Assembly: GCF_000719555.1 (NCBI RefSeq)
Contig: NZ_JOGX01000029.1
Span: forward strand, 1-64,000
From: Streptomyces sp. NRRL F-5727
Lineage (GTDB): Bacteria > Actinomycetota > Actinomycetes > Streptomycetales > Streptomycetaceae
Reading direction: 5' to 3'
DNA length: 64,000 bases
Shown here: positions 1 through 64,000 of the stretch, piece by piece
Layout: each line of letters opens with the position of its first letter
How positions within the stretch are numbered: the first letter of the stretch is position 1
Notes under the pieces: generated by a model
Told to the model about the DNA's origin: nothing
Database searches by the model: none
Seen by the model: only the letters and a program-made list of their open reading frames with translations
Position numbers and translations under genes: made by a program

Positions 1-123
1 GAGAGAGCCGGTCCTGCCCGGGTAGAGTCAGAGCTTGCCGGTCGCGGCTTCGCGGGCGTAGAGGTCGGGACGCCCGTCGCTGTTCATGTCTCCGACGCCC
101 CTCTGTGCCGCACCTGTTCGCTG
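1..123 (-). pseudogene. 3' fragment of an FG-GAP/VCBS secreted protein with an in-frame stop
   Basis: The minus strand encodes a typical VCBS/FG-GAP calcium loop (GDMNSDGRPDLYAR) followed by TGKL, then a TGA at 28-30 and LYPGRTGSL in the same frame. In this family the sequence normally reads KLWLYPG, so TGA sits exactly where a Trp (TGG) codon is expected and looks like a nonsense mutation. The fragment runs off the left edge of the window and its upstream end is not defined. It resembles the repeats of the propeller genes at 15195, 26304 and 28688. Confidence 0.55.
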
Positions 124-158
124 ACGTTGCCGTCAACTACTGCCGTCAGACGCTCCAG

Positions 159-190
159 AGGCCCCACCGGAAATAGATCCGGTGGGGCCT
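159..190. terminator. Hairpin terminator after the toxin-immunity operon
   Basis: A perfect 13-bp inverted repeat (159-171 with 178-190) with a 6-nt loop lies 28 bp beyond the stop codon of the minus-strand gene at 218-619. On the plus strand it is followed by TTT. Position and shape fit a terminator for the four-gene operon to its right, possibly acting in both directions. Confidence 0.7.
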
Positions 191-217
191 TTACTGAGCT
201 ATTGGCGAGAATATTCG

Positions 218-619
218 TCAGTCACCATCAAGCATCTTTTCGACTGCCGCCTTGATTGCTTCCAACGCCCCATCATCCACTGTGAGTGGCGCTGCGAGCG
301 TTTCGACCCAGTGCCGTATTTCGGCCTCGGTTAGGTCTCGCCAACGCGGATGCATAGCAGCTCTGTGTGCAATGATCCGCCAGCGATGCTGGTGCTGCGA
401 GAGTCGATACCAGTCAGCCTGTTTCTGCGCTCGTCCTGGCGTTGAGCTCGAACGCAATCCCGAGATCAGACTTTCGCGAAGACGATTCAGCGCCGACGCA
501 TAGACCGGACTCCCGTTGAGCACGTCCGTGTCATCGGAGAGCTCAAATTTGAGCTCCATACCGGCACGGAGCAGCATCTCCACCTGGGCAAAGTTGTCGA
601 ACTCGACCAGCTCTGACAT
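218..619 (-). CDS. Probable immunity protein of the RHS toxin (133 aa, unknown family)
   Basis: This 133-residue cytosolic-looking protein has no signal peptide and is rich in charged and aromatic residues (QADWYRLSQHQHRWRI, HPRWRDLTEAEIRHW). It is the last gene of the operon. Its ATG overlaps the stop of the RHS toxin gene by one base (TGATG), so it is probably translationally coupled. A small gene directly downstream of a polymorphic toxin's variable C-terminus is normally its immunity gene; that function is inferred from position only. I do not recognise the family. The hairpin at 159-190 closes the operon. Confidence 0.7.
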   Translation of the reverse strand: MSELVEFDNFAQVEMLLRAGMELKFELSDDTDVLNGSPVYASALNRLRESLISGLRSSSTPGRAQKQADWYRLSQHQHRWRIIAHRAAMHPRWRDLTEAEIRHWVETLAAPLTVDDGALEAIKAAVEKMLDGD

Positions 620-3600
620 CAGAAGGGGTTCCTTCCGTGGAAGAGAACGTTCCCCGCCGGGATCTTCAACGAGCCTCTCGTAATCAGCTCATTTGGCTGA
701 GATCCCGGCCCAAGCTCGACACCTTCAGGCATTCGGAAGGCGAACATGTAGTCAGCCTTTCCTGCATACATCGGGTTACCAATGAATATGTTCTGCTCGA
801 TCTCTGCCGGGCTTCCAATTTCCTGGGTCACATGGACCTTTCCGGCGGAGTTGGCGCCAATCCTGAGACTGCCATCATCGGCCAAAATCCCACTGTGTCC
901 TCCCTCGCTCGTGTAATGGAAGTAGACATTGTCATCGAGATTATCGACAACGTTCCCGACGTCATGAGTCGCCGCATTATTGCAGTTGTGAACGAGTACC
1001 GGCGTGGCCCCCGCCAGCACATAGTACGTGTGGACGTCGGTCAGGGTGAGGTCATGCGTACGCTGGCGCTTATCGTAGCGGGCGACCCCTGTGACCTTGG
1101 CGGTTCCTCCCTTGGAGGTTCGCAGGGTCATGCCTGGCTTGAGGTCGCCGGCTTCGATCCAGGCGTTGGCGGAGACAACCCAGAAGGGGTGGGTGGTCGT
1201 GGAGGTCAGTTGTTCTTCTGTCCCGGTGTCGCGTGTGGCGATCTTCAGGTCGACGAAGTGCTTGTCGTCCTCGGTGATGATGGTTCCGGCTACGACACGG
1301 ACGGAAGTTTCGTTTGCTTCGGGGTCAGTGACGGTGAGCCTGTCTCCGGGTTTCACTTCCTCGATGGGTTTGGTAGTGCCGTCTTCAGTGAGGACGCTTG
1401 TTCCCGGCAGGAAGCTATGGTTACTCTCGGTGAGACATCCATCCTTTCCGCTTCCAGACTTCGTTTTGGCTACGCGGGCCTTGGCTGCCTCAAGAGCCTT
1501 TTCCGCCTTCGTGACGGCCTTCGAAGCAGCCATCCATTCGAAGGCGCCTTCGATGATTTCATCGACGAGGCCGGTGATTCGCATCGCCAGTTCGGCGCCC
1601 TTTTCCCAGTTCCAGGGCATGCCGTACTTGGCGAGGACCTTTCCGGCGATTCCTCCGGCGAAGCTGCCGGCAATGTTGAGAACGGATTCGCCGCACGACG
1701 CAAGGTTGCCGGTGGTGAGGCAGTCCAGGGCGGCTGGGATCCCTAGCTCGTCCGCGACAATTGTCGCTACCTCTTCTGCGGCCTTCTGAATCTTCTGTGT
1801 GGCCCGGTCGTACTGCCCCTCGGCTGCTTCCTTGCTCTCTTCAGCCTCCTCGACCGCCGGATCCTTTTCTTCTTCGGCAGGAATCAGCCCTTGTGTCGCC
1901 GCATCGATGACGTCGGCAGCCGCTCTCTTAACTCCTGAGACAAGTGTGGAAAGAATGTCCCAGAGTCCGGATGGGTCACTGCGTGTGACAGGGCTGTTGC
2001 TCGCGTATGCGTAGCCGTTGATCTGCTGGGGTCGGGTGTGGTCGATGAGGGGGTCGACGGAGATGAATTTGCCCAGTTGTGGGTCGTATTCGCGTGCGCC
2101 GAGGTGGGTGAGGCCGGTGGAGGCGTCCGCGGTTCCGCCGACGAATCCCTTGTCGCCGATCCAGGGGCCGCTGGGGGTGCCGCGGTTGAGGCCGTAGGGG
2201 TCGAAGCGGCGCTGGGTGACGGCTCCTGTGGTGGAGTCGATGGCGACGTCGCTGGTGCCGTGGTGGTCGGAGGCCAGGAAGGAGAGTTTGCCGTCGGAGG
2301 TGCGGACGGCGATGGTCTGGCCGGCGTGGGTGTAGTAGCGGGTGCCCTTGACGGTGGAGCTGCCGTTGGTTACGGAGAGTTCCATGCCGGGCAGGTACAC
2401 GGTGGTGGTGGAGGGGTCCTTGCGGACGATCCGGTTGCCTTCGGCGTCGTAGAGGAACGTGGTCTGGCCGGCGACGCTGGTGACGCTGGTGGGCTTGCCT
2501 GTGGCATCCCAGGTGATGTTCTGGGTGTCGCCGGCGATGACGCGTTTGGTGGTGTTGCCGGAGGCGTCGTATTCGTAGGTGGACTGGCGGTCGCCGGTCG
2601 GAGTCTTCTCCAGGACGCGGGTCACCTGGTGAGGGTCAGTGCCCTGGATGCCCGTGCCGTAGGTGTAGGTGCGGGTGATGTCCTTCGTCTCATCCAGGGA
2701 GATGTCGTGGATGGTCTCGGACGTGCGGTTCCCGATGGAGTCGACCCGGTATTCCTTCCAGTAGGGGGCCGGGCCGCCCAGGGGTGTGGTGCCGGGTGCC
2801 GCTTCACATGCCTTGGGCATGGAGCCGGTCACGGTCACGCGTGTGCCTACGGTGCCGCTGCCTGTGGCGTCGGCGTCGGTTGCAGCGGCCGGGGTCCATG
2901 CGTGGGTGAGGCTCTGCCGACCGTCGTAGCGGAAGCACTGGACGTCGTTCGACACCGGTCCGGAGACGTCCGAGATGGAGAGGACGTTGCCGGCCTGGTC
3001 GTAGGAGTAGTTGGACTGCTTGGCCGTGGATGAGGCGAGGTAGACGTCGGTGGACGCCTGCGTGAGGCGGTCGGTGCCCTTCTCGTACTGGTAGGTGTTC
3101 CAGACCTTCTTACCGCTGCCGTCGTGGAGTTCCAGCTGCTGCACGTGGCTTCTGCTGGAGTAGATGGTGTTGGTGACGTAGCTGGTCGCGCCGGTCAGGG
3201 TGGTGGGCCGCTGGAGCGTGTCGTAGGAGGTGACGAGAGGCTCGGCGGGAAGGCCGCCTGCGGCGGGAAGGGAGGTGCCCTGCAGCGTTCCGTCGGTGTT
3301 GTAGGTGTTGTCGTAGACGTAGAGGCCGGCCAGTGCGCCCTGGGAGGCGGGGATGGTGTATCCGGTCCTCAGAGGGCGGTAGAGGGAGTCGACGACCTGG
3401 ATGGTGGTGGCGAAGTACTCGGTCGGTGAGGTGTATCGCCGCGTCGAGTAGGCCATGCCGAGTCGGCCGGAGGTGTCGTAGAGGGTTTCGGTGAGTTTGG
3501 TTCCAGTGGTGGGGTCTCCTTCCCAGGTGAGGGTGGGGCGGGAGAGCTTGTCGTACTGGGTGGAGACCTTCTTGTTACGGGCGTCGTAGCTGGCAACCGG

Positions 3601-6600
3601 GCGGTCGAGTTCGTCGTACTCGGTGCGTGAGGTTCCGGCGTCGGGGTCGACGGCCTTAGTCTTGCGGCCGAGCTGGTCGTACTCGTAGCGCCAGACGTTG
3701 CCCTGGGCGTCGGTGACGGTTTCGAGCTGGCCGTTGCGGGTGTAGGTGTACTTCGTCTCGTCCGGGGTGCCGAGAGCGGGGTCGGGCCGGTCGCCCTGGT
3801 AGTGGAGCAGGCTGGTGGTGCGTCCCTCGGCGTTTGTCACCGTCGTGGTCGCCCTGCCGCCGGTCGGCGGGTCGACCGTGGTCTTCTCACCGTCGTAGGT
3901 GGTGGTGGTGCGCCACTGTTCGTCGCCGGAGATGTCGAAGATCTCGGCGGTGATCCGGCCGAGTCCGTCGTACTCGAAGCGGTTCTGGGCTCCGACGGCT
4001 CCGTTGGCTCCGGTGGTCAGTTCGTGGAGTTCACCGGAGGGCGCGCCGGCTGCGCTGTAGGTGGCGTTGGTCTTCTTGACCTTGCCGGTGCCGTTGTACC
4101 AGGTGTCGGCGACGAGTCGGGTGCCGTCGACCCCCTGGGTCTGGATCTGACGTCCGCGCAGGAGGCTGTCGTAGAGCTCGTACTCAGAGCCGTAGGTGCC
4201 GTCGTTCTTGAGCTTTTCGGTGCGGATCCAGGTGGGTTTGTCCTTTCGCTGGTTGTAGGTGTACTTGATGCTCGGTGACGACGGGGCCTGGATCTTCAAC
4301 CGGTCGGGCAGCCAGACCGAAGTGATACGGCCGAGGGCGTCACGGGCCAGGTCGGTGCGCTTGCTGTTGGGGTCGGTCTGTCCGGTGGGCTGTCCCCACG
4401 CGGGGGCGTAGTCGGTGGTGGTGATGTGGCCGAGGGCGTTGGTGACTGTGGCTTGGGTTGCGAGGCCGTTGACCTGGGTGTAGGCGGTCTTGGTCTCGTT
4501 GAGTTTGGCGTCCTTCTGCCACAGGATGCGCCCGTAGGCGTCGTAGCCGCTGGTGCCGGTGGTCTGGTAGGTGGCGGTGGTTCCGTCGTGGGCGGTCAGT
4601 CGCTGGGTCTGGGTGACGTCGCCCTTGGTGGGTGCGGCGTCGAAGACGCCTGCGTCGTAGAAGGTGCGCTCGTCGGTGAGGACCTGGGTCTTGCGATCGG
4701 GGGTGGTGGCGCAGTTGACGGTGACGACCTCGCTGCGGCTGGGCAGGGAGAGGATGTTCTCGTCAAGGTTGTCTGCGTACCAGAGCCGGGTGCAGGTGTC
4801 GTCCGCGGTGGTGGAAACGTCACCGAGGCCGTCGATCTGGGTGGTGCGGCCTGTTCGTGTTGCGGTGTCGAAGGTGGGGACGGTTTTCGTCTCGCGCCAG
4901 GTGTCGTTCGACAGGAGTGAGAAGGCGCGTGTGGTGCGGGGTTTGACGATCGCGGCGTAGGTCTTGCCCCAGGTGGGTGAGAAGGTCGCCGTGACGTGCT
5001 TCCACGGCTCGCTGATCGTGTGGGAGACGAGCTTGGAACCGTCGTAGGTGAATGACTCTAGTTCGTGGCCGGCGAATTCCTCGGCGTCGGTGTACGTGGT
5101 GTTCTTGGAGTCGCTGACTTCGATGCTGCGTGTTCCGCCGGTGGAGTCGGTGTCGCCATCCATTCCCTGCAGGTAGTGGTAGTCGACGCGGGTGGTCTGT
5201 CGGTCGGCGGTGCCGCTGGTGACGGTGACCTTGTCGTAGCCCTGCCAGTTGCTCCAGGTCAGGAACTTGGTGTCGGTTATGCCGTCCGGCTTGCTCTTGC
5301 GCCAGGCGCCTTTGCCGTTGTCGTAGTTGTAGCGGGTGACCAGGCTGTCGCTGCCGCCGGTGCGGTCGGTCTGGATGATCTCGGCGACGACGTACTTGTG
5401 GAACCAGTCGGTCTCCGGTTCGATCTTGCCGGGCGGTGCCCACACGACGGGATAGCAGCGCTTGGTTGAGGCGCCGGGGGTGGGCAGAGCGCTCGCGTCG
5501 CACTCAGGGGCGGCGTAGTTGACGTCGAGCTGTGCTCCGGTGTCGCTCAGGACCATGGCGAGGCGGGGACGATAGAAGGCCGCAGTGTTGTCGCCGACCG
5601 CGTCTACCCGGTTGCGGAACTGTTCGCTGAAGAGCTCGACCTCGGGGAGCTGGACGGCTGTGCCTGCCCTGCCCTCGTGCTGGATCTTGGACAGCCACAG
5701 GGCTTTCGAGGTGTCGCCGTTGTCGGTGAAGGTGTGGGTCAGGTTCCAGCGGTCCACGTCCTGGTAGGTCGTGGCGTCCTTGAGCATCTGAGTGTTGATG
5801 GTGCCGACACGCTTGCTGGTCCAGAACGTCTGGCCAACGGTGCAGGGGGTGTTGGCCTTGCACTCCTGGTCCACTGGCGTGTCGGGCCAGTAGGCGGCGT
5901 TGGCCGTGGAGCGCTTGGATTCGTGGCAGTCGAACTGGGTGTCCGGAAGGCAGCGCTCGGGGAGGATGAAGGTGACGCGTGCGGGGGCTTTGCCGGCGTA
6001 GACCTGGCCGTCGCGCTGACCGTAGTCGATGCGCTTGAGGAAGCCGCCGCGGTGGTAGGCGGTGCCGTTGACGTCCGTTTTGCCGTTGAGGGCGTAGTAG
6101 TTCGTCTCTGGCTGGTAGAAGTAGGACATCACGTTGCCGTGGGTGTCCTTGACGTAGTCGAGGCTCCAGCGCCATGCCTGGTTGCAGTGGGCGTTGGCGA
6201 AGGTGGTGTTGTAGCAGGGTTCGCCGGAGTCGTCGCCGAAGACGGGGGCGGTCCAGACCGACCTGGTCTCTTCGTTGCCTGTCTGCCAGCCGGGCAGGTG
6301 GTTCAGGCCGAAGTAGTACTCCGTGCCATTAGACGTGATGATGCGCCAGTATTCGTTGTTATCGTCGGCGTTCTCGGTGTTGACAAGCTTGTCGACCGTG
6401 GCGCCGCTGTCATTGGACAGGTGCCACTTCTTGGTGGTGGTGTCCTTGACGAGCTGGCTGGACTGGCCCTCCAGCATGACGGTGGCGTTGTCGTAGGCCC
6501 AGCACTGCTCTCCAGAGCCGGTGTGGCCGTCCTGGGCGCAGGGCTTGTAGCGGCGTTCGATGTATCCGGGCTCGTAGCTGAAGCCCTCACCGATCCAGGA

Positions 6601-7572
6601 GCCCTGGTTGTTGGTTGCGGAGGTGCGGCCGTCGGCCGACTGCGAGGTGTAGCTCAGTCCCAGGCTCGGGGTCAGGCCGCCCGGGGTGGGCACCGTGCGC
6701 AGGGGGTAGTTCCATGAGAACCCGCCGGAGGAGGCCGACACGGTCCAGCTGGCCGAGGGTGCGAGCGGGGTGGCCTTGTAGTCGCCCTGGGCGGACGACG
6801 GGCCGGCCGCCACCGCGATCAGGGAGACATCACCGGTATTCATCGTGGACATGCCGGAGGAGTCCGGGGCCACGGTGACATCGGCCGACAGGACGTTGGT
6901 GGTGGTGTCGTTGCGGGTGGGCAGGATCTTGGGCTGTTCAGGGCACTTCTCACTGCCGGGTGTCGCGACGGCGGCGCAGGCAGGAAGTTGTATGAGGTTG
7001 AGGCGGGAGCCGTAGGAGCCGCCAAAGCCTTCGCTGAAGGTGGAGTAGTCGACGTTGAGGCGGACCTTGGCGGGTTTGGCGCCGCCGTCGGACCGTTCCA
7101 CTCCGAACACGGCTGCAGCACCCAGGGCTGCGGCTCGCTTGGGGTCGAGAACGTCGACCCCGATCTTTTCGGGAATCTCGTGCGGCACGGTGAGGCGGGA
7201 AGCACCGATCGCTGCCGAGTGCTGAGGTGCTTGTGCAGAGATCGGCAGGGCGCCAGCCTTGGCCGCGGACTGCTTCTCGCCGGCGGCGGCGACGTTCACT
7301 TCCGCGTGTGCCTGGGTCGGCCAGGTCGCGGGGTCGAGTTTGGTGACCGTCGGCGTGCGGCCGGGTGGGTTGGGTCGCTTGCTTGCCGGGGCGTCCTTGC
7401 CGACCACGGGGTCGCCCATATCCTGGACGTCAGGGCGCTTGGTGCGCTGATCTGCTGCAAAGGACACTTGCTGGATCGAGGTGGCGGACAGCAGCAGAAC
7501 AAGACTCACTGCTGTGCCGCGCAGAGCGCTTCTTGGTATTCGGCGGTTCAACAAACGGCCTTGGAAACGCAT
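619..7572 (-). CDS. RHS-repeat polymorphic toxin with HINT domain and C-terminal HYD1-type ADP-ribosyltransferase
   Basis: This 2317-residue secreted protein starts at ATG 7572 (MRFQGRLLNRR) behind a GTGGAG-type ribosome site and has a Sec-type signal peptide over roughly residues 1-40. Dozens of RHS/YD repeats fill the middle. The RHS core ends near residue 1835 with the LGKFISVDP signature. A HINT autoprocessing domain spans about 2053-2196: it starts SFLPGTSVL, contains the TTTH block and ends HN followed by Cys2197. The first HINT residue is Ser rather than Cys. The last 121 residues contain YFHYTSE and a GILADDGSL turn typical of HYD1-type ADP-ribosyltransferase toxins (Tox-ART-HYD1); this toxin call is from pattern only. 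It is the third gene of an operon with the FG-GAP and LamG genes upstream and the probable immunity gene overlapping its stop. Confidence 0.85.
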   Translation of the reverse strand: MRFQGRLLNRRIPRSALRGTAVSLVLLLSATSIQQVSFAADQRTKRPDVQDMGDPVVGKDAPASKRPNPPGRTPTVTKLDPATWPTQAHAEVNVAAAGEKQSAAKAGALPISAQAPQHSAAIGASRLTVPHEIPEKIGVDVLDPKRAAALGAAAVFGVERSDGGAKPAKVRLNVDYSTFSEGFGGSYGSRLNLIQLPACAAVATPGSEKCPEQPKILPTRNDTTTNVLSADVTVAPDSSGMSTMNTGDVSLIAVAAGPSSAQGDYKATPLAPSASWTVSASSGGFSWNYPLRTVPTPGGLTPSLGLSYTSQSADGRTSATNNQGSWIGEGFSYEPGYIERRYKPCAQDGHTGSGEQCWAYDNATVMLEGQSSQLVKDTTTKKWHLSNDSGATVDKLVNTENADDNNEYWRIITSNGTEYYFGLNHLPGWQTGNEETRSVWTAPVFGDDSGEPCYNTTFANAHCNQAWRWSLDYVKDTHGNVMSYFYQPETNYYALNGKTDVNGTAYHRGGFLKRIDYGQRDGQVYAGKAPARVTFILPERCLPDTQFDCHESKRSTANAAYWPDTPVDQECKANTPCTVGQTFWTSKRVGTINTQMLKDATTYQDVDRWNLTHTFTDNGDTSKALWLSKIQHEGRAGTAVQLPEVELFSEQFRNRVDAVGDNTAAFYRPRLAMVLSDTGAQLDVNYAAPECDASALPTPGASTKRCYPVVWAPPGKIEPETDWFHKYVVAEIIQTDRTGGSDSLVTRYNYDNGKGAWRKSKPDGITDTKFLTWSNWQGYDKVTVTSGTADRQTTRVDYHYLQGMDGDTDSTGGTRSIEVSDSKNTTYTDAEEFAGHELESFTYDGSKLVSHTISEPWKHVTATFSPTWGKTYAAIVKPRTTRAFSLLSNDTWRETKTVPTFDTATRTGRTTQIDGLGDVSTTADDTCTRLWYADNLDENILSLPSRSEVVTVNCATTPDRKTQVLTDERTFYDAGVFDAAPTKGDVTQTQRLTAHDGTTATYQTTGTSGYDAYGRILWQKDAKLNETKTAYTQVNGLATQATVTNALGHITTTDYAPAWGQPTGQTDPNSKRTDLARDALGRITSVWLPDRLKIQAPSSPSIKYTYNQRKDKPTWIRTEKLKNDGTYGSEYELYDSLLRGRQIQTQGVDGTRLVADTWYNGTGKVKKTNATYSAAGAPSGELHELTTGANGAVGAQNRFEYDGLGRITAEIFDISGDEQWRTTTTYDGEKTTVDPPTGGRATTTVTNAEGRTTSLLHYQGDRPDPALGTPDETKYTYTRNGQLETVTDAQGNVWRYEYDQLGRKTKAVDPDAGTSRTEYDELDRPVASYDARNKKVSTQYDKLSRPTLTWEGDPTTGTKLTETLYDTSGRLGMAYSTRRYTSPTEYFATTIQVVDSLYRPLRTGYTIPASQGALAGLYVYDNTYNTDGTLQGTSLPAAGGLPAEPLVTSYDTLQRPTTLTGATSYVTNTIYSSRSHVQQLELHDGSGKKVWNTYQYEKGTDRLTQASTDVYLASSTAKQSNYSYDQAGNVLSISDVSGPVSNDVQCFRYDGRQSLTHAWTPAAATDADATGSGTVGTRVTVTGSMPKACEAAPGTTPLGGPAPYWKEYRVDSIGNRTSETIHDISLDETKDITRTYTYGTGIQGTDPHQVTRVLEKTPTGDRQSTYEYDASGNTTKRVIAGDTQNITWDATGKPTSVTSVAGQTTFLYDAEGNRIVRKDPSTTTVYLPGMELSVTNGSSTVKGTRYYTHAGQTIAVRTSDGKLSFLASDHHGTSDVAIDSTTGAVTQRRFDPYGLNRGTPSGPWIGDKGFVGGTADASTGLTHLGAREYDPQLGKFISVDPLIDHTRPQQINGYAYASNSPVTRSDPSGLWDILSTLVSGVKRAAADVIDAATQGLIPAEEEKDPAVEEAEESKEAAEGQYDRATQKIQKAAEEVATIVADELGIPAALDCLTTGNLASCGESVLNIAGSFAGGIAGKVLAKYGMPWNWEKGAELAMRITGLVDEIIEGAFEWMAASKAVTKAEKALEAAKARVAKTKSGSGKDGCLTESNHSFLPGTSVLTEDGTTKPIEEVKPGDRLTVTDPEANETSVRVVAGTIITEDDKHFVDLKIATRDTGTEEQLTSTTTHPFWVVSANAWIEAGDLKPGMTLRTSKGGTAKVTGVARYDKRQRTHDLTLTDVHTYYVLAGATPVLVHNCNNAATHDVGNVVDNLDDNVYFHYTSEGGHSGILADDGSLRIGANSAGKVHVTQEIGSPAEIEQNIFIGNPMYAGKADYMFAFRMPEGVELGPGSQPNELITRGSLKIPAGNVLFHGRNPF

Positions 7573-7610
7573 CGGTGCTCCACTTCTCGTGGGTATGGGC
7601 GTGAAGGAGG

Positions 7611-7637
7611 GCGGGAGGGGCATGTTGCCCCTCCCGC
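7611..7637. promoter_or_regulatory. GC-rich hairpin in the leader of the RHS toxin gene
   Basis: A perfect 12-bp inverted repeat with a 3-nt loop (arms 7611-7622 and 7626-7637) sits between the LamG gene stop (7683) and the toxin start (7572). No T-run follows. It could lower read-through into the toxin gene or mask upstream starts. It also argues for starting the toxin at 7572 rather than at the in-frame codon at 7623, which lies within the hairpin loop. Confidence 0.5.
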
Positions 7638-7682
7638 ACCGTCACGTGTGGGTCTGGCTGCTGCCTGTACTCCGGCGGGCGA

Positions 7683-10600
7683 CTACCACTCGCCGTGCTC
7701 GCCGAACTCGCCGGTCTGGTTCAACTGCATGACGCCGGTGAGGTCGGCTGCGCCGTTGTAGACCCGGACCTCATCGATGAGGCCGGAGAAGTACTCGGGT
7801 GCGCCCACAAGGGACCTACCGACCTGGAGTCCTCGGGTGGCGGCCCACAGGGTGGTGTCCCTGCGTACGGCCCTGGAGGCGTCGAGCTGGCCATCGACGT
7901 AGAGACGGATCTCGTTGGCTACGGCGTCGTAGACCACGGCGAGATGCTGCCCCAGGCCATCCGTGTCCGGAAGGCGCACGCCATCGGCCAGACTCCTCTC
8001 AGCCGGTGCGACTGCGTCGTCCTTCTCCGCCACCACCACCGTCCAGCGGGCATCGGCGATCCCATCGGGGCCTGGCTTGTACAGGACCTTGATCCGGTTG
8101 GCGTTGTTACCGGGAAGCGACAGCACCGTCTGGGGCGCCGTGCTCAGTGCGGCAAGCCGGACGCGGGCCGTGATGGTGAAGCTCCCCGCGCCGGTGATCG
8201 GTGCGGTCGCGGTCGATGCGTAGGCGCCGGCTCCGTTCAGCTTCAGGTGGCCGGTACCGACGAGGCCCCCGCCCATTTCTGTATTCGGCTGTTCGATCAG
8301 CGCGCCGCCGGCGAGGGTGAGTGGCTGGCCACCCGCGAACTCCGGCGAGGTGATGCTGTCGGGGCTGGTGGTGTTCAGCTGCCAGTAGCCCTTGCGTACG
8401 GGCCTGACCGTCATCAGTTCTGCGACCTGTGCGGCCGGGAGGATGCGGTCGAAAACCCGGACTTCTGCCATGTCCCCGTTGAAGAAGTCACGGTAGCCGC
8501 TCTTGGCGATGGTCCGGCCGATCTGCAGGTCACCGTAGGACTGCCAGACCGAGCGGCGGACGGCAGTCGCCTTGAGGTCCTTGTTGACGTAGAGCCGCAG
8601 CTCCGGGGTGCTGACGGTGGTGGCGTCATAAACGCCGGTCAGCAAGACCCACTGGTCCTTGATCGGTGTGACGCTGGCTGCCGTGGCCTTCCATTCGCCG
8701 AGCGAGTCGACGTCAGAGCCGGCCGAGGAGAAGAACCACTTCTTTGTGGTGGCGTCATAGCCGAGGACGAAACCAGGTTCGCCGGTGCCGTCCTGGCTGA
8801 TGACGGTCATGTTCTTGTCCAACGCGGTGGGACGTACCCATGCGCTGACGGTGAAGCTTCGGGCGGTGTTCAGGACGGTTTCTGCGGTGTCGAGGTAGGC
8901 ACCGGAGGTGCCGTCGAAGTTGGCGGCGAAGTCGATCGGTCCGCCGGGTCCCTCCTTTTGGAATGACACGCCGGGGCCTGGATCAGCGGGGTGCTTCGTG
9001 GTCTCGTCGTGGGCTTCGGTGCTTCCCGCTTTCTCTGCCAGGTTCCACTGGCCGACCACCGGACGGCCGTCGTTGACGAGGAAGTCGTAGCGACTTACAG
9101 CACTGGGATTGCCGGCTCTATCGACCGCCATGACCTCCACCCAGTGTCGGCCGGCGGTAGTGGGAGTCCATTGCACGGTGGCCGATTTGTCTGAAGCGGT
9201 GGTGGCGATAGTGCTGGTGGGAGTTGCGTCGCTGTCGAAGGCGTAGCGGTAGCTGACGACATCGCTGTAGGTCCCGACGCTGGTCCATCGGCCGGGGCCG
9301 AAGCGGAAGGTGCCCGTATTGCCGACGCCGTCCCACCAGATCGAGTGCTTCGGGCTGAGCTCGGGGTACTCAGGTGATGAGACTTTCGGCGCAGGCGGAT
9401 GGGTGGAGTCGTAGATGAATTCACATCGCTCTGTCCCCTCGCCGTCTGTGCTCCACGGTCCCCAGCCGTCCCCGTCCCATGCCTTGACGTTCCATGAGAC
9501 GACGGTGTTCTCGGGAACGGAGGACTTCACGGTGTGCTCGAAGGGTGTTTCGCTGGTGGGGGCAGCGTACGGGGTGTCGTACTCGTAGTACGTCTCGGTG
9601 GTGGATCCGGCGGGCTTCCAGTGGACTCGGAACCGCACCTTCACCTTGTCGGTGCGTGCGCTGGTGTGATCCGGGTCTGTGGCATAAACACGCAGCTTCG
9701 GGCGCTCTTCGAGGTAGGGGCGTGCGGCTCCCCACTTGCATGCGCCGCCCGGGTTGGACGACATCTTGCTGATCGGTATCTGCCTGGGCAGGGTGTTGTA
9801 GTTGACGGACAGGAAGGCGTTGCCGCAGATGCGCTTCCATTCTTGAAAGCGGGTCTCGTCGGCGGCCTTGAGGCCGAAGGTGATCTGGTCCCAGTCCTGG
9901 TCGGCAGCGGTCCTGATCTCGGTGGTCAGTTCGCCGCTGGCGCCTCCTTCGAAGTGGAGGTTGGCCGAAGTGGCTGCGCTTGAGCAGCTGGTGGGCGATA
10001 TGGCCTGGTTCACCGTCTGGAGGTGGTCGGACCACTCGTCCTTGGTGCTGTTCCAGTCGTCCGTCGAGGTCAGCATGCGGTTTTTGCCGCCGACGCGGTA
10101 CAGGTGGATCGGTTCCGGGGTGGGCGTGGCGCTGTAGATGTGGGCGACCTCTGCGGAGAAGGTGGCGCCCAGGATCTGCTTGCCCTTGTAGAAGGAGACC
10201 GGCATCGTGAACATGAGGCGGCGGACGCCGACTCCGTTGCAGGAAACGGGGTTGTAGTCGGTGGGGCAGCGGCCGACTCCGGCGTGGCCGGAGTACTGCC
10301 AGTCCTGCTCGTCGGGAAATCCGCTCATCACGCCGGTCCACAGGGAGCGGCTGGTGGTGCGGGGGATGGGGTCGATGACGACGGGGAAGACGGTCTTGTC
10401 TCCGTCGAGCATCTTCTGGTCGGGCGTCAGGGTGAGCTGATCCTGCTCGACGTCGACGGTCAGTTCGGTTTCCTTGCCGCCGCCGAGCGGGCCTTCGAAG
10501 GGTGTCTTCTTCGCGGTTTCGGCTGTGGCGAGCGCCTTGGCGACAGCGGCCTTGCCCTGGGGCTTGGCCTGCTGTTCGACAACGGAGGCGGAGTCCCACA

Positions 10601-11399
10601 TGGACGGGGCGCCAGCTTCGAAGACGGTTCCGCCCGCGCCTGGGTCCTTGGCGACGAGAGCGCCCGAGGGGGTCTTTGCCACCTTGAGCCCGTCGGTCTT
10701 CATGCCGAGTTCGATGCGGTCCAGCCGCGGGTCTGCGGCAGCCTCGCGAGTTTTGACCACCAGCAGGTGGGCGAAGCCGTCGGATTCGGCACGGACCACC
10801 AGGTCGACGCCTCGGATGGCATCGGGGTAGGTGAGGCTGTCGCCCTGGACGTGGGGGGCGGGCAGCCGGCCGTAGGGCCAGGTGAGGGAGAGCTTGCGGC
10901 CAGCACGTTCCATGGTGACGAACGGTTCGCCAGCTTCGCCGTTGGAGAAGGCCAGGCCGATCGTGGCCGCCTCGGGGGTCCATTGTCCGGCCTCGTTGCG
11001 GATCAGTGTGGTGTCCACGTCGACCCATTTGCCGTCCTTGGCCGCGTAGAGCGGTTGGGCGTACTCGCGTGCGGTGAAGGTGCCGTCGGGGTTGGCGAAG
11101 ACCTGTCGGCGTTCGGCCCTTTGGGACGTGATCTCGACTGCTTCGCCGGTCTCCTTCGCCTTCTTCAGCGCCTCGCTGCCGCTCGGTGCGGACGTGGTGG
11201 GCGGGGGGGTCTCGGCTGCGGAGGTCCAGGGCGCTGCGCCTGCGGGGGCCACGCCGATGAGCGCTCCAGCCAGGACGGTGCTCGACAGGGCTGCTGCCAG
11301 CAGCCCGGCGCCCTTGCGTCTTCCTGTCATTACGCGGCTCCGCGGCACTCGGCCTGTTTCCCCGCCGCTTCGGGGGGACGGGTTCGTTGTGGTCTTCAT
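7683..11399 (-). CDS. Secreted twin-LamG (concanavalin A-like) protein
   Basis: The protein has 1238 residues. An N-terminal signal peptide ends near residue 55 (LIGVAPAGAAPW). A long DNRLRE-like middle part carries secreted-protein features, including paired cysteines, and an Ig/fibronectin-like segment with YRYAFDSDA. Two LamG domains follow at about 776-986 and 1004-1226. Each shows the FTVSAWVRP / FTITARVRL strand, a LRLYVNKDL / IRLYVDGQL strand and a final EVRVFDRIL / EVRVYNGAA strand, the usual LamG order. The ATG overlaps the stop of the FG-GAP gene (ATGA, 11396-11399), which fixes the start and implies coupling. The family is a carbohydrate- or protein-binding surface module; the actual ligand is unknown. 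Its place just upstream of the RHS toxin suggests a delivery, display or adhesion partner, which is inference. Confidence 0.85.
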   Translation of the reverse strand: MKTTTNPSPRSGGETGRVPRSRVMTGRRKGAGLLAAALSSTVLAGALIGVAPAGAAPWTSAAETPPPTTSAPSGSEALKKAKETGEAVEITSQRAERRQVFANPDGTFTAREYAQPLYAAKDGKWVDVDTTLIRNEAGQWTPEAATIGLAFSNGEAGEPFVTMERAGRKLSLTWPYGRLPAPHVQGDSLTYPDAIRGVDLVVRAESDGFAHLLVVKTREAAADPRLDRIELGMKTDGLKVAKTPSGALVAKDPGAGGTVFEAGAPSMWDSASVVEQQAKPQGKAAVAKALATAETAKKTPFEGPLGGGKETELTVDVEQDQLTLTPDQKMLDGDKTVFPVVIDPIPRTTSRSLWTGVMSGFPDEQDWQYSGHAGVGRCPTDYNPVSCNGVGVRRLMFTMPVSFYKGKQILGATFSAEVAHIYSATPTPEPIHLYRVGGKNRMLTSTDDWNSTKDEWSDHLQTVNQAISPTSCSSAATSANLHFEGGASGELTTEIRTAADQDWDQITFGLKAADETRFQEWKRICGNAFLSVNYNTLPRQIPISKMSSNPGGACKWGAARPYLEERPKLRVYATDPDHTSARTDKVKVRFRVHWKPAGSTTETYYEYDTPYAAPTSETPFEHTVKSSVPENTVVSWNVKAWDGDGWGPWSTDGEGTERCEFIYDSTHPPAPKVSSPEYPELSPKHSIWWDGVGNTGTFRFGPGRWTSVGTYSDVVSYRYAFDSDATPTSTIATTASDKSATVQWTPTTAGRHWVEVMAVDRAGNPSAVSRYDFLVNDGRPVVGQWNLAEKAGSTEAHDETTKHPADPGPGVSFQKEGPGGPIDFAANFDGTSGAYLDTAETVLNTARSFTVSAWVRPTALDKNMTVISQDGTGEPGFVLGYDATTKKWFFSSAGSDVDSLGEWKATAASVTPIKDQWVLLTGVYDATTVSTPELRLYVNKDLKATAVRRSVWQSYGDLQIGRTIAKSGYRDFFNGDMAEVRVFDRILPAAQVAELMTVRPVRKGYWQLNTTSPDSITSPEFAGGQPLTLAGGALIEQPNTEMGGGLVGTGHLKLNGAGAYASTATAPITGAGSFTITARVRLAALSTAPQTVLSLPGNNANRIKVLYKPGPDGIADARWTVVVAEKDDAVAPAERSLADGVRLPDTDGLGQHLAVVYDAVANEIRLYVDGQLDASRAVRRDTTLWAATRGLQVGRSLVGAPEYFSGLIDEVRVYNGAADLTGVMQLNQTGEFGEHGEW

Positions 11400-13009
11400 C
11401 GGATCTTGGCCCCCAGCGCCTTGCCGTTGGCGGCCAGGCCGTTGGTGCCAGGCAGGAGGCGATCCGCAGGGGCTCCGCCGGCAGGCGTGTTCCAGGTGTA
11501 CTTCTCGATGCCACGGAAGGCGACGGGACCGTAGGCGATTCCGACGTGGAGGTGGCTGGGGACGGCGGCGAGGCTCTGCCCCATGTAGCGGTCTTCCTGG
11601 TCGGCGATCGGGGTGTCAGGTCCGGGTGCGAGCCAGCTGTCCGATGCGCCGGGTGCGCCGACCATGGGAACGATGCTGACGGCGCCTGCGTCGGTAGCTC
11701 CCGAGCCGGAGTCCTCACCAGGAACACCAATAGCGAGGCGGACGGTCGAGCCGGTCGACACCGTGCTCGGCGAGGTGTTGATCGCGGCCAGCTCGTGGCC
11801 GAAGCGGTCACCGGCCTCGTCGGTGCCCGTCACCTCCGGCGTCATCTGGGAGATCCAGTTCAGTTCGGTGAACGTTCCGGCTGCCGTGATCCGGAAGATC
11901 TGCACGGCTCCGGTATCTCTCACGCCGCCGTTGTCCTCACCCGGGATACCGACGGCGAGGAGAGACTCGTTGGTCGAGCTCGCGCCGCTGGGCCGGTAGG
12001 GGGCCATGGCTAGACCGGTGGCGAAGTTGTCACCGGTCTCCTCGTACTCCGAGACGTTGTCCTGGTCCTGGCCCATGCCGAACAGCGGCTTGGGCTGGCC
12101 GTTGACCAGCGTGTGGCTGAAGACCGCGGCAGCGCCGGCGAAGGTGTAGGACCCCAGGGCCTCGCCGGGCATGCCGACGGCGAAATGGTTGGGGGACGCC
12201 GCGACGGACGCGCCGAACTGGTCGTCCTGCTCCGTGCCGCCCGGCACGTCTCCGCCTGCCGTGGTGTCCTGGTTGAAGGCGGCCACCGCCCGGTTGATGC
12301 CGTGGATGTAGGCGGCTCCACCGGCGTCCTGGTCCGTTCCGATGGCTTCGCCGGGGAACCCGGCGACGAGGAAGGGGACGCCCGCTGCCGTCTCGCCGGC
12401 GGCCAAGGCGTAGCCGACGTAGTCGCCGGCCTCGGCTGCGCCGCCGAGGGGGCGGCCTTCGCCCTGCCAGTACTCGGTGACGCCGTCACCGGCTCCGAGG
12501 CCGGCTGTGGAGCCGTGGATGATCTGGATCATGCCCGCGTCCGAGGCGACGCCGGTGAGGTTCCCGGCCGTGTCTCTGATGTCGATGTCCTCATACGGAA
12601 GGCCGACCGCGACATCGCTGCAGCCGTCCTGGTTCTCGTCGTAGACGGCGAGCTCATATCCGAACTGGTCGCCCTGCTCGGCGGCTCCCGGTATGCCAGG
12701 GGAGTCCTGGTTGATGCGCAGGGAGCCTTTGCCGCCGCCGTAGACGACGGTGATCTCGCCCGCGTCTGCCTGACTGCCGACGGGCGCCTCCGGATCGGCG
12801 ACGACGAGGTCTCGGATGCCGTCTCCGTTGAAGTCGCTCTCCACCCCGGACGGACACGCGACGGCAGCAGCAGCGGGGGAAGCCCCCGCACCAAGGCCGG
12901 CGGCCGCGACAAGCAGGGCAATCGCGGGGGCAGCCCAGCGGCGCTGCCCCCGGCCCAGGTTCCGCGATCGCCCAGAGAGAGGTGGCGCCTCTCCGAATCT
13001 CACTCTCAT
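11396..13009 (-). CDS. Secreted integrin-alpha-like FG-GAP repeat protein
   Basis: The protein has 537 residues and is the first gene of the toxin operon. A positively charged N-terminus and a hydrophobic stretch (PAIALLVAAAGLG) ending PAAAA form the signal peptide. From about residue 55 it consists of FG-GAP blades, each with a pattern such as DQFGYELAV, FAVGMPGEA or DFNGDGIRDLVVAD. The last is a canonical Ca2+-binding loop. About seven blades are visible, consistent with a seven-bladed propeller. The ATG at 13009 is preceded by an AGGAAG ribosome site. The stop overlaps the start of the LamG gene. Ligand and role are unknown; it is probably an extracellular binding protein acting with its operon partners. 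Confidence 0.85.
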   Translation of the reverse strand: MRVRFGEAPPLSGRSRNLGRGQRRWAAPAIALLVAAAGLGAGASPAAAAVACPSGVESDFNGDGIRDLVVADPEAPVGSQADAGEITVVYGGGKGSLRINQDSPGIPGAAEQGDQFGYELAVYDENQDGCSDVAVGLPYEDIDIRDTAGNLTGVASDAGMIQIIHGSTAGLGAGDGVTEYWQGEGRPLGGAAEAGDYVGYALAAGETAAGVPFLVAGFPGEAIGTDQDAGGAAYIHGINRAVAAFNQDTTAGGDVPGGTEQDDQFGASVAASPNHFAVGMPGEALGSYTFAGAAAVFSHTLVNGQPKPLFGMGQDQDNVSEYEETGDNFATGLAMAPYRPSGASSTNESLLAVGIPGEDNGGVRDTGAVQIFRITAAGTFTELNWISQMTPEVTGTDEAGDRFGHELAAINTSPSTVSTGSTVRLAIGVPGEDSGSGATDAGAVSIVPMVGAPGASDSWLAPGPDTPIADQEDRYMGQSLAAVPSHLHVGIAYGPVAFRGIEKYTWNTPAGGAPADRLLPGTNGLAANGKALGAKIR

Positions 13010-13894
13010 ACTCTTCCTAGCTGTGTGTCATTGCGGATACGGGCGCGGGGGCGCCCGGAAGGATGCCTGGCGGACAGAGGCCATCCGTAGAAGGGCAGTT
13101 CTCGGCAAGGCGGCTGGATGCAGCACGAAATGCCCGCACAAGGCGGACATAGAGAGGGAAAGGCGCGGGGTGGACAAGGCAGCCTTGTGGACGCACGGAA
13201 CGCAACGGCCGCTGTCGGCGTCTCTTACAGTGAGACGGTCTTCAGGAAAGCCAGATGCGACGGGACGCCTGCAGGGAACCCTGGTCGAACCAACCGTCCC
13301 GGAAGCAGGAAAAGAGCCGATACCCTGCATGCCCGAGAGGGACGCCCCAGTCCTCTACTCGCCAATCCTCAGTCGTCGCCGCGCTACTCCCCCGGCAGGA
13401 AAGCTGCAACAAACCCGACTCTTTATCACGAAGCCCCCCAGCCCCGGCATCCGTCTAGCCCCCAACATTCATCAAACATTCATGAACGCTCACATCAAAC
13501 ACGCTTGCTGATCACATGACAAGCGAAGGGGAGCGAGGTATTCCACTTATTGGACGAGAGGGATAAACCGCCCATAATGCACCTAAAATTCCGAATCGTG
13601 ATGTTCTTCTCAATTAGATCAATACATCGATAGAAGGCATTCCCGTCCGTGCTGTGCAACCGGCAGCCCCACCAGAAAGCACCACTCATAAGGCGTCAGA
13701 CCCGGCCCAACCCACCCTGCCTGCTGCAAGGCCGCCACCTATCAGTGCGCGGATGCGACCGCTTCGGTCGGCGCCCGCACATGAGCAACCCCAAGCCTCC
13801 GCAAGCAGAAGAGGGGCTTGCCGTGAAGAGCGGCGCGGTCTGCCGCGTGAAGAAGGCTGGACACGGAAGGCCTGACTGTCCGGCCCGCGTGTTA
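13010..13894. other. Intergenic region between divergent transcription units, with an AT-rich stretch
   Basis: These 885 bp separate the start of the minus-strand toxin operon from the plus-strand phosphodiesterase gene. No reading frame here has convincing codon usage. The stretch from about 13540 to 13650 is markedly AT-richer than its surroundings (for example AAAATTCCGAATCG and ATTAGATCAATACATCG), which fits a promoter region or a foreign scar. I see no clear -35/-10 pair that I would commit to. Confidence 0.5.
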
Positions 13895-14773
13895 ATGTCC
13901 GCCACCGTGACTCCTGTGAGACTTCGGCGGCGGCGCATCGCAGCCACATCGGCCGCCTTCCTGACCGCTGCATTGACCGCATCCTGCTTGGTGACCGACC
14001 GGGACTCGGCACCCGCTGCCGCTTCCACCCCGGCGGTGCCGGATGTGATCGCCCACCGAGGTGCCTCATCGGTCGCTCCGGAGAACACCCTGATATCCGG
14101 TGAAGTGGCCCGCCGAGCCGGAGTCGACTGGATCGAGAACGATGTCCGGCCCAGCCGGGACGGTGTCCCCTACGTGCTCCACGACGCCACAGTGGACCGG
14201 ACCACCGACGGCACCGGCCACGTGGGGAAGCTGACCTCGGCACAGATCGACGCCCTGGACGCCGGCTCGTGGTTCGCTCCGGCCTATGCCGGGATTAGGA
14301 TCCCCACCCTCGCCGCTCAGCTCGCCGACCTGCGAGAACGAGGCGGACGGCTCTTGCTGGACATCACCGGAACCCGCGGGAAGGCCGACATCGAGCGCAT
14401 CATGCAGACCGTCCAAGAGCAGCAGATGATGGATCGGGTCCTCGTGCAGAGTTTCTTCCCGGAATCGCTCAAGCAGGTCGCTGCCCTGGCACCTCAAGTG
14501 CCCAGGGGCCTGCTGCGGGACAAGCTTGACGCGGACCCCGTGGCAGTGGCCAGGGAGCTTGGAGTAACTGCCTACAACATTTCTGACAAATCTCTGGCGA
14601 CGCGGCCTGAGGTAGTTGCCGAACTGCACGACGCAGGGATATCGGTGAATGTCTGGACCGTGAACGACCCGGCCCGCTGGCAGGCACTCACCGACCTGGG
14701 CGTGGACGGAATCATCACAGACCGGTCGACGGACCTGGTGGGCTGGAACGCCGCCCGTACCGAAACCCGCTAG
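13895..14773 (+). CDS. Glycerophosphodiester phosphodiesterase, probable lipoprotein
   Basis: The protein has 292 residues. The start ATG 13895 is chosen because it gives a proper signal sequence (RLRRRRIAATSAAFLTAAL) ending in a lipobox-like LTASC, so the enzyme is probably anchored outside the membrane. The GDPD signature is clear: AHRGASSVAPENT near residue 55, then the IENDVRPSRDG acidic motif and VLHDATVDRTTDG. The C-terminus has NVWTVNDPARWQAL and GVDGIITDRST, typical of the family's last strands. The reaction is hydrolysis of glycerophosphodiesters to glycerol-3-phosphate and an alcohol. It stands alone, with the toxin operon divergent on its left. Confidence 0.88.
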   Translation: MSATVTPVRLRRRRIAATSAAFLTAALTASCLVTDRDSAPAAASTPAVPDVIAHRGASSVAPENTLISGEVARRAGVDWIENDVRPSRDGVPYVLHDATVDRTTDGTGHVGKLTSAQIDALDAGSWFAPAYAGIRIPTLAAQLADLRERGGRLLLDITGTRGKADIERIMQTVQEQQMMDRVLVQSFFPESLKQVAALAPQVPRGLLRDKLDADPVAVARELGVTAYNISDKSLATRPEVVAELHDAGISVNVWTVNDPARWQALTDLGVDGIITDRSTDLVGWNAARTETR

Positions 14774-14892
14774 ACCTGCACGACTCTTTACCTCTCCTTC
14801 TGCAAGGCGACGAAAACGAATCCGTCGTTCGCCCCCCCGGGGGTACCCCTATGTCGGTGGTCGGGTGGCAGTAGTCCTGTCATGAGTGATGC

Positions 14893-15051
14893 GTGTCTGC
14901 TCGGGAAGCGGCGGGCGAGGGCATGCTGCCGTGCGACTTCTGTGGTCACCCGGTCGCGATGGACTCCGTCGACGAACATGACTGTCCTGCGTGCGGCAAG
15001 GTGATGAGGATCAGCCCGCTGCGGCGGGTCCACTCATCCTCCAGAGGCTGA
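14893..15051 (+). CDS. Very small zinc-ribbon protein (42-52 aa)
   Basis: A short frame starting at GTG 14893 (52 residues) or ATG 14923 (42 residues) encodes two CxxC pairs, PCDFCGHP and DCPACGKV, separated by 15 residues. This is the spacing of a compact zinc ribbon. The tail RISPLRRVHSS is basic. Regularly spaced cysteine pairs in so short a frame are unlikely by chance. The downstream secreted gene begins 144 bp later. Function is unknown; nucleic-acid or protein binding is a guess. Confidence 0.6.
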   Translation: MSAREAAGEGMLPCDFCGHPVAMDSVDEHDCPACGKVMRISPLRRVHSSSRG

Positions 15052-15194
15052 ACCCGCCGCCGGGCACGTGTGAGGCGGCGTTACCCCTCGGGCCGGCGCC
15101 TGACGGCGTACAACCCTTCGACGGAGCGGACCGTCTCACTCCCGGGCAACGTCACCGACCGCGTCCGACACATCCGTTCGTCCTGGGGGATCAC

Positions 15195-16883
15195 TTGACC
15201 CGTTCCATCCGCACCCGAGGGCGCCGTCGCGTTCTCGGGGCCGCCCTGTCCGTCCTCGCCTCCTCCGCCGCGCTCACCGCGGTCACGGCGGCACCGGCTC
15301 AGGCCGCCGGGGTTGTACCGAAACCCCGCGTGGTCTTCACCGAGTACAGGGACATCGACGGCATCCGTCACAGCACCGTCGTCACGGTCAACGCCGACGG
15401 CACCGACCGCCGTACCCTCCTGCCCACCGGCCCCGGCCTGACCAAGGCCGAGATCAGCAGCGTGACCTACTCCCCCGACGGCCTGCGCATGGCCTTCATC
15501 AACAACGACGGCTTCGCCGACATCTGGGTCGCCGACGCCAACGGCCTCAACGCACGCCCCGTCCGCATGGACATCGACGAGCCCGACGGCTGGCTCACCG
15601 GCCTCGACTGGACACCCGACGGCAAGCAGCTCTACCTGAGCTTCCGGGCCAAGCCGGGCCACGACCGCCTGCACATCATGCGGGTCAACCTCGACGGCAG
15701 CGGCCTCGGTTACGTCTTCGCCTCCCCCGAACAGACCTGGGACACCCAGGTCGACGTGGCCTGGGACGGTCGCATAACCTTCCTGCGCGGCAGCTCGATC
15801 CACATCTGGGACCCGCGTGTGGGCGGCGCCCCGAAACCCGTCACCTACGGCCTGCACCCCACGTTCTCACCGAACGGTGAGCGGATCACCTTCTCTGCTT
15901 ATGTCGACAGCGCGTACGACGTCCGCGCCCGCGTCCTGAGCAGTGGCAGCGAGTACTCCCTGTCCAAGGCAAGGAACGTCATGTTCCCTGAGTGGTCCCC
16001 GGACGGCTCCCAGGTCGCGTACATCTCCGGCGGCACGGACCAGCAGGCAACCGTCAGCAGCGCGACCGCTCCCGGCAGCACCCCCAAGATTCTCTCGGCC
16101 CCCGACACCAGCGCCTCCGATCTCTCGTGGGTCATCCCCCGCGGATGGAACCCCCACGGCACCTTCCGCCGCGACTACAGCGGCGACGGCCGCGCGGACG
16201 TCCTTGCCCTGGACCACGCCGGCGTACTGTGGCGCTACGACGGCAACGGAACGGGCGGCCTGAAGCCCCGCGTGAAGATCGGCTGGGGCTGGAAGGGCTA
16301 CCGCCTCACCGCCGCCGGCGACCTCAACGCCGACGGCCGCCCCGACGCGCTCGCCCAGGACACCACCGGCAACCTCTGGCGCCTCGACGGAACAGCAGAC
16401 GGCCGCTTCGCGACGAAGGTGAAGATCGGCACCGGCTGGAAAGACCTCAAACTCACCGCAGTAGGAGATCTGACCGGCGACGGCTTCCCGGACGTCCTGG
16501 CCACCGACCCCACGGGCACTCTCTGGCAATACGCGGGCGACAGCCGCGGCGGCCTCCAGACCCGCCAGAAGACCGGACACGGCTACACCGGCTACCGCCT
16601 CACAGGCATCGGCGCAGTCACCGCGGGCGGCTACCAGAACTACCTCGGCCAGACCCCCACCGGGGACCTCTACCGCTACGAACGGGGCAGCCGATCCAAG
16701 ATCGGCCAGGGCTGGAAGACCCTCCACCTGACTGGTGCGGGCGACCTCACGGGCGACGGCATACCCGACGTCCTCGCCACCGACCCCGCCGGCACTCTGT
16801 GGCGCTACGACGGCGACGGAAAAGGCACCCTGAAAACCCGCGTGAAAATCGGCTGGGGCTGGAACGGCATCACCACATTCTGA
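15195..16883 (+). CDS. Secreted TolB-like / FG-GAP double-propeller protein
   Basis: The protein has 562 residues. The best start is TTG 15195, with GGGGGA four bases upstream, which places a twin-basic N-terminus (RSIRTRGRRRVLG) and a signal peptide ending PAQAA at the front. Residues about 40-310 carry TolB/WD40-like blades (TYSPDGLRMAFI, TFSPNGERITFS, EWSPDGSQVAYI). Residues about 325-560 carry VCBS/FG-GAP blades (YSGDGRADVLALD, GDLTGDGIPDVLATD) alternating with VLWRYDGNG-type strands. An extracellular binding or scaffolding role is likely. No catalytic residues are visible. It belongs to the same style of protein as the genes at 26304 and 28688. Confidence 0.82.
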   Translation: MTRSIRTRGRRRVLGAALSVLASSAALTAVTAAPAQAAGVVPKPRVVFTEYRDIDGIRHSTVVTVNADGTDRRTLLPTGPGLTKAEISSVTYSPDGLRMAFINNDGFADIWVADANGLNARPVRMDIDEPDGWLTGLDWTPDGKQLYLSFRAKPGHDRLHIMRVNLDGSGLGYVFASPEQTWDTQVDVAWDGRITFLRGSSIHIWDPRVGGAPKPVTYGLHPTFSPNGERITFSAYVDSAYDVRARVLSSGSEYSLSKARNVMFPEWSPDGSQVAYISGGTDQQATVSSATAPGSTPKILSAPDTSASDLSWVIPRGWNPHGTFRRDYSGDGRADVLALDHAGVLWRYDGNGTGGLKPRVKIGWGWKGYRLTAAGDLNADGRPDALAQDTTGNLWRLDGTADGRFATKVKIGTGWKDLKLTAVGDLTGDGFPDVLATDPTGTLWQYAGDSRGGLQTRQKTGHGYTGYRLTGIGAVTAGGYQNYLGQTPTGDLYRYERGSRSKIGQGWKTLHLTGAGDLTGDGIPDVLATDPAGTLWRYDGDGKGTLKTRVKIGWGWNGITTF

Positions 16884-16947
16884 TCCACTCACAACACCGG
16901 CTTGCCCACCCCTCCACATCCTTCGGAAAGGAAACATTCGGCTCCGT

Positions 16948-17126
16948 GGCTTTGTTCACGTCGTAAGGTTCTGGCTCAACTCCCGTGAAACCCCCGCCGG
17001 CCGAGCTCACATCGCCCCTGGGAGAGCTGATGATCTGGCGGTTCACCACCGCTGACAGCCTCAGGCACGGAGGACTGGTACGACTTCACGGAAGTTGCGC
17101 CAGAGCCGAAACTCGTGAACAAAGCC
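16948..17126. mobile_element. 179-bp MITE-like element with ISL3-type inverted ends
   Basis: The two ends are imperfect inverted repeats of about 42 bp. Both begin GGCTTTGTTCACG, differ over the next six bases, and continue GG(T/C)TCTGGC(T/G)CAACT(C/T)CCGTGAA. The inside has no open frame. The ends match the terminal sequences of the larger elements at 35567, 38101 and 45513, so this is probably a non-autonomous derivative moved by an ISL3-family transposase. I see no obvious target duplication. Confidence 0.6.
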
Positions 17127-17332
17127 AGGGTGGCCTGTGCGGGGGGGCAGGCACTGCTGGACGGCCACGGCCGGGCGCTCCTGCTGGGTCTGCTCGCGGT
17201 ACGCGGCGGCGGCCACAAGACGCTCCTCTCGGTGCTACCCCCACTCGCACGCCCGCCGCGTGCCGGTCTCGTCATCGCCCAGCCCTCCACCGCCCGGCCG
17301 GTGCTCTCCAGCCTGCTCGTCCTCGGGGGCGG

Positions 17333-17893
17333 TCACAGGTCGAACTCGATGTGCTCGACGCCGAGCATGCGTACTTCCTCCAGGCTCGCCGCCCGGGTAC
17401 CGCGCTGCTGGAAGTACACGTCCTTGAGCGCGTCGGCGACCGCCTGCCGCATCTGCCGCTCGCCGCCGCGCTCCTGGGCATCGAACAGGCGGCCTGCGTG
17501 GTGCGGAGGCAGGGCGAGGGTGAGGTGGCGTTCGCGGGCCTCGTCGGTCGTGCCGGCCGCGGCCGCGTAGCCGAGCTGGGCGCGGACGTCGATCATCACG
17601 CCCTGGCTCGTCGCGGCCGCCCGCTTCACCCGCTCGCGCACCTTCGGCTGCCACCGTTTGCGGACCTCGGCGGCCATGCGCCCGGCGAGGTCGGGGCGGG
17701 GCTTTTTGATCTGGTCTTTCACGTACCGCTCGACGGTGCGCTGGGAGATGCCGAGGAGCTGGGCGACGGCCTTGGTGCCTTTGAGCTGCTTGACGAGGAA
17801 GCGCATCTGGGTGCCGGCGGACTGTGGGGGCTTGCGGGTGAACGCCTTCTGGAGCATCTGGTCCAGGGCCTCGCCGACCGACCTGTTCACCAT
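17333..17893 (-). CDS. tpg: Tpg telomere terminal protein
   Basis: The protein has 186 residues, close to the roughly 185 of known Streptomyces terminal proteins. The N-terminus (MVNRSVGEALDQMLQKAFTR) and a helix-turn-helix (GTKAVAQLLGISQRTVERYV) match the Tpg family, followed by the MIDVRAQLGYAAAAGTTDEA region. Tpg caps the 5' ends of linear Streptomyces replicons and primes end-patching DNA synthesis. It lies 4 bp downstream of the tap reading frame, the normal order tap-tpg, and is intact, whereas tap is frameshifted. The identification is from remembered family sequence; I am fairly sure. Confidence 0.88.
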   Translation of the reverse strand: MVNRSVGEALDQMLQKAFTRKPPQSAGTQMRFLVKQLKGTKAVAQLLGISQRTVERYVKDQIKKPRPDLAGRMAAEVRKRWQPKVRERVKRAAATSQGVMIDVRAQLGYAAAAGTTDEARERHLTLALPPHHAGRLFDAQERGGERQMRQAVADALKDVYFQQRGTRAASLEEVRMLGVEHIEFDL

Positions 17894-17897
17894 GGGG

Positions 17898-20152
17898 CTA
17901 CTCCCCCGAGTCCGGGCCGGCGACGTGGCCGGACTTGATGTAGCGGGCCAGGTTCAGCAGCGGCGCCTGGGTCTGCTCGCGCAGCTGCTCCGCCCACATC
18001 GGCGTCTGCGTCCCCTCGTGCTTGACCATGCCCGGGGACACCCCGATCCGGAACGAGCCGGGGATGGTCTTGCCGTCGGGCGTGTAGGGCAGGACGTCGA
18101 GCGGGGACGGGCCGGTGGCGGCGTACACCGCGCAGTCGGACAGGACCGCGACCGGGTAGGCGCCGGTCGCGGCGGCGAGGGCGACCATCTTGCGGTGCAT
18201 GCCGATCCGGGCGCGGGAGATGACGGCGGCGCGGATGTCGGGGCGCCAGGTCGGGCGGGCGAGCGCGGGCCAGGGCTGGCCCGGGCGCCAGCCTCCGCCG
18301 CGGGCCTTCTCCTGGAGCTTGCCGATCCCGCCCTTGACCGTGTTCTTGATCGCCCCGAGCACGATCGCGGCTTCGGGGTCGCGGGTCTTGTAACCGTCCA
18401 TCGCGGCCAGGAACTGGTCCGGTGTCGTCTTCTCGGGGACGCCGAGGTCGCCCATGGTGGCGATGTAGGCGTCCCGCAGGCGCTGGTACCAGCCGTCCAG
18501 GTAACGGCCGGCGTCCGGGCGGAGCCACGCCTCCAGTGGCTGGACCTGGTAGCCGAGTTCGACGGCGTAGGCGACGGTCGGGGTCGAGTACCACGCCGGT
18601 CCAGTGGGGGTCTCGCCGGTGGGGGTGAACGGGCTCGGGAGCAGGTCGCCGCGCAGGTCGGCCCACTTCTTGCCGACCATGACGCGGGAGAGGTCGACGT
18701 GGGAGAGGTCGACCAGCCACGAGCCGGGCACCGCCGGGTCGAAAACGGGGGCGGTGACATGGACGGGCGGGGTGGCCAGGCCGACGGGCAGGCCGTTCGC
18801 GGCGGCGGCGAAGGCCATGTTGACGTCGATGCCCACCAGGCACGGCTGCAGGCACTCCTCGTCCGTCAGCTCCCGTGCCCAGTCGTATGCCTCCTCGAAG
18901 AGGCGCTCTTCGGGGCCGCGGACATGGAAACGCGGCAGGTGCGCGAGGACCGGGTGACCATCGACCGCCTCACACGGCGCCGGATCCAGCGGCTCCTTGC
19001 CGAGCGAGCCGGGGTTGTGGGCGCTGTGGCGGCGGCCGTCGGCGTCCGGGGCGGAGGCGCGGGTCGGCGGGTGCAGCGCCGTCATCAACTCCAGGCCGGT
19101 CACGGCTGTGGAGCCGCGCGGGGTGAGGACGCGGGAGGCGTACAGGCCCAGCGTCCGCGCGAGTTCCGCGGGCGGCAGGTCGGCGGCGTGGCCCCAGGAG
19201 CGGGCGTCGAGCGCCTGCCACGAGGGGATGCACAGCTGGACGCAGGACCGCTGCCCGCCCTGGGCGGGGCGGTAGATCCTCGCCACGGGCCGAACCCGCG
19301 CCGAGTCAGCTGCCACTCCGCCGCGGCCAGCTGCTCCAGGACGGGGTGGTCGGCGGGCAGCCGGCCCGCCACACGCTCGTCGTCGGACAGCCGGGCCGGC
19401 AGGCCGAAGAACTCCAGCGCCGTCGGAGTCAGAGCAAGCAGAGGGTCGGCGTCGCGGCCCCAGGGATCCAGCCGCGGCGCGCCCAGGCGCGCCTCGGTCA
19501 GCGTCCACTCCACCAGAGCCGGCAGGGTCCGGGCGGAGACGTCGAGGACCAGACCACCGGTGCAGTACGTGGACACCTGCCCGGCCGCGTCTGCGTCGAT
19601 GACGGCGAGCGGCCCGTTCACGAACCGCGGATCCACCGCCGCGGACCGCTGGGCAGCCGCAGCCGGACGACCACGCCCGGTGGCCGCGCGCGCAGCGGGA
19701 CGCTTCGGCGCCGATTCCGGGCGAGATACGCTCGGCCGCGGAGGGGCCGGGGAGGAGCTTGGACCAGCTGCCGCCACCACACGGGCCGCAGCGGGCGCGG
19801 GGGCGGGGGTCGCCGTGGCCGGCCGCTCCTCGACGGCAGGGGCGGGGGTCGCCGTGGCCGGCCGCTCCTTGACGGAAACGGGGGCAGCGGCGGAGGTGGG
19901 GTACTTCTTCGCCCAGCCCTCCAGCAGCGCCAGATAGGGCCCCCGGCGGGGCGGACGCGGCTCGGAACGTCCCGACTCCCAGTTCTTCACCGTCTGCGGA
20001 GTCGTCTCCAGAACACGCGCGAGCGCGGCCTGCGTGACACCGGCCGCCTCACGCAGCCGCGCCCGTTCAGCAGGCTCCGGGAACGGCGGCCCTCCGGCCA
20101 GCAGCTCCTCCACAGCCCTGAACAGGGCCTCCTCCTTCGGATCCCTCTTCAC
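17898..20152 (-). pseudogene. tap: tap, telomere-associated protein gene with a one-base frameshift
   Basis: Two overlapping frames together give a Tap of about 751 residues. The first (20152 to about 19290) starts GTG behind GGAGGTGAAGC and has an XRE-type helix-turn-helix (GVTQAALARVLETTPQTVKNWE). It then has a low-complexity linker containing a 39-bp repeat (ERPATATPAP twice). The second (about 19290 to 17898) carries the conserved body (CLVGIDVNMAFAAAANGLP, VDLSHVDLSRVMVGKKW). The frames join at 19285-19291, where GFGP in one frame meets VARIYRPAQGG in the other. One missing G in the run ggcccGtggcg would restore a single frame. Tap binds telomeric DNA and recruits Tpg. The shift may be a real mutation, a sequencing error or a recoding site. 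Confidence 0.8.
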
Positions 20153-20157
20153 GCTTC

Positions 20158-20240
20158 ACCTCCGGGAGGACCCTATCAGTTTTAACCTTAGATTTGCGGT
20201 TGGAATTTGCAGAGCAGTCACAAATGAACAGTTCATCGCC
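20158..20240 (-). promoter_or_regulatory. AT-rich promoter region of tap-tpg
   Basis: On the minus strand, an unusually AT-rich stretch (AATCTAAGGTTAAAACTGATAG) lies just upstream of the strong GGAGGT ribosome site of tap. TAAAACT or TGATAG could serve as a -10. No certain -35 is visible. The contrast with the GC-rich surroundings supports a promoter or operator here. Confidence 0.4.
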
Positions 20241-20846
20241 CCTTAATCACAAATCCGTCTGGAGCCTGTTTGGCGCGTTCGGGAGGGAACGGCAGACATT
20301 CACCCGACACGACCACGGGGCCCGTTCCCGGAGCTGGCCGACCGGCCGCTTCCACTCACCGCCCGGTGGTAAGCGCAGCCCCGGCGCCCCATCAGGTCGC
20401 CTATCAGCAGGGCTATTCACCTGGGAAAACAGGGGGTCGGCCTATCAGGTCCACGGACCCGCTCACCACGAGGGAACCGCTCACCACACCCCCGGCAAAC
20501 CCCCGTCGGCGATGCCGGGCCACGGCGCTGGTCTCGCCCAATCCGCGCTGGAGCGGTCGTCTACTACTGGCACGGCCGAGTTCATCACGCCCCGGGGCGC
20601 GGCGGACTGATACTCAGGGACTGGTCCTTCGCCTGCCCCGGCTGCCGGGCCCGCGTCGACACCGAGGACTGGCCCCAGGCTGATCGCCTATGCCGGCCCC
20701 GGGCGCCTGGGGCATCCACGACCACCACACACCCGTCGCCGTCGTCCTCTCCTCCGGGCACCGATCCCGAGGCCGGGGTGAAGCCAACTACCGCCGGACC
20801 GTTCGGGCCAGGCGGGGCTGGCTCTGTTCACGTGTAGTCGCGAACT
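20241..20846. other. Decayed DNA upstream of tap, with a zinc-ribbon gene remnant
   Basis: No intact gene is visible. One plus-strand frame from about 20556 reads like degraded coding sequence, with VVYYWHGRVHH and RDWSFACPGCRARVDTEDW. The CPGC pair and its aromatic surroundings suggest a zinc-ribbon protein, and the frame then appears to shift near 20690. A single copy of GGTGGTAAGCG (20365-20375) matches the paired repeats at 22179 and 24165. Confidence 0.35.
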
Positions 20847-20922
20847 GGCTTTGTTCACGAGGATTTTTGATGTCGATAGCGTGTGCGATCGCGGGTTGCG
20901 GGGTCTGCTTCATAATCCAGCT

Positions 20923-21375
20923 GTGGACATATCCGATGAGGGACAGCCACTCGATCCCGTCTGGCTTGAGATCAACAACAATGTGTGTGGTGGCCTGGCA
21001 GGAGCCCCGAGTGCATCGCTGGTGGCCGAGCGCTTCATTGGGGCTGGCTGGAGCTCCCAATCAGGCTCGTCGTGGGAGTCGTATGAGGTCGAGACCAGCT
21101 GGTGCCGCATCGAGGTCGACCCGACCGACGGGGACACACTCCTGAACGGAATTGTCGATCCTCAACGGTTCGAGGATCTGGCTGCGCTGCTGACCCGGTT
21201 CGGCCTGCGGTTCAGCCTTGAGCTCTATGACGATGACGGGGGACTGCTGCGGGAGATCGAAGCTGGAACCCCGCCAACGCCTCGTGACGTAGCTGCTCAG
21301 CCTTTCAGCCGGCTGCTCGCTCCGCTTGGGCTCGGGTGGAGGCGAGGCGGTAGGAGTCGGTGCCGGTCTCGATGA
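20923..21375 (+). CDS. Unknown 150-aa protein whose 3' end runs into IS sequence
   Basis: The start GTG 20923 (MDISDEGQPLDPVWLEINNN) is chosen because the coding signal begins there and the region before it is IS-end sequence. The first 125 residues look like a real acidic soluble protein (ERFIGAGWSS, WCRIEVDPTDGD, RFSLELYDDDGG). After about residue 125 the sequence becomes arginine-rich and overlaps the antisense IstB remnant at 21305-21410, so the original C-terminus has been replaced. I do not recognise the family. Small acidic proteins of this kind in IS-rich accessory DNA are often immunity-like; that is only a suggestion. Confidence 0.45.
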   Translation: MDISDEGQPLDPVWLEINNNVCGGLAGAPSASLVAERFIGAGWSSQSGSSWESYEVETSWCRIEVDPTDGDTLLNGIVDPQRFEDLAALLTRFGLRFSLELYDDDGGLLREIEAGTPPTPRDVAAQPFSRLLAPLGLGWRRGGRSRCRSR

Positions 21376-21410
21376 TGGTGCCGTTGAACGTGAGCCGGCC
21401 GATTCGAACG
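21305..21410 (-). pseudogene. C-terminal remnant of an IS21-family IstB ATPase
   Basis: The minus strand encodes the characteristic IstB ending RLTFNGTIIETGTDSYRLA, followed by a short tail and a stop at 21305-21307. Only about 35 residues remain; no istA or upstream istB sequence is seen. It marks a deleted IS21-type element. Confidence 0.7.
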
Positions 21411-21483
21411 CCTACGCAAGATGATCTTGCTTCAGTAGCGTATCGCTCGGGTGCCGGCTCCCCGGCTTCCCGACCCCTTGAGG

Positions 21484-22016
21484 TCAGATCCCGACAGGAT
21501 GGTCACTCGGAGGCAGCCACAGCTGAGGCTGTGACTCGCGATGCCTCTCGTCAGCCTGCTCGTCCCAGTGGAAACGGCCATTCACGTCGGGCCACGCGAC
21601 TTGCAGTACGGGGAGAGGCGGCCGACGGTAGAACCCGATGGCCCGTCCGAAGAAGGTCCGGTACCAGCCGCGGTCAACGTGCCTGAGCGCGACCTGATAA
21701 CCATCGACAACATCAGGATGGCTCTGGCCATCCGCCAAGTCCCTCGCCCGCGGTGGACTTCTCTCCGAGTGTGTTGAGCATGCGGTGCATGACGTGAATA
21801 TCGAGCCCGAACATGGCGAGCTCAGGCCCGCCGTACGTGTGCGCAAGGCCGATCGTGTAGGCGAATCCAGGACCGTTCGTCTTCGGGAACCATCACGACG
21901 TGCCATCCGTGCTGCTGCACATGCTCGATGATCGTCAGATCCACGCGGTCCGCCTCATCCCGGTCGCCGTAGTCATGGCAGAGGACACAGCGGCACTGGA
22001 ACGGATCATCAGTCAT
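21484..22016 (-). pseudogene. DUF4262 family gene broken by two frameshifts
   Basis: Three frames put together give a DUF4262-like protein. It begins MTDDPFQCRCVLCHDYGD with VQQHGWHVVMVPEDE, continues GFAYTIGLAHTYGGPELAMF and VMHRMLNTLGEK, and ends LADGQSHPDVVDGYQVAL with WYRTFFGRAIGFYRR. The frame changes near 21873 (one extra base) and near 21742. Codon usage is good across all three parts, so the decay is recent. The function of DUF4262 is unknown. An ISL3-type end (22129 reading left) begins 92 bp before the start codon, suggesting the gene travelled as cargo. Confidence 0.72.
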
Positions 22017-22064
22017 GTGCGGAGGGTACGAGGTGAGCATTCACGTCGACCAATCGGGGCTCGG

Positions 22065-22129
22065 ACCCCTCTCAACCGAACAACACCGTCACCCTCCGCG
22101 ACGGTTCCCCAAGATCTGTGCCAGAACCC
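22065..22129 (-). repeat. ISL3-type terminal sequence
   Basis: Reading leftward from 22129 the sequence is GGTTCTGGCACAGATCTTGG, then an approximately 35-bp inner part containing GTCGCGGAGGGTGACG and TTCGGTTG. The same roughly 56-bp block occurs at 39537 reading left and at 38101 reading right, with about 75-80 percent identity by eye. Confidence 0.65.
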
Positions 22130-22178
22130 CGTTCTCGTGAACAAGCCACGCGAACAAAGCCACGGGGCTGTGACCGCC

Positions 22179-22201
22179 GGTGGTAAGCGTGGTGGTAAGC
22201 G
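22179..22201 (+). repeat. Pair of GGTGGTAAGCG direct repeats, 12 bp apart
   Basis: Two identical 11-mers start at 22179 and 22191. The same arrangement recurs at 24165/24177 on the other side of the decayed plasmid-type gene, and a single copy lies at 20365. The fixed 12-bp period suggests iterons or an operator. Confidence 0.6.
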
Positions 22202-22455
22202 ACGACGGGCCGTGGTGAGTGCCCCTCCAGGTCCGCGTTTCGGGGTCGTGCGTTGCTGCGGTCGGCGGTTGCGGCCGCTCCGCCGGCGCAGTCCCGGGCG
22301 CCGCGGACCATGGGAGGGGATCGTCGGAAGCCAGGACGCCGGCAGGGGATACGACACCGGCTGGGACGTCGCCGCGGCATCTGAGGCCGGCCGTCGCGGC
22401 GACGTCGGCTGGGGATTCGATCCGGAGAGGGGACGTGGACGGCGCCCGCTGATCT

Positions 22456-22513
22456 CGCGCACAGCAGGAGGGCCCGCCCGAGGAGTCCCGGGCGGGCCCT
22501 CCTGCTGTGCGCG
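22456..22513. terminator. Perfect 25-bp hairpin
   Basis: Arms 22456-22480 and 22489-22513 are perfectly complementary with an 8-nt loop. The hairpin lies immediately beyond the stop of the minus-strand gene remnant ending at 22517. It is most simply a strong factor-independent terminator, although the perfect arms are unusually long. Confidence 0.65.
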
Positions 22514-22516
22514 GGG

Positions 22517-24018
22517 CTATCGGGCGGAGCCGGCCTCCACGGCGGCGCCGGCGGCCTGGACGGCCGCATCCCACTGGGCGTCTTTGGCGGCGCGGGCACG
22601 GCGGACGTGGACCTCGCACCGGTCGCAAAGCGGTCCGAGAGGGCCGATCTCCAGCAGCGGCGCCCCGCAGCCGGCGCCGTCGTGCCCGGCGCACCGGCCG
22701 ACCGGCTCCACGAGGGCGGGTGCGGTGTCGGCGCAGCGGCGGCAGGGGGTGCCGTCCGGGGTGCGGTAGCGGTGGCACGACGGGCACAAACGGCCAGCCG
22801 GCGCACTCGGCGCACAGGTCCATGCCGGCCTCCGGCGGCCGGCCGCACTCGGTGCACTCCGCCATCACCCGCCGGATCCCCGCCCCGGTGGCGCCGCTGC
22901 GCGTCTCGCTCTGCTCAGGAACGTAGGCGGGGGCGGCGGGCAGGGCGGTGATGCGGGCGGAGACGACGGCGCCGGCGCTGGTACGGACCGGGCCCTCGAA
23001 CGGGGCGGCGAGCGCGGCAAGGAGCGTCTCGGCGGTCCAGGCGGTGCGGTTGAGGAGGGCGTCGAGACGGCGGGCCTGGTCGGCCAGCGGCCGGCCCGCC
23101 AGCGCGAGCGCGGGCACCTGGGCACCTGGGCACCTGGGCACCTGGGCGGTACAGCACATCGAGACCGGCCGTCATCACCGGCCGCTCCCCCACCGCCTCG
23201 TCCTGCCGCTCTTCTCCGTCCGCGCACCCGGCCCGCAGCCGGTCCTCCTCGTGCACCCGCCGCAGTCCTTCGTCCGTCCGTCCTTCCGTCCTGCCCTCCG
23301 TGTTCCCCCCGCCCTCTACTGCCTGAGGGGACGGACGGACGGACGTGACGGTGTCTGAGCGGTAGGACTGAGCGGGAGTTCGCGATCTTGCAGGTCAGCC
23401 CCCGAATCCGGGTCAGAATTCTGACCCGCACCCCCCGGGCCGGAATTCTGACCCGCCCCCGCCACGCTGGTCTGCGGCCTCGTCCCGGCCTCCTCCTCGC
23501 GGGCTGCGCGGCGGGCCTGGGCCAGCTCCCGCTCCCGCGCACGTGCCGCGAGCGCAGCCTCCTTCGCGGCCGGGCGGATGTCGTCCAGGACGTCGAACGC
23601 GTTGCGCGGCCCGGCGTACGAGCGGCGCGGCATCAGGTTGATCCTCATCCGCAGCCCCTGCCCGGCCGCCAGGGCCCGCGAGGACGTGGTGAGCCGGTGC
23701 CCCTCGGGAGTCGTGACCAGACCCACCCCCGTCAGCTGGTCGAGCAGACCACGGATCCGCGACCCGCTCGACGGCTCCGGCCGCTCCCCCGGCCCCACCG
23801 CCTTGCGCGGCAGCAGAGCACAGCTCCGCCAGCGTCAGCTTGCGCACCGGCCCCTGCTTGTCGATCACCAACGACCGCAGGATCAGGTAGAGGCGGACCG
23901 CCGGATCGCCGTGCTCGGGGCAGACCGCGACCCAGTCGCGTACCTGCGAGGCATACCAGCCGTCCTCGTCGACCGGCGGGTACAGCTCGACGGCGGACGG
24001 GGTGTCGTGGCTGGGCAC
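22517..24018 (-). pseudogene. Plasmid-type DNA-binding/zinc-finger gene broken by several frameshifts
   Basis: Five frame segments assemble to a protein of about 500 residues. The start GTG 24018 follows GGAAGGAAGG. The N-terminal part (LYPPVDEDGWYASQVRDW, RLYLILRSLVIDK, KLTLAELC, LPRKAVGPGERPEPSS, LVTTPEGHRLTTSSRA) looks like a winged-helix protein common on Streptomyces plasmids. The C-terminal part has zinc-binding pairs (ECTECGRP, LCAEC, CPSCHRYRTPDGTPCRRC, LCDRCEVH). Frame changes fall near 23817, near 23330 at a GGAC tetranucleotide run, at the 8-bp repeat 23112-23147 and near 22795. I recall the family only as a conserved plasmid hypothetical protein; a replication or maintenance role is unproven. 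Confidence 0.65.
23112..23147 (+). repeat. 8-bp tandem repeat GGGCACCT, four copies plus a half
   Basis: GGGCACCT is repeated four times with a partial fifth unit inside the decayed plasmid-type gene. The coding frame upstream (DVLYR) and downstream (ALALAGRPLADQ) differ by the number of repeats. Two or five copies would join them in frame; four do not. Confidence 0.85.
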
Positions 24019-24164
24019 GGCCGGCCTTCCTTCCACCCCGCACGGTGCGGGGATGCGGTGCGGCCCCGAAAGGGGCGTCGTACGAGGTCACCGCATCCTT
24101 CGACCGCCCCCTCACCACCCCCTGACCGCCAGCGACCAGTCGCCGTCACAAGCCCATAACTCCT

Positions 24165-24187
24165 GGCGGTAAGCCCGGTGGTAAGCG
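24165..24187 (+). repeat. Pair of GG(C/T)GGTAAGC direct repeats, 12 bp apart
   Basis: GGCGGTAAGCC at 24165 and GGTGGTAAGCG at 24177 repeat the arrangement seen at 22179/22191. Both pairs flank the decayed gene at 22517-24018, this one lying upstream of its start. Confidence 0.55.
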
Positions 24188-24278
24188 GTGCCGGCCTCTC
24201 AAGGCCGGGCCTGGCTCTGGTTCACACCGAAGGACCGGCTCTCATATGACGCGACAAAATCAGGCGGGGATAGCGGGG

Positions 24279-25358
24279 TCAGAGCTGCCGGGTCATGGCG
24301 AGTCGGTGTCTCAGCTCGCGGGAGCGCCGGCTGGCGGTGTGCCGGTCGCTCTCGCCGAGGACGCCGCCGAAGGCGGCCATGAGGCCGCCGACCCGTGCCT
24401 GGGTGGTGTCGGGCTGGGCGGGACCGGCGGCTCCGGCGGCCTGGGCCGCCTGCTCCCACATGGGACGGAAGAAGGCCGGCTCGCCGTCGAGGGCCAGGAC
24501 GAGGAGCTGCAGGGTGGGCCAGTCCGGGAGGCGTATACCGCGGAAGAAGTCGCGGAGCTGGCTCTCTGTCAGGACGTTCCCCGTCGTTGCTGTCAGGACA
24601 CGGAAGCTGGGGCGGGAGGCGCGCTGGTAGAGGAAACGGATGGCGGAGACCAGAGGGCTGGGTACGTTCCCGTCGCCGGGCGCCGCCGGCTCGCCGGTGT
24701 CGCTCCGCCGGTTCTGTTCGTCGTCCCAGAGTTTGCGAAGCACGTCGCCGTCGGCACCGAGGGCCTGGCCGATCCTTTCCGTGCGGGCCAGGGTCGGCAC
24801 CTTCTCGCCGGAGAGGACCCGGCTGAGGAAGCTTGCCGAGACGTGAGCCCGTCTGCTCAGTGCGCAGAGGCAGGCCGCTGGAGCGGTGGAGCTGGGAGAG
24901 GACGGGGGCGAGCTGGTTCGACACCCTGCGGGGTGTGCGGACAACGGGTGGCGGGGCGCTCTCGTCTTCGGCAGGGTCCTGCATCGCGTCGGCGACGGCT
25001 TCGGTCTTGCCTGATTCGGCCACGAGCAGACGCTGGACCTTCTCGGGGTGGAAGGACTTGCGGAGCGTCTCGGGGCTGGTCTTCATGACGTGTCCGAGGA
25101 TGTCCCAGGGGATGTGCCGTCGGCGGGCGAGGAAGACGAGGCCGGCGACGAGGGCGTCGACACGGCGCTGGATCTGTACGGCGGTCTCCACGTACTCGAC
25201 GGCCGAGGCGAGCGGGCCGGGCTGGAGGAGCCGGACGAGGTGCCGAGCGTCGGTGTTGAGGTCCTCGGCCAGCCCGGCAAGGTGGTTGTGGAGAAGTTCC
25301 AGTGCCGGCGCCTGGACGGGCTTGTCATCCTCTTCAATGATCTCGACCAGTCAGTCGA
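24279..25358 (-). pseudogene. XRE-type regulator, 5'-truncated and frameshifted
   Basis: The upstream frame carries EDLNTDARHLVRLLQPG, VQIQRRVDALVAGLVFL and ILGHVMKTSPETLRKSFHPE. The downstream frame carries a second helix-turn-helix (SRRAHVSASFLSRVLSGEK) and LRDFFRGIRLPDWPTLQLLV. They join near 24862 with a frameshift. Coding character continues upstream past the usual start codons to a stop at about 25358, so the true 5' end is missing. The break lies where the divergent EcsC gene also begins abruptly. A DNA-binding regulator is likely; it is non-functional as read. Confidence 0.6.
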
Positions 25359-26080
25359 AGGCGGCCCTCGAGCAGATCGACGCTGTCCGTGGACGAGCGG
25401 CGAGTTGGTACTACCCGGCCGCCGCAGCGCTCTCGGGAGCGGGCGCAGGGCTTGTGATCTCCGGAGGACAGCTCGCCGTCGCCGCCTCCGCCGGCGCAGC
25501 GGCAGCGCCCTCGGGAGGCGCGATCGTCGGCGCTTTCACCGCTGATGCCGCGGTCGTCCTCGGACTCGCGTCTCGCTCCGTCGGCCAGATCTCGCTGCTC
25601 TACGGCTACGACCCGGAAGAGCCCGCCGAGAAGCTCTTCGTGATGTCTGTCGTCAACGCGGGGACAGCGACGTCGGCTACTGCTAAAACCGCTGCGATGG
25701 CCGACATCTCACGGCTCACCCAAGCACTCGTCCGTGGCAAGGCGTGGGACGTCCTGAACGAGGCGATCGTTGCCAAGGTCTCTCAGCAGTTTGCGAAGGC
25801 ATTCGGCTTTCGCCTCACCAAGAAGGGACTTGGCAAGGCCGTACCCGCGTTCGGGATCATCGTCGGAGGCACCCTTAACTGGACCACCTTGGAGGCGATC
25901 GTCGACGCCGCTGACACGGCGTACCGGCGGCGGTTCCTCCTTGAGAAGTACCCACATCTCGGTGAGGGGGAAGAATCTGAATCGTTCCCTGATGTCGGCC
26001 CAGAGGCTCAGGACGATGCCGACGAGGAGATCAGCCTGCTTGGCGAGCTCGCAGAGGCGGGCGGCCCCGACCTCCGCTGA
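25337..26080 (+). CDS. EcsC family protein, probably N-terminally truncated
   Basis: The protein has 247 residues from ATG 25337. Two Ala/Gly-rich hydrophobic segments (GAGAGLVISGG, APSGGAIVGAFTADAAVV) precede the EcsC signature IGLLYGYDP-like region, here ISLLYGYDPEEPAEKLFVMSV. A second glycine-rich hydrophobic segment (VPAFGIIVGG) and an acidic tail follow. EcsC proteins are membrane-associated and of unclear function. The family usually has another 40 or so residues before the first hydrophobic segment, so this gene appears cut at the junction shared with the XRE pseudogene on the other strand. Confidence 0.65.
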   Translation: MISTSQSKAALEQIDAVRGRAASWYYPAAAALSGAGAGLVISGGQLAVAASAGAAAAPSGGAIVGAFTADAAVVLGLASRSVGQISLLYGYDPEEPAEKLFVMSVVNAGTATSATAKTAAMADISRLTQALVRGKAWDVLNEAIVAKVSQQFAKAFGFRLTKKGLGKAVPAFGIIVGGTLNWTTLEAIVDAADTAYRRRFLLEKYPHLGEGEESESFPDVGPEAQDDADEEISLLGELAEAGGPDLR

Positions 26081-26109
26081 ACCGACGCGGTTCACATGCT
26101 TCGAGCTGC

Positions 26110-26300
26110 GGATGGAGCCGAGAGGGCGGGCACGTACGGGTGGAGCTGTCGGACGCGCGCGGCGAGTGCCGGCCGTTACCGTCCCGGGAGCCGGACGAGG
26201 GTGGCTACGGGCTGCTGCTCGTAGCCACCCCCGCGACGGCGTGGGGCGTCAGGGACTGGACGGTCGGCAAGACGGTCTGGGCGACCGTGCCCGCCGGTAG
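26110..26300 (+). pseudogene. C-terminal fragment of an anti-sigma-type HATPase
   Basis: The plus strand reads VELSDARGECRPLP, GGYGLLLVATPATAWGVRD and TVGKTVWATVPA. This is the G1/G2-box end of the small ATP-binding kinase-like proteins common in Streptomyces. No start and no N-terminal half are present. The frame runs directly into the 3' end of the neighbouring convergent gene. Confidence 0.6.
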
Positions 26301-26303
26301 GTA

Positions 26304-28568
26304 TCAGGCGAAGAGGTTGAACCAACGGCTGTCCTGGACGAGGTTCACTCCCTCTCCAGGGCGGAACGGCCCCTGCCACGCGCCCGTGCCCCGGTAGAGG
26401 AACGGTGCCGGGATGGCGTCGTTGACGTCGGCCGCGTACAGGTCGGGCCTGCCGTCGCGGTCGGCGTCGCCGGAGCCGATCAGGTCGTCGTAGCGCTGCC
26501 AGCCGCCGCCGATGCGGGTCCGGGCGGCGACGGTGCCGTCGCCCTTGCCGAGGTAGAGCCAGAGGACGCCGGTGCGGTCGCGGGCGACGAGGTCGCCGTG
26601 GGCGGTGCCCGCGAGATTACCGGTCGCGGCGATCCGGTCGTACGTCTGCCAGCCGCCGCTCCCGATCAGGCGGCGGGCGGCGAAGGGCTCGGTCGCGGAG
26701 CCCGTGCTCCGGTACAGCCAGAGGCGGCCGGACCCGTCGGTGGCGACGAGGTCGGGGCGGCCGTCACCGGTGAGGTCGCTCCCGCCCGTCAGGAGGGTGT
26801 ACGTCTGCCAGCCGCCGCCGATCCGGGTGCGAGTGGTGAACGGGGCCTTGCCGTTGCCGGTGCCCTGGTACAGCCAGAGCACCCCGCTCCGGTCGCGGGC
26901 GACGACCTCGGGGGCGGCGGCCCCGGCGATGTTGCCGGTGGCCTCGATCCGGTCGTACGCCTGCCAGCCGCCGCCGACGAGCGAGTCCGGGTTCTGGTAG
27001 GTCTCTCGCCACTCCTCCCGGTAGTGGACGTCCTGGAGCCACAGGTTGCCGGATTCGTCGCGGGCCAGGATGTCCGGGGAGCCGTCGCTGTCGTAGTCGT
27101 GCGCGCCGGTCTTGCGGGTGACCGTGAAGGAGCCGGACGCCTTCAGTGTGGGCCCGACGCGGTTGAGCGGGCTCGCGCTGATCTCCCAGGTGTACGGGCC
27201 GGCCGAGGCGGAGGTCCAGAAGTTGGGGGCTCCCTGCCAGTTGAGCGTGCCGTTCCAGTCGAACCGGGTCGGCTGCGGGTCCACGCCCTGCTCCGGCTGG
27301 GCGACGTACTCCGTGATCGACTCGCCCGTGCGGGTGTGGCGGAGGGTGACCCACATGGTGACGTTGGTCCGGCTGAGCTCCCAGGACATGGGGAGCTTGC
27401 CGCCGGTGAGGTCGAGGTCTACCTTCGTGGGGACGGCCTGGCCGAGCAGCGTGACCTGCGTCGGCTCGCCCGTCGCGGCGATCCGGGTGGCGACCGGGAC
27501 GCCGTCCGTGCCGGGCGCGACCCGGTAGAGGCCCTCGCCGCCGGTGACTGTGCCGCCGACGAAGCCGAGGGTGCCGTCGGCGGTGTCGAAACCGGACACC
27601 GTGTGGTCGAGGAGTTTGCGCGTGGTGGTGCCGGTGAGGCTGCGGGCGGTCAGCGGGATGAGCGTGCTCGCTTCCTCCGCCAGCAGCCCTCCGGGCCGGG
27701 AGTAGGTGACCCAGTCCCCGGCAAGGCCGAGGAGCAGCCTCCCCGATGTGGGCATCGGGAAGCGCTGGACCTTTTGGGTGGAGCGGTCGAGGACGACGAC
27801 GCTCGTACCCGCACCCGACTCGTACTCGGTCCAGGCGACGTGCCCGGAGGAGAGAGCGTAGGCGAATTCCTCCATCGAGCCTTCGGCCGGGACCCGGTGG
27901 GAGGAGGTCACAGTGGCGGAGTCGAGGTCCACGATCGCCAGGTGCTTGGCGACTGCTGTCGTCCCCTCACCGGTGAAGTACTTCACCAGCGCCTCGCCGT
28001 CGGCGCCCGCCACCGCGAACAGATCGGACGCGTCCGCGGGCAGCCCGGTCACCGTTCGGCGCACCGGTCCGTCCGTGCTGGGGGAGTAGACGTCCAGGGG
28101 GCCGTGGCCCGAGAGGTCGGCCCGGACGAAGAGGTGGGAGCCGACGGCTCCCGCGTACCGGTCCCAGTCCAGAGGCAGCGAGAAGAGGTCCGTGCCCGTG
28201 GCCAAGTCCCTCAGGGTGGTGGTGGAACGGTTCTGGAGGACCGCGATGTCCGAGTCGCGGGAGAGGTAGGTGCGGGGCTGGTACGGGACGGTGGTCACCG
28301 CCCCGTCGGCCAGGCGGGTCCAGCGCCGGAGGGCGAAGTCGTCCGCGTCCTGGCTCAGGAACCCGGTCCGGCCCATGCCCAGGACCTTGTCGCCGGGCTT
28401 GAGGACGGGCGCTGTGGCGTCCGTCGGCGCCGCGGGCGCGGTGACGGGCAGGGAGCCGGTCCCGGTGGCGGCGCCGGCCGGGAGGACGGCGGGGCCGGCG
28501 GTGGCCGTCAGGACGACGGCGACGACCGCGCCGAGACGGCGGTGTGCGGTGTATCTGGGGCGAGCCAA
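26304..28568 (-). CDS. Secreted FG-GAP/VCBS repeat protein, paralogue A
   Basis: The protein has 754 residues. It appears to start at TTG 28568, nine bases after GAGAGG. A signal peptide (GAVVAVVLTATAGPAVLPAGAA) leads into an N-terminal propeller-like half with repeated WTRLADG, HVAWTEYE and GDWVTYS strands. A middle Ig-like part (TFNWNG-type FDWNGTLNW) follows. At about 500-740 there are four to five VCBS blades such as YDSDGSPDILARDE, GDLTGDGRPDLVATD-like and DADRDGRPDLYAAD, with VLWLYQGTGNGKAPF strands between. No enzymatic motif is visible. It is about the same size and order as the next gene and clearly a tandem duplicate. Confidence 0.82.
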   Translation of the reverse strand: MARPRYTAHRRLGAVVAVVLTATAGPAVLPAGAATGTGSLPVTAPAAPTDATAPVLKPGDKVLGMGRTGFLSQDADDFALRRWTRLADGAVTTVPYQPRTYLSRDSDIAVLQNRSTTTLRDLATGTDLFSLPLDWDRYAGAVGSHLFVRADLSGHGPLDVYSPSTDGPVRRTVTGLPADASDLFAVAGADGEALVKYFTGEGTTAVAKHLAIVDLDSATVTSSHRVPAEGSMEEFAYALSSGHVAWTEYESGAGTSVVVLDRSTQKVQRFPMPTSGRLLLGLAGDWVTYSRPGGLLAEEASTLIPLTARSLTGTTTRKLLDHTVSGFDTADGTLGFVGGTVTGGEGLYRVAPGTDGVPVATRIAATGEPTQVTLLGQAVPTKVDLDLTGGKLPMSWELSRTNVTMWVTLRHTRTGESITEYVAQPEQGVDPQPTRFDWNGTLNWQGAPNFWTSASAGPYTWEISASPLNRVGPTLKASGSFTVTRKTGAHDYDSDGSPDILARDESGNLWLQDVHYREEWRETYQNPDSLVGGGWQAYDRIEATGNIAGAAAPEVVARDRSGVLWLYQGTGNGKAPFTTRTRIGGGWQTYTLLTGGSDLTGDGRPDLVATDGSGRLWLYRSTGSATEPFAARRLIGSGGWQTYDRIAATGNLAGTAHGDLVARDRTGVLWLYLGKGDGTVAARTRIGGGWQRYDDLIGSGDADRDGRPDLYAADVNDAIPAPFLYRGTGAWQGPFRPGEGVNLVQDSRWFNLFA

Positions 28569-28687
28569 GGAAGGAAGCCTCTCAGAGGGAGGGGTGGAGG
28601 GGGCGAGAGCGAGAGGGTCAGTAGAGCTGCGCGTCGCTCCACAGCGAGCCGAGGTAGTCCGTCAGGTCCGGGGGTTCCGCGGCCTTC

Positions 28688-30892
28688 TCAGAAGACCAGC
28701 CCGTTGTCGTCGTTGAAGGTGTTCGGAGTGCCCAGCTTCCGCCTCGGGGCGAAGGGCGCGCGCACGTCGCCGGTGCCCTTGTAGTAGGAGAGGGACTGGC
28801 CCCTGTACAGCGCCTTCCCGTCGACGAGCAGGTCGGCGCGGCCGTCCCGGTCGGCGTCGCCGATGCCGACGATCTCGTCGTACTCCTGCCAGCCGCCGCC
28901 GATCCGGGTGCGGGCGGTGAAGGTGCCGTCGCCCTTGCCGAGGTACAGCCAGAGGACGCCGTCCCGGTCGCGGGCGACGAGGTCGCCGCCGCGGGCTCCG
29001 GCGATGTTCCCGGTGGCGGTGATCTTGTTGTACGTCTGCCAGCCGCCGCCGATCCTGACGCGGGGCGCGAAGGGCTTCGTGGCGGTGCCCGTGGAGCGGT
29101 AGAGCCACAGGACGCCGGTCTTGTCGGCGGCAAGGAGGTCGGTGCGGCCGTCGCCGGTCAGGTCGGAGCCGGCGGTGATCTTGTCGTAGGTCTGCCAGCC
29201 GCCGCCGACCTCGACCCGGCGGGCGAACGAGGTGCCGGTGCCCTGGTAGAACCAGAGGACGCCGGAGCGGTCGCGGCCCACCACGTCGGCGAAGCGGGAG
29301 CCGGCGACGTCGCCGGTGGAGACGACGCGGTCGTACGTGTTCCAGCCGCCGCCGTGGTCGGTCCGCTCGGACACGTCCGTGAACTGGGAGAGGATCTGCC
29401 GGAAGTCGTACGACAGCAGCCGGCCACCGTCGTTGCGGACCAGGAGGTCCGGGGCGCCGCTGTCCGAGTAGTCGTGCGGTCCGGTGCCGCTGTCGACGGT
29501 GAGGGTGCCGGTCCGGACGAGGTCGGGGCCGATGCCGTTGAGGGGCTTGGCGGTCAGCGTCCAGGTGTAGGCGCCGTTGCGGGCGGCCGACCAGTCGGGG
29601 AAGACGCCGTCCCAGGTGGCGGCGGCGAGCCCGATGTTCCCGTTGACGAGCTCCTTCCCCCTTGTCCACCGCTTGCCGGTCGCCTTGTGGACGAGCTCGA
29701 AGTCCGCCACCGCGTTGTTCCGGCCGACGTGCCAGATCAGGGTCGGCTGCGGCGCGTCCGTACGGAAGCTCAGAGTGGTGGGGACCGACTCGTACGTCAG
29801 CGTCAGCGCGGTGGCCAGACCGCTGCTCGCGCGGAGCGTCGCGGCCGGCCGGCCGTCCGCGCCGGGGGCGATCCGGTAGACGCCCTCGCCGCCGGCCAGG
29901 GTTCCGCCCTGGACCGTGCCGGAGCCGTAGAGGGCCTTCGTACTGTCCATGACCTTGACCGCGTCCCCGCCCGCGAGCGGGCGGGCCATGAGCGCGAACA
30001 GCGGGTTCGGCGCGGAGGCGTCGGCTCCGCCATGCAGCGTGTACGTGGCCCAGTCGCCCATGATGTCGACCCGGAGGCCGGTGCCGGTGCCGGTGAGCGG
30101 GGTCCGGACCGTGGCGGTCTCGCCGCGGCGGGCCGAGACGACGGTCAGCCGGCCCTGCGCGTCCTTCTCGGCCCAGGCGACGTGGGTGGCGGAGGCGCTG
30201 ACGTCGGTGGCGGAGGCGGGCAGAGCCCGGTCGTCCGCGATCGTGCCGGTGGCCAGGTTGACGACGGCGAGGCGCCGCTGGACCGTCCCGCCGACCGTGC
30301 CGGTGTACGCGAGGGCGAAGACGTCGGGCACGGACAGGTCGTAGGTCCCGAAGGCGGCGTCCGCGGGCAGGCCGGCGACCTCGTGGTCGACGATCCTGCC
30401 GTCGTCGCCGACCGAGACCAGGTGCAGGCTCGTGCCCCCGGAGCCGTCCTTGACCGCCAGGAGGAGGGTCTTCCCGGCCGCCCTGAGGAGGTCGGAGGCG
30501 GGGCCGAGGGGCGAGGTGTCGACGGCGACGGGCGCGGCGCCCGTCGCCATGTCGCGCAGCTCGTAGGAGGTGGGGCCGTTCTGCTTCACGACGATGTCGC
30601 TGCCGACGGACCCCCGGTACGTGCCCGCCGGCAGCTCGACGGTGCCGCCGTCCGCGTACCGGGTCCAGGTGAAACGGTCGCGCGCCTGCTCGTGGACGGT
30701 CAGGAAGCCGGACGGGCCGCCGCCGCGCAGAAGCCCTTTCTCGGGCACGCGCACGGCCTGCTCCTGTGACAGGTCGGCGGCCGCCGACGGACCGGTCGCG
30801 GCGGGCGCCGCCACGGCGGGGGCGGCGGAGGCACCGCCGGCCGTCACGGCGAGTACGAGGGTGACGGCGACTGCACGGACGTTGTGGGACAA
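28688..30892 (-). CDS. Secreted FG-GAP/VCBS repeat protein, paralogue B
   Basis: The protein has 734 residues from TTG 30892, behind GGAGGAAC, which leaves the signal peptide (AVAVTLVLAVTAGGASA) at the very N-terminus. The order matches paralogue A: an N-terminal propeller-like half (HVAWAEKDAQG, GDWATYTLHGG), an Ig-like segment (YTWTLTAKPLNGIGPD) and C-terminal VCBS blades (YSDSGAPDLLVRND, GSDLTGDGRTDLLAAD, GDADRDGRADLLVDG). The repeat-to-repeat similarity inside the C-terminal half is strong at DNA level. Extracellular, role unknown. About 120 bp separate it from paralogue A, so the two may be co-transcribed. Confidence 0.82.
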   Translation of the reverse strand: MSHNVRAVAVTLVLAVTAGGASAAPAVAAPAATGPSAAADLSQEQAVRVPEKGLLRGGGPSGFLTVHEQARDRFTWTRYADGGTVELPAGTYRGSVGSDIVVKQNGPTSYELRDMATGAAPVAVDTSPLGPASDLLRAAGKTLLLAVKDGSGGTSLHLVSVGDDGRIVDHEVAGLPADAAFGTYDLSVPDVFALAYTGTVGGTVQRRLAVVNLATGTIADDRALPASATDVSASATHVAWAEKDAQGRLTVVSARRGETATVRTPLTGTGTGLRVDIMGDWATYTLHGGADASAPNPLFALMARPLAGGDAVKVMDSTKALYGSGTVQGGTLAGGEGVYRIAPGADGRPAATLRASSGLATALTLTYESVPTTLSFRTDAPQPTLIWHVGRNNAVADFELVHKATGKRWTRGKELVNGNIGLAAATWDGVFPDWSAARNGAYTWTLTAKPLNGIGPDLVRTGTLTVDSGTGPHDYSDSGAPDLLVRNDGGRLLSYDFRQILSQFTDVSERTDHGGGWNTYDRVVSTGDVAGSRFADVVGRDRSGVLWFYQGTGTSFARRVEVGGGWQTYDKITAGSDLTGDGRTDLLAADKTGVLWLYRSTGTATKPFAPRVRIGGGWQTYNKITATGNIAGARGGDLVARDRDGVLWLYLGKGDGTFTARTRIGGGWQEYDEIVGIGDADRDGRADLLVDGKALYRGQSLSYYKGTGDVRAPFAPRRKLGTPNTFNDDNGLVF

Positions 30893-30978
30893 CGGAGACG
30901 TTCCTCCCCAGGAGTGCGGGCGTGGCGCGACACGCCACGCCCGCATGACTCGTGAGGAGATCGAATGGTTGTACGCCG

Positions 30979-31320
30979 CCTCAGAAGACGATCCCGGAGC
31001 CGAGCACGGTCCGCTGGTGCTGGAGCGTGACGCCGGGCTTGAAGGAGGCGTCCACCAGGCCCGAGTTGGCGTACTAGCGGCCCACGGTGGCGGTGAGGGC
31101 GTACAGGTCCACCCGGCCGTCCCGGTTCTGGTCGTCGAAGGGCGAGAGGTGGGTGAACTGCTGCCAGCCGCCGCCGATCTGGCGGCGGGCGGTGAAGGTG
31201 TCGTCGCCCTTGCCGAGGTAGAGCCAGAGGACGCCGGGAGTGTCGCGCGCGAGGAGGTCGCCGCCGGTGGCTCCGTCGATGTCCCCGGGCGCGGAGAGGA
31301 GGTTGAGCTGAGGCCGAGGT
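30979..31320 (-). pseudogene. C-terminal fragment of a third FG-GAP paralogue
   Basis: The minus strand encodes GDIDGATGGDLLARDTPGVL, then WLYLGKGDDTF, FDDQNRDGRVDLYALT and, after an in-frame TAG at 31074-31076, YANSGLVDASFKPGVTLQHQ ending GSGIVF. The ending matches the last strand of paralogue B (NDDNGLVF). Only the last two blades remain, so the tandem array once had at least three members. Confidence 0.7.
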
Positions 31321-31350
31321 AAGGTCAGGACTCTGTGGCTGGCGTGGGCT

Positions 31351-31596
31351 TTACGCTCGCTCGCCACGCCTCTGCTGCTGCGTGACCGAGGGGCGGGCCA
31401 CCGCCTCCACCGGCCGTGACCGCCTGAATCGGTCGCCCCACCACCGCATGCGCGGCAGCATGCGCCACGAGGTAGGTATCCGATCGGCCACCACGGACCG
31501 GAAGATGCGCCGCAGACCGGGCTCGAAGCACTCGTTCCGGAAGAGGTCCGCCACCGCAGCATCCCACTCCTCCGGGGGTGGGAAGGCATCAGCCAT
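31351..31596 (-). CDS. Unknown 81-aa protein coupled to the upstream gene
   Basis: The ATG at 31596 overlaps the stop of the gene at 31589-32692 (ATGGCTGA), so the two form an operon with coupled translation. The sequence has acidic and amphipathic segments (PPPEEWDAAVADLFRNE, GLRRIFRSVVADRIP) and a basic tail (RRSRPVEAVARPSVTQQQRR). No signal peptide and no recognised family. The tail may be extended because the gene runs into the pseudogene fragment downstream. Confidence 0.55.
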   Translation of the reverse strand: MADAFPPPEEWDAAVADLFRNECFEPGLRRIFRSVVADRIPTSWRMLPRMRWWGDRFRRSRPVEAVARPSVTQQQRRGERA

Positions 31597-32692
31597 CGAA
31601 TCTGATCCAGGGGACGTCGAACTGCCCGAGAGGGCGCAGGGCGCTGCGGTGGAGGGCGCCGATGCTAACAGCGGCTTCGCCGTCCTCTCCCGGGCCGTCC
31701 GAGAGTGCGACCACGATGCCGGGGCCGGTGAGGAAAGTCGTCGGATCGAGTGGTGCCATGAAGGGCCGCTGCGGGACGTCCCGCAGCACGGAGCGGAGCA
31801 GGGGGACGATGTCGTCGGCGGAGGCGACGGCCTGTGCCAGGTAAGGAGCACTGAAGGTCGCCTCGTGCAGAACGAACTGGAGCAGGAACCTGCTCAGCGG
31901 CTCCTGCTCGGGCAGTGCCTCGTCGTCCCGGACGAGCAGGACGGTGTGCTCTCCGTTCTCCGTGTCCGGACGGCGTGGGCAGCACCATGACCAGCATCCC
32001 TGCCCCTCGCAGGCGAACGAGAAGTGCTCCTCGCCCCGGCCACACCGGTCGGGCTCCGGTTCGTGCACGTAGTTGTGCGAACCCAGGATTCCCGGCCGCT
32101 CTTCGGCCAGGCGGTAAAAGGCAGCCAGCGCGGCCGGCACAGCCTCCGCCGACGTGTTGATGCTCGGTTGTCGGGACCGGGCGAACCACGACTCGACGAA
32201 CAGCGTCAACGCCTCCTGCGGACGCGCCGCCACGAGATCCACCCACGTCGGTGTGGGCAGTACCGAATCGGGAGCGGAGGGCCGGACCACCTCCAGCACC
32301 CCGCTGGCCAGCGGCTCGATGAACTCGAACTCGTAGCGGCCGGGCCCCCAGTGGCGGAACTCGGCTCGTCCGAGCAGCAAGCAACCGATACCGACTCTGA
32401 TGGCGATGCTCACCGGCCGCTGCCGGAGTTCGTTGAAGCTCCAAACGTCCCGGTAGCCGGTCAGCGCCTCGCTGATGTCTGCGGGTACCTCGCCGACCAG
32501 ACGAAACTGGTCCCGACTCCAGACGCCGCTGGACGCCGGGGCGTCATTGGCATCGGCGATCATCTGGATCTCCGTGGCACCGACGATCAACGAGGCGCCG
32601 GTCAGGTTGAGTTCCCGGCGGCCCCGACATAGGCAGGCAGTCCGTACTGCCCGCACCCACGACGGTGCGGGATGACCAGACCCCTGCCCCAT
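31589..32692 (-). CDS. Unknown 367-aa protein
   Basis: This soluble, slightly acidic protein has good codon usage throughout. Visible features are FRLVGEVPADISEAL, RYEFEFIEPLASGVLEVV, a cysteine cluster CEGQGCWSWCC, and PFMAPLDPTTFLTGPGIVV. I do not recognise a family. The start is uncertain: the frame is open from 32692, but codons around MIADANDAP (about residue 44) could also be the start. It is translationally coupled to the 81-aa gene. A two-gene unit of unknown proteins in accessory DNA could be a toxin-immunity or defence pair; there is no direct evidence. Confidence 0.55.
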   Translation of the reverse strand: MGQGSGHPAPSWVRAVRTACLCRGRRELNLTGASLIVGATEIQMIADANDAPASSGVWSRDQFRLVGEVPADISEALTGYRDVWSFNELRQRPVSIAIRVGIGCLLLGRAEFRHWGPGRYEFEFIEPLASGVLEVVRPSAPDSVLPTPTWVDLVAARPQEALTLFVESWFARSRQPSINTSAEAVPAALAAFYRLAEERPGILGSHNYVHEPEPDRCGRGEEHFSFACEGQGCWSWCCPRRPDTENGEHTVLLVRDDEALPEQEPLSRFLLQFVLHEATFSAPYLAQAVASADDIVPLLRSVLRDVPQRPFMAPLDPTTFLTGPGIVVALSDGPGEDGEAAVSIGALHRSALRPLGQFDVPWIRFDG

Positions 32693-32929
32693 TAGCCGCC
32701 GTCAGCGACCACAGTGATGCGGCCGACGGCGGCTTTGGCGCCTGACAGCTCCCGTGCCATGCAGCCATTGCGGTCTGATTCCTGGCTCGGATGCGGCTGT
32801 CTCTGACGTCTTGAAGCTCAGAGGAAGCTCTGAACGGGGGTAAAGGCTCGCCTGAGCGGCAGTGTCGGCGCGATCATGCGGGCGACGGCCGTCTGATGGA
32901 ACGGTATGTGAGACAGAGGGGGGCACGGG

Positions 32930-33517
32930 ATGACACGGATGTTCCGGCGCGGAGGAGCGGACAGCGGCGGCGAGGACCTGGACCTGTACCAGTACGCCTA
33001 CCTTGCCGGCGGGGGGCTGCGGGTCGCGGAGAGTGTGGTTGTCTCCCTCACCGAGCGCAGGACTCTGTCCCTGGGGGCAGCCCGCCTGCGCGTCATCGGC
33101 GAGGAACACCCCGAACATCCAGTGGAACTCGCCGTCATCGCCGCCTGCCCGCGCAGCAAGCCGATTCGGGAGGTGATCGAGGCCGTCAGGCACTCCTCCG
33201 AGGTCGACGAATTCGCTCGCGGCCTCGTCTCCCTGGGGCTGGTGCGCCGCTGGCGACGGAAACCCACCCGAGCCGGACAGCGATGTCTCGCGTACGCGGC
33301 CGCAGCGGGACGTGTGCCCGCGTACGCGCTTCACGGCCCCGCCGCACTCGTTACTGGCTCCGCCCGGCGCGGGTCGCTCGACACCCACCTTGTACCTGAC
33401 GACCTCGGGCGCACCCTGATCCGCATGGGCAAAGCCCTTGACGACGGCCGCGGCCACGGCACGGACAGCAGTGCGGATGGAGGTGGAATTGGCGGAGGCG
33501 GTGGGGGCGGTGACTGA
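32930..33517 (+). CDS. TIGR04222-type domain protein with glycine-rich tail
   Basis: The protein has 195 residues, ATG at 32930 behind AGGGGG. It begins with the pattern DLYQYAYLAGGGLRVAES, then LTERRTLSLGAARLRV and HPVELAVIAACP, characteristic of TIGR04222 proteins. It ends in a glycine run (GGGIGGGGGGGD), also typical. Most members have a transmembrane segment between the domain and the tail; none is obvious here. Function unknown in the family. Confidence 0.65.
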   Translation: MTRMFRRGGADSGGEDLDLYQYAYLAGGGLRVAESVVVSLTERRTLSLGAARLRVIGEEHPEHPVELAVIAACPRSKPIREVIEAVRHSSEVDEFARGLVSLGLVRRWRRKPTRAGQRCLAYAAAAGRVPAYALHGPAALVTGSARRGSLDTHLVPDDLGRTLIRMGKALDDGRGHGTDSSADGGGIGGGGGGGD

Positions 33518-33590
33518 CAGCGGTGACTGGCCTCACCCGGCGGCCACGCCGGGTGCTACTTGCCGTCGGCCAGTTCCTGCTCGGTATGCG

Positions 33591-33869
33591 TCAGTCCCGC
33601 ACACGTCGCCAGCACGTCACCCCGCTGCATCCGATCCTCTCGATCGGCACGTCCGCCCAGGTCACACCCGTGCGCAGGACGTAGACGATCCCGCGCATGG
33701 CCGCACGGTCATCGGCCGACAGTCGGCCTGGGTACCGCCGACGCCGCGGTGGTCGAGGAGGGAGCACTGGAGCAACACGTTCCCACAGGTCATCAGGCAC
33801 AAGATCATCCAGCGCACTCGGAACCCTGCGGCCCGCCGACCCGATTGCCAAGCCCTGAGCCCAGCCCAT
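33591..33869 (-). pseudogene. N-terminal fragment of an IS5-family transposase
   Basis: The first 92 residues contain the family's start region LVPDDLWERVAPVLPPRPP, then RLSADDRAAMRGIVYVLR and VTWADVPIERIGCSGVTC, and stop at WRRVRD. The DDE catalytic domain is missing. The truncated 3' side adjoins a short unrelated tail ending just before the TIGR04222-type gene. Confidence 0.75.
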
Positions 33870-33907
33870 TCTGGAATGATCAGTTACAGGAGCGGGAGGG
33901 CGACGAA

Positions 33908-35122
33908 TCAGGCTCTCGCGGGGAACGGCCCGTGCTCCGTTCCGCCGGCGTGAGTGCGGGCGGCGTGTCCGCGCAGGTGGCTGGGCCACGCGAGGGTGAC
34001 GCGCAGTCCTCCGGATCCGGGGCGGGAGCGGTCGATGACGCGGACGGCGCCGGGGACGGCGAGGGCGGGTGTGCTGGGGGCGGTCAGGCGGTTCACGGGG
34101 ACGTCGGCGGCGGCGAGTACGGCGAGGGTGTCGGCGTCGTCGTCGCTCCCCCACCCCGTGAGCCGGTCCTCGCCCTGCGGATCGCCGCTCAGGGTGAGCC
34201 AGGGGTCCGCGAGGCAAAACCGGCGGGGTGCCTGGCCGGCGGGGCGCAGGTCGAGGGTGGCGCTCGGGACGGCGGACGGTACGGCGATCTTGTCGTGGTC
34301 GAGGAGCCAGGCGACCACGGCGGAGCGTGCGAAGACCGGGTTGAGGTTGGTGCCGCCGGCTGGGGCGGGGAAGTCGGCGTGGCGGCGGCGCCAGTTGACC
34401 ACCGCAGCACGGCCCACAACGGCGATCCGGCGGCCTGCGCCAGGAGCACCACGTCTTCGTCGGGGCCGGTGGGGGTGAGGCCGGCGAGCGGGGAGCGGTG
34501 GCTGGCGGGGACGGTGCGCAGGCGTGCCAGTCGACGGCGTGGCGGGTGACGGGCAGGAGCGCGACGTCCTCGGCGGAGTACAGCGGGACGGTGGTCACAT
34601 CCCCGTGCCGCTTGTAGTCGACTTCCACCGTGCCGGTGGGGGCGATCCAGCCGAGACGGACGACCTGGTCGAAGTCGGTGCGGCGGACGCCGAGGCGTAC
34701 GGCGGCCTGGTCGGGGCCGAGGGGGACGTGCCGGTCGAGGAGCGCGGGCAGATCGCGGCGGCGGGCGAGGGCGGCGACCTGGTCGGGGTGCACGTCGGGG
34801 TAGGCCGGCTCACCGCCGAGGTGGACGAGGAGACCGGCGCGGACGAGGTGGCCGATCGCGGCCGGGGTCACGCGCGGCCGGCAGCGCAGCAGCGGATCGC
34901 CCAGCGCGGCGGTCAGCTCCTCCGCAGCCGCCCAGGCGCCCGCCGGTCCGCGCAGGGCCGCACGGACCGCCTCCGCGTCCACGGCGGCCACCACGGCCCG
35001 GACCACAGTCCGGGCCCGGCGTCGGCGACCGGGGCGATACCGGACGCGGTCGCCCACCGCCATGCCGCCACCGGCACCCCCAGCCGGCTCGCCGCCTGCT
35101 GCTCGTCGTACGTCTCACCCAT
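33908..35122 (-). pseudogene. Plasmid-type DNA-binding-like gene with several frameshifts
   Basis: At least three frames must be joined. The first begins ATG 35122 with GETYDEQQAASRLGVPVAAW, like a MerR/excisionase helix-turn-helix. The second carries RAALRGPAGAWAAAEELTA, HPDQVAALARRRDLP and LGPDQAAVRLGVRRTDFDQV, then EVDYKRHGDVTTVPLYS. The last has VVNWRRRHADFPAPAGG and FARSAVVAWLLDHDK, a second DNA-binding-like segment. Frame changes fall near 35010, 34505 and 34415. This resembles multi-helix-turn-helix proteins I associate with Streptomyces plasmids. It is decayed and its role is unknown. Confidence 0.55.
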
Positions 35123-35566
35123 CACGTCTCTCCGTTCTCGTGCTCACGGCACGGCCCGGCTGGGCCACGCCGGAAACACGCCTAAGAATCCCGTTTGCGG
35201 TCAATAGCCGCTGTTTTAGGGAAAGTTGGGGGCGCACCGCAGAAACCGCGTACGCGTATGTGAGGCACCAAGAACACCCGAACGGGTGAGTCGCATACCT
35301 GGCGGCAGAGCTGCGCCGACGCCGGACAGGGCACGACGTCGGCGATGGTCGGTCAGCTGCTGGGGGCCGAAGCCGGCCGGGGTCTGGTGACCGGTACCGC
35401 GCTCGCGTACGCGGGGCAGAGGTTCACACGTGAGGGGGAAGCGTGGACTGCCTGCTGGACGCGGAAGGTCCCCTCACCGCTGACGGGTGAGGGGACCTTC
35501 CGCATGCCGGCGCGTACGGCCCGGCAAACCCGGGAGAGCGGTGCGGTGGCTTTGCCCATGAGAACG
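35123..35566. other. Gene-free region between pseudogene and mobile element
   Basis: No convincing reading frame is present. The region holds the upstream DNA of the decayed gene and one strong hairpin (35461-35503). The last 20 bp (GGCTTTGCCCATGAGAACGG, 35548 on) resemble the outer flank seen beside other ISL3-type ends. Confidence 0.5.
35461..35503. terminator. Perfect 18-bp hairpin
   Basis: Arms 35461-35478 and 35486-35503 are perfectly complementary with a 7-nt loop. It could terminate transcription in either direction. No adjacent intact gene ends right at it, so it may be a leftover from a deleted gene. Confidence 0.55.
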
Positions 35567-35663
35567 GGCTCTGGTCCACTTTCCGTGGAGGCTCACGGAC
35601 AGTGATGTCAGCGGTCTGTGGTGGGATGGCCGGACTCTGCCGTTGATCCGCTGGGAGACCACC

Positions 35664-35942
35664 GTGACGTCCTCGTACCCTTCCCTGACTCGTGCCTTGG
35701 CCGAGGCTTTGGTCGATGTCCTGTGGTTCATCGACGGCAGCGAAGACGAGCAGATGGATCAGGACGACGCGGTCAAGGTCATGGAGGGCGTCGCCCACGT
35801 GGTCAGCACGCTGCCGGGCGATCAGCAGCAGGAGCTGATCGCCCTGCTCGGGGCGATGGCAGCTGCCGAGACCAACCCCGCTCGCCGTGAGTTCCTGGAG
35901 GAGTTCCCGGAGGGCTTCGGGCTCATCGCCGATCTGCCCTGA
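35664..35942 (+). CDS. Unknown small acidic protein (92 aa), possible IS cargo
   Basis: The GTG at 35664 is preceded by GGGAGA at good spacing; the frame is open slightly further upstream. The protein is strongly acidic and probably helical (LTRALAEALVDVLWFIDGSE, DDAVKVMEGVAHVVST, RREFLEEFPEGFGL). It has no signal peptide or membrane segment. Its shape resembles small immunity or regulatory proteins but I recognise no family. It lies inside the candidate ISL3 element. Confidence 0.6.
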   Translation: MTSSYPSLTRALAEALVDVLWFIDGSEDEQMDQDDAVKVMEGVAHVVSTLPGDQQQELIALLGAMAAAETNPARREFLEEFPEGFGLIADLP

Positions 35943-36036
35943 AGGGTCTCAGCTTGCCGCGCAAGGCCGGCACCAAACCGTGCCGCGGCGGTTGATCCTC
36001 CACCCAGACTCGTCCCCGTGAACTCGACGATGTTGG

Positions 36037-36369
36037 ATGGGCGGCATGGTGAGACGCAAGAAGGAGAAGAAGAAGCGGCCCGCCTGGGGCACTCCGAAGG
36101 GGATCTTCCTGTTTGCGACGCCGGAAGGCTGGCGCATCAGCGTCCTTACCGAAAGCGGAAATCTCTGCGGGGGGCTGAACGTCCCGATCAACACCGGCCC
36201 GCAAGACGCGCGGGCTGCGGCGGCGGTGATGGTGTCGGAACTCGCGCGCGACTTCCACGACACCGAGGTGGAGGTGAGCTGGGATCCACCCCAGGAGCCT
36301 TGGTCATGGACCGCCCAGGTCACCCTCGCCGCCGAAAGCGACTCACCTTCGCCGGACGCCGAAGACTGA
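36037..36369 (+). CDS. Unknown 110-aa protein, possible IS cargo
   Basis: A lysine-rich start (MVRRKKEKKKRPAWG) is followed by a compact beta-rich sequence (GIFLFATPEGWRISVL, DARAAAAVMVSELARDFH) and an acidic tail. A second ATG three codons in (MVRR) is equally possible. It ends 10 bp before the stop of the convergent transposase gene. No family recognised; cytosolic by appearance. Confidence 0.6.
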   Translation: MGGMVRRKKEKKKRPAWGTPKGIFLFATPEGWRISVLTESGNLCGGLNVPINTGPQDARAAAAVMVSELARDFHDTEVEVSWDPPQEPWSWTAQVTLAAESDSPSPDAED

Positions 36370-36378
36370 ACGGCAAGG

Positions 36379-37974
36379 TCAGGAGTAGAGCAGAACGCGC
36401 TTGCGGAGGAGTTCGAAGCCTGCTCGGCCGAACATCTGGCGCTTGAGCATCTTGATCCGGTTGACATGGCCTTCGACGACCCCGGAGTTCCACGGCTGCG
36501 AGAGTCCGGCAGTGACCGCGTCGAGGTCGCGCTCCAGATACCGGACGAATCGCTGGAGGCTGGGCAGGTCGGCCGCGGCTGCCGCTTCAATCCATGCCGG
36601 CAGTTGGTGGCCTTGCAGCTGGGTCAGCATGTGGGCGAAGGAGCGCACGTGCCCGGCGACGGCGTCCAGTTCGGGACAGTTGGCCAGCACGGCCTTGAGC
36701 TGGAGCCGGTCGCTCTCGGCCAGGGCGTCGGGGTGCGTGAGGATCCAGCGGGTGACGGCGCGGGCGGATGGCGGCCGGGGGCCGACCGGCTGGGGCTTGC
36801 CGCGTAGATTCCGGCTCACATAGGCGCGGACGTTGCCGTAGCCGTCCGGATAGCCCTGTGCCTCGATCTCCTCCCACAGTTTCCAGGCGTTGGTGCAGCC
36901 TTCCTGCCATCGCTGATCGAGGTAGTGCTTGTAGGCGTCGAGCTTGGTGGGGCGGCTTTGCCACTGGCCGGTGAACAGTTGCTCCGGCTCGGTGGCTCGG
37001 GAGAACCGGAGAGCAGTGTTGAGCCCATGCCGAGCCGCCGGGCGATGGACCGCTTGCTGTGACCGGCGGCCAGGAGCGCGTGGACGGTGGCGTGCTTGGC
37101 GCGGGTGCGTTCGGCGAATCGGTGGCCCGTTGGCCACGGCGAGGCCGTGGGCGATTCCGGCGCCTGGGTTGGCTCCTGCGGTGATTCAGGTGCAGGCGCC
37201 GGAGGCAGGCGCGGTGCCGGTAGACGCACTTCTCGGCGGCTTCGCCGAGGTTGTGCCAGAGGTGCCATCGGACGGCGATCGGAGTGCTTGGGGTGCGCCG
37301 CGGGTGGCGCCCTCGGCGTAGAAGAGGGCGCGGTCCCGGCAAATGATCTCGATCCCGGGTCGCTCGGACAGCCAGGCCGCGAGGGTGTCCGCCTCCCGGT
37401 CCGGCAGGAGGTCCACCGGTCGGCGTGTCTCGACGTCAACGAGGATGGTTCCGTAGATCCGGCCCTTGCGCTGAGCGTATTCGTCGACGCCGAGCACGCG
37501 GGGCGTGGCGGTGGGCGGATCGGGCAGCGAAGTGATCAGCCTCAGCAGGGTGTTTCGACTGACTCGGACTCCGAAGGCGTCCGACATTCGGGCGCCGGCC
37601 CGTCCCGCGAGCGCGAGACCGACCGAGACGAGCGTCGCTCGCAGCCGTTCCGTCCGGCGAGCGAATCGGCGGGTGAGGCCGGGCACCTGCTCGACAAACG
37701 TCTTACGCAGGTAGGAGCCCTCCGCGCAGACGAACCGGCACACCCGCAACGACATGACGACGAGCTTGCCCGACGTGGGTAGATCTCGGGGAAAGCGCAG
37801 GTAAGAGCCGTGTATTCGACTCGACCAGCAGCCGCAGCCCGGACAGGCCGCCCGCCTGGTCGTGGACCTGGCCTCCACTCTTACGACAGTGTCAGTCACG
37901 TGGACCGACTCCACCGACATGTTCTCCACCGCCCCGAACAGCAGCTCTTCCAGCTGCGGTCGCACGTTGTTCAC
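36379..37974 (-). pseudogene. ISL3-family transposase, frameshifted
   Basis: The N-terminal part has the ISL3 zinc-ribbon-like region ([29 protein letters not shown]) and the first catalytic motif [19 protein letters not shown]. The second Asp is in [16 protein letters not shown]. The middle frame shows [16 protein letters not shown], another the helix-turn-helix HALLAAGHSKRSIARRLGM, and the last frame from about 37030 has the final Glu motif SGVVEGHVNRIKMLKRQMFG. At least three frames are needed, so the enzyme is inactive unless the reads are wrong. All three DDE residues are still visible. Confidence 0.82.
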
Positions 37975-38176
37975 GGCGCAGAACTGTCGACGCCATCACC
38001 CTCGGGCAGGTCGATTTTCGGGCGATGTCACTCGCCGTCGAACGACGACCAATCGTCACGCTGCGTACGCGACCACAAGAAGTGGACCAGAACCAGATGA
38101 GTTTCTGGCACAGGTCTTGGGGCGTCGTCACGGAGGGTGACGTGTCGTTCGATTGGGGGCGCGGGTCCCGGTCCCG

Positions 38177-38587
38177 TCAGCGATACCGGATTCTGGTCCA
38201 CCACCAGCCGAACACCGCCAACTCGATGTTATTCGGGTCGGGCAGGGTGCGGCGCTCGAGTTCCTCATCGATGCGTGTGATCAGTCGGCCCAAGTCTCGT
38301 TGTGCTCCGGGAGGAAGGTGCCGCATCGCCCACTCGAGGTCATCACGGGCATCTCCCACCCCGGGCGATTCGAACTCGGAGGCGTCCAGGTAGCGTCCCG
38401 GCTGCTTAAGGGCTCGCTCGAAACAGGAGAGCGCATTGGCGACCGCGTTGGGCCACATCTCCTGGTCTTCGACCCGGCGGATCGCTGCACGAGTCCGCGC
38501 GGATACACCGCGGACTCTCAGGACCGAACACTGCCATCGTGGCCGCCACCGCTCTGCGCGGACGGCCTTGGGACGCCTACGCGGCAT
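38177..38587 (-). CDS. Unknown 136-aa protein, possible IS cargo
   Basis: The first 40 residues are arginine-rich and may be untranslated leader; the well-conserved-looking part begins at MWPNAVANALSCFERAL. It continues RYLDASEFESPGVGDARDDL, WAMRHLPPGAQRDLGRLITR and ends AVFGWWWTRIRYR. I recall similar short proteins in Streptomyces genomes but know no function. The start is therefore uncertain between 38587 and about 38458. No membrane segment or signal peptide. Confidence 0.6.
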   Translation of the reverse strand: MPRRRPKAVRAERWRPRWQCSVLRVRGVSARTRAAIRRVEDQEMWPNAVANALSCFERALKQPGRYLDASEFESPGVGDARDDLEWAMRHLPPGAQRDLGRLITRIDEELERRTLPDPNNIELAVFGWWWTRIRYR

Positions 38588-38707
38588 CGCCCTTTCGGAT
38601 CAACATGAGGCCATCCTGCCACGGGTGGGCGGCTGCCCGCGCAGTGTTACTGGAGCAGGATCATCTTGCTGATGCCGATCCCGAATTTCCCTCAGAGCTA
38701 CTCTTCG

Positions 38708-38740
38708 CCCCAGTTGGTTCACGGAGTGAACCAACTGGGG
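38708..38740. terminator. Perfect 14-bp hairpin
   Basis: Arms 38708-38721 and 38727-38740 with a 5-nt loop. It lies between two divergent small genes inside the 38101 unit, so it may instead be an operator-like dyad. There is no T-run. Confidence 0.4.
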
Positions 38741-38814
38741 AACGTGGGTAGCGAGAGCCGGCGTGACACTGCTGCTCTTCGACTGGTGTCAGAGCCGTGG
38801 GGAATGATCGGGCC

Positions 38815-39188
38815 ATGCTGCAAGCGAGAGACGAGCACGGTCGTCAGGTGAGGAATCCGGGGCCCACGGACCTGAGCCGGATGGTGGCGAACTCAGCCGG
38901 GGCAACGCCTTCGTGATCGTCGAGCAAGTCGACGATGAGGCGACCGGCGATTGGTATGTGCAGGTATGGCTGAGGGATGACAACACCTATCAGCTGGAAT
39001 TCCGTGACGGGACGGCGGCAGAGCACTACCAGACCCGGACGATCTCCCAGGAAAAGGTGATCGTCGCCCTGAGCGGCTGGGCCAAGGAGCGCCCGGGCTG
39101 GAAGGTCGCCTTCATGTGGAACAACATTGGCGCCTCGTTCGAAACGCCGACTGACCCTGCCGCCGTCTGTGGCCGACAGGGTCAGTGA
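38815..39188 (+). pseudogene. Small unknown gene with a one-base deletion
   Basis: The start ATG 38815 gives MLQARDEHGRQVRNPGPTDL and SRMVAN, after which the frame ends early. Shifting by one base at 38892/38893 gives RGNAFVIVEQVDDEATGDW and an uninterrupted 90-residue continuation (YVQVWLRDDNTYQLEFRDG, KVIVALSGWAKERPGWK, MWNNIGASFE). Alternatively GTG 38913 may be used as the start of a 91-aa protein. The repaired product would be about 123 residues. It looks like a compact alpha/beta protein of the immunity-protein type; no family is certain. Confidence 0.55.
39150..39186 (+). terminator. Hairpin overlapping the stop of the small gene
   Basis: ACTGACCCTG (39150-39159) and CAGGGTCAGT (39177-39186) are perfectly complementary, with a 17-nt loop containing a further partial dyad. 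It ends at the TGA of the small gene, as expected for a terminator. Confidence 0.5.
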
Positions 39189-39199
39189 CGTGCGGTCGC

Positions 39200-39361
39200 T
39201 CAGCTGAGGCGCATGAGGATGACGTCCTGACACGCAGCCCCGGCCGCGCGGCCTCTCGCCATCACCTCGACCGTGCCGAACGCGGCCGTAACCGCCTCGA
39301 CATCCACCTCGTCGATCCCCTCGAACACCAGTGAGCCCCAGAACGGTGTATCGGTCTGCAT
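39200..39361 (-). pseudogene. N-terminal fragment of an ISL3-family transposase
   Basis: The minus strand reads SLVFEGIDEVDVEAVTAAFG, then TVEVMARGRAAGAACQD. This is the start region of one Streptomyces ISL3 transposase subgroup, just before its CxxC zinc ribbon. It then stops. The matching IS end lies upstream at 39537 in the correct orientation, about 175 bp before the start. Confidence 0.65.
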
Positions 39362-39619
39362 GACCAGCACCATCACCGTCCACAACCGACCGCAGCAGCG
39401 ATCGGCAGACACCTGACGGAGCGTCAATTCTGTCCGCGGGGCGACAAGGCGTACGCCGTCTCACACGAACCCGTCTCCTCACAACCGAACGTCGAGGTAA
39501 CGCTCCGCGACGACTCCCCAAGATCTGTGCCAGAACCCAAAACTCGTCGATGTTGATCACTGCATCCCGGGTCCCGGGTCACACGCCTCCCGGCCTCCTC
39601 GACAAACGACTCCCCAAGC

Positions 39620-40100
39620 AGTAGTCATAGCCACCACCGTCACCACCGGTCACGTACTGAAGCGGAAGTACTTCCAGGAGGACTGCTTCGCCCGCCGCGA
39701 GGAGCTGGTCCACGGCATCGACATCACACCAGACCGCTTCGAAACGTACCTCCGCGACGAGCTGGGCCTCCAGGTACGAGCCATGCCCCCCTTTCCAAAG
39801 CCGCTACGACGTCCAGCGCGAGTCCATGCGCACAGGCCACATCTACGGAATCTTCCTCGACCGCTGCGCGCTGCTCGCAGCACCGAGGTGGTCCTCTCCC
39901 AGTGCGAGCTGGAGTACCTGCTCTCCCGCGGTGTGCTGCAACGGGACCGCGACGAGACCCTGAGTGAGATGCGCCGGATCGACACCTGGCTGAGCTCTCG
40001 CCTCGGCGCCCGAGGCCGGGCGACCGAGCACACCTGCTACTCCAAGAGGAGTGTCCTCCTCGAAGCGGTCACGGCTCGCCCTGATCTCACCAGTGCCTGA
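39620..40100 (+). pseudogene. Unknown gene, 5'-truncated and with two frameshifts
   Basis: Good coding sequence appears in three successive frames: HVLKRKYFQEDCFARREELV and ITPDRFETYLRDELGLQVRA; then SRYDVQRESMRTGHIYGIFL and DRCALLAA; then EVVLSQCELEYLLSRGVLQR and RRIDTWLSSRLGARGRATEH. The stop is at 40098-40100. The pattern suggests one protein of about 165 residues or more, with the N-terminus lost. I do not recognise the family. It lies upstream of, and in the same direction as, the ABC exporter. Confidence 0.5.
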
Positions 40101-40358
40101 TCGGCACCCGGTCGCACATCCGATCCCGCTCCTCCCGACGCATTCGTCTTCGCCCCTCGGGGCACCGACCTTCGGCGTTTCGGACAACTTGCCTCCTCTG
40201 CAACCCTGTTGCCTGAGGCGGGTCGATGCATCCCCCACACTCCGACACGCGCTGATTTCCGGGGATCCGACAGCGACCGAAAAACACCAGTTCGAAATTC
40301 ATGGCGGGGTCGTTGAGCTTCCCGACCGCACCGGACGACCGTGCAGGAGGACCCACCG

Positions 40359-42248
40359 TTGATCCCGACCCCCGTGACCGAGCAGCAGAGATCGACGCCG
40401 CCTCCGCCCCCGCCGGCGGAGATCACGTACATCGGGCAGTACTCAGTCAACCCCCTCGCCGAGGTCTCGTTCCGGCGCATGTGCGCGCAGATCCCCGCCG
40501 TCCTGGGCCGGATCGCGAGGCTGTCGTGGCGGACCGACCGGCGTGCCGTGCAGCTGCTTCTCGGCTGTCAGCTGGTCACCGGGGTCTCGGCAGCAGTGCT
40601 GCTGACCGCCACCGCCCGCGCCATGGGGCCGGTACTCGGGTCCGGGTCCGCCGGGGACCGACTGCGTGGCGCGCTCCCGGCACTGCTGGTGGTGGCACTC
40701 GCCGCGGCACTGGCACGCACCGCCGGCGTGGTGGCGGCGTACGCGGAGCGGCGGATCACGCCGCTGCTGACGACGGAGACGGACTCGGCGCTCGTCGAGG
40801 CGGTGTGCCGAGTGGAGGCCGTGGCATACGCGGAGGACGGCTTCTCCGACCGGCGCGAGGCGGCCGAGATGGGGGTGACGCGTACCCACGTCATGGTGGC
40901 CGACGCGCAGCGGTTCGTGTCAGCGCTGATCCGCATGGTCACCGCCGGGGGCGTGCTGTCGGTGCTGAATCCCCTGCTGGTCCCGCTGCTCCTGCTCGCC
41001 GTCCTGCCCGCCGGTGTCGGGGCCGTGCTGAGCGCCCGGGTCGACTACCAGATTCACTACGGCAACATCGCCGACCGCAACGTGCGCGGCATGATGCGCT
41101 GGTGGGCGACCGAGTCCAAGTACAGCGACGAGGTCCGCGCGAACTCCATGAGCGACTACCTCGTCTACTGGTACCGGGCCCTGTCCGACCGCTGTGACCG
41201 GCGCACCCTGGCCGCCGCGCCGCGGACCCTGCGCATCGGCATGCTGTCGGCGCTGGCCGGGGGCGTCTTCCTCGTGGCGACGTGGGGGGCTCTGGCGTGG
41301 CTCGCGGTCTCCGGCCGGATCGACCTGGCGGTCGCGGCGACGGCCGTGATCGCCGTGCAGACCACACTCGCCGCCCTGTCCCAGGTCGTCATCGGCGCCG
41401 CCGCGGTCTTCCACACCAGCCTGTACCTCGGCGACATGCAGTCCTTCCTCGACGACGCCGCCGAACGGGCCCCCAAGCGTGGTCCCCATCGTGTGGCCGC
41501 ACCGGTCGACGAGATCCGCCTGGACGAGGTCGTCTACCAGTACCCGGGCAAGGACAGGCCCGCCGTCGACGGCGTCTCGCTGACCCTGCGGCGCGGCCAG
41601 ATCCTTGCCATCGTGGGGGCGAACGGCTCGGGGAAGAGCACCCTGACCCGACTGCTGACCGGGGTCTACCTGGCGGACAAGGGAACGGTCTCGTGGAACG
41701 GCACCGACCTTGCCGAGGCGGACCCCGCCACCGTGTGGGCGCGGACCGGCCTGGTCCCGCAGATCTTCGGGCAGTGGCCGCTGCGCCTGCGCGAGAATGT
41801 GACCCTTGGTCAACCGCACAGCTACGAGGACGCACCGGTATGGGAGGCGATCGACGCGGTCGGTCTGCGTGCCGCCGTCGACGAGCTCCCCGCCGGTCTC
41901 GACACCCTCCTGGCCCGGGACATCTTCGGCGGGACGGAACTCTCCGGCGGTCAGTGGCAGCGTATCGCCTGCTCCAGAGCCCTCTACCGCCGGCCCGAAC
42001 TGCTGATCCTCGACGAACCAACCTCCCAGATGGACCCGCGCGGCGAGCACCAGATCTTCGAGCAGATCAAGGCCATCTCCGCCGACCGCATCACGATCGT
42101 GGTCACCCACCGTCTGGAGAACACGCGGATCGCCGACCACATCATCGTCATGGAGCACGGACGGATCACCGAGCAGGGCCGGTACGACGACCTCGCCCAC
42201 GGCGCCGGTACCTTCGCCGAACTCCTGGAACTCTCCCAGGACCGCTGA
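40359..42248 (+). CDS. ABC exporter (fused membrane and ATPase domains)
   Basis: The protein has 629 residues. TTG 40359 is chosen because a perfect AGGAGG lies eight bases upstream. A proline-rich start (TPPPPPPAE) precedes the membrane domain at about 45-310, with several hydrophobic helices (LLGCQLVTGVSAAVLLTATA, LPALLVVALAAALARTAG, LLVPLLLLAVLPAGVGAVLS). The ATPase domain follows from about 370: Walker A GANGSGKST near residue 420, signature LSGGQ near 528, Walker B LLILDEPTSQMDP near 548 and the switch histidine in VVTHRLENTR. It probably works as a homodimer exporting a peptide or small molecule. The truncated methyltransferase downstream suggests the remains of a small biosynthetic cluster. 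Confidence 0.85.
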   Translation: MIPTPVTEQQRSTPPPPPPAEITYIGQYSVNPLAEVSFRRMCAQIPAVLGRIARLSWRTDRRAVQLLLGCQLVTGVSAAVLLTATARAMGPVLGSGSAGDRLRGALPALLVVALAAALARTAGVVAAYAERRITPLLTTETDSALVEAVCRVEAVAYAEDGFSDRREAAEMGVTRTHVMVADAQRFVSALIRMVTAGGVLSVLNPLLVPLLLLAVLPAGVGAVLSARVDYQIHYGNIADRNVRGMMRWWATESKYSDEVRANSMSDYLVYWYRALSDRCDRRTLAAAPRTLRIGMLSALAGGVFLVATWGALAWLAVSGRIDLAVAATAVIAVQTTLAALSQVVIGAAAVFHTSLYLGDMQSFLDDAAERAPKRGPHRVAAPVDEIRLDEVVYQYPGKDRPAVDGVSLTLRRGQILAIVGANGSGKSTLTRLLTGVYLADKGTVSWNGTDLAEADPATVWARTGLVPQIFGQWPLRLRENVTLGQPHSYEDAPVWEAIDAVGLRAAVDELPAGLDTLLARDIFGGTELSGGQWQRIACSRALYRRPELLILDEPTSQMDPRGEHQIFEQIKAISADRITIVVTHRLENTRIADHIIVMEHGRITEQGRYDDLAHGAGTFAELLELSQDR

Positions 42249-42256
42249 CCGCCCGC

Positions 42257-42284
42257 CCCGCCCCGCCCCTGCCACCTGGCAGGG
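42257..42284 (+). terminator. Hairpin after the ABC exporter gene
   Basis: Arms 42257-42269 and 42272-42284 form a 12-13-bp GC-rich stem with a 4-nt effective loop, starting 9 bp after the stop codon. A ribosome site for the next frame follows directly, so read-through may be partial. Confidence 0.6.
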
Positions 42285-42307
42285 GCGGGCACCATCAAGG
42301 AGAGCCC

Positions 42308-42423
42308 GTGCCTCCACTCCTCACCTGCATTCCGCGACGGAGGCCAAGCTGCTCGCGACGGGCTGGCCCGTCGTGCGGACCGCAGATCTCGACGTCCTGC
42401 GCTGCCAAACCCTCCTCACCTGA
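42308..42423 (+). pseudogene. Short decayed gene between exporter and methyltransferase
   Basis: A GTG at 42308 follows AAGGAG, a good ribosome site, but its frame reads as low-quality sequence. In another frame the segment HSATEAKLLATGWPVVRTAD, LDVLRCQTLLT and stop (42421-42423) has clear coding character. The simplest reading is a small gene or gene remnant with a frameshift or deletion in its first codons. Function unknown. Confidence 0.35.
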
Positions 42424-42455
42424 CCATCCGCCCCACGAACGGAAGGAAGTACCTC

Positions 42456-42802
42456 GTGCCGGACGTCGAGAAGGACATCGGCGAGATCTGGACCCTCTAC
42501 GGCCATCATCAGCTCGGCCGGGCCTTCGACCTGCCGGAACTGGACGGCTGGGCCTGGGACATCCCGCAGGCCGGCCCCGGCATCGACGCCTTCGGTGACG
42601 TGGCCGGCCTTCGCGTCCTGGACCTGAGAGCCGGGGTCGGCCGGCATGCGGCCCGTCTCGCGGCTCTCGGCGCCGACACTCCACCACCGTCCACGCCTCC
42701 CCCACGCAGCACCAGCGCGCCCTCGACCGCTACCCCGACACCCCCGGCCTGCGCCTGGTGTGCGCCGACGCCGTCGACCAGCTACGGGAAGGCGACCCGT
42801 AA
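42456..42802 (+). pseudogene. SAM-dependent methyltransferase, truncated by IS110 and frameshifted
   Basis: GTG 42456 follows GGAAGGAAG. The product starts EKDIGEIWTLYGHHQLGRAF and reaches the SAM-binding motif I as LRVLDLRAGVGRHAARLAAL; the usual LDLGxGxG motif has Arg in place of its first Gly. After a frameshift near 42680 the next motifs appear (TVHASPTQHQRALDRYP, GLRLVCADAVDQLREGD). It ends at TAA 42800-42802, exactly where IS110 sequence begins. About half of a class I methyltransferase is missing. Confidence 0.72.
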
Positions 42803-43660
42803 CGATGCCTCACACGCTGCGGGCGATCGACGGCGAGGGCGAGACGATCGCCGAGCTGGAGATGATCGTCGGCTTCGACGACGACCTGGCCGGCGAAGCG
42901 ACCAGGGTCGCGAACCGGCTGCACGGCCTGCTGACCCAGATCCATCCGTCGCTGGAAAGGGTGCTGTGGCCGCGGTTGCAGCACCCGGCCGTCCTCACGC
43001 TGCTGGAACGGTTCGGGTCACCGGCCCAGATCCGCAAAGCCGGACGGCGGCGGCTGGTCACCCTGCTGAGGCCGAAGGGGCCGCGGATGGCCGAGCGGCT
43101 GGTCGAGGAGATCTTCGCCGCCCTGGACGAGCAGACCGTGACGGTCCCGGGCACCGGAGGCGGCCGCGCTGATCGTCCCGAGCCTGGCCGCATCCCTGAC
43201 TGCCGTGCTCGACCAGCGCAGGCTTTTGGCCGGGCGGATCGAGGAACTGCTGGAGGCCCACCCTCTTTCGAAGGTCCTGACCTCGATGCCGGGCATCGGC
43301 GTCAGGACCGGAGCCCGGATCCTGATCGAGGTCGGTGACGGCAGCACCTTCCCGACCGCCGGCCACCTCGCCGCTTACGCGGGTCTCGCCCCGGCGACCC
43401 GGAGCTCGGGCTCATCGATCCGCGGTGAACAGCCCTCCAGGAGAGGAAACAAGCAGCTCAAACGAGCGTTCTTCCTCTCCGCGTTCGCCGCCCTGGGCGA
43501 CCCGGCATCCCGGGCCTACTACGACAAGAAGATCGCCCAGGGCAAGCACCACACCAGGCCCTGCTCTGCCTCGCCCGACGACGGGCCGACGTCCTTTTCG
43601 CGATGCTCCGCCGCAGCCGGTCCGGGCCGTCGCGCCGCAGACCTAGACCATGGTCAAGAG
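42803..43660 (+). pseudogene. IS110-family transposase, 5'-truncated and frameshifted
   Basis: The sequence covers the linker (AELEMIVGFDDDLAGEATRV, LLTQIHPSLERVL) and the C-terminal Transposase_20 domain (LTSMPGIGVRTGARILIEVG, LAAYAGLAPATRSSGSSIRG, RRGNKQLKRAFFLSAFAALG). The N-terminal RuvC-like DEDD domain is absent. The frame changes near 43165 and again near 43560 (then ALLCLARRRADVLFAMLR). The fragment abuts the methyltransferase remnant on its left. Confidence 0.8.
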
Positions 43661-44077
43661 GTGGTCCGTGGGGCTGTAGTCGATCTTCCAGTCGGCATAG
43701 ACCCCGCAGAATCCGTCTTTGATGCACCGCAGGCCCACGGTCACCCAGCGGACCGATCCATCGTCGCCGAGTGAGAACGCGACCGCGGCCTCGAACTCCT
43801 CGCTCCCGCAGGGGCAGCCGGCCGCACCGGGCTCGTCGTCCTCCCAGGACTCCTCGTTCCAGTACTCCTCGCTGTCCGCGATGAACGCGCGGCTGCTGCA
43901 GCCAGAGCACTCCCGTTCCACACCGGACGCATTGACCAACACGAAGAACACGCGGCCGCCGCATCCACACACGGAAGGAGCGATCTTCACCGGGCGGCCG
44001 TCAACCGCACCCCGCAGGAACGCCGCGAGCTCCGCGGGGACGCCCTCACCAACCTGGTCATCAGCATGCACGGACAC
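43643..44077 (-). CDS. Unknown 144-aa zinc-binding protein
   Basis: Cysteines occur in zinc-ribbon-like groups: VCGCGGRVF with ECSGCSSRAF, and GCPCGSEEFEAAVAF with LRCIKDGFCGVY. A strongly acidic linker (DSEEYWNEESWEDDEPG) joins the two halves. It ends DWKIDYSPTDHLLTMV. I recall similar short Streptomyces proteins of unknown function. The 3' end overlaps the tail of the IS110 fragment on the opposite strand by 18 bp, so the last few residues could be altered. Confidence 0.65.
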   Translation of the reverse strand: MSVHADDQVGEGVPAELAAFLRGAVDGRPVKIAPSVCGCGGRVFFVLVNASGVERECSGCSSRAFIADSEEYWNEESWEDDEPGAAGCPCGSEEFEAAVAFSLGDDGSVRWVTVGLRCIKDGFCGVYADWKIDYSPTDHLLTMV

Positions 44078-44268
44078 ATCGTTCCAGACGCCCCGAGCTC
44101 ACACCCGACCAGCTTGACCAAAGACTTGGGCCCCCCGCGACAGAGCAGCCCCGGCGCCCATCGAGGAGCTTGGCCCCTGACGCCTCTCGAGGCCGGGAGG
44201 GCGTACGGCAAGCAGGGCCCGGTGGATCCCTTCGCAGGGTCCTGCTGTCCGTCATTCCCTTCGGTCGG

Positions 44269-44973
44269 TCAGACAGAGGGGCGCCGCCTGGTGCCGCCGC
44301 CGCTGCCGTTGCCGCTGCCGTTCAGCGGGATCAGGCTCTCCAGGTGAGCGCCTTTGACCCAGGAGCCCAGCAGGTCGCGGTGCAGGGCCACGATGTCCTG
44401 GCGCAGTGCCAGGCCGAGTGCGTCCCTCGTGAAGGCGTGGCCAGTGGTGACGAACAGGGCGACGTCTGCTCTGTGCTCGAGGCGGGCGGTACCGACGAAC
44501 TTCTGCATGTCCTGTGAAGGCACTCTCCGGTGCGGAGCGTACTTCTTGCACTGGATGACCAGCTTGCGGCCGTCGGCCAGGTAGCCGACGACGTCGGCGC
44601 CCAGGTCGCCGCTCTTGCCGCTGACGACGACGTCTCTGCAGCCGTCCCGCCGGCACAGCTCCGCGACGTACGTCTCGAACTCCTGCCACGTCAGCGCGTC
44701 GACCTGGGCCATGGACAACTCACGCGCCCGTGCCTCCTCCTGCGCCCGCCACGCCCGGTCCCTGCCGACCGCACGGCGGTGCGCCCGCAGCAGCGCCCAG
44801 CCGGCCCCGCCCAGTACGGCCGCGGCGAGAACGGCGACCAGGACGGGCCACACCATCGACCAGTTCCCGGCAACCCACACCACAGCGATCAGCGCCGCCA
44901 CCGCACCCCAGACCTGCAGCTTCTTGCGGGTCTGCTTCTTCAAGCGCCGGCGCGATCGGCGTGCCGCCATCAC
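44269..44973 (-). CDS. Membrane-anchored Mrr-type restriction endonuclease
   Basis: The protein has 234 residues. A basic N-terminus is followed by two transmembrane helices (VWGAVAALIAVVWVAGN, VWPVLVAVLAAAVLGGAGW). Next come a basic helical linker and the Mrr/Restr_endonuc fold: LTWQEFETYVAEL, then GDLGADVVGYLADGRKLVIQ with QCKKY forming the D-QxK catalytic motif, and QKFVGTARLEHRADVALFVT. Members cleave DNA, often modified or foreign. The membrane anchor with a C-terminal nuclease is a known but less common architecture. It sits in a cluster of conflict-related genes. Confidence 0.8.
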   Translation of the reverse strand: MMAARRSRRRLKKQTRKKLQVWGAVAALIAVVWVAGNWSMVWPVLVAVLAAAVLGGAGWALLRAHRRAVGRDRAWRAQEEARARELSMAQVDALTWQEFETYVAELCRRDGCRDVVVSGKSGDLGADVVGYLADGRKLVIQCKKYAPHRRVPSQDMQKFVGTARLEHRADVALFVTTGHAFTRDALGLALRQDIVALHRDLLGSWVKGAHLESLIPLNGSGNGSGGGTRRRPSV

Positions 44974-45046
44974 TTCCCCGCTCCCTGGGCCTGTGCTCTG
45001 CTGTGCGCGCCGGCGGGTGCTGTCCGGCCCGTGCGTGTACGGGGGC

Positions 45047-45256
45047 TCATCGGCTGGCCTGGGTAACGCTGCCCGCCAGCTGCCCCAGGACGTTCAAAAT
45101 TCCCTCGCCGACGGCGGTGGGGGCGAGCAGGACGCCCAGTGCCAGGACGATGACGACGGTCAGCTTCTCGTCGAAGCGGCTGCGGGCCTCCGTACGCCGC
45201 CGAAGCCGCCAGATGACGACGACTGCGAGCAGCACCGCCATGTTGATGGTTACCAA
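45047..45256 (-). CDS. Small membrane protein (69 aa)
   Basis: TTG 45256 lies nine bases after GGAGG and starts MVTINMAVLLAVVVIWRLRR. Two hydrophobic segments are separated by a charged turn (RRRTEARSRFDEKL): the first at the N-terminus and the second LTVVIVLALGVLLAPTAVG. ATG 45241 is an alternative start. I recall similar short proteins in actinobacterial integrative elements; function unknown. It lies upstream of and in the same direction as the Mrr-type gene. Confidence 0.6.
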   Translation of the reverse strand: MVTINMAVLLAVVVIWRLRRRTEARSRFDEKLTVVIVLALGVLLAPTAVGEGILNVLGQLAGSVTQASR

Positions 45257-45512
45257 CCGCCCCGGCCTCCCCACCGACTGTCCTTCACTCCACGGACGGC
45301 TGGATGCCACCGTCACCTCTTGTCTAGCGGCGGCTTGGCGATGTTGAAGGAGGGTTGCCGATGAATGGCACAAAGCCGTCGGACCTGGCCGAATAGCACA
45401 CGCGGGAACACCGGCGGCTGCCTGATCACCTCGCTGAAACTCGCAGATTGCAGGATCACCGCGGCACCCGAGCAACCCGGACGACTTCAGCATGGCCTTG
45501 TACGCGAGAACG

Positions 45513-46113
45513 GGCTCTGGCACAACTTCTGTGGAGGTGGATCACTCGCGGCGGACAGCCGCCTCACGACTTCGCCGGAGTGCTCGTTCGTCAGAGGCCA
45601 GGGATGCCGTAGAACATGAGGCCGGATGCCAGCGGAACGCCCAACGCGGCAACTCCCCCCGGCACGCCCGGCCGAGTGCGAGCGTCCACGAACGCGCTTG
45701 CCTGCAGCATCAGAGCCGCAGGGATGAACAAGAACAGTCCCACGATGAGACCCACCACCGCCCAGGCCAGCAAGCCAGTACCGATGATGAGGGACGCCCA
45801 GGCGAACGCCTGAGGCGAGCGTCGCAGGAAGAGGGGAAGGGATACCGGCGTGGCGGTGAGGAGGAATATCCCTCCGAGCCCGCTGGGCAGCCCGATGGCC
45901 AATGCCGGCAGAAGAGACACGACCGCAGCCACCGCGAGCACCGACTGCCCCGTACGAACAGGCCCACGCTCCATACCTACTCCCCCGATTGAACGCGTTC
46001 AATTCGAACACGTTCAACATAGCTGGCTTTCGGGTCCACGCCAAGCCATCCAGCTGCCCGCGACCACGAAGAGTGACCCGTAGCCAGCCATCACGGAAGT
46101 TGTGCCAGGACCC
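45513..46113. mobile_element. 0.6-kb cassette with ISL3-type ends and one cargo gene
   Basis: The left end reads GGCTCTGGCACAACTTCTGT and the right end, reverse-complemented from 46113, reads GGGTCCTGGCACAACTTCCG, differing mainly near the tip. Inside is a single complete gene for a four-helix membrane protein and no transposase. The left flank (GCGAGAACGGGCTCTGG) matches the flank at 35567. This fits a mobile insertion cassette that depends on an ISL3 transposase elsewhere. Confidence 0.55.
45591..45974 (-). CDS. Four-helix membrane protein (127 aa), cassette cargo
   Basis: ATG 45974 is preceded by GGGAGTAGG. Four hydrophobic helices are apparent: VLAVAAVVSLLPALAIGL, GGIFLLTATPVSLPLFL, WASLIIGTGLLAWAVVGLIV with LFLFIPAALML, and VAALGVPLASGLMFYG. 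There is no signal peptide or catalytic motif and no family is recognised. It occupies almost the whole of the 45513-46113 cassette, making it the likely passenger. Confidence 0.68.
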   Translation of the reverse strand: MERGPVRTGQSVLAVAAVVSLLPALAIGLPSGLGGIFLLTATPVSLPLFLRRSPQAFAWASLIIGTGLLAWAVVGLIVGLFLFIPAALMLQASAFVDARTRPGVPGGVAALGVPLASGLMFYGIPGL

Positions 46114-46231
46114 GAGAAGTAGCAGCGGTTGGTCAGCGGTTTGGGCAGCAGTTGGCGATAGTTGGCGATCTTGGGTGCTGCGGATGTTCACCAGAAGTGA
46201 CGTCGCCTCGCCCTTGGCTAAGCTCGCTGTC

Positions 46232-46669
46232 ATGTGGAGACAGTCAGTGCAGGAAGTCTTTCCTGATGCAGGGCTTCGGGATCCGGTCGAGGCGTCCGAG
46301 ATCGTCGAGGCCGAGAGGCGGCTGGGGCGAGCTCTGCCGACGGACCTTAAGCACCTGCTGTTGGAGAGCAACGGGGTGCTCGGTCACTCTCACGTGGACA
46401 CTGTCTGGACCATCGATCAGATCGTCGAGCAGAACCTCCGCTTCTGGTCCGACGAGGCCTTCGGCCAGCTCTATATGTCTTTCGACGCCCTCATGTTCTT
46501 CGGTGGCAATGGGGGCGGTGATCAGTTCGCCTTCGTGCAGAAGCCGCAGCGCCCGGACGTGTTCGTCTGGGAACACGAGAGCGACAGTCGTAGGTGGGTG
46601 GCCAATGACCTGCGCGACTACCTCGGCCGTTCGCTGCGCGTCGGCGGAGACGACTGGTATCAGCTGTAA
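46232..46669 (+). CDS. SMI1/KNR4 (SUKH) family protein
   Basis: The protein has 145 residues from ATG 46232; ATG 46184 would add 16 residues and cannot be excluded. The SUKH pattern is clear: ASEIVEAERRLGRALPTDLK, HLLLESNGVLG, then MSFDALMFFGGNGGGDQFAF, DVFVWEHESDSRRWVANDL and LRDYL. SUKH proteins are widespread immunity proteins for polymorphic toxins and nucleases, and also occur as orphan immunity genes. No partner toxin is adjacent, so this may be an orphan. Confidence 0.8.
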   Translation: MWRQSVQEVFPDAGLRDPVEASEIVEAERRLGRALPTDLKHLLLESNGVLGHSHVDTVWTIDQIVEQNLRFWSDEAFGQLYMSFDALMFFGGNGGGDQFAFVQKPQRPDVFVWEHESDSRRWVANDLRDYLGRSLRVGGDDWYQL

Positions 46670-47074
46670 CCGAAACGATCCGCCAGGCAGGTTGCTGACT
46701 TGGCCTCTCACGGACGTCCGACCCGAGCCATTATTGCGGATCCTCATCAGGCGCAGAGAAGGCGACAGTTCCCAAGAGGGGCCTGACAGCTACCCGGACC
46801 ATCAGCAGGACCGTCCGGGGGCTCGGGGCGAAACAGCAAAGATTCCTCTGCGGCGCCTGCCGGGCTGCTCAGGAGACAGGCGCGGCCCGCACCCTCTCGT
46901 GCACCTGGTTCGCCACAGCGGTGGACATCGATGCGGGCTCGCCGGGTCCCTGATTCGCAAGGTAGGCAGCGAAGACCCCCCCCGTGCGCACGACCGTCAT
47001 GATGTTCCCTCTTCACGGGGACCGTGACCGTGGCCTCGATCCGCCTGTGGCTCAAGAGCTGACGGCCTGGTCCG
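46670..47074. other. Gene-free region
   Basis: No reading frame here shows convincing codon usage or motifs. A short dyad (47058-47065 with 47072-47079) overlaps the end of the next minus-strand gene and could help terminate it. Confidence 0.5.
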
Positions 47075-47419
47075 TCAGCGGGCTTCCAGCTCTTCGGCCT
47101 GCTGGGTGAGCCTGGCCGCGATGTCGTCCCAGTCTGGACCGTGCAACCACAGGTTCTGCGCGGCCTCCCGCAGAAGAGCCGGCTCGTCCGGCCGCTGCAG
47201 CAGCACGAGCCGATAGGCGAGGTTACGAATCCACACCGGGAGGTGGCCGTCGACCAGGTGCGGGCTGAGTTCACGCAGCATCGAGAGGATCGCGTCCGCG
47301 TCAGCGAACGTCAGCTCCTCGACGAAGTAGTGCTCGCGGTGCTCCTGATCGCACGCCGGTGTCGGACGGTACTCGTCTCCGTAGAGGCACCGAGCGTGCT
47401 CGGTCAGGGTGCTGTGCAT
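47075..47419 (-). CDS. Unknown 114-aa protein
   Basis: A compact helical, acidic protein beginning MHSTLTEHARCLYGDEYRP. It has EELTFADADAILSMLRELSP, a tryptophan-containing core (PVWIRNLAYRLVLLQRP) and an acidic C-terminus (DWDDIAARLTQQAEELEAR). Codon usage is good throughout. No signal peptide or family recognised. It is transcribed away from the NB-ARC operon that starts 57 bp further right, so the two share an upstream region. Confidence 0.65.
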   Translation of the reverse strand: MHSTLTEHARCLYGDEYRPTPACDQEHREHYFVEELTFADADAILSMLRELSPHLVDGHLPVWIRNLAYRLVLLQRPDEPALLREAAQNLWLHGPDWDDIAARLTQQAEELEAR

Positions 47420-47476
47420 GCGCCGCAGGCTACGACCTCATGATCCGCGGGACAGAACCTGGCCGACTGGGCGACT

Positions 47477-47920
47477 ATGAGCGGTATGACGACATGGCAG
47501 CGGAAGTGCTGGTGGGGACTGGCCCTGATGGGGGCCGGCGCAGGGGTGGGAATGCTGGTGTGGGTGACGGTGTCGCACCCAGAAGGATCGGCTCAGGGCT
47601 GGGGCGTCGTCGGCGCGGTGGCAGGACTGGTCGCGGCCGGCGCGGCGCTGTGGCAGCTCCGCACGGCTGCCACCAGCACCTCCGCACCGACTGCGACGCC
47701 TGCCCCGGCACCGACGACTGCTCCGGTGGCGCCCGTGGTTGCGGAGCGGGGTGCGATCGTGGCCCGGGGGAACGTGACCCGCTCCTCGACCCACTACACC
47801 GCCACATCTCCCGCACCATCCCACCCCGCCACACCAGATGCAGAGGGACTGGCCGGCCGGGACGGTGCAATCGTCGCCGGCGGCGACATCGAGGACTCGA
47901 CCACCGAGTACCGCTCGTGA
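47477..47920 (+). CDS. Small membrane protein paired with the NB-ARC/TPR gene
   Basis: The protein has 147 residues. Two transmembrane helices at the N-terminus (WWGLALMGAGAGVGMLVWV, WGVVGAVAGLVAAGAALW) are followed by a Thr/Ala/Pro-rich stalk and two copies of a short motif, RGAIVARGNVTRSST and DGAIVAGGDIEDSTT. The same motif (GGAIVAGGDVTGSVT) stands near the N-terminus of the next gene. The stop overlaps the next start (GTGA, 47917-47920), so the two are coupled. The shared motif and coupling suggest the two products interact at the membrane. Confidence 0.7.
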   Translation: MSGMTTWQRKCWWGLALMGAGAGVGMLVWVTVSHPEGSAQGWGVVGAVAGLVAAGAALWQLRTAATSTSAPTATPAPAPTTAPVAPVVAERGAIVARGNVTRSSTHYTATSPAPSHPATPDAEGLAGRDGAIVAGGDIEDSTTEYRS

Positions 47921-50187
47921 TCAGGAAACGCCCCGCTTCTACAGAGCAGCCCACAGCACCGGTTCAACTGAGCGGAGCTGGCGGGGCGATCGTCGCCGGC
48001 GGCGATGTCACCGGTTCCGTCACCCAGCACGTCGAAGCCCAGCAGGCATTCGTGCTCTCCCCCGAGGCTCACGGCCCGATCCCGGCTGATGCAGGAGAAC
48101 GCGGAGTATCCAACATCCCGGCCCTCGCCGGCGGAGGGTTCGTCGGCCGCGCCTCCGAGCTCGCGGCTCTGAACCAGGCGTTCACCGGGGCGGGAGAGGT
48201 GCTCGTCCAAGCGGTGCACGGGCTGGGTGGGGTGGGCAAGTCAGCGCTCGCCGCCCAGTGGGCCGCCGGTCGGCACGAGACGGTGCGATGGTGGATCACG
48301 GCCGAAACCGCGCCCGCGGTCGACTCGGGGGTAGCGGCTCTGGCCCGGGCCCTGCAGCCTGGCCTGGCTGGCCTCCCCGCCGAAGTGCAGACCGAACGCG
48401 CGATCCGGTGGCTCGCCAACCACCCAGAAAGGTGGCTGCTGGTGCTGGACAACGTCGAGGCCCCTGGCCACATCCGCCCGCTGCTGGACCGGATCCGCGG
48501 CGGAAGAGTGCTGGTCACCACCCGCCTGGCCAGCGGCTGGCACCACCACGCCACCGTCGTCCGCCTCGGCGTCCTCAACCCCGAAGACGCGGTCGAACTG
48601 TTCACCAACATCCTCGATCAGCACGGCACCCGCGACCATGCCGGCGCCCAAGAGGTCTGCGCCGCGCTAGGGCACCTCGCCCTGGCCGTCGAACAGGCCG
48701 CGGCCTACTGCGCCGAAACCGGCGCCACCCCCCTGACCTACCTGGACCGGCTCGCCTCCGCTCCCGCGGCGATGTACGCCGCCGTCACCGAGGGCGGCGA
48801 CTCCGCACGCACCTGCGCACGCATCTGGCGCCTCACACTCGACCGCCTCCATACCATCACCCCACTCACAGGCGACCTGCTTCGCCTGCTCGCCTGGTAC
48901 GCCCCCGACCGCATCCCCCGTGATCTGCTGGCGCCGCTCGCCACTTCCATCGAGGTCGATGCCGCAATCGGCAAACTCGCCGCCTACAACATGATCACGG
49001 ACAACCACGACGGCACCCTCACCATCCACCGCCTCGTGCAGACCCTCGCCCGCACCCCCGACCCCGACGACCCCCACCGCCACCCCGACGACATCGACCG
49101 TGCCCGCGACCACGCCGCCGCGCTCCTCGCCACGGCCTACCCCGGGAATGCCGACGATCCCGCGAACTGGCCCCGCTACCAGGCGCTCCTCCCCCACATC
49201 GACGCCCTCACCAGCCACCACCCCGCCAACGATGACACTCCCGCCACCGCCCGTGCCCTCGACCGCGCAGCCACGTACCGGCAGGGCCAGGGCGCACTGT
49301 CCCTGGCCCTGCCCGCCTTCCAGCGCGCACTCGCCGCACACGAGCGGCTGCTGGGTCCGGACCACCTGAGCACGCTCACCTCGCGTAACAACCTCGCCGG
49401 CGCGTACGAGTCGGCTGGCGACCTGGGCCGGGCCACCCCGCTGTACGAGCAGACCCTCGCCGAGCGAGAGCGGCTGCTGGGACACGACCATCCCGACACC
49501 CTCACCTCGCGCAACAACCTCGCCTACGCGTACCAGCAGGCAGGCGACCTGGACCGGGCCACACCCCTTTTCGAAGAGACTCTCGCCAGGCGAGAGCGCC
49601 TGCTGGGACACGACCATCCCGACACCCTCACCTCACGCAACAACCTGGCGGGCGTGCATCAGTTGTCAGGTGACCTGCGCCGGGCCATCCCCCTTCTCGA
49701 AGAGACCATCGCCAACTGCGAACGAGTGCTGGGACACGACCATCCCGACACTCTCATCTCGCGCAACAACCTCGCCTGTGCGTACCAGGAGGCAGGCGAC
49801 CTGGACCAAGCCATCCCCCTGCACAAGCAGACCCTCGCCGAACGAGAGCGAGTACTAGGCCCAGACCACCCTGACACCCTCGTCTCGCGGAGCAACCTCG
49901 CACTCGCGTACGAGGGCGCAGGCGACCTGGACCAAGCCATCCCCCTGCACGAGCAGACCCTCGCCGAACGAGAGCGAGTACTAGGCCCAGACCACCCTGA
50001 CACCCTCGTCTCGCGCAATAACCTCGCACTCGTGTACGAGGAGGCGGGCGACCTGGACCAAGCCATCCCCCTGCACATGCAGACCCTCGCCGACGCCGAG
50101 CGGGTGCTAAGTCAGGACCACCCGCTCGTGGAGCTGGTGCGGTCGAACCTGGAGCAAGCCGTTTCCGCGAGGGGCACGCATCCGTGA
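47917..50187 (+). CDS. NB-ARC STAND NTPase with C-terminal TPR repeats
   Basis: The protein has 756 residues from GTG 47917. The N-terminus holds the AIVAGGDVTGSVT motif, then GGFVGRASELAALNQAF. The NB-ARC module is complete: P-loop HGLGGVGKSALA near residue 102, Walker B WLLVLDNVE near 172, sensor-type GRVLVTTR, and the GxP-like LGHLALAVEQAAAYC. A winged-helix part follows with MITDNHDGTLTIHRLVQ. Residues about 460-750 are seven 42-residue TPR units of the kinesin-light-chain type (RATPLYEQTLAERERLLGHD, HPDTLTSRNNLAYAYQQAGDL). STAND proteins with repeats act as sensors in regulation and antiphage defence. No effector domain is seen in this protein, so the partner membrane protein may supply output. 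Confidence 0.88.
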   Translation: MIRKRPASTEQPTAPVQLSGAGGAIVAGGDVTGSVTQHVEAQQAFVLSPEAHGPIPADAGERGVSNIPALAGGGFVGRASELAALNQAFTGAGEVLVQAVHGLGGVGKSALAAQWAAGRHETVRWWITAETAPAVDSGVAALARALQPGLAGLPAEVQTERAIRWLANHPERWLLVLDNVEAPGHIRPLLDRIRGGRVLVTTRLASGWHHHATVVRLGVLNPEDAVELFTNILDQHGTRDHAGAQEVCAALGHLALAVEQAAAYCAETGATPLTYLDRLASAPAAMYAAVTEGGDSARTCARIWRLTLDRLHTITPLTGDLLRLLAWYAPDRIPRDLLAPLATSIEVDAAIGKLAAYNMITDNHDGTLTIHRLVQTLARTPDPDDPHRHPDDIDRARDHAAALLATAYPGNADDPANWPRYQALLPHIDALTSHHPANDDTPATARALDRAATYRQGQGALSLALPAFQRALAAHERLLGPDHLSTLTSRNNLAGAYESAGDLGRATPLYEQTLAERERLLGHDHPDTLTSRNNLAYAYQQAGDLDRATPLFEETLARRERLLGHDHPDTLTSRNNLAGVHQLSGDLRRAIPLLEETIANCERVLGHDHPDTLISRNNLACAYQEAGDLDQAIPLHKQTLAERERVLGPDHPDTLVSRSNLALAYEGAGDLDQAIPLHEQTLAERERVLGPDHPDTLVSRNNLALVYEEAGDLDQAIPLHMQTLADAERVLSQDHPLVELVRSNLEQAVSARGTHP
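49799..50087 (+). repeat. Nearly identical 126-bp units within the TPR region
   Basis: The block beginning CTGGACCAAGCCATCCCCCT recurs at about 49801, 49927 and 50053, exactly 126 bp apart (42 codons). The second and third units are almost identical over most of their length, including synonymous positions. This indicates recent duplication or gene conversion within the sensor domain. Confidence 0.8.
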
Positions 50188-50440
50188 CACCCGGAGACCC
50201 GCCCCGCAGGAAGTGGGCGGAGCTCTGGGCTGGGAGTGGGGCGGCGGTAGGGCTTCGCCCTCTTCCCGGTGGTCGTGCAGGCGATGGCCGCGTCACTTCG
50301 AGGGCGTCTTGCGCTGGACCAGGCCACCTCGCATTCCTCAGACCGTGAGACTTCGGCGAGTGAGGTGGCTTCCACGCCCCCGGGTCGCGTCGCGGGGGCC
50401 GGCGTTCGGCCGGTCTCGTGTCTCGGCCCGGCGCGTGCCG

Positions 50441-52027
50441 TCAGGCGGCGGCGCGGAGGAGTTCGGCGGCTCGTTTCGCGATGGCGTACACCGTCGCGTT
50501 GGTGTTGTTCGACGGGATCGAGGGGATGACGGAGGCGTCGGCGACGCGCAGCCCCTCCAGCCCGCGGACCCGCAGTTCGGAGTCGACCACGGAGTCCTCG
50601 TCCTCGCCCAGCGCGCAGGTGCCGACGGGGTGGCAGTAGGACTGGAAGACGGTACGGGCGTAGCGGCCGAGCGACTTCCGGTCCGTGACGTCGGGGCCGG
50701 GGGCGACCTCCTCGACGCCCCAGGACGCGAGTGCCGAGGAGCGGGCGATGTCGCGTGCCGTGGCGATGCCGGACAGCACGGCCTTCACGTCCCGTTCGTC
50801 CGTGAAGTAGGCCGGGTCGATCACCGGTGCCGCGTACGGGTCGGCCGAGGTGATCCTCAGGGTGCCGCGGCTGAACGGGAGCATCGGGGAGACGCCGATG
50901 GTGAAGCCGTTGTCCACCGGGACGACCGGGTTGGGGAACGGGACGTCGATGAAGAGGATCTGGAGGTCGGGGCCGTCCAGTTCGGGCGTGCTGCGCAGCA
51001 GGCCGATGATCTCGCCGTGGTTGCCCTGGGCCGGCGGCACGGTGCGGCGGGTGCGGTGGACGAGGTTGACCAGCGGGTGGTCGTGCAGGTTGCGGCCCAC
51101 GCCGGGCAACGCGTGGAACAGCTCCACCCCGGCCTCGCGCAGCTCCTGCTCGGGGCCGATCCCGGAGCGCAGCAGGAGCTGCGGGCTGCCGAGGGAGCCG
51201 GCGGTCAGGACGACCTCGCGGGTGGACCTGGCGGTGTGGACACGGCCCTGGACGCCGTACTCCACGCCGACGCAGCGGGCGCCCTCGAACAGGAGCCGGT
51301 GGGCGGTGGCGCCGGTGGCGACGTCGAGGTTGGGGCGGTTCAGCACCGGGGTGAGGTAGGCGTCGGCGGCACTCTGGCGCCGGCCGCCGACGATGTTGAG
51401 GTCGACCGGTGCGAAGCCCTCCTCCACGCCGCCGCTGATGTCCGATGCCCGGCGCTGTCCGGTCTCGACCGCTCCGGTGAGACAGGCGCGCAGCACCTCG
51501 TGGGGGTCGGCCGTCGGGCCGACGGTGAGCGGGCCGGACGCACCGCGGCCGGCGCCGCCGCAGACGGCGGTCTCGGTGCGCTGGAAGGAGGGAAGGAGGT
51601 CGTCGAAGCCCCAGCCCTTGGCTCCGTGGTCCGCCCACCGGTCGTAGCTGGTGCGGTGGCCGCGGGCGAAGACCATGGCGTTGATCGCGGAGGAACCGCC
51701 GACGCCCCGGCCGCGAGGCAGCGCGATGGCGGGTCCGGTCCGGGCGGAGGAGGAACCGCCGTTCTGCGGGATCGTCGTGTCGCCCCAGTTCGCCTCCGTC
51801 GCGGCGAGGGCGGGCCAGGCCGGCGGAAACGCCACGGCGTCCGGCAGGTCCGGGGCGGCAGTCCCCGCCTCCAGGAGCAGCACGCGCAGGTCGGGGTCGC
51901 CGGTGAGCCGCGCCGCGAGGACGCAGCCGGCCGAGCCGCCTCCGACCAGGATGATGTCGTAGCTCCGGTCTCCCTCGTGCCGCGGATCGACAGAGGGTGC
52001 CGCGTGAGGTGTGCGCTGACGATCCAT
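50441..52027 (-). CDS. GMC-family FAD oxidoreductase (choline/alcohol dehydrogenase-like)
   Basis: The protein has 528 residues. The FAD-binding motif YDIILVGGGSAGCVLAARL is near residue 23, followed by LRVLLLEAG. GMC signatures are present: PRGRGVGGSSAINAMVFARG, AGSLGSPQLLLRSGIGP and NLHDHPLV. The C-terminal substrate domain has SYCHPVGTCALG, with the catalytic His, and PSNNTNATVYAIAKRAAELL, with the catalytic Asn. The enzyme oxidises an alcohol with FAD and oxygen or another acceptor; the substrate is not readable. The betA-like naming is possible but unproven. It stands as a single gene. Confidence 0.87.
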   Translation of the reverse strand: MDRQRTPHAAPSVDPRHEGDRSYDIILVGGGSAGCVLAARLTGDPDLRVLLLEAGTAAPDLPDAVAFPPAWPALAATEANWGDTTIPQNGGSSSARTGPAIALPRGRGVGGSSAINAMVFARGHRTSYDRWADHGAKGWGFDDLLPSFQRTETAVCGGAGRGASGPLTVGPTADPHEVLRACLTGAVETGQRRASDISGGVEEGFAPVDLNIVGGRRQSAADAYLTPVLNRPNLDVATGATAHRLLFEGARCVGVEYGVQGRVHTARSTREVVLTAGSLGSPQLLLRSGIGPEQELREAGVELFHALPGVGRNLHDHPLVNLVHRTRRTVPPAQGNHGEIIGLLRSTPELDGPDLQILFIDVPFPNPVVPVDNGFTIGVSPMLPFSRGTLRITSADPYAAPVIDPAYFTDERDVKAVLSGIATARDIARSSALASWGVEEVAPGPDVTDRKSLGRYARTVFQSYCHPVGTCALGEDEDSVVDSELRVRGLEGLRVADASVIPSIPSNNTNATVYAIAKRAAELLRAAA

Positions 52028-52252
52028 GTTTCACAACCCCTTAGATATGTTTCTCGGATACATTCCGAAACATATCAACGTTCGCATCGCGGTGGAGACT
52101 GGGCGCCGCGCTCGGTTGCCCCCGGGGCCGTGGCCCAAGTGTGGCGTGTGGCGTGCGTACCCGAAGGTGAGCACGACCATCCTGGGCAGCAGGCAGCAGG
52201 CGGCGTGCGGGAGGCGGCGGGGCACCGCCGGTGGCGCTGTCCCCGGGGCCCG

Positions 52253-52618
52253 TCAGGGGGTGGAGGAGGCGAACAGGCTCCGCAGGTCGGCGTCGACGAG
52301 CTTGTCCTTGGCCACGAAGCCCGCGACGCCCGCCGCCTCCAGTTCCTCCTGGGACCACAATGCGCCGTCGGTGGAGGTCAGCACGATCCGCGGCCGGACC
52401 TCGTCCTCGGCGAGCCGCTGGGCCACGCTCAGACCGTTCATGTCGGGCAGGTGCAGATCGAGGAGCAGGCCATGGGGGCGATGTGCCCGCACCACGGTCA
52501 GGGCCGAGGAACCGTCCCCGGCCTCCGCCACGACACGCAGGCCCCGTGCCCTCAGCAGCGTCGTGACGATGCGGCGGAACTCGGGGTCGTCGTCGACGAC
52601 GACGATGTTGATGCACAT
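52253..52618 (-). CDS. Stand-alone receiver-domain response regulator
   Basis: The protein has 121 residues from ATG 52618 (MCINIVVVDDDPEFRRIV). It carries the receiver acidic pair DDD, the phosphoacceptor in HGLLLDLHLPDMNGLSVAQR, the switch threonine region RIVLTSTDG and the lysine in GFVAKDKLVD. There is no output domain. Such single-domain regulators act by protein-protein contact or phosphotransfer. No histidine kinase is in the neighbourhood. It is transcribed toward the GMC gene. Confidence 0.85.
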   Translation of the reverse strand: MCINIVVVDDDPEFRRIVTTLLRARGLRVVAEAGDGSSALTVVRAHRPHGLLLDLHLPDMNGLSVAQRLAEDEVRPRIVLTSTDGALWSQEELEAAGVAGFVAKDKLVDADLRSLFASSTP

Positions 52619-52761
52619 GATCTCAGCATGCACAACGGCCGCATGAGTGGACCATAGGGGGAGCCCTACGGTTTGTGTACCACTCACGTATGGACAGGTC
52701 CCCCGGTAGGCGCAGCGGCCCGGCGTCCCGTCCTTGGTGGAGGGGACGCCGGGGGACGATG

Positions 52762-55700
52762 TCAGCCGCCGATGCTGACCACGGTGCCGGTGCCGTCCGG
52801 GTACTCGACGTACGCGGTGGCCGGGGACCCGCTCACGCCGGACCACCTGCCGGTGACCGAGAAGGGTTCGTAGGGCGTCGTCTCGGGCCGTGTCGGCGAC
52901 ACGTCGAAGCTTCCGGTCTTCGGCGAGTCCGCGTTCACCAGGTTGGTCCGCAGGGTGAAGCCGGTGGACGAGGTGCCGGGGCTGTGGGCCGAGGCCACGA
53001 CGGCGAGGAGGTACCGGCCGGGGGCGAGCTTCGGGCTGAGGTGGGCCGTCGAACCCATCGAGGACCAGTCCAGCAGTGTCTCGGGCAGGCCGTCGGCCGA
53101 AAGCGAGGCCACGTACATCCACACGCCCGAGTCGGGGGTGTCCGTCCTGACGAAGAACTCGGCCGCCTTGTTCTCCTCGGGGATGGTGACGGTGTACTCC
53201 TGCACGTCGCCCCGGGCCGTGGCCACCTCACCGGAGACCGGCGGGCCCACGACCGGGGCGTAGGAGGTCAGCGCGAGCCTCTCCGTGCCCGGGGTCACGG
53301 AGTACGTGAGGCTTCCCTCCTCCGTGGCGGCGCCGACGACCCGGCCGGGAGCCTCCAGCATCCGCGGGGTCACCACGATGGGGCTGCGCACGGTGAGGTG
53401 GCCGTGGCCGGTCCACGTCAGGTTCCCGGTGACGGGGACGCCGGAGGCCGCGGTGGTGCGCGTCAGCTTCACCGTGACCTTCGCACTCTGTCCGGCGTGG
53501 CGGAACCGCAGGGTGGACGGTTTCACCTCGACGCGGAACCCTGGCAGTTCCGCCGAGGCCCGGTAGACGCCCGGGCGGGTCGCGGTCAGCGTGCGGGTGA
53601 GGGTCCGCGACCCCAGCAGCCGGTCCACGGAGAGCGAGGGGTAGTTCAGGTCGCTGGGGGCGATGGGGGCGACACCCGTGCCGGTGTCGATGCCGAGCCC
53701 CTCCTCGTAGGCGAGCCAGTCCTCGACCGTCGAGTCGTAGACCAGACCGGGGTCGAGCATCGCGGCGGGGTCGACCTGGCCGGAACCCTGCTGGTACACA
53801 TCGGTGTTCACGCCGCCCGAGGCGGTTCTGGTGGCGACGGCGGTGGTCATCATGGCGGACTTCACCGCCATCGGCGACCACGTGGGGTGGACGCCGAAGT
53901 AGAGCGCGGCGAGACCCGAGATCTGGGGGGCGGCCATCGAGGTGCCGGTCATGAAGTCGAACTCGCGGCCGTAGTCGCCGGACGGCGAGACGGCCGCGAG
54001 GACGCTGACGCCGGGCGCGGCGATGTCCGGCTTGATCAGGGCGCCCTTGTTCTCCGTCGAGGGGCCGCGCGAGGAGAAGGGCGCGATCTGCGGGTACGGG
54101 GTGCCGGTCGATCCGCCCGTGCGCAGCGTCACGGTCGCGTCGGGCGCGGCCGCGTAGGCGCGCACCTCCGAGGCTCCCGGAACGTTCAGGTGCACGGTGG
54201 GCACGGCGTGGAGGTCGCTGTCGGTGTCGAGGTCCTCGGTGTTCACCAGCACCATGGCGACACCGCCGGCGCGGGCCACCTCGGCCGACTTCGTCGGGCG
54301 GAGGGTGACGCCGCGGTCGCACACCACGGCCTTGCCGGCCGTCCTGGCCGGGTCGAGGCTTCCGTCCCGGCACAGCCGGGCGTCGTCCTGCGAGGCGCCG
54401 GCCGCCCTCGCGTCCTGGGCGCGGACCAGGGGTACGGGGCCGGAGACGGCGCGTACGGTGTTGCTGGCGCCGACGTAGGTACGGCCGTCGCCGAGTTCCA
54501 CGGTGGCTTCGGTGGGCGCCATCGTGGAGGCCGCGACGGTGGTGGTCCAGGGCGCGGTGTTGTCGATGGTCTCGGTCGAGACGCCGGCGTTGCCGGCCGC
54601 CGCCGACACGAACACGCCGGCCCGGGCGGCGGCCAGGAACGCCTGCTGGACCGGCATGTCGAGCTTCGACTCGCGGTCCTTGCCCGCCGAGAAGTTGAGG
54701 ACGTCGACGCCGTCCGCGACGGCCTGGTCGACGGCCGCGACGATGTCGGAGTCGTAGCCGCTCGCGGCGGTGGTGCCCTTCTCGGTCCAGAGTGCCTTGT
54801 ACGCGGCGACGACGGCGCCCGGGGCCACTCCGGAGGTCTCTCCGAGGTCGTGTCCGTCCGCGGAGGCCCGCACGCCCGCGTTGCCCGCCGCGGTGGAGGC
54901 GGTGTGGGTGCCGTGGCCGCTGTTGTCGCGGGCGGAGAGGAAGTCGCCCCGCCGCTGTTCCGGCGTCTGGGCGAGCCAGCCCTCGTTGTAGTAACGGGCG
55001 CTGACGAGCTTGGTGTTGCAGTCGTCGGCGGTGAACCGTTCGCCGGTCTGGCAGGCGCCGGTGAAGGTGGAGCCGTCGGCCTTCCGCATGACGACGGCGT
55101 CGCCGTCGCGGTAGGGGCGGTGGGGGTCCTTCTCGGTGGGGGGTGCGGTGCCCAGGGCTGCCCCGGCGAACGACGCGCTCTCGGGCCAGATCCCGGAGTC
55201 GATCACGCCGACCACCACGCCCTTGCCGGACTTCTCCGTGCCGCCGAGCTTCGCCCAGAGTCCCTGCGGGCCCGGCAGGCCGAGGAAGTCGGTGGACCGG
55301 GAGTCGTCCGTCGCCTCGACCCGTCCGTCCGGGCTGACGCCCAGGACGCCGGGACTGTCCTTGAGGCGGGCGGCCTGAGCAATGGTCAGGTCCGCGGTGA
55401 ACCCGTTGACGGCCACGGTGTAACGTCCCCGGATCCTGGCGCCGACGGAGGCGGCGGCCTCGCTCTGCCGGTCCTGGAGGTGGTCACGGTACCGGCGCGC
55501 GGCGCGGCTTCCCGTGTCGACCTTGGCGCCCGGTGCCGGAGCGGTGGCGGCCAGGTCGGCCGTACCGCCCTTGTAGAGCGCGACGGGTGCGTCGGTGAGG
55601 GTGACGATGTAGCGGCCGGCCGGAGCGTCCGCGGTCGCGGAGGCGGGGACGGGGACGGGGATCGACTGGCCGTGAACCGCCTGTGCGGGTGGTCCGGGAC

Positions 55701-55773
55701 AGACGACGCCCAGGGAGACGGCGCAGACCACCGCTGCCCAGGAGGCGGTAGTTCTGCGGGACGTGGTTCTCAC
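52762..55773 (-). CDS. Large secreted subtilisin-like (S8) serine protease
   Basis: The protein has 1003 residues from GTG 55773, preceded by CCGGAGGAAC. A signal peptide (WAAVVCAVSLGVVCPGPPAQA) and an I9 propeptide (GRYIVTLTDAPVALY, RYTVAVNGFTADLT) precede the catalytic domain. The triad is visible as Asp in VVVGVIDSGIWPE, His in DNSGHGTHTASTAAGN and Ser in MTGTSMAAPQISGLAALYFG. An inserted PA-like segment lies between them (GKAVVCDRG). The C-terminal 350 residues are fibronectin-like and beta-rich (VEVKPSTLRFRHAGQSAKVT, GNLTWTGHGHLTVRSPIVV). It is predicted to be an extracellular protease of the plant-cucumisin-like type found in Streptomyces. The divergent regulator at 55938 is its likely controller. 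Confidence 0.9.
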   Translation of the reverse strand: MRTTSRRTTASWAAVVCAVSLGVVCPGPPAQAVHGQSIPVPVPASATADAPAGRYIVTLTDAPVALYKGGTADLAATAPAPGAKVDTGSRAARRYRDHLQDRQSEAAASVGARIRGRYTVAVNGFTADLTIAQAARLKDSPGVLGVSPDGRVEATDDSRSTDFLGLPGPQGLWAKLGGTEKSGKGVVVGVIDSGIWPESASFAGAALGTAPPTEKDPHRPYRDGDAVVMRKADGSTFTGACQTGERFTADDCNTKLVSARYYNEGWLAQTPEQRRGDFLSARDNSGHGTHTASTAAGNAGVRASADGHDLGETSGVAPGAVVAAYKALWTEKGTTAASGYDSDIVAAVDQAVADGVDVLNFSAGKDRESKLDMPVQQAFLAAARAGVFVSAAAGNAGVSTETIDNTAPWTTTVAASTMAPTEATVELGDGRTYVGASNTVRAVSGPVPLVRAQDARAAGASQDDARLCRDGSLDPARTAGKAVVCDRGVTLRPTKSAEVARAGGVAMVLVNTEDLDTDSDLHAVPTVHLNVPGASEVRAYAAAPDATVTLRTGGSTGTPYPQIAPFSSRGPSTENKGALIKPDIAAPGVSVLAAVSPSGDYGREFDFMTGTSMAAPQISGLAALYFGVHPTWSPMAVKSAMMTTAVATRTASGGVNTDVYQQGSGQVDPAAMLDPGLVYDSTVEDWLAYEEGLGIDTGTGVAPIAPSDLNYPSLSVDRLLGSRTLTRTLTATRPGVYRASAELPGFRVEVKPSTLRFRHAGQSAKVTVKLTRTTAASGVPVTGNLTWTGHGHLTVRSPIVVTPRMLEAPGRVVGAATEEGSLTYSVTPGTERLALTSYAPVVGPPVSGEVATARGDVQEYTVTIPEENKAAEFFVRTDTPDSGVWMYVASLSADGLPETLLDWSSMGSTAHLSPKLAPGRYLLAVVASAHSPGTSSTGFTLRTNLVNADSPKTGSFDVSPTRPETTPYEPFSVTGRWSGVSGSPATAYVEYPDGTGTVVSIGG

Positions 55774-55937
55774 ACGTTCCTCCGGAGGAAGAGAGCGACG
55801 AGTACGCGACCGAGCGTCGCGGCGAGCAAAGTGAACGCTGTCCCCCGGATAGGTGTCCAGATACTCTGGTGGCATGTTTGGACGCATGGCCGTCCACGCC
55901 ACACATGACACACACGCGGCGACGGAGGTACACACAC
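55774..55937. promoter_or_regulatory. Divergent promoter region of protease and regulator
   Basis: These 164 bp separate the two divergent starts and must hold both promoters. A weak dyad GTGTCCAGA...TTTGGACGCA lies at about 55852-55884 and could be an operator. No confident -35/-10 pair is visible. Confidence 0.4.
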
Positions 55938-56936
55938 GTGCTTACGGCCTTGGGCATATCCGGGTGCGAGGAACGCGTCTACCGGAGCTTCCTGGACCGC
56001 GGTCGGGCGGCAGTCGCCGACGTGGCCGCCTCCCTCGGCATGCCGGAGCGGGACGTCCACCGGTCCGTGGCCCGCCTCGGGGAGCTGGGGCTGCTGCGTG
56101 CGACGGCGGACGGCGTCCACCAGCCGACGGACCCCCAGTCGGCGCTCGTCCCCCTGCTCGCCAGGCGGCGGTTCGAGGCGGAGAGCGAGCTGTCCTCGGC
56201 GGGGGCGGAGATCGCCCGGATCGCCGAGCAGTACCGGGAGGGGCGGCTTCGCGACGATCCGCGGAACCTCGTGGAGGTGTTGTCGGACCGCGAGTCGGTC
56301 ATCGAGCGGGTCGACCAGCTCACCAGGTCGGCGAGCAGCCATGTGTGGGCGCTGGACCGTCCGCCCTACATGGGGCGGTCCGACGGCCGGCAGCACAGCA
56401 ACGAGGACGAGGAAGCGATCACGCGTGCGTGGCTGGAGCGCGGTGTGGACGTGCGGTCGATCTACTGTCCGCAGTCGATGGAGCGCCCCGGCCGGTTCGC
56501 GACGCTCCTCGGCCTCGCCGAACGGGGCGAGCGGTCCCGGGTGCTGCCCTCCCTGCCGTTCAAACTGCACATCATCGACCGGCGGGTGGCCCTGGTCCCG
56601 CTGTCCGGGCCGGTCTACGACGACCTCGTCGTCATCCACCCGTCCGGCATGCTGGACGCGCTGATGGAGCTGTACGAGGCCTACTGGGCAGGCGCCGTGC
56701 CCCTCGGGCGCGTCGCCGAGGCGTCCGGGCCCGCCGCCGAGGCCGGCTCCTTCGACGCGGACGACATGGTGCTGCTGGGCATGCTCAAGGCGGGGCTGAA
56801 GGACCAGGCCATCGCACGCCAGCTGGGGTGCAGCACCCGGACCGCCAGCCGGCGCGTCGCGGCGGTCCTGGCGAAACTGGGGGCCGACACCCGCTTCCAG
56901 GCGGGAGTCACGGCGGCCGCCCGGGGCCTGCTCTGA
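55938..56936 (+). CDS. TrmB/LuxR-type transcriptional regulator
   Basis: The protein has 332 residues. GTG 55938 is chosen because GGAGG lies nine bases upstream. The N-terminal winged helix (CEERVYRSFLDRGRAAVADV, SLGMPERDVHRSVARLGELG) is TrmB-like. The middle is a PLD-like/TrmB effector region (DRESVIERVDQLTRSASSHV, RFATLLGLAERGE). The C-terminus is a LuxR-type helix-turn-helix (MLKAGLKDQAIARQLGCSTR with TASRRVAAVLAKLG). This two-ended architecture is common in Streptomyces beside secreted hydrolases. It is divergent from the subtilase gene 165 bp away. Confidence 0.83.
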   Translation: MLTALGISGCEERVYRSFLDRGRAAVADVAASLGMPERDVHRSVARLGELGLLRATADGVHQPTDPQSALVPLLARRRFEAESELSSAGAEIARIAEQYREGRLRDDPRNLVEVLSDRESVIERVDQLTRSASSHVWALDRPPYMGRSDGRQHSNEDEEAITRAWLERGVDVRSIYCPQSMERPGRFATLLGLAERGERSRVLPSLPFKLHIIDRRVALVPLSGPVYDDLVVIHPSGMLDALMELYEAYWAGAVPLGRVAEASGPAAEAGSFDADDMVLLGMLKAGLKDQAIARQLGCSTRTASRRVAAVLAKLGADTRFQAGVTAAARGLL

Positions 56937-56987
56937 AGCGGCACGCGGGTCCGGTCGTCCCGCGGCCGGCCCGCGAAGGGGGACGCG

Positions 56988-57024
56988 GAGAGGCCGGGAG
57001 GAGTCTCGCTCCTCCCGGCCTCTC
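56988..57024. terminator. Bidirectional terminator hairpin
   Basis: Arms 56988-57003 and 57009-57024 form a perfect 16-bp stem with a 5-nt loop. It lies between the convergent regulator (stop 56936) and msrA (stop 57031), as expected for a shared terminator. Confidence 0.8.
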
Positions 57025-57030
57025 CCGGTC

Positions 57031-57546
57031 TCAGGACGCCTCGCGCCGTGGCAGTCGCCAGTTCGGGCGCGGGAAGTGGCAGGTGTAGCCGTCCGGGTAG
57101 CGCTGGAGGTAGTCCTGGTGTTCCGGCTCCGCCTCCCAGAAGGCGCCGGCCGGCTCGACCTCCGTCACCACCGGGCCGGGCCACAGACCGGACGCGTCGA
57201 CGTCGGCGATGGTCTCCAGGGCGACGCGGCGCTGTTCGTCGTCGGTGTAGTAGATGGCGGAGCGGTAGTCGAGCCCGATGTCATTGCCCTGGCGATCGCG
57301 GGTGCTGGGGTCGTGGATCTGGAAGAAGTACTCCAGGATCGCGCGGTAGTCGGTGACCGAGGGGTCGAAGACGACCTCGATCGACTCCGCGTGCCGTCCG
57401 TGGTCGCGGTAGGTGGGGTGGGGCTTCGCGTCGTCTCCCGTGTAACCGACCCTGGTACGCACCACGCCGGGCAGTGACCGGATGAGCTCCTGCATGCCCC
57501 AGAAGCATCCGCCCGCCAGCAGGGCCCTCTCCTCGGTTGTGCTCAT
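57031..57546 (-). CDS. msrA: Peptide methionine (S)-S-oxide reductase
   Basis: The protein has 171 residues, the normal MsrA length. The catalytic motif is [14 protein letters not shown] with the active Cys, followed by [42 protein letters not shown] and YRSAIYY. It ends with a short tail containing one further Cys ([10 protein letters not shown]), which may act as resolving cysteine. It reduces methionine-S-sulfoxide in proteins using thioredoxin in the cytoplasm. It is monocistronic, with the terminator on its 3' side. Confidence 0.95.
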
Positions 57547-57656
57547 GTCCGTGCGCTCCTCTTCTCGACGACCGGCCGCCGGCTCGATGACCGGCCTCCA
57601 GCATAGTCACCACCTTGGCGGGTGACGACAGGGTGGGTGGGTCTCGGACCGATCGC

Positions 57657-58142
57657 TCAGCCGGGCCGGTGGTCGCGGGCCCTGGTCGCCAGGCGGAGCG
57701 CGGCGTGCAGTTCGGCCACCTCCACGACAGTGGGACGGACCACGGAGGACCATTCCCCGCGCAGTCCGGGCCAGAACGCGAGCAGGACCTGCGCACCCGC
57801 GAGGCCCAGGTGTGCCCGGACGTCCGTCCTGCCGAAGGTCGCCTGCGTCCAGGACAGCAGGATGCGTCCGTGCGGGACACGGGGCGGTCCCTCAGACGGC
57901 ATCCAGGTGGCCATCAGCCGGCCGTCCACCTCCGTCACGACCGCGCCCCGCACCGACGGAGGCATCGGGTTCCTGGTCAGCGAGGACAGCGGGACGGGGA
58001 CGCCGCGGGCGTCCTCGGGACGCGGGACGAGGGAGAGGGCCGGCCTGCTCCCGCCGACGGCGGTCCGTCGCCGCCGGGGCGGCGAGGGCCGGGCCGGAGT
58101 GCGGCCGCAGCACTGGGGACCGCACCCGTCGTGCGTTGTCAT
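57657..58142 (-). CDS. Unknown 161-aa protein
   Basis: ATG 58142 follows GGAGGAGAAG, a near-ideal ribosome site, giving MTTHDGCGPQCCGRTPARPS. The N-terminus contains three cysteines and a basic Arg/Pro-rich stretch. The rest looks like a folded domain (RGAVVTEVDGRLMATWMP, VPHGRILLSWTQATFGRTDV, HLGLAGAQVLLAFWPGLRGE). I do not recognise a family. It is probably cytoplasmic. Confidence 0.6.
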   Translation of the reverse strand: MTTHDGCGPQCCGRTPARPSPPRRRRTAVGGSRPALSLVPRPEDARGVPVPLSSLTRNPMPPSVRGAVVTEVDGRLMATWMPSEGPPRVPHGRILLSWTQATFGRTDVRAHLGLAGAQVLLAFWPGLRGEWSSVVRPTVVEVAELHAALRLATRARDHRPG

Positions 58143-58915
58143 CTTCTCCTCCGTGTCAGCTCGGGGTGCCGGATTCGTCCACGCCGACCCGGGAAGGTGG
58201 CGATGACCCACGTCCGTCAGCCGGCTCCCGTACCCCGGTGCGCGGCGGACCGTCCTGTCGGGGCCGGCGAAACGTGTTCCGTGCATGCCGGGACGAACGC
58301 ACGGGCTCTGCCGCGCACGAACCGGCTCCCGGCGATCACGACGATGGAGAGCCGCGCTCGGGCGGCGCAGGGATCCGGACCGGATCCGCCTATCGATACG
58401 CCTTGGCGAACGTGCTCGTGGGAGGTCCTGTCTCGCACGGGGGGAACGAGGCAGGACCTCCTCACGGGGAAGTGCCGTCGGCGCGACGCGTGTCTCGCCG
58501 CGCCGACGGCTGGGCCAGGTCTTCGCCTCACTCGAACGAAGACCGGTTCCCCGCCCCGTCCGCCGCCGCAGTGCGCTCGGCGCCGGACGCTTCCGATCGG
58601 TACACGGTGCGGCACCCCCTCCGGGTTCACACCTGAAGGAGTCTCTTCACCGGGGTCACCTGCGGGGCCTGCTCGCCGGGAGGGTTCCGGCGATGTCGAC
58701 GGCGTCCCGCGCGGAGCGCACGCGGGGTCCGCCGCCTCCCCGGGCGCGCAGAAGATTGACTGAGGACACACCCGGAGCGGCCCCCGCCCCGTATGACGGT
58801 GCCGTCGACCACCGGGAGGGGAAAGGCCCGTCGACCGTCAACTGACCGATGTGGGATGTCCGCCTCCGGCGAAGAGTGGGAGGCGCACCATTCGCCCCAC
58901 GGAGGGAAACCCGCC
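58143..58915. other. 773-bp gene-free region before the SsgA-like gene
   Basis: Both strands were read. Open frames are present but show no convincing codon usage or motifs. A TTGACT at about 58756 (AAGATTGACTGAGGACAC) might be a -35 for the SsgA-like gene, but no clear -10 follows. Confidence 0.4.
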
Positions 58916-59383
58916 ATGCACCGTGACCAGCCGTCCTTGCGTGCCCGCTCGACCTCGGAGCTCGTGCCGTCGCTGCACCTGGGGCTCGACCAGATGCTCG
59001 ACGAGTTCACCCGGGTGCCGATGCGCGCGAAGTTCCTCTTCGACCCGGAGATGGCCGCGGTGATCACGGTCGAGTTCCTCGCGGAACGCGGCCCCAGCCT
59101 GGTCTGGCACATCGGACGTGAACTGCTCCACCTCGGCGTCACGTCCATGAGCGGGACCGGCGACGTACGGATGTGGCCGACGCTGGACCGCGAGCGCCCC
59201 TCGTCGTGGCTGCTCCTCGAATCCGAGGAGGTGGAGGCGCTGTTCGAGGTCCCGACCGAGCCGTTGACGGCGTGGCTCGAAGCCACGTACCGGATCGTCG
59301 CGGCCGACGTGGAGATGGAGGGCCTGAACTGGGACGGCTTCCTCAGGAACCTCCTCGGCAGTCCGGAGACACCGGCCGACTGA
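58916..59383 (+). CDS. SsgA-like sporulation/cell division regulator
   Basis: The protein has 155 residues, ATG 58916 behind GGAGGGAAAC. Family features are KFLFDPEMAAVITVEFLAER, SLVWHIGRELLHLGVTSMSG, GDVRMWPTL and SWLLLESEEVEALFEVPTEP, followed by the acidic helix near the end. SsgA-like proteins (SALPs) are specific to sporulating actinomycetes and control septum positioning and peptidoglycan. Which SALP it is cannot be said; an extra N-terminal helix of about 25 residues precedes the usual start. It is a single gene. This supports a Streptomyces-type host. Confidence 0.82.
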   Translation: MHRDQPSLRARSTSELVPSLHLGLDQMLDEFTRVPMRAKFLFDPEMAAVITVEFLAERGPSLVWHIGRELLHLGVTSMSGTGDVRMWPTLDRERPSSWLLLESEEVEALFEVPTEPLTAWLEATYRIVAADVEMEGLNWDGFLRNLLGSPETPAD

Positions 59384-59565
59384 ACGATCCGCCGTCCCTC
59401 TCGCCCCGCATGCCGGGACTTGCCTCCCCATGCGTCACCTGTCAGAGTGGTGACGCAAGGGTGGTCGCCTGGTATGCCGGCGGCATCGGCACACGTGTGC
59501 CGATGCGGGCTCCGCCACACCCCTTTGCGGCAGGGCCGCACATGCGGCGGACGAGGAGGAATGAC

Positions 59566-60426
59566 GTGAGGACCAGGACCAGCAACCCGATCTTCTCCCG
59601 CTGGGGCGCCATGCGTGACGCCGGTCCGGCAGGCGCGTACGAGCGCGAGACAGTGGGGGTCGCGGCCGGCGGCCGGTCGGCGGACGACTACACGACCAAC
59701 CCCTACGCCTCCCCCGGAGGCACGGGCCACCGGACCGGCCCGAACGTGATGACCATGGACGACGTCGTCGTCCGCACGGCGACGACCCTCGGCTCCGTGG
59801 TGGTGGCCGCCGTCCTCTCCTGGGTTCTGCTGCCCGTCGACGAGGCGAATCTCGGCCGGTCGTACGGCATCGCCCTGGGCGCCGCCCTCGGCGCCTTCGC
59901 CCTGTCGCTCGCCCAGACGTTCCGGCGGAAGCCGTCCCCGGCGCTCATCCTCGGGTACGCGGCGCTGGAGGGTGTGTTCCTCGGGGTGCTGTCCAGCACT
60001 CTGTCGACGTACATCGCGCCCGGCGTGGTCGTCCAGGCGGTGCTCGGCACCCTCGCCGTCTCCGGAGCCACGCTCCTCGCCTACCGGATGCGATGGATCC
60101 GGGTCACCCGGCGGTTCGCCGGCTTCGTCCTCGTCGCCGCTACCGGCTTCCTGCTACTGACGGTCGCCAACGCGCTCTTCGCCGCGTTCGGCGCCGGCAA
60201 CGGCCTCGGCTTCCGCAGCGGAGCCCTCGGCATCGCCTTCGGCGTCATCGGCATCCTGCTGGGGGCCGCCTTCCTCGCCCTGGACCTCAAGCAGGTCGAG
60301 GACGCGGTCGCCTACGGCGCCCCGCGCGAGGAGGCGTGGCTGGCCGCCTTCGGCCTCACCCTGACGCTGGTGTGGATCTACCTGGAGGTGCTCAACCTGC
60401 TGACGATCTTCAACAGCGACAACTGA
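59566..60426 (+). CDS. Bax inhibitor-1/YccA family membrane protein
   Basis: The protein has 286 residues from GTG 59566, with GAGGAGGAA just upstream. A soluble N-terminus (RTSNPIFSRW-like start TRTSNPIFSRWGAM, MTMDDVVVRTATTLG) precedes seven hydrophobic helices: VVVAAVLSWVLLP, IALGAALGAFALSLA, ILGYAALEGVFLGVLSS, VVVQAVLGTLAVSGATLLAY, GFVLVAATGFLLLTVANALF, LGIAFGVIGILLGAAFLALD and LAAFGLTLTLVWIYLEVLNL. The last part (LDLKQVEDAVAYGAPREEAW) is the diagnostic BI-1 signature. Family members may act as pH-sensitive calcium-leak channels; function in bacteria is poorly known. Confidence 0.9.
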   Translation: MRTRTSNPIFSRWGAMRDAGPAGAYERETVGVAAGGRSADDYTTNPYASPGGTGHRTGPNVMTMDDVVVRTATTLGSVVVAAVLSWVLLPVDEANLGRSYGIALGAALGAFALSLAQTFRRKPSPALILGYAALEGVFLGVLSSTLSTYIAPGVVVQAVLGTLAVSGATLLAYRMRWIRVTRRFAGFVLVAATGFLLLTVANALFAAFGAGNGLGFRSGALGIAFGVIGILLGAAFLALDLKQVEDAVAYGAPREEAWLAAFGLTLTLVWIYLEVLNLLTIFNSDN

Positions 60427-60437
60427 CTCCACCGACA

Positions 60438-60472
60438 CCGCAGGGGCACGCGCCACGCGCGTGCCCCTGCGG
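60438..60472. terminator. Bidirectional terminator hairpin
   Basis: Arms 60438-60452 and 60458-60472 are perfectly complementary over 15 bp with a 5-nt loop. It lies between the BI-1 gene stop (60426) and the convergent decayed gene (stop 60482). Confidence 0.8.
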
Positions 60473-60481
60473 CGCGTCCGA

Positions 60482-61852
60482 TCACCCAGGGATGTCCGTC
60501 TCCAGCCGCACGGTCTTGCCCCGGCCGGTCGGGAAGGTGTGCCACGTGAAGGCGAGGGCCTCGACCAGATGCAGACCGCGGCCGTGCTCCCCCACCGCCA
60601 GGCGGACGCGACCGCCGGACACCCGGAGCCGCAGGTCCACGTCTCCGTCCGTGTGGACGAGTGCGTTGGTCACCAGTTCCGAGGTGACGAGGACGAGGTC
60701 TGCCGACAGATCAGCCGACAGACCGGCCGACAGGTCCGCAAGTCCCCCGGAGCACAGGTGCTCGTGCACGACGTCGCGGGCCGCTCGTACACCGCGCGGA
60801 TCCCGCCGCCGGACGCGCAGGCGCGCGGTCCGGGGTGCTCTCCTGTCGGCCCCTCCCTCGTAGCGGGCCGGCGGCAGCTGCCGCCGGACGCGTACAGCGC
60901 GAGGACGGTGCCCGGCTCAAGCGTGTGTCCCTCAGACGGGTAGGCACCGGGGTCCTGTCCGAGCGGCGCGTTGGCGGGCGCCGACCGGCAGGCGGGCCTT
61001 CGCCCATCGGCAGGTCGAGTACGTGTCGGTCGCCGGCGAACGGAAGAAGGGCGGCGGCGTCCGTACGACCGCAACCCCCGCTCGTTCCGGAGAAGAACAG
61101 CCCTCTGCCCCGCACCGCCCGCGCCGCGGGGACGTCCGCGTCCCGGGCGGCTCCGTGTACGTCGCGCACCAGCGACGCCGACCTGCCGCTGTGGCCCACC
61201 AGCCGCAGCCGGCCTTCGGCGGCCGAGGCCAGGACCAGCGCGCGGGCGCCGGTCGGTGCGGCCAGACAGAGTTCGGCCGCCGCCATGACGTGGTCCATGG
61301 CGGTCGCCCTGTTCAGCATGTCCGTCAGCCGCTGCACGGCGTACGGCAGGGTCAGTCCCGCCGAGCCGGGTGTCCCCGGTACGCCCCACGCCGGGGCCCC
61401 CTCGTCGTCGTACGCGCCGGCGTCCTCCGTGCGCAGCATGGTCAGCGCGCCGAAGCGGCGGCCGTCCGCCTCCAGGGGCACCGAGGCCACGGTGTACGGA
61501 GGGGCCGGTGCGCCCTGTTCCGGTTCGGCGGGTGAGTGGGGATCGGGGAGGAAGGCCGCCGCCCGGCCGGCAGGCGCCCGCGCGGAGGCGTTGGGGGCGT
61601 CCGGGGCCATCCGCTCGGGAAGCGCGAGGACGGACGGCGGGCTGCCGCCGATCACGGCGGCGCGCAGCTCGCCGCCGTCGGCGACGGGAGGTAGACGGCC
61701 GCCGCCACGGCCCGAAGGCGGTGAACGGCCTGCTCCACGGCACGCTGCAGCACCTCCGCCGGCTCCCGTGGGGCGTCAGCGGCGGGGACGCGCCGCCGTT
61801 CCTGGTGGGGTGGGCGGACGATCCGGGCGTCGGGGGTGCCCGGGGCGTTCAC
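60482..61852 (-). pseudogene. GAF-phosphatase-ATPase regulatory gene with internal deletions and frameshifts
   Basis: Three frames cover remnants of a typical Streptomyces GAF/SpoIIE/HATPase protein. The N-terminus has a coiled region (EPAEVLQRAVEQAVHRLRAV) and two GAF-like parts (PYTVASVPLEADGRRFGALT, RATAMDHVMAAAELCLAAPT). Only the last strand of the SpoIIE phosphatase domain is left (PSEGHTLEPGTVLALYASGG), and the HATPase keeps VLVTSELVTNALVHTDGDVD and GRGLHLVEALAFTWH. Catalytic aspartates of the phosphatase domain and part of the ATPase G1 box are absent. A 12-bp tandem repeat (GCCGACAG) lies near 60700-60735. Non-functional as read. Confidence 0.6.
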
Positions 61853-61893
61853 GGGCCCCTACTGCCGGTGAACGCCCTCGCGCGGCGGGCACG

Positions 61894-62586
61894 TCACGTC
61901 TCGTCCGCTCTTCCGGCCGCGCCGGCGTCGTGTTCCTCCCGCAGCCAGTGGGAGTGGTACCGCTCGGCCCAGGACCGGCTGACGTACCCGGTACGCATCC
62001 CCAGCCGCGATTCCGGGTCCTCCAGGGCCTTGCGGATGTGCCCGATGACGACGAAGGCGATCAGCCAGGCCACCAGGTCGTGGACGAAGATCGCGCTGGT
62101 GCGTGAGACGAACGGCAGCAGCCCCATGAACCACATCAGCAGACCGGTGAACATCATGACCAGGACCGCGCCGGCGATCCAGCCCGCGTAGAGCTTCTGC
62201 CCCGCGTTGAACTTGCCGGCCGGCCGGGCCCCCGGCGCCGTCCTGCGCCCGCGTGCGGCCGCCAGCCACTGCCGGTCGTACGGGGCGGACCGGTTCAGCC
62301 TGCGCAGGTCCGCGCGGAAGTCCGCCGAGAACAGACCGAGCAGGAAGGGCGCCGGCAGCAGGATGCCCGACCATTCGTGCAGCGTGGCCATGAGGTGCCG
62401 GCGTCCGACGAGTTGGGCGATCGGCCCGAGGTAGAGGCATGCGGCGGTGGTCAGGCACACCAGCATCAGGTAGCCGGTGGCGCGGTGGACCATGCGTTCG
62501 GCGGTGCTGAAGCGCCGGACCCGGCCCGAGGGGTCAGGCCGCACCGCGGTCGGCGTCGCCGAGCCAGCCGTCGATCGCATATCCAC
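61894..62586 (-). CDS. Cytochrome b-type membrane subunit
   Basis: The protein has 230 residues. Four or more hydrophobic helices occur: ATGYLMLVCLTTAACLYLG, MATLHEWSGILLPAPFLLGL, WIAGAVLVMMFTGLLMWFMG and IFVHDLVAWLIAFVVIGHI. Histidines at the right spacing (VHRATGY, LHEWSG, FVHDLVA, GHIRKAL) could bind two hemes, as in formate-dehydrogenase-gamma or b561-like subunits. Its start overlaps the upstream molybdopterin gene by 53 bp, so they form an operon. It probably feeds electrons between the membrane pool and the molybdenum subunit. Confidence 0.8.
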   Translation of the reverse strand: MDMRSTAGSATPTAVRPDPSGRVRRFSTAERMVHRATGYLMLVCLTTAACLYLGPIAQLVGRRHLMATLHEWSGILLPAPFLLGLFSADFRADLRRLNRSAPYDRQWLAAARGRRTAPGARPAGKFNAGQKLYAGWIAGAVLVMMFTGLLMWFMGLLPFVSRTSAIFVHDLVAWLIAFVVIGHIRKALEDPESRLGMRTGYVSRSWAERYHSHWLREEHDAGAAGRADET

Positions 62587-63253
62587 GCTCCTCCCAGAAC
62601 CCGGGAACGACCTTGTCCGTGACCGAGATGCCGGACAGCCACTTGGCCGACTTGTAGAAGTACATGGGAGCCACGTAGAGGCGGACAGGGCCGCCGTGTT
62701 CGTGGGTGAGGGGCTTGTCCTGCATGTTCAGGGCCACCAGGACGTCGGAGCGCCGCGCCTGTTCCAGGGTGAGGCTCTCGGTGTAGGCACCGTCGAAGCA
62801 CGTGAAGTGGACCGCCGTCCCCGAGGAGCGCACCCCGGAGGCGTCGAGGATGTCCGCCAGCTTCACGCCCTCGAAGGGGGTGTCGTCCACACGCCATCCG
62901 TCCGTGCACAGCACGTCGGCGACGACCCGGGTCTGCGGCATCGCGCGCAGGTCGGCGAGGGTGTAGGTCTTCGGCTTCTCCACGAGGCCGCCGACCGTGA
63001 GGGCGTAGGTGGTCTCGTCCTTGCGCGGTACCGATCCGACGACGCTGTAGTAGCGGAAGCCGCCCGGGTTGGGCAGCAGGCCGGTGAGTCCGGTCGAGTC
63101 GGCCTGGGAGGCGGTGGCGAGGAACTTCTCCCAGCCGCGCTGGAGCGGGGGCGCGAGGGCGAGTGAGGCTGCTCCCGCTCCCAGCATGCCCAGCATCGCC
63201 CGTCGCCCCATCGGCGGGCCGCCCTCGGCATCCGGTTTCGATTTTCGTGCCAT
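62534..63253 (-). CDS. Sulfite-oxidase-type molybdopterin oxidoreductase
   Basis: The protein has 239 residues; the start is ATG 63253 (MARKSKPDAEGG). A twin-arginine-like signal (MGRRAMLGMLGAGAASLALA) suggests Tat export. The molybdopterin domain shows RYYSVVGSVPRKDETTYAL, the Mo-binding cysteine in VVADVLCTDGWRVDD, then GVKLADILDASG, HFTCFDGAYTESL, LVALNMQDKPLTHEHGGPVR and FYKSAKWLSGISV. It resembles MsrP/YedY-like enzymes, which act outside the membrane with a cytochrome b partner; the neighbouring gene supplies one. The substrate is not readable. Confidence 0.87.
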   Translation of the reverse strand: MARKSKPDAEGGPPMGRRAMLGMLGAGAASLALAPPLQRGWEKFLATASQADSTGLTGLLPNPGGFRYYSVVGSVPRKDETTYALTVGGLVEKPKTYTLADLRAMPQTRVVADVLCTDGWRVDDTPFEGVKLADILDASGVRSSGTAVHFTCFDGAYTESLTLEQARRSDVLVALNMQDKPLTHEHGGPVRLYVAPMYFYKSAKWLSGISVTDKVVPGFWEERGYAIDGWLGDADRGAA

Positions 63254-63783
63254 GGTCCGTGTGCTCCTCACGTGGTGCCGGATCCCCGGCGATGTGGGGG
63301 CGCGCGGTGTCGTCGACACATGGGGGCGCGCTCCGGAATCCGCCAGAGTCACCTGTTCAACTGGTGACGATCGTGACACGCACCCCAGGGACTGTCAACG
63401 ACACGGATGCCGCGCACATGAAGAGCGGAAGAGGAACATTGAGGCGACCGGGCTCGAAGTCCGCAGGGAGCTGTGCCCTGCGCCACGTCAGAGACACCCG
63501 TCAGAAAGGTGACTCGGAGCGAGATGTCCGCGCGGCACGTCGGCCGCTCAGCGGACAGGACGTGCGAGCGCGCCGGCGGTCCGCGATACGGGGGATGCGG
63601 CCGCCGGCGCGGGGACGGGCCCCGGTCACGGGGGGATGCTGCACCACCGGAAGTCCCGTCCCGGATCGGCCGCCCCTCAGCAGCGGCGGCTCCCTCTACT
63701 GGGACAACGGGACGGCGCGGGGAAAGGTTCAGTCCCCGGCTCGAACGTGCGGAGCCGCCCGGGTGGCGTACGCGGGCCGCCTA
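63254..63783. other. Gene-free region upstream of the molybdopterin gene
   Basis: No reading frame looks like a gene. The stretch contains the promoter of the molybdopterin/cytochrome operon (unresolved) and the terminator side of the sigma factor gene. No motif stood out. Confidence 0.45.
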
Positions 63784-64000
63784 CTACGCCGCCTCGGGCT
63801 CCACGACCGCGCGCAGTTTGCGCAGGGCGTTGTGGTGGCGGCTCTTGACGGTGCCCGTCGGTACTCCGAGGATCCCCGCGGTCTCCTGGATGCTGCGGTC
63901 GCAGAGATAGATGTGGACCAGGACGGCGCGGTGCTCGGGAGACAGACCGCGCAGCAGCCGTGCGACGACCAGGGCGTCGTGCACGGACTCGGGGCTGTCG
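63784..64000 (-). CDS. Sigma-70 family (ECF-like) sigma factor, 3' part
   Basis: The window ends inside this gene; 72 residues are visible. Region 4 is clear: LRGLSPEHRAVLVHIYLCDR, SIQETAGILGVPTGTVKSRH and HNALRKLRAVVEPEAA. The helix-turn-helix recognises the -35 element. The stop is at 63784. Residues further upstream lie outside the window, so its subgroup and any anti-sigma partner cannot be judged. It may be co-oriented with the molybdopterin operon but is separated by about 530 bp. Confidence 0.85.
   Translation of the reverse strand, partial: DSPESVHDALVVARLLRGLSPEHRAVLVHIYLCDRSIQETAGILGVPTGTVKSRHHNALRKLRAVVEPEAA

Follow-up and report, generated by a model that had tools for sequence, protein, structure and literature searches.

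It is still largely an open question, as far as we know, by what route Gram-positive RHS toxins get to other cells when no type VI or type VII machine delivers them. In the locus analysed here, genes for an FG-GAP protein and a LamG protein precede an RHS gene and a small fourth gene in a 64,000-nucleotide stretch of DNA from Streptomyces sp. NRRL F-5727 (the window). What do the two upstream proteins contribute to the toxin, and against whom is it directed? The operon appears to encode a Sec-exported, multi-protein antibacterial polymorphic toxin together with its immunity protein. All four open reading frames listed in a preliminary description of this DNA proved real, in the order given there and on the minus strand:

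11396-13009, minus strand: FG-GAP protein gene (P0004), ORF of 537 aa
7683-11399, minus strand: LamG protein gene (P0003), ORF of 1238 aa
619-7623, minus strand: RHS polymorphic toxin gene (P0002), ORF of 2334 aa
218-619, minus strand: small gene (P0001), ORF of 133 aa, very probably encoding the immunity protein for the Tre23-like toxin
about 158-190, minus strand: hairpin 3' of the last gene, from fold computation, a possible terminator without a U-tract

The genes had been described as joined by overlapping starts and stops, which applies to two of the three junctions: ATGA at 11396-11399 between the FG-GAP and LamG genes, and TGATG at 617-621 between the RHS gene and P0001. The LamG stop and the RHS ATG, however, are separated by a gap of 59 nt, with a GGAGG-like site ahead of the ATG. 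The terminator placed at the end of the operon was upheld in part, as a strong hairpin at about 158-190 within a stretch (140-217) that has a folding energy of -39.6 kcal/mol (z -5.4), but this hairpin has no U-tract on the operon strand and is absent from the output of the terminator scan. The layout suggests that the four genes are transcribed as one unit. By inspection, the FG-GAP and LamG proteins each carry a signal peptide with a clear hydrophobic core, as had been claimed, and the RHS leader has a weaker one; all three leaders look Sec-type.

The window begins at the edge of the source contig. Behind the operon, positions 1-120 (minus strand) hold the C-terminal end of another FG-GAP-like frame with a DMNSDGRPDLY motif before the stop, and on the other side a GDPD family gene (13649-14773, plus strand; 1e-41) is divergent from the operon. 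Farther along lie two tandem ORFs of ~750 aa with FG-GAP_3 repeats (26304-28568 and 28688-30946, minus strand; E 3.5e-15 and 3.9e-14) and a gene for an NB-ARC and TPR protein (47359-50187, plus strand), a type of domain set that also occurs in bacterial STAND ATPases.

The RHS protein matched RHS_repeat (4.4e-18) and PT-HINT (2e-16) in Pfam and Rhs_assc_core (4.2e-17) in NCBIfam. Its regions are placed as follows:

6007-6732, minus strand: SpvB-like region, residues 298-539 (Pfam SpvB)
1963-2202, minus strand: Rhs-associated core, residues 1808-1887 (TIGR03696)
985-1395, minus strand: pretoxin HINT domain, residues 2077-2213 (PF07591, 2e-16)
622-978, minus strand: Tre23-like ADP-ribosyltransferase toxin domain, residues 2216-2334 (PDB 7pq5 chain L)

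With the whole protein as query, SpvB scored 18.5 bits against a cut-off of 22, and with the first 750 residues it scored 25.5 bits, above the cut-off; the RHS N-terminal regions of family members matched SpvB in 30 of 30 cases at E <= 0.01. A profile of the RHS N-terminal region had no match among PDB sequences. The PT-HINT match predicts a processing domain ahead of the toxin, and this domain resembles the HINT that PDB 8w20 has in its UmbC chain (E 3.5e-32), the match being significant only over the HINT region. The HINT domain opens with Ser, and the 15 relatives that fit the search pattern, as well as the 8w20 chain, have an HSF or NSF start; inteins often start with Cys.

That the RHS protein ends in a toxin had been proposed from its sequence, and a search of PDB sequences identified its C terminus as a homologue of Tre23 (7pq5 chain L; E 1.6e-10, query residues 19-123 of 123). 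The tail matched no Pfam family even at E 10, PF15633 included. One H, one Y and two E residues are invariant across seven homologous toxin tails, although the window tail still falls below a match to PF15633; these residues may be catalytic in the window tail as well. The available text of two papers places Tre23 in the H-Y-E clade and under PF15633 (PMC9990079) and describes ADP-ribosylation of 23S rRNA by Tre23, which Tri23 counteracts (PMC8636562). In a protein search, 12 proteins carried the toxin region, on RHS backbones that include ricin-lectin, LamG-fused and T7SS-named types. In four loci (L122, L124, L127 and L128) the gene for the Tre23-like toxin has extra segments of HINT or RHS-end type close by, as in toxin cassette arrays.

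The tail is the variable part of this protein family. Across 27 RHS proteins, with five fused, cut or broken ones left out, mean identity to the window RHS protein was 0.53 for HINT and 0.11 for the tail, and 29 tails (28 relatives and the window) fell into 21 groups at E <= 1e-3. Six of the 28 relatives' tails scored above a curated cut-off (three HNH, one Tox-REase-9, one Tox-ART-HYD1 and one DUF7587), seven matched only below it, some surely by chance, and the other 15, including the Tre23-like tail of L076, matched nothing in the domain scan. Compared with the window, L076 is 97% identical in the tail, 87% in the immunity protein and 47% over the RHS protein as a whole; a near-identical toxin and immunity pair on a divergent RHS protein points to cassette exchange. 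The family combines a conserved backbone with a variable C-terminal toxin, as polymorphic toxin systems do.

Scanning genome contigs with a toxin alignment yielded 12 named loci with a Tre23-like toxin match. In 11 of them the ORF directly after the toxin belongs to the P0001 family, seven of these ORFs being 74-98% and four 22-35% identical to P0001; the twelfth locus (L133) has only a short, weak toxin match. When 698 ORFs were ranked with the P0001-family profile, those of the four distant loci, two of which are from Halomonas and Vreelandella, took the top four places (E 2e-27 to 2e-6). P0001 has 47 homologues in the protein search and no match in Pfam or NCBIfam, and none of the four operon proteins matches PADLOC at E <= 0.01; the PDB matches of P0001, at E 0.03 or worse only, were taken as chance. 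Judged by this genetic association, P0001 is very probably the immunity gene for the Tre23-like toxin. The toxin and immunity assignments are strong, and we are close to certain that the operon encodes a polymorphic toxin with an immunity gene.

The two upstream proteins look like proteins made for attachment to surfaces. The FG-GAP protein matched Pfam FG-GAP (1.8e-9), and the best Foldseek match of its AlphaFold2 model (pLDDT 93.2) was integrin alpha 4wk2_A (E 4.8e-15, TM 0.59). P0004 also gave weak matches to integrins among PDB sequences, the fold comparison being the firmer of the two. The model describes it as an integrin-alpha-like beta-propeller, which inspection of its leader suggests is secreted. 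The LamG protein matched Laminin_G_3 in two stretches (Pfam, E 3.1e-43), and three regions can be told apart:

10365-11174, minus strand: N-terminal region, residues 76-345, which forms a separate family and is also found fused to RHS
8421-8909, minus strand: first LamG domain, residues 831-993
7749-8285, minus strand: second LamG domain, residues ~1039-1217 with approximate borders, the second Laminin_G_3 stretch

The second LamG domain is also backed by the LamG region match of L014 (1039-1217) and by strands in the model, which has a pLDDT of 82.9 and a pTM of 0.54. Among PDB sequences P0003 had no match at E <= 0.01. The top Foldseek rows for its model were trypanosome sialidases at TM 0.15, that is, single lectin-like domains, and VIA-align fold matches span model residues 721-1177, short of the N-terminal part. 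The LamG protein is thus modelled with lectin-like folds, a kind of match that shows no ligand. Conservation per 50-residue block is fairly even along both proteins (0.36-0.55 in the LamG protein, 0.42-0.61 in the FG-GAP protein), and by this measure neither has a hypervariable domain.

Two such genes could simply be bystanders, that is, neighbours with unrelated extracellular roles beside a toxin system made up of the RHS and immunity genes only. Their relatives are indeed common in the genus. Searching 246 genus genomes, the window's own included, with the five best first-look candidates scored per genome, gave P0004 matches in at least 191, a lower bound because only these candidates were scored, and the LamG N-terminal region has matches in 174 of 242 genus genomes at E <= 1e-15. 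In one locus (L087, in G044), a stretch of 18.5 kb, a LamG protein close to P0003 is accompanied by neither an FG-GAP nor an RHS match; that genome has RHS relatives elsewhere. Against this reading stands the order of the genes. The preliminary description had named gene order across Streptomyces as a check to make, and rare co-occurrence of the three genes elsewhere as an outcome that would count against it. Judged by eye, full-length P0004 matches are either of a short type (520-662 codons) or of a long type (733 codons and more). The short type occurs in at least 30 relatives besides the window's genome, and in all 29 that were examined as whole loci, FG-GAP comes first, LamG second and RHS third, all on one strand. 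In the thirtieth (G220), the FG-GAP locus is truncated on its downstream side, and a different contig carries LamG and RHS matches close to each other.

The same order was found at the level of the class. Among 394 sampled genomes, 13 had a P0004 match at E <= 1e-50, and the seven short-type loci examined, from six further genomes, all show FG-GAP, LamG and RHS in this order, three of them in another genus. The order therefore recurs in 36 of 36 examined loci with a short-type FG-GAP gene, which is more than chance and the reverse of rare co-occurrence. As a control, LamG or RHS matches were found in none of 11 long-type FG-GAP loci, for which stretches of 8-20 kb, some of them short, were examined. 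These neighbour counts cover full-length P0004 matches, leaving out genes of similar size that match only its first ~40% or less. An overlapping start is possible in most of the genus relatives: in 22 of the 29, a start codon in frame stands where it would overlap the FG-GAP stop. LamG or RHS frames are split, by decay or sequencing error, in three of the 29 (L051, L054 and L055).

Approached from the LamG side, the arrangement is looser. In a sample of 15 loci, taken mostly from the top of the score list and so not random, RHS is the next gene on the same strand in 11 (in L101 in pieces). Three others (L094, L097 and L098) carry a form of the LamG N-terminal part of ~1040-1055 codons without a LamG match, and their RHS gene, found at the margin of the sequence examined, runs in the opposite direction. 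The fifteenth locus is L087, without RHS. A full-length P0004 match is present in none of the 15, and a partial one lies behind RHS in L090. Since RHS comes next in 11 of these 15 loci and none has a full-length P0004 match, LamG and RHS form the wider core, with FG-GAP as an accessory of one clade. G129 has an array of FG-GAP, FG-GAP, LamG and RHS plus an FG-GAP and RHS unit without LamG (L046 and L047, L046 being the LamG-less unit). Two FG-GAP copies before LamG also occur in several other genomes.

Divergence was compared across 29 loci (28 relatives and the window), with RHS cut at 2000 residues; incomplete or broken sets, other-genus loci and the second locus of G539 were excluded. The correlation of pairwise identities is 0.83 for FG-GAP and LamG, 0.75 for FG-GAP and RHS, and 0.92 for LamG and RHS; after controlling for rpoB identity it becomes 0.83, 0.74 and 0.91, each reached by 0 of 1000 permutations. 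This correlated divergence shows that the genes are inherited as a unit, and linkage alone could give such a correlation. Fusion of LamG-protein-like parts to RHS is stronger evidence of partnership. Two ORFs in the window's own genome are of this kind: one of 2478 residues (L065) joins a stretch like LamG-protein residues 78-822 (26% identity) to RHS, HINT and a GIY-YIG tail, and one of 2973 residues (L066) has LamG domains with RHS and HINT. Conserved order, divergence correlated beyond rpoB and these fusions bear out the earlier claim that the first two proteins belong with the toxin, and they make it very improbable that the genes are bystanders. The partnership is well supported: the LamG and FG-GAP proteins are likely to be functional partners of the RHS protein, and the joint statement, a polymorphic toxin with an immunity gene and with these two partners, is likely too.

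What the partners do is a matter of more tentative judgement. We prefer the reading, unproven as it is, that they act mainly in target binding, which we regard as plausible though short of probable. Our confidence in it was lowered because a role on the producer's side has been published for laminin-G domains: Zhang et al. 2012 (PMC3482391, in the text available) proposed N-terminal laminin-G domains of Sec-exported toxins as producer-wall anchors. Applied to this operon, the LamG and FG-GAP proteins would fasten the RHS toxin to the producer's wall and killing would need contact, as for single-chain WapA-type toxins, with toxin and immunity unchanged. Inspection of the operon's proteins revealed no additional anchor of the membrane or sortase type, so the binding domains would be the only anchor. 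The same paper, however, allows target contact for other lectin domains, and in umbrella particles the propeller and laminin-G type lectins act on the target side (PMC13274773, in the text available). Producer anchoring is doubtful to us, and it comes close behind target binding as a reading of the partners.

The two proteins might instead be assembly factors that seal the RHS shell, stabilise it or assist its folding, either while it is exported or afterwards, with no role in binding cells. Their even conservation fits this idea, in that a fast-changing receptor-binding part would be expected to contain a hypervariable domain, as does the position of the propeller within the toxin chain in the TcdB/TcaC class (PMC3482391, in the text available). 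Lectin-like folds, on the other hand, speak against it, as do the closely related LamG and RHS pairs that manage without FG-GAP; we consider this role unlikely.

With target binding as the preferred reading, the system could work in five steps. The Sec pathway would export the RHS, LamG and FG-GAP proteins, whose leaders were seen by inspection. By analogy with known RHS structures, the SpvB/RHS part would form a shell that encloses the C-terminal toxin, which the HINT domain would release by cleavage. The LamG protein would be a dedicated RHS partner, acting in trans in place of the fused domains that relatives carry in cis, and together with the propeller it may give the particle its surface-binding specificity, most likely for the cell-wall glycans of competing actinobacteria. 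Inside the target, the Tre23-like domain would, by homology, ADP-ribosylate 23S rRNA and stop translation, and P0001, by genetic association, would protect the producer. If so, the operon may represent a second class of secreted antibacterial particle in actinobacteria, built on RHS and existing in parallel with the umbrella toxins, with an SpvB/RHS shell, a swappable toxin, and a twin-LamG lectin and an integrin-alpha-like propeller supplied in trans to choose the target; we put this forward tentatively. Complex formation and delivery, like the partners' roles, are read here from the genes and from related proteins. The operon is widespread and has lectin and propeller as separate genes, which makes the delivery question raised at the outset testable. 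No published description of an FG-GAP, LamG and RHS operon was found in the open-licence literature, which is not proof of absence.

How does this operon relate to known systems? A delivery route outside type VI and any known export machine had initially been suggested, and in that form the idea is not supported: the leaders look Sec-type, and SpvB, matched in all 30 RHS N-terminal regions, combined with an integrin-like propeller is the signature of a known class, TcdB/TcaC, which is defined by SpvB with such a propeller (Zhang et al. 2012, PMC3482391, in the text available). Like this class, the operon combines an integrin-like beta-propeller with a secreted toxin protein that contains SpvB and RHS repeats and ends in a variable toxin; it has a HINT domain too, and HINT processing is among the features listed for the class in the same text. 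In the operon, however, the propeller is a separate gene (11396-13009) and a LamG protein is added. P0002 has no FG-GAP or propeller match in Pfam, nor do any of 30 RHS N-terminal regions, and a TcA-type pore partner is absent from the four operon genes. Because the propeller is a separate gene, we do not file the system as a TcdB/TcaC member; it may work like a toxin of that type split in trans. A Tc-like insecticidal toxin was rejected, since tails of the nuclease, deaminase-like and ART types, accompanied by an immunity gene, suggest that the targets are bacteria.

The toxin domain itself links the operon to Tre23/Tri23 of Photorhabdus laumondii, where a homologous domain ends an RHS protein and the immunity gene is next to it. 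Tre23, as described in the available text, is a T6SS effector with PAAR and EagR (PMC8636562), whereas here the domain ends a secreted actinobacterial protein with HINT. The locus brings a Tre23-type toxin with its immunity family, known from a T6SS effector, into the setting of secreted actinobacterial proteins. The toxin domain does occur on a protein that is T7SS-type by source name (P0062); a T7SS toxin was rejected for the operon, the RHS protein having no such N-terminal match in Pfam. WapA-type toxins are exported, single-chain RHS proteins with a variable toxin tail and immunity. The operon is like them in its exported RHS protein, variable tail and immunity, and differs in that additional domains have genes of their own. 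The available text of PMC8636562 and PMC9990079 names the WapA type among RHS toxins of Gram-positive bacteria.

Umbrella toxins are nearest in kind, with a different scaffold. They are secreted by Streptomyces, as is predicted for the operon's proteins, and both systems have a HINT-bearing polymorphic toxin protein, with similar HINT regions, 8W20 being a structure deposited with the umbrella-toxin paper; both also have separate proteins with propeller or laminin-G lectin domains (PMC11062931 and PMC13274773, in the text available). Compared with what those texts describe, the operon has RHS and SpvB rather than ALF repeats and coiled coils, its partners are fixed in one operon, and it has no UmbB-like small protein. 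Pfam found RHS, SpvB and HINT in the RHS protein and no ALF repeats, and no trypsin-like domain in P0003 or P0004, on which grounds an umbrella toxin proper was rejected. Should the three proteins assemble into a particle, this task would be served in Streptomyces by no fewer than two scaffolds that are unrelated to each other, each with exchangeable toxins.
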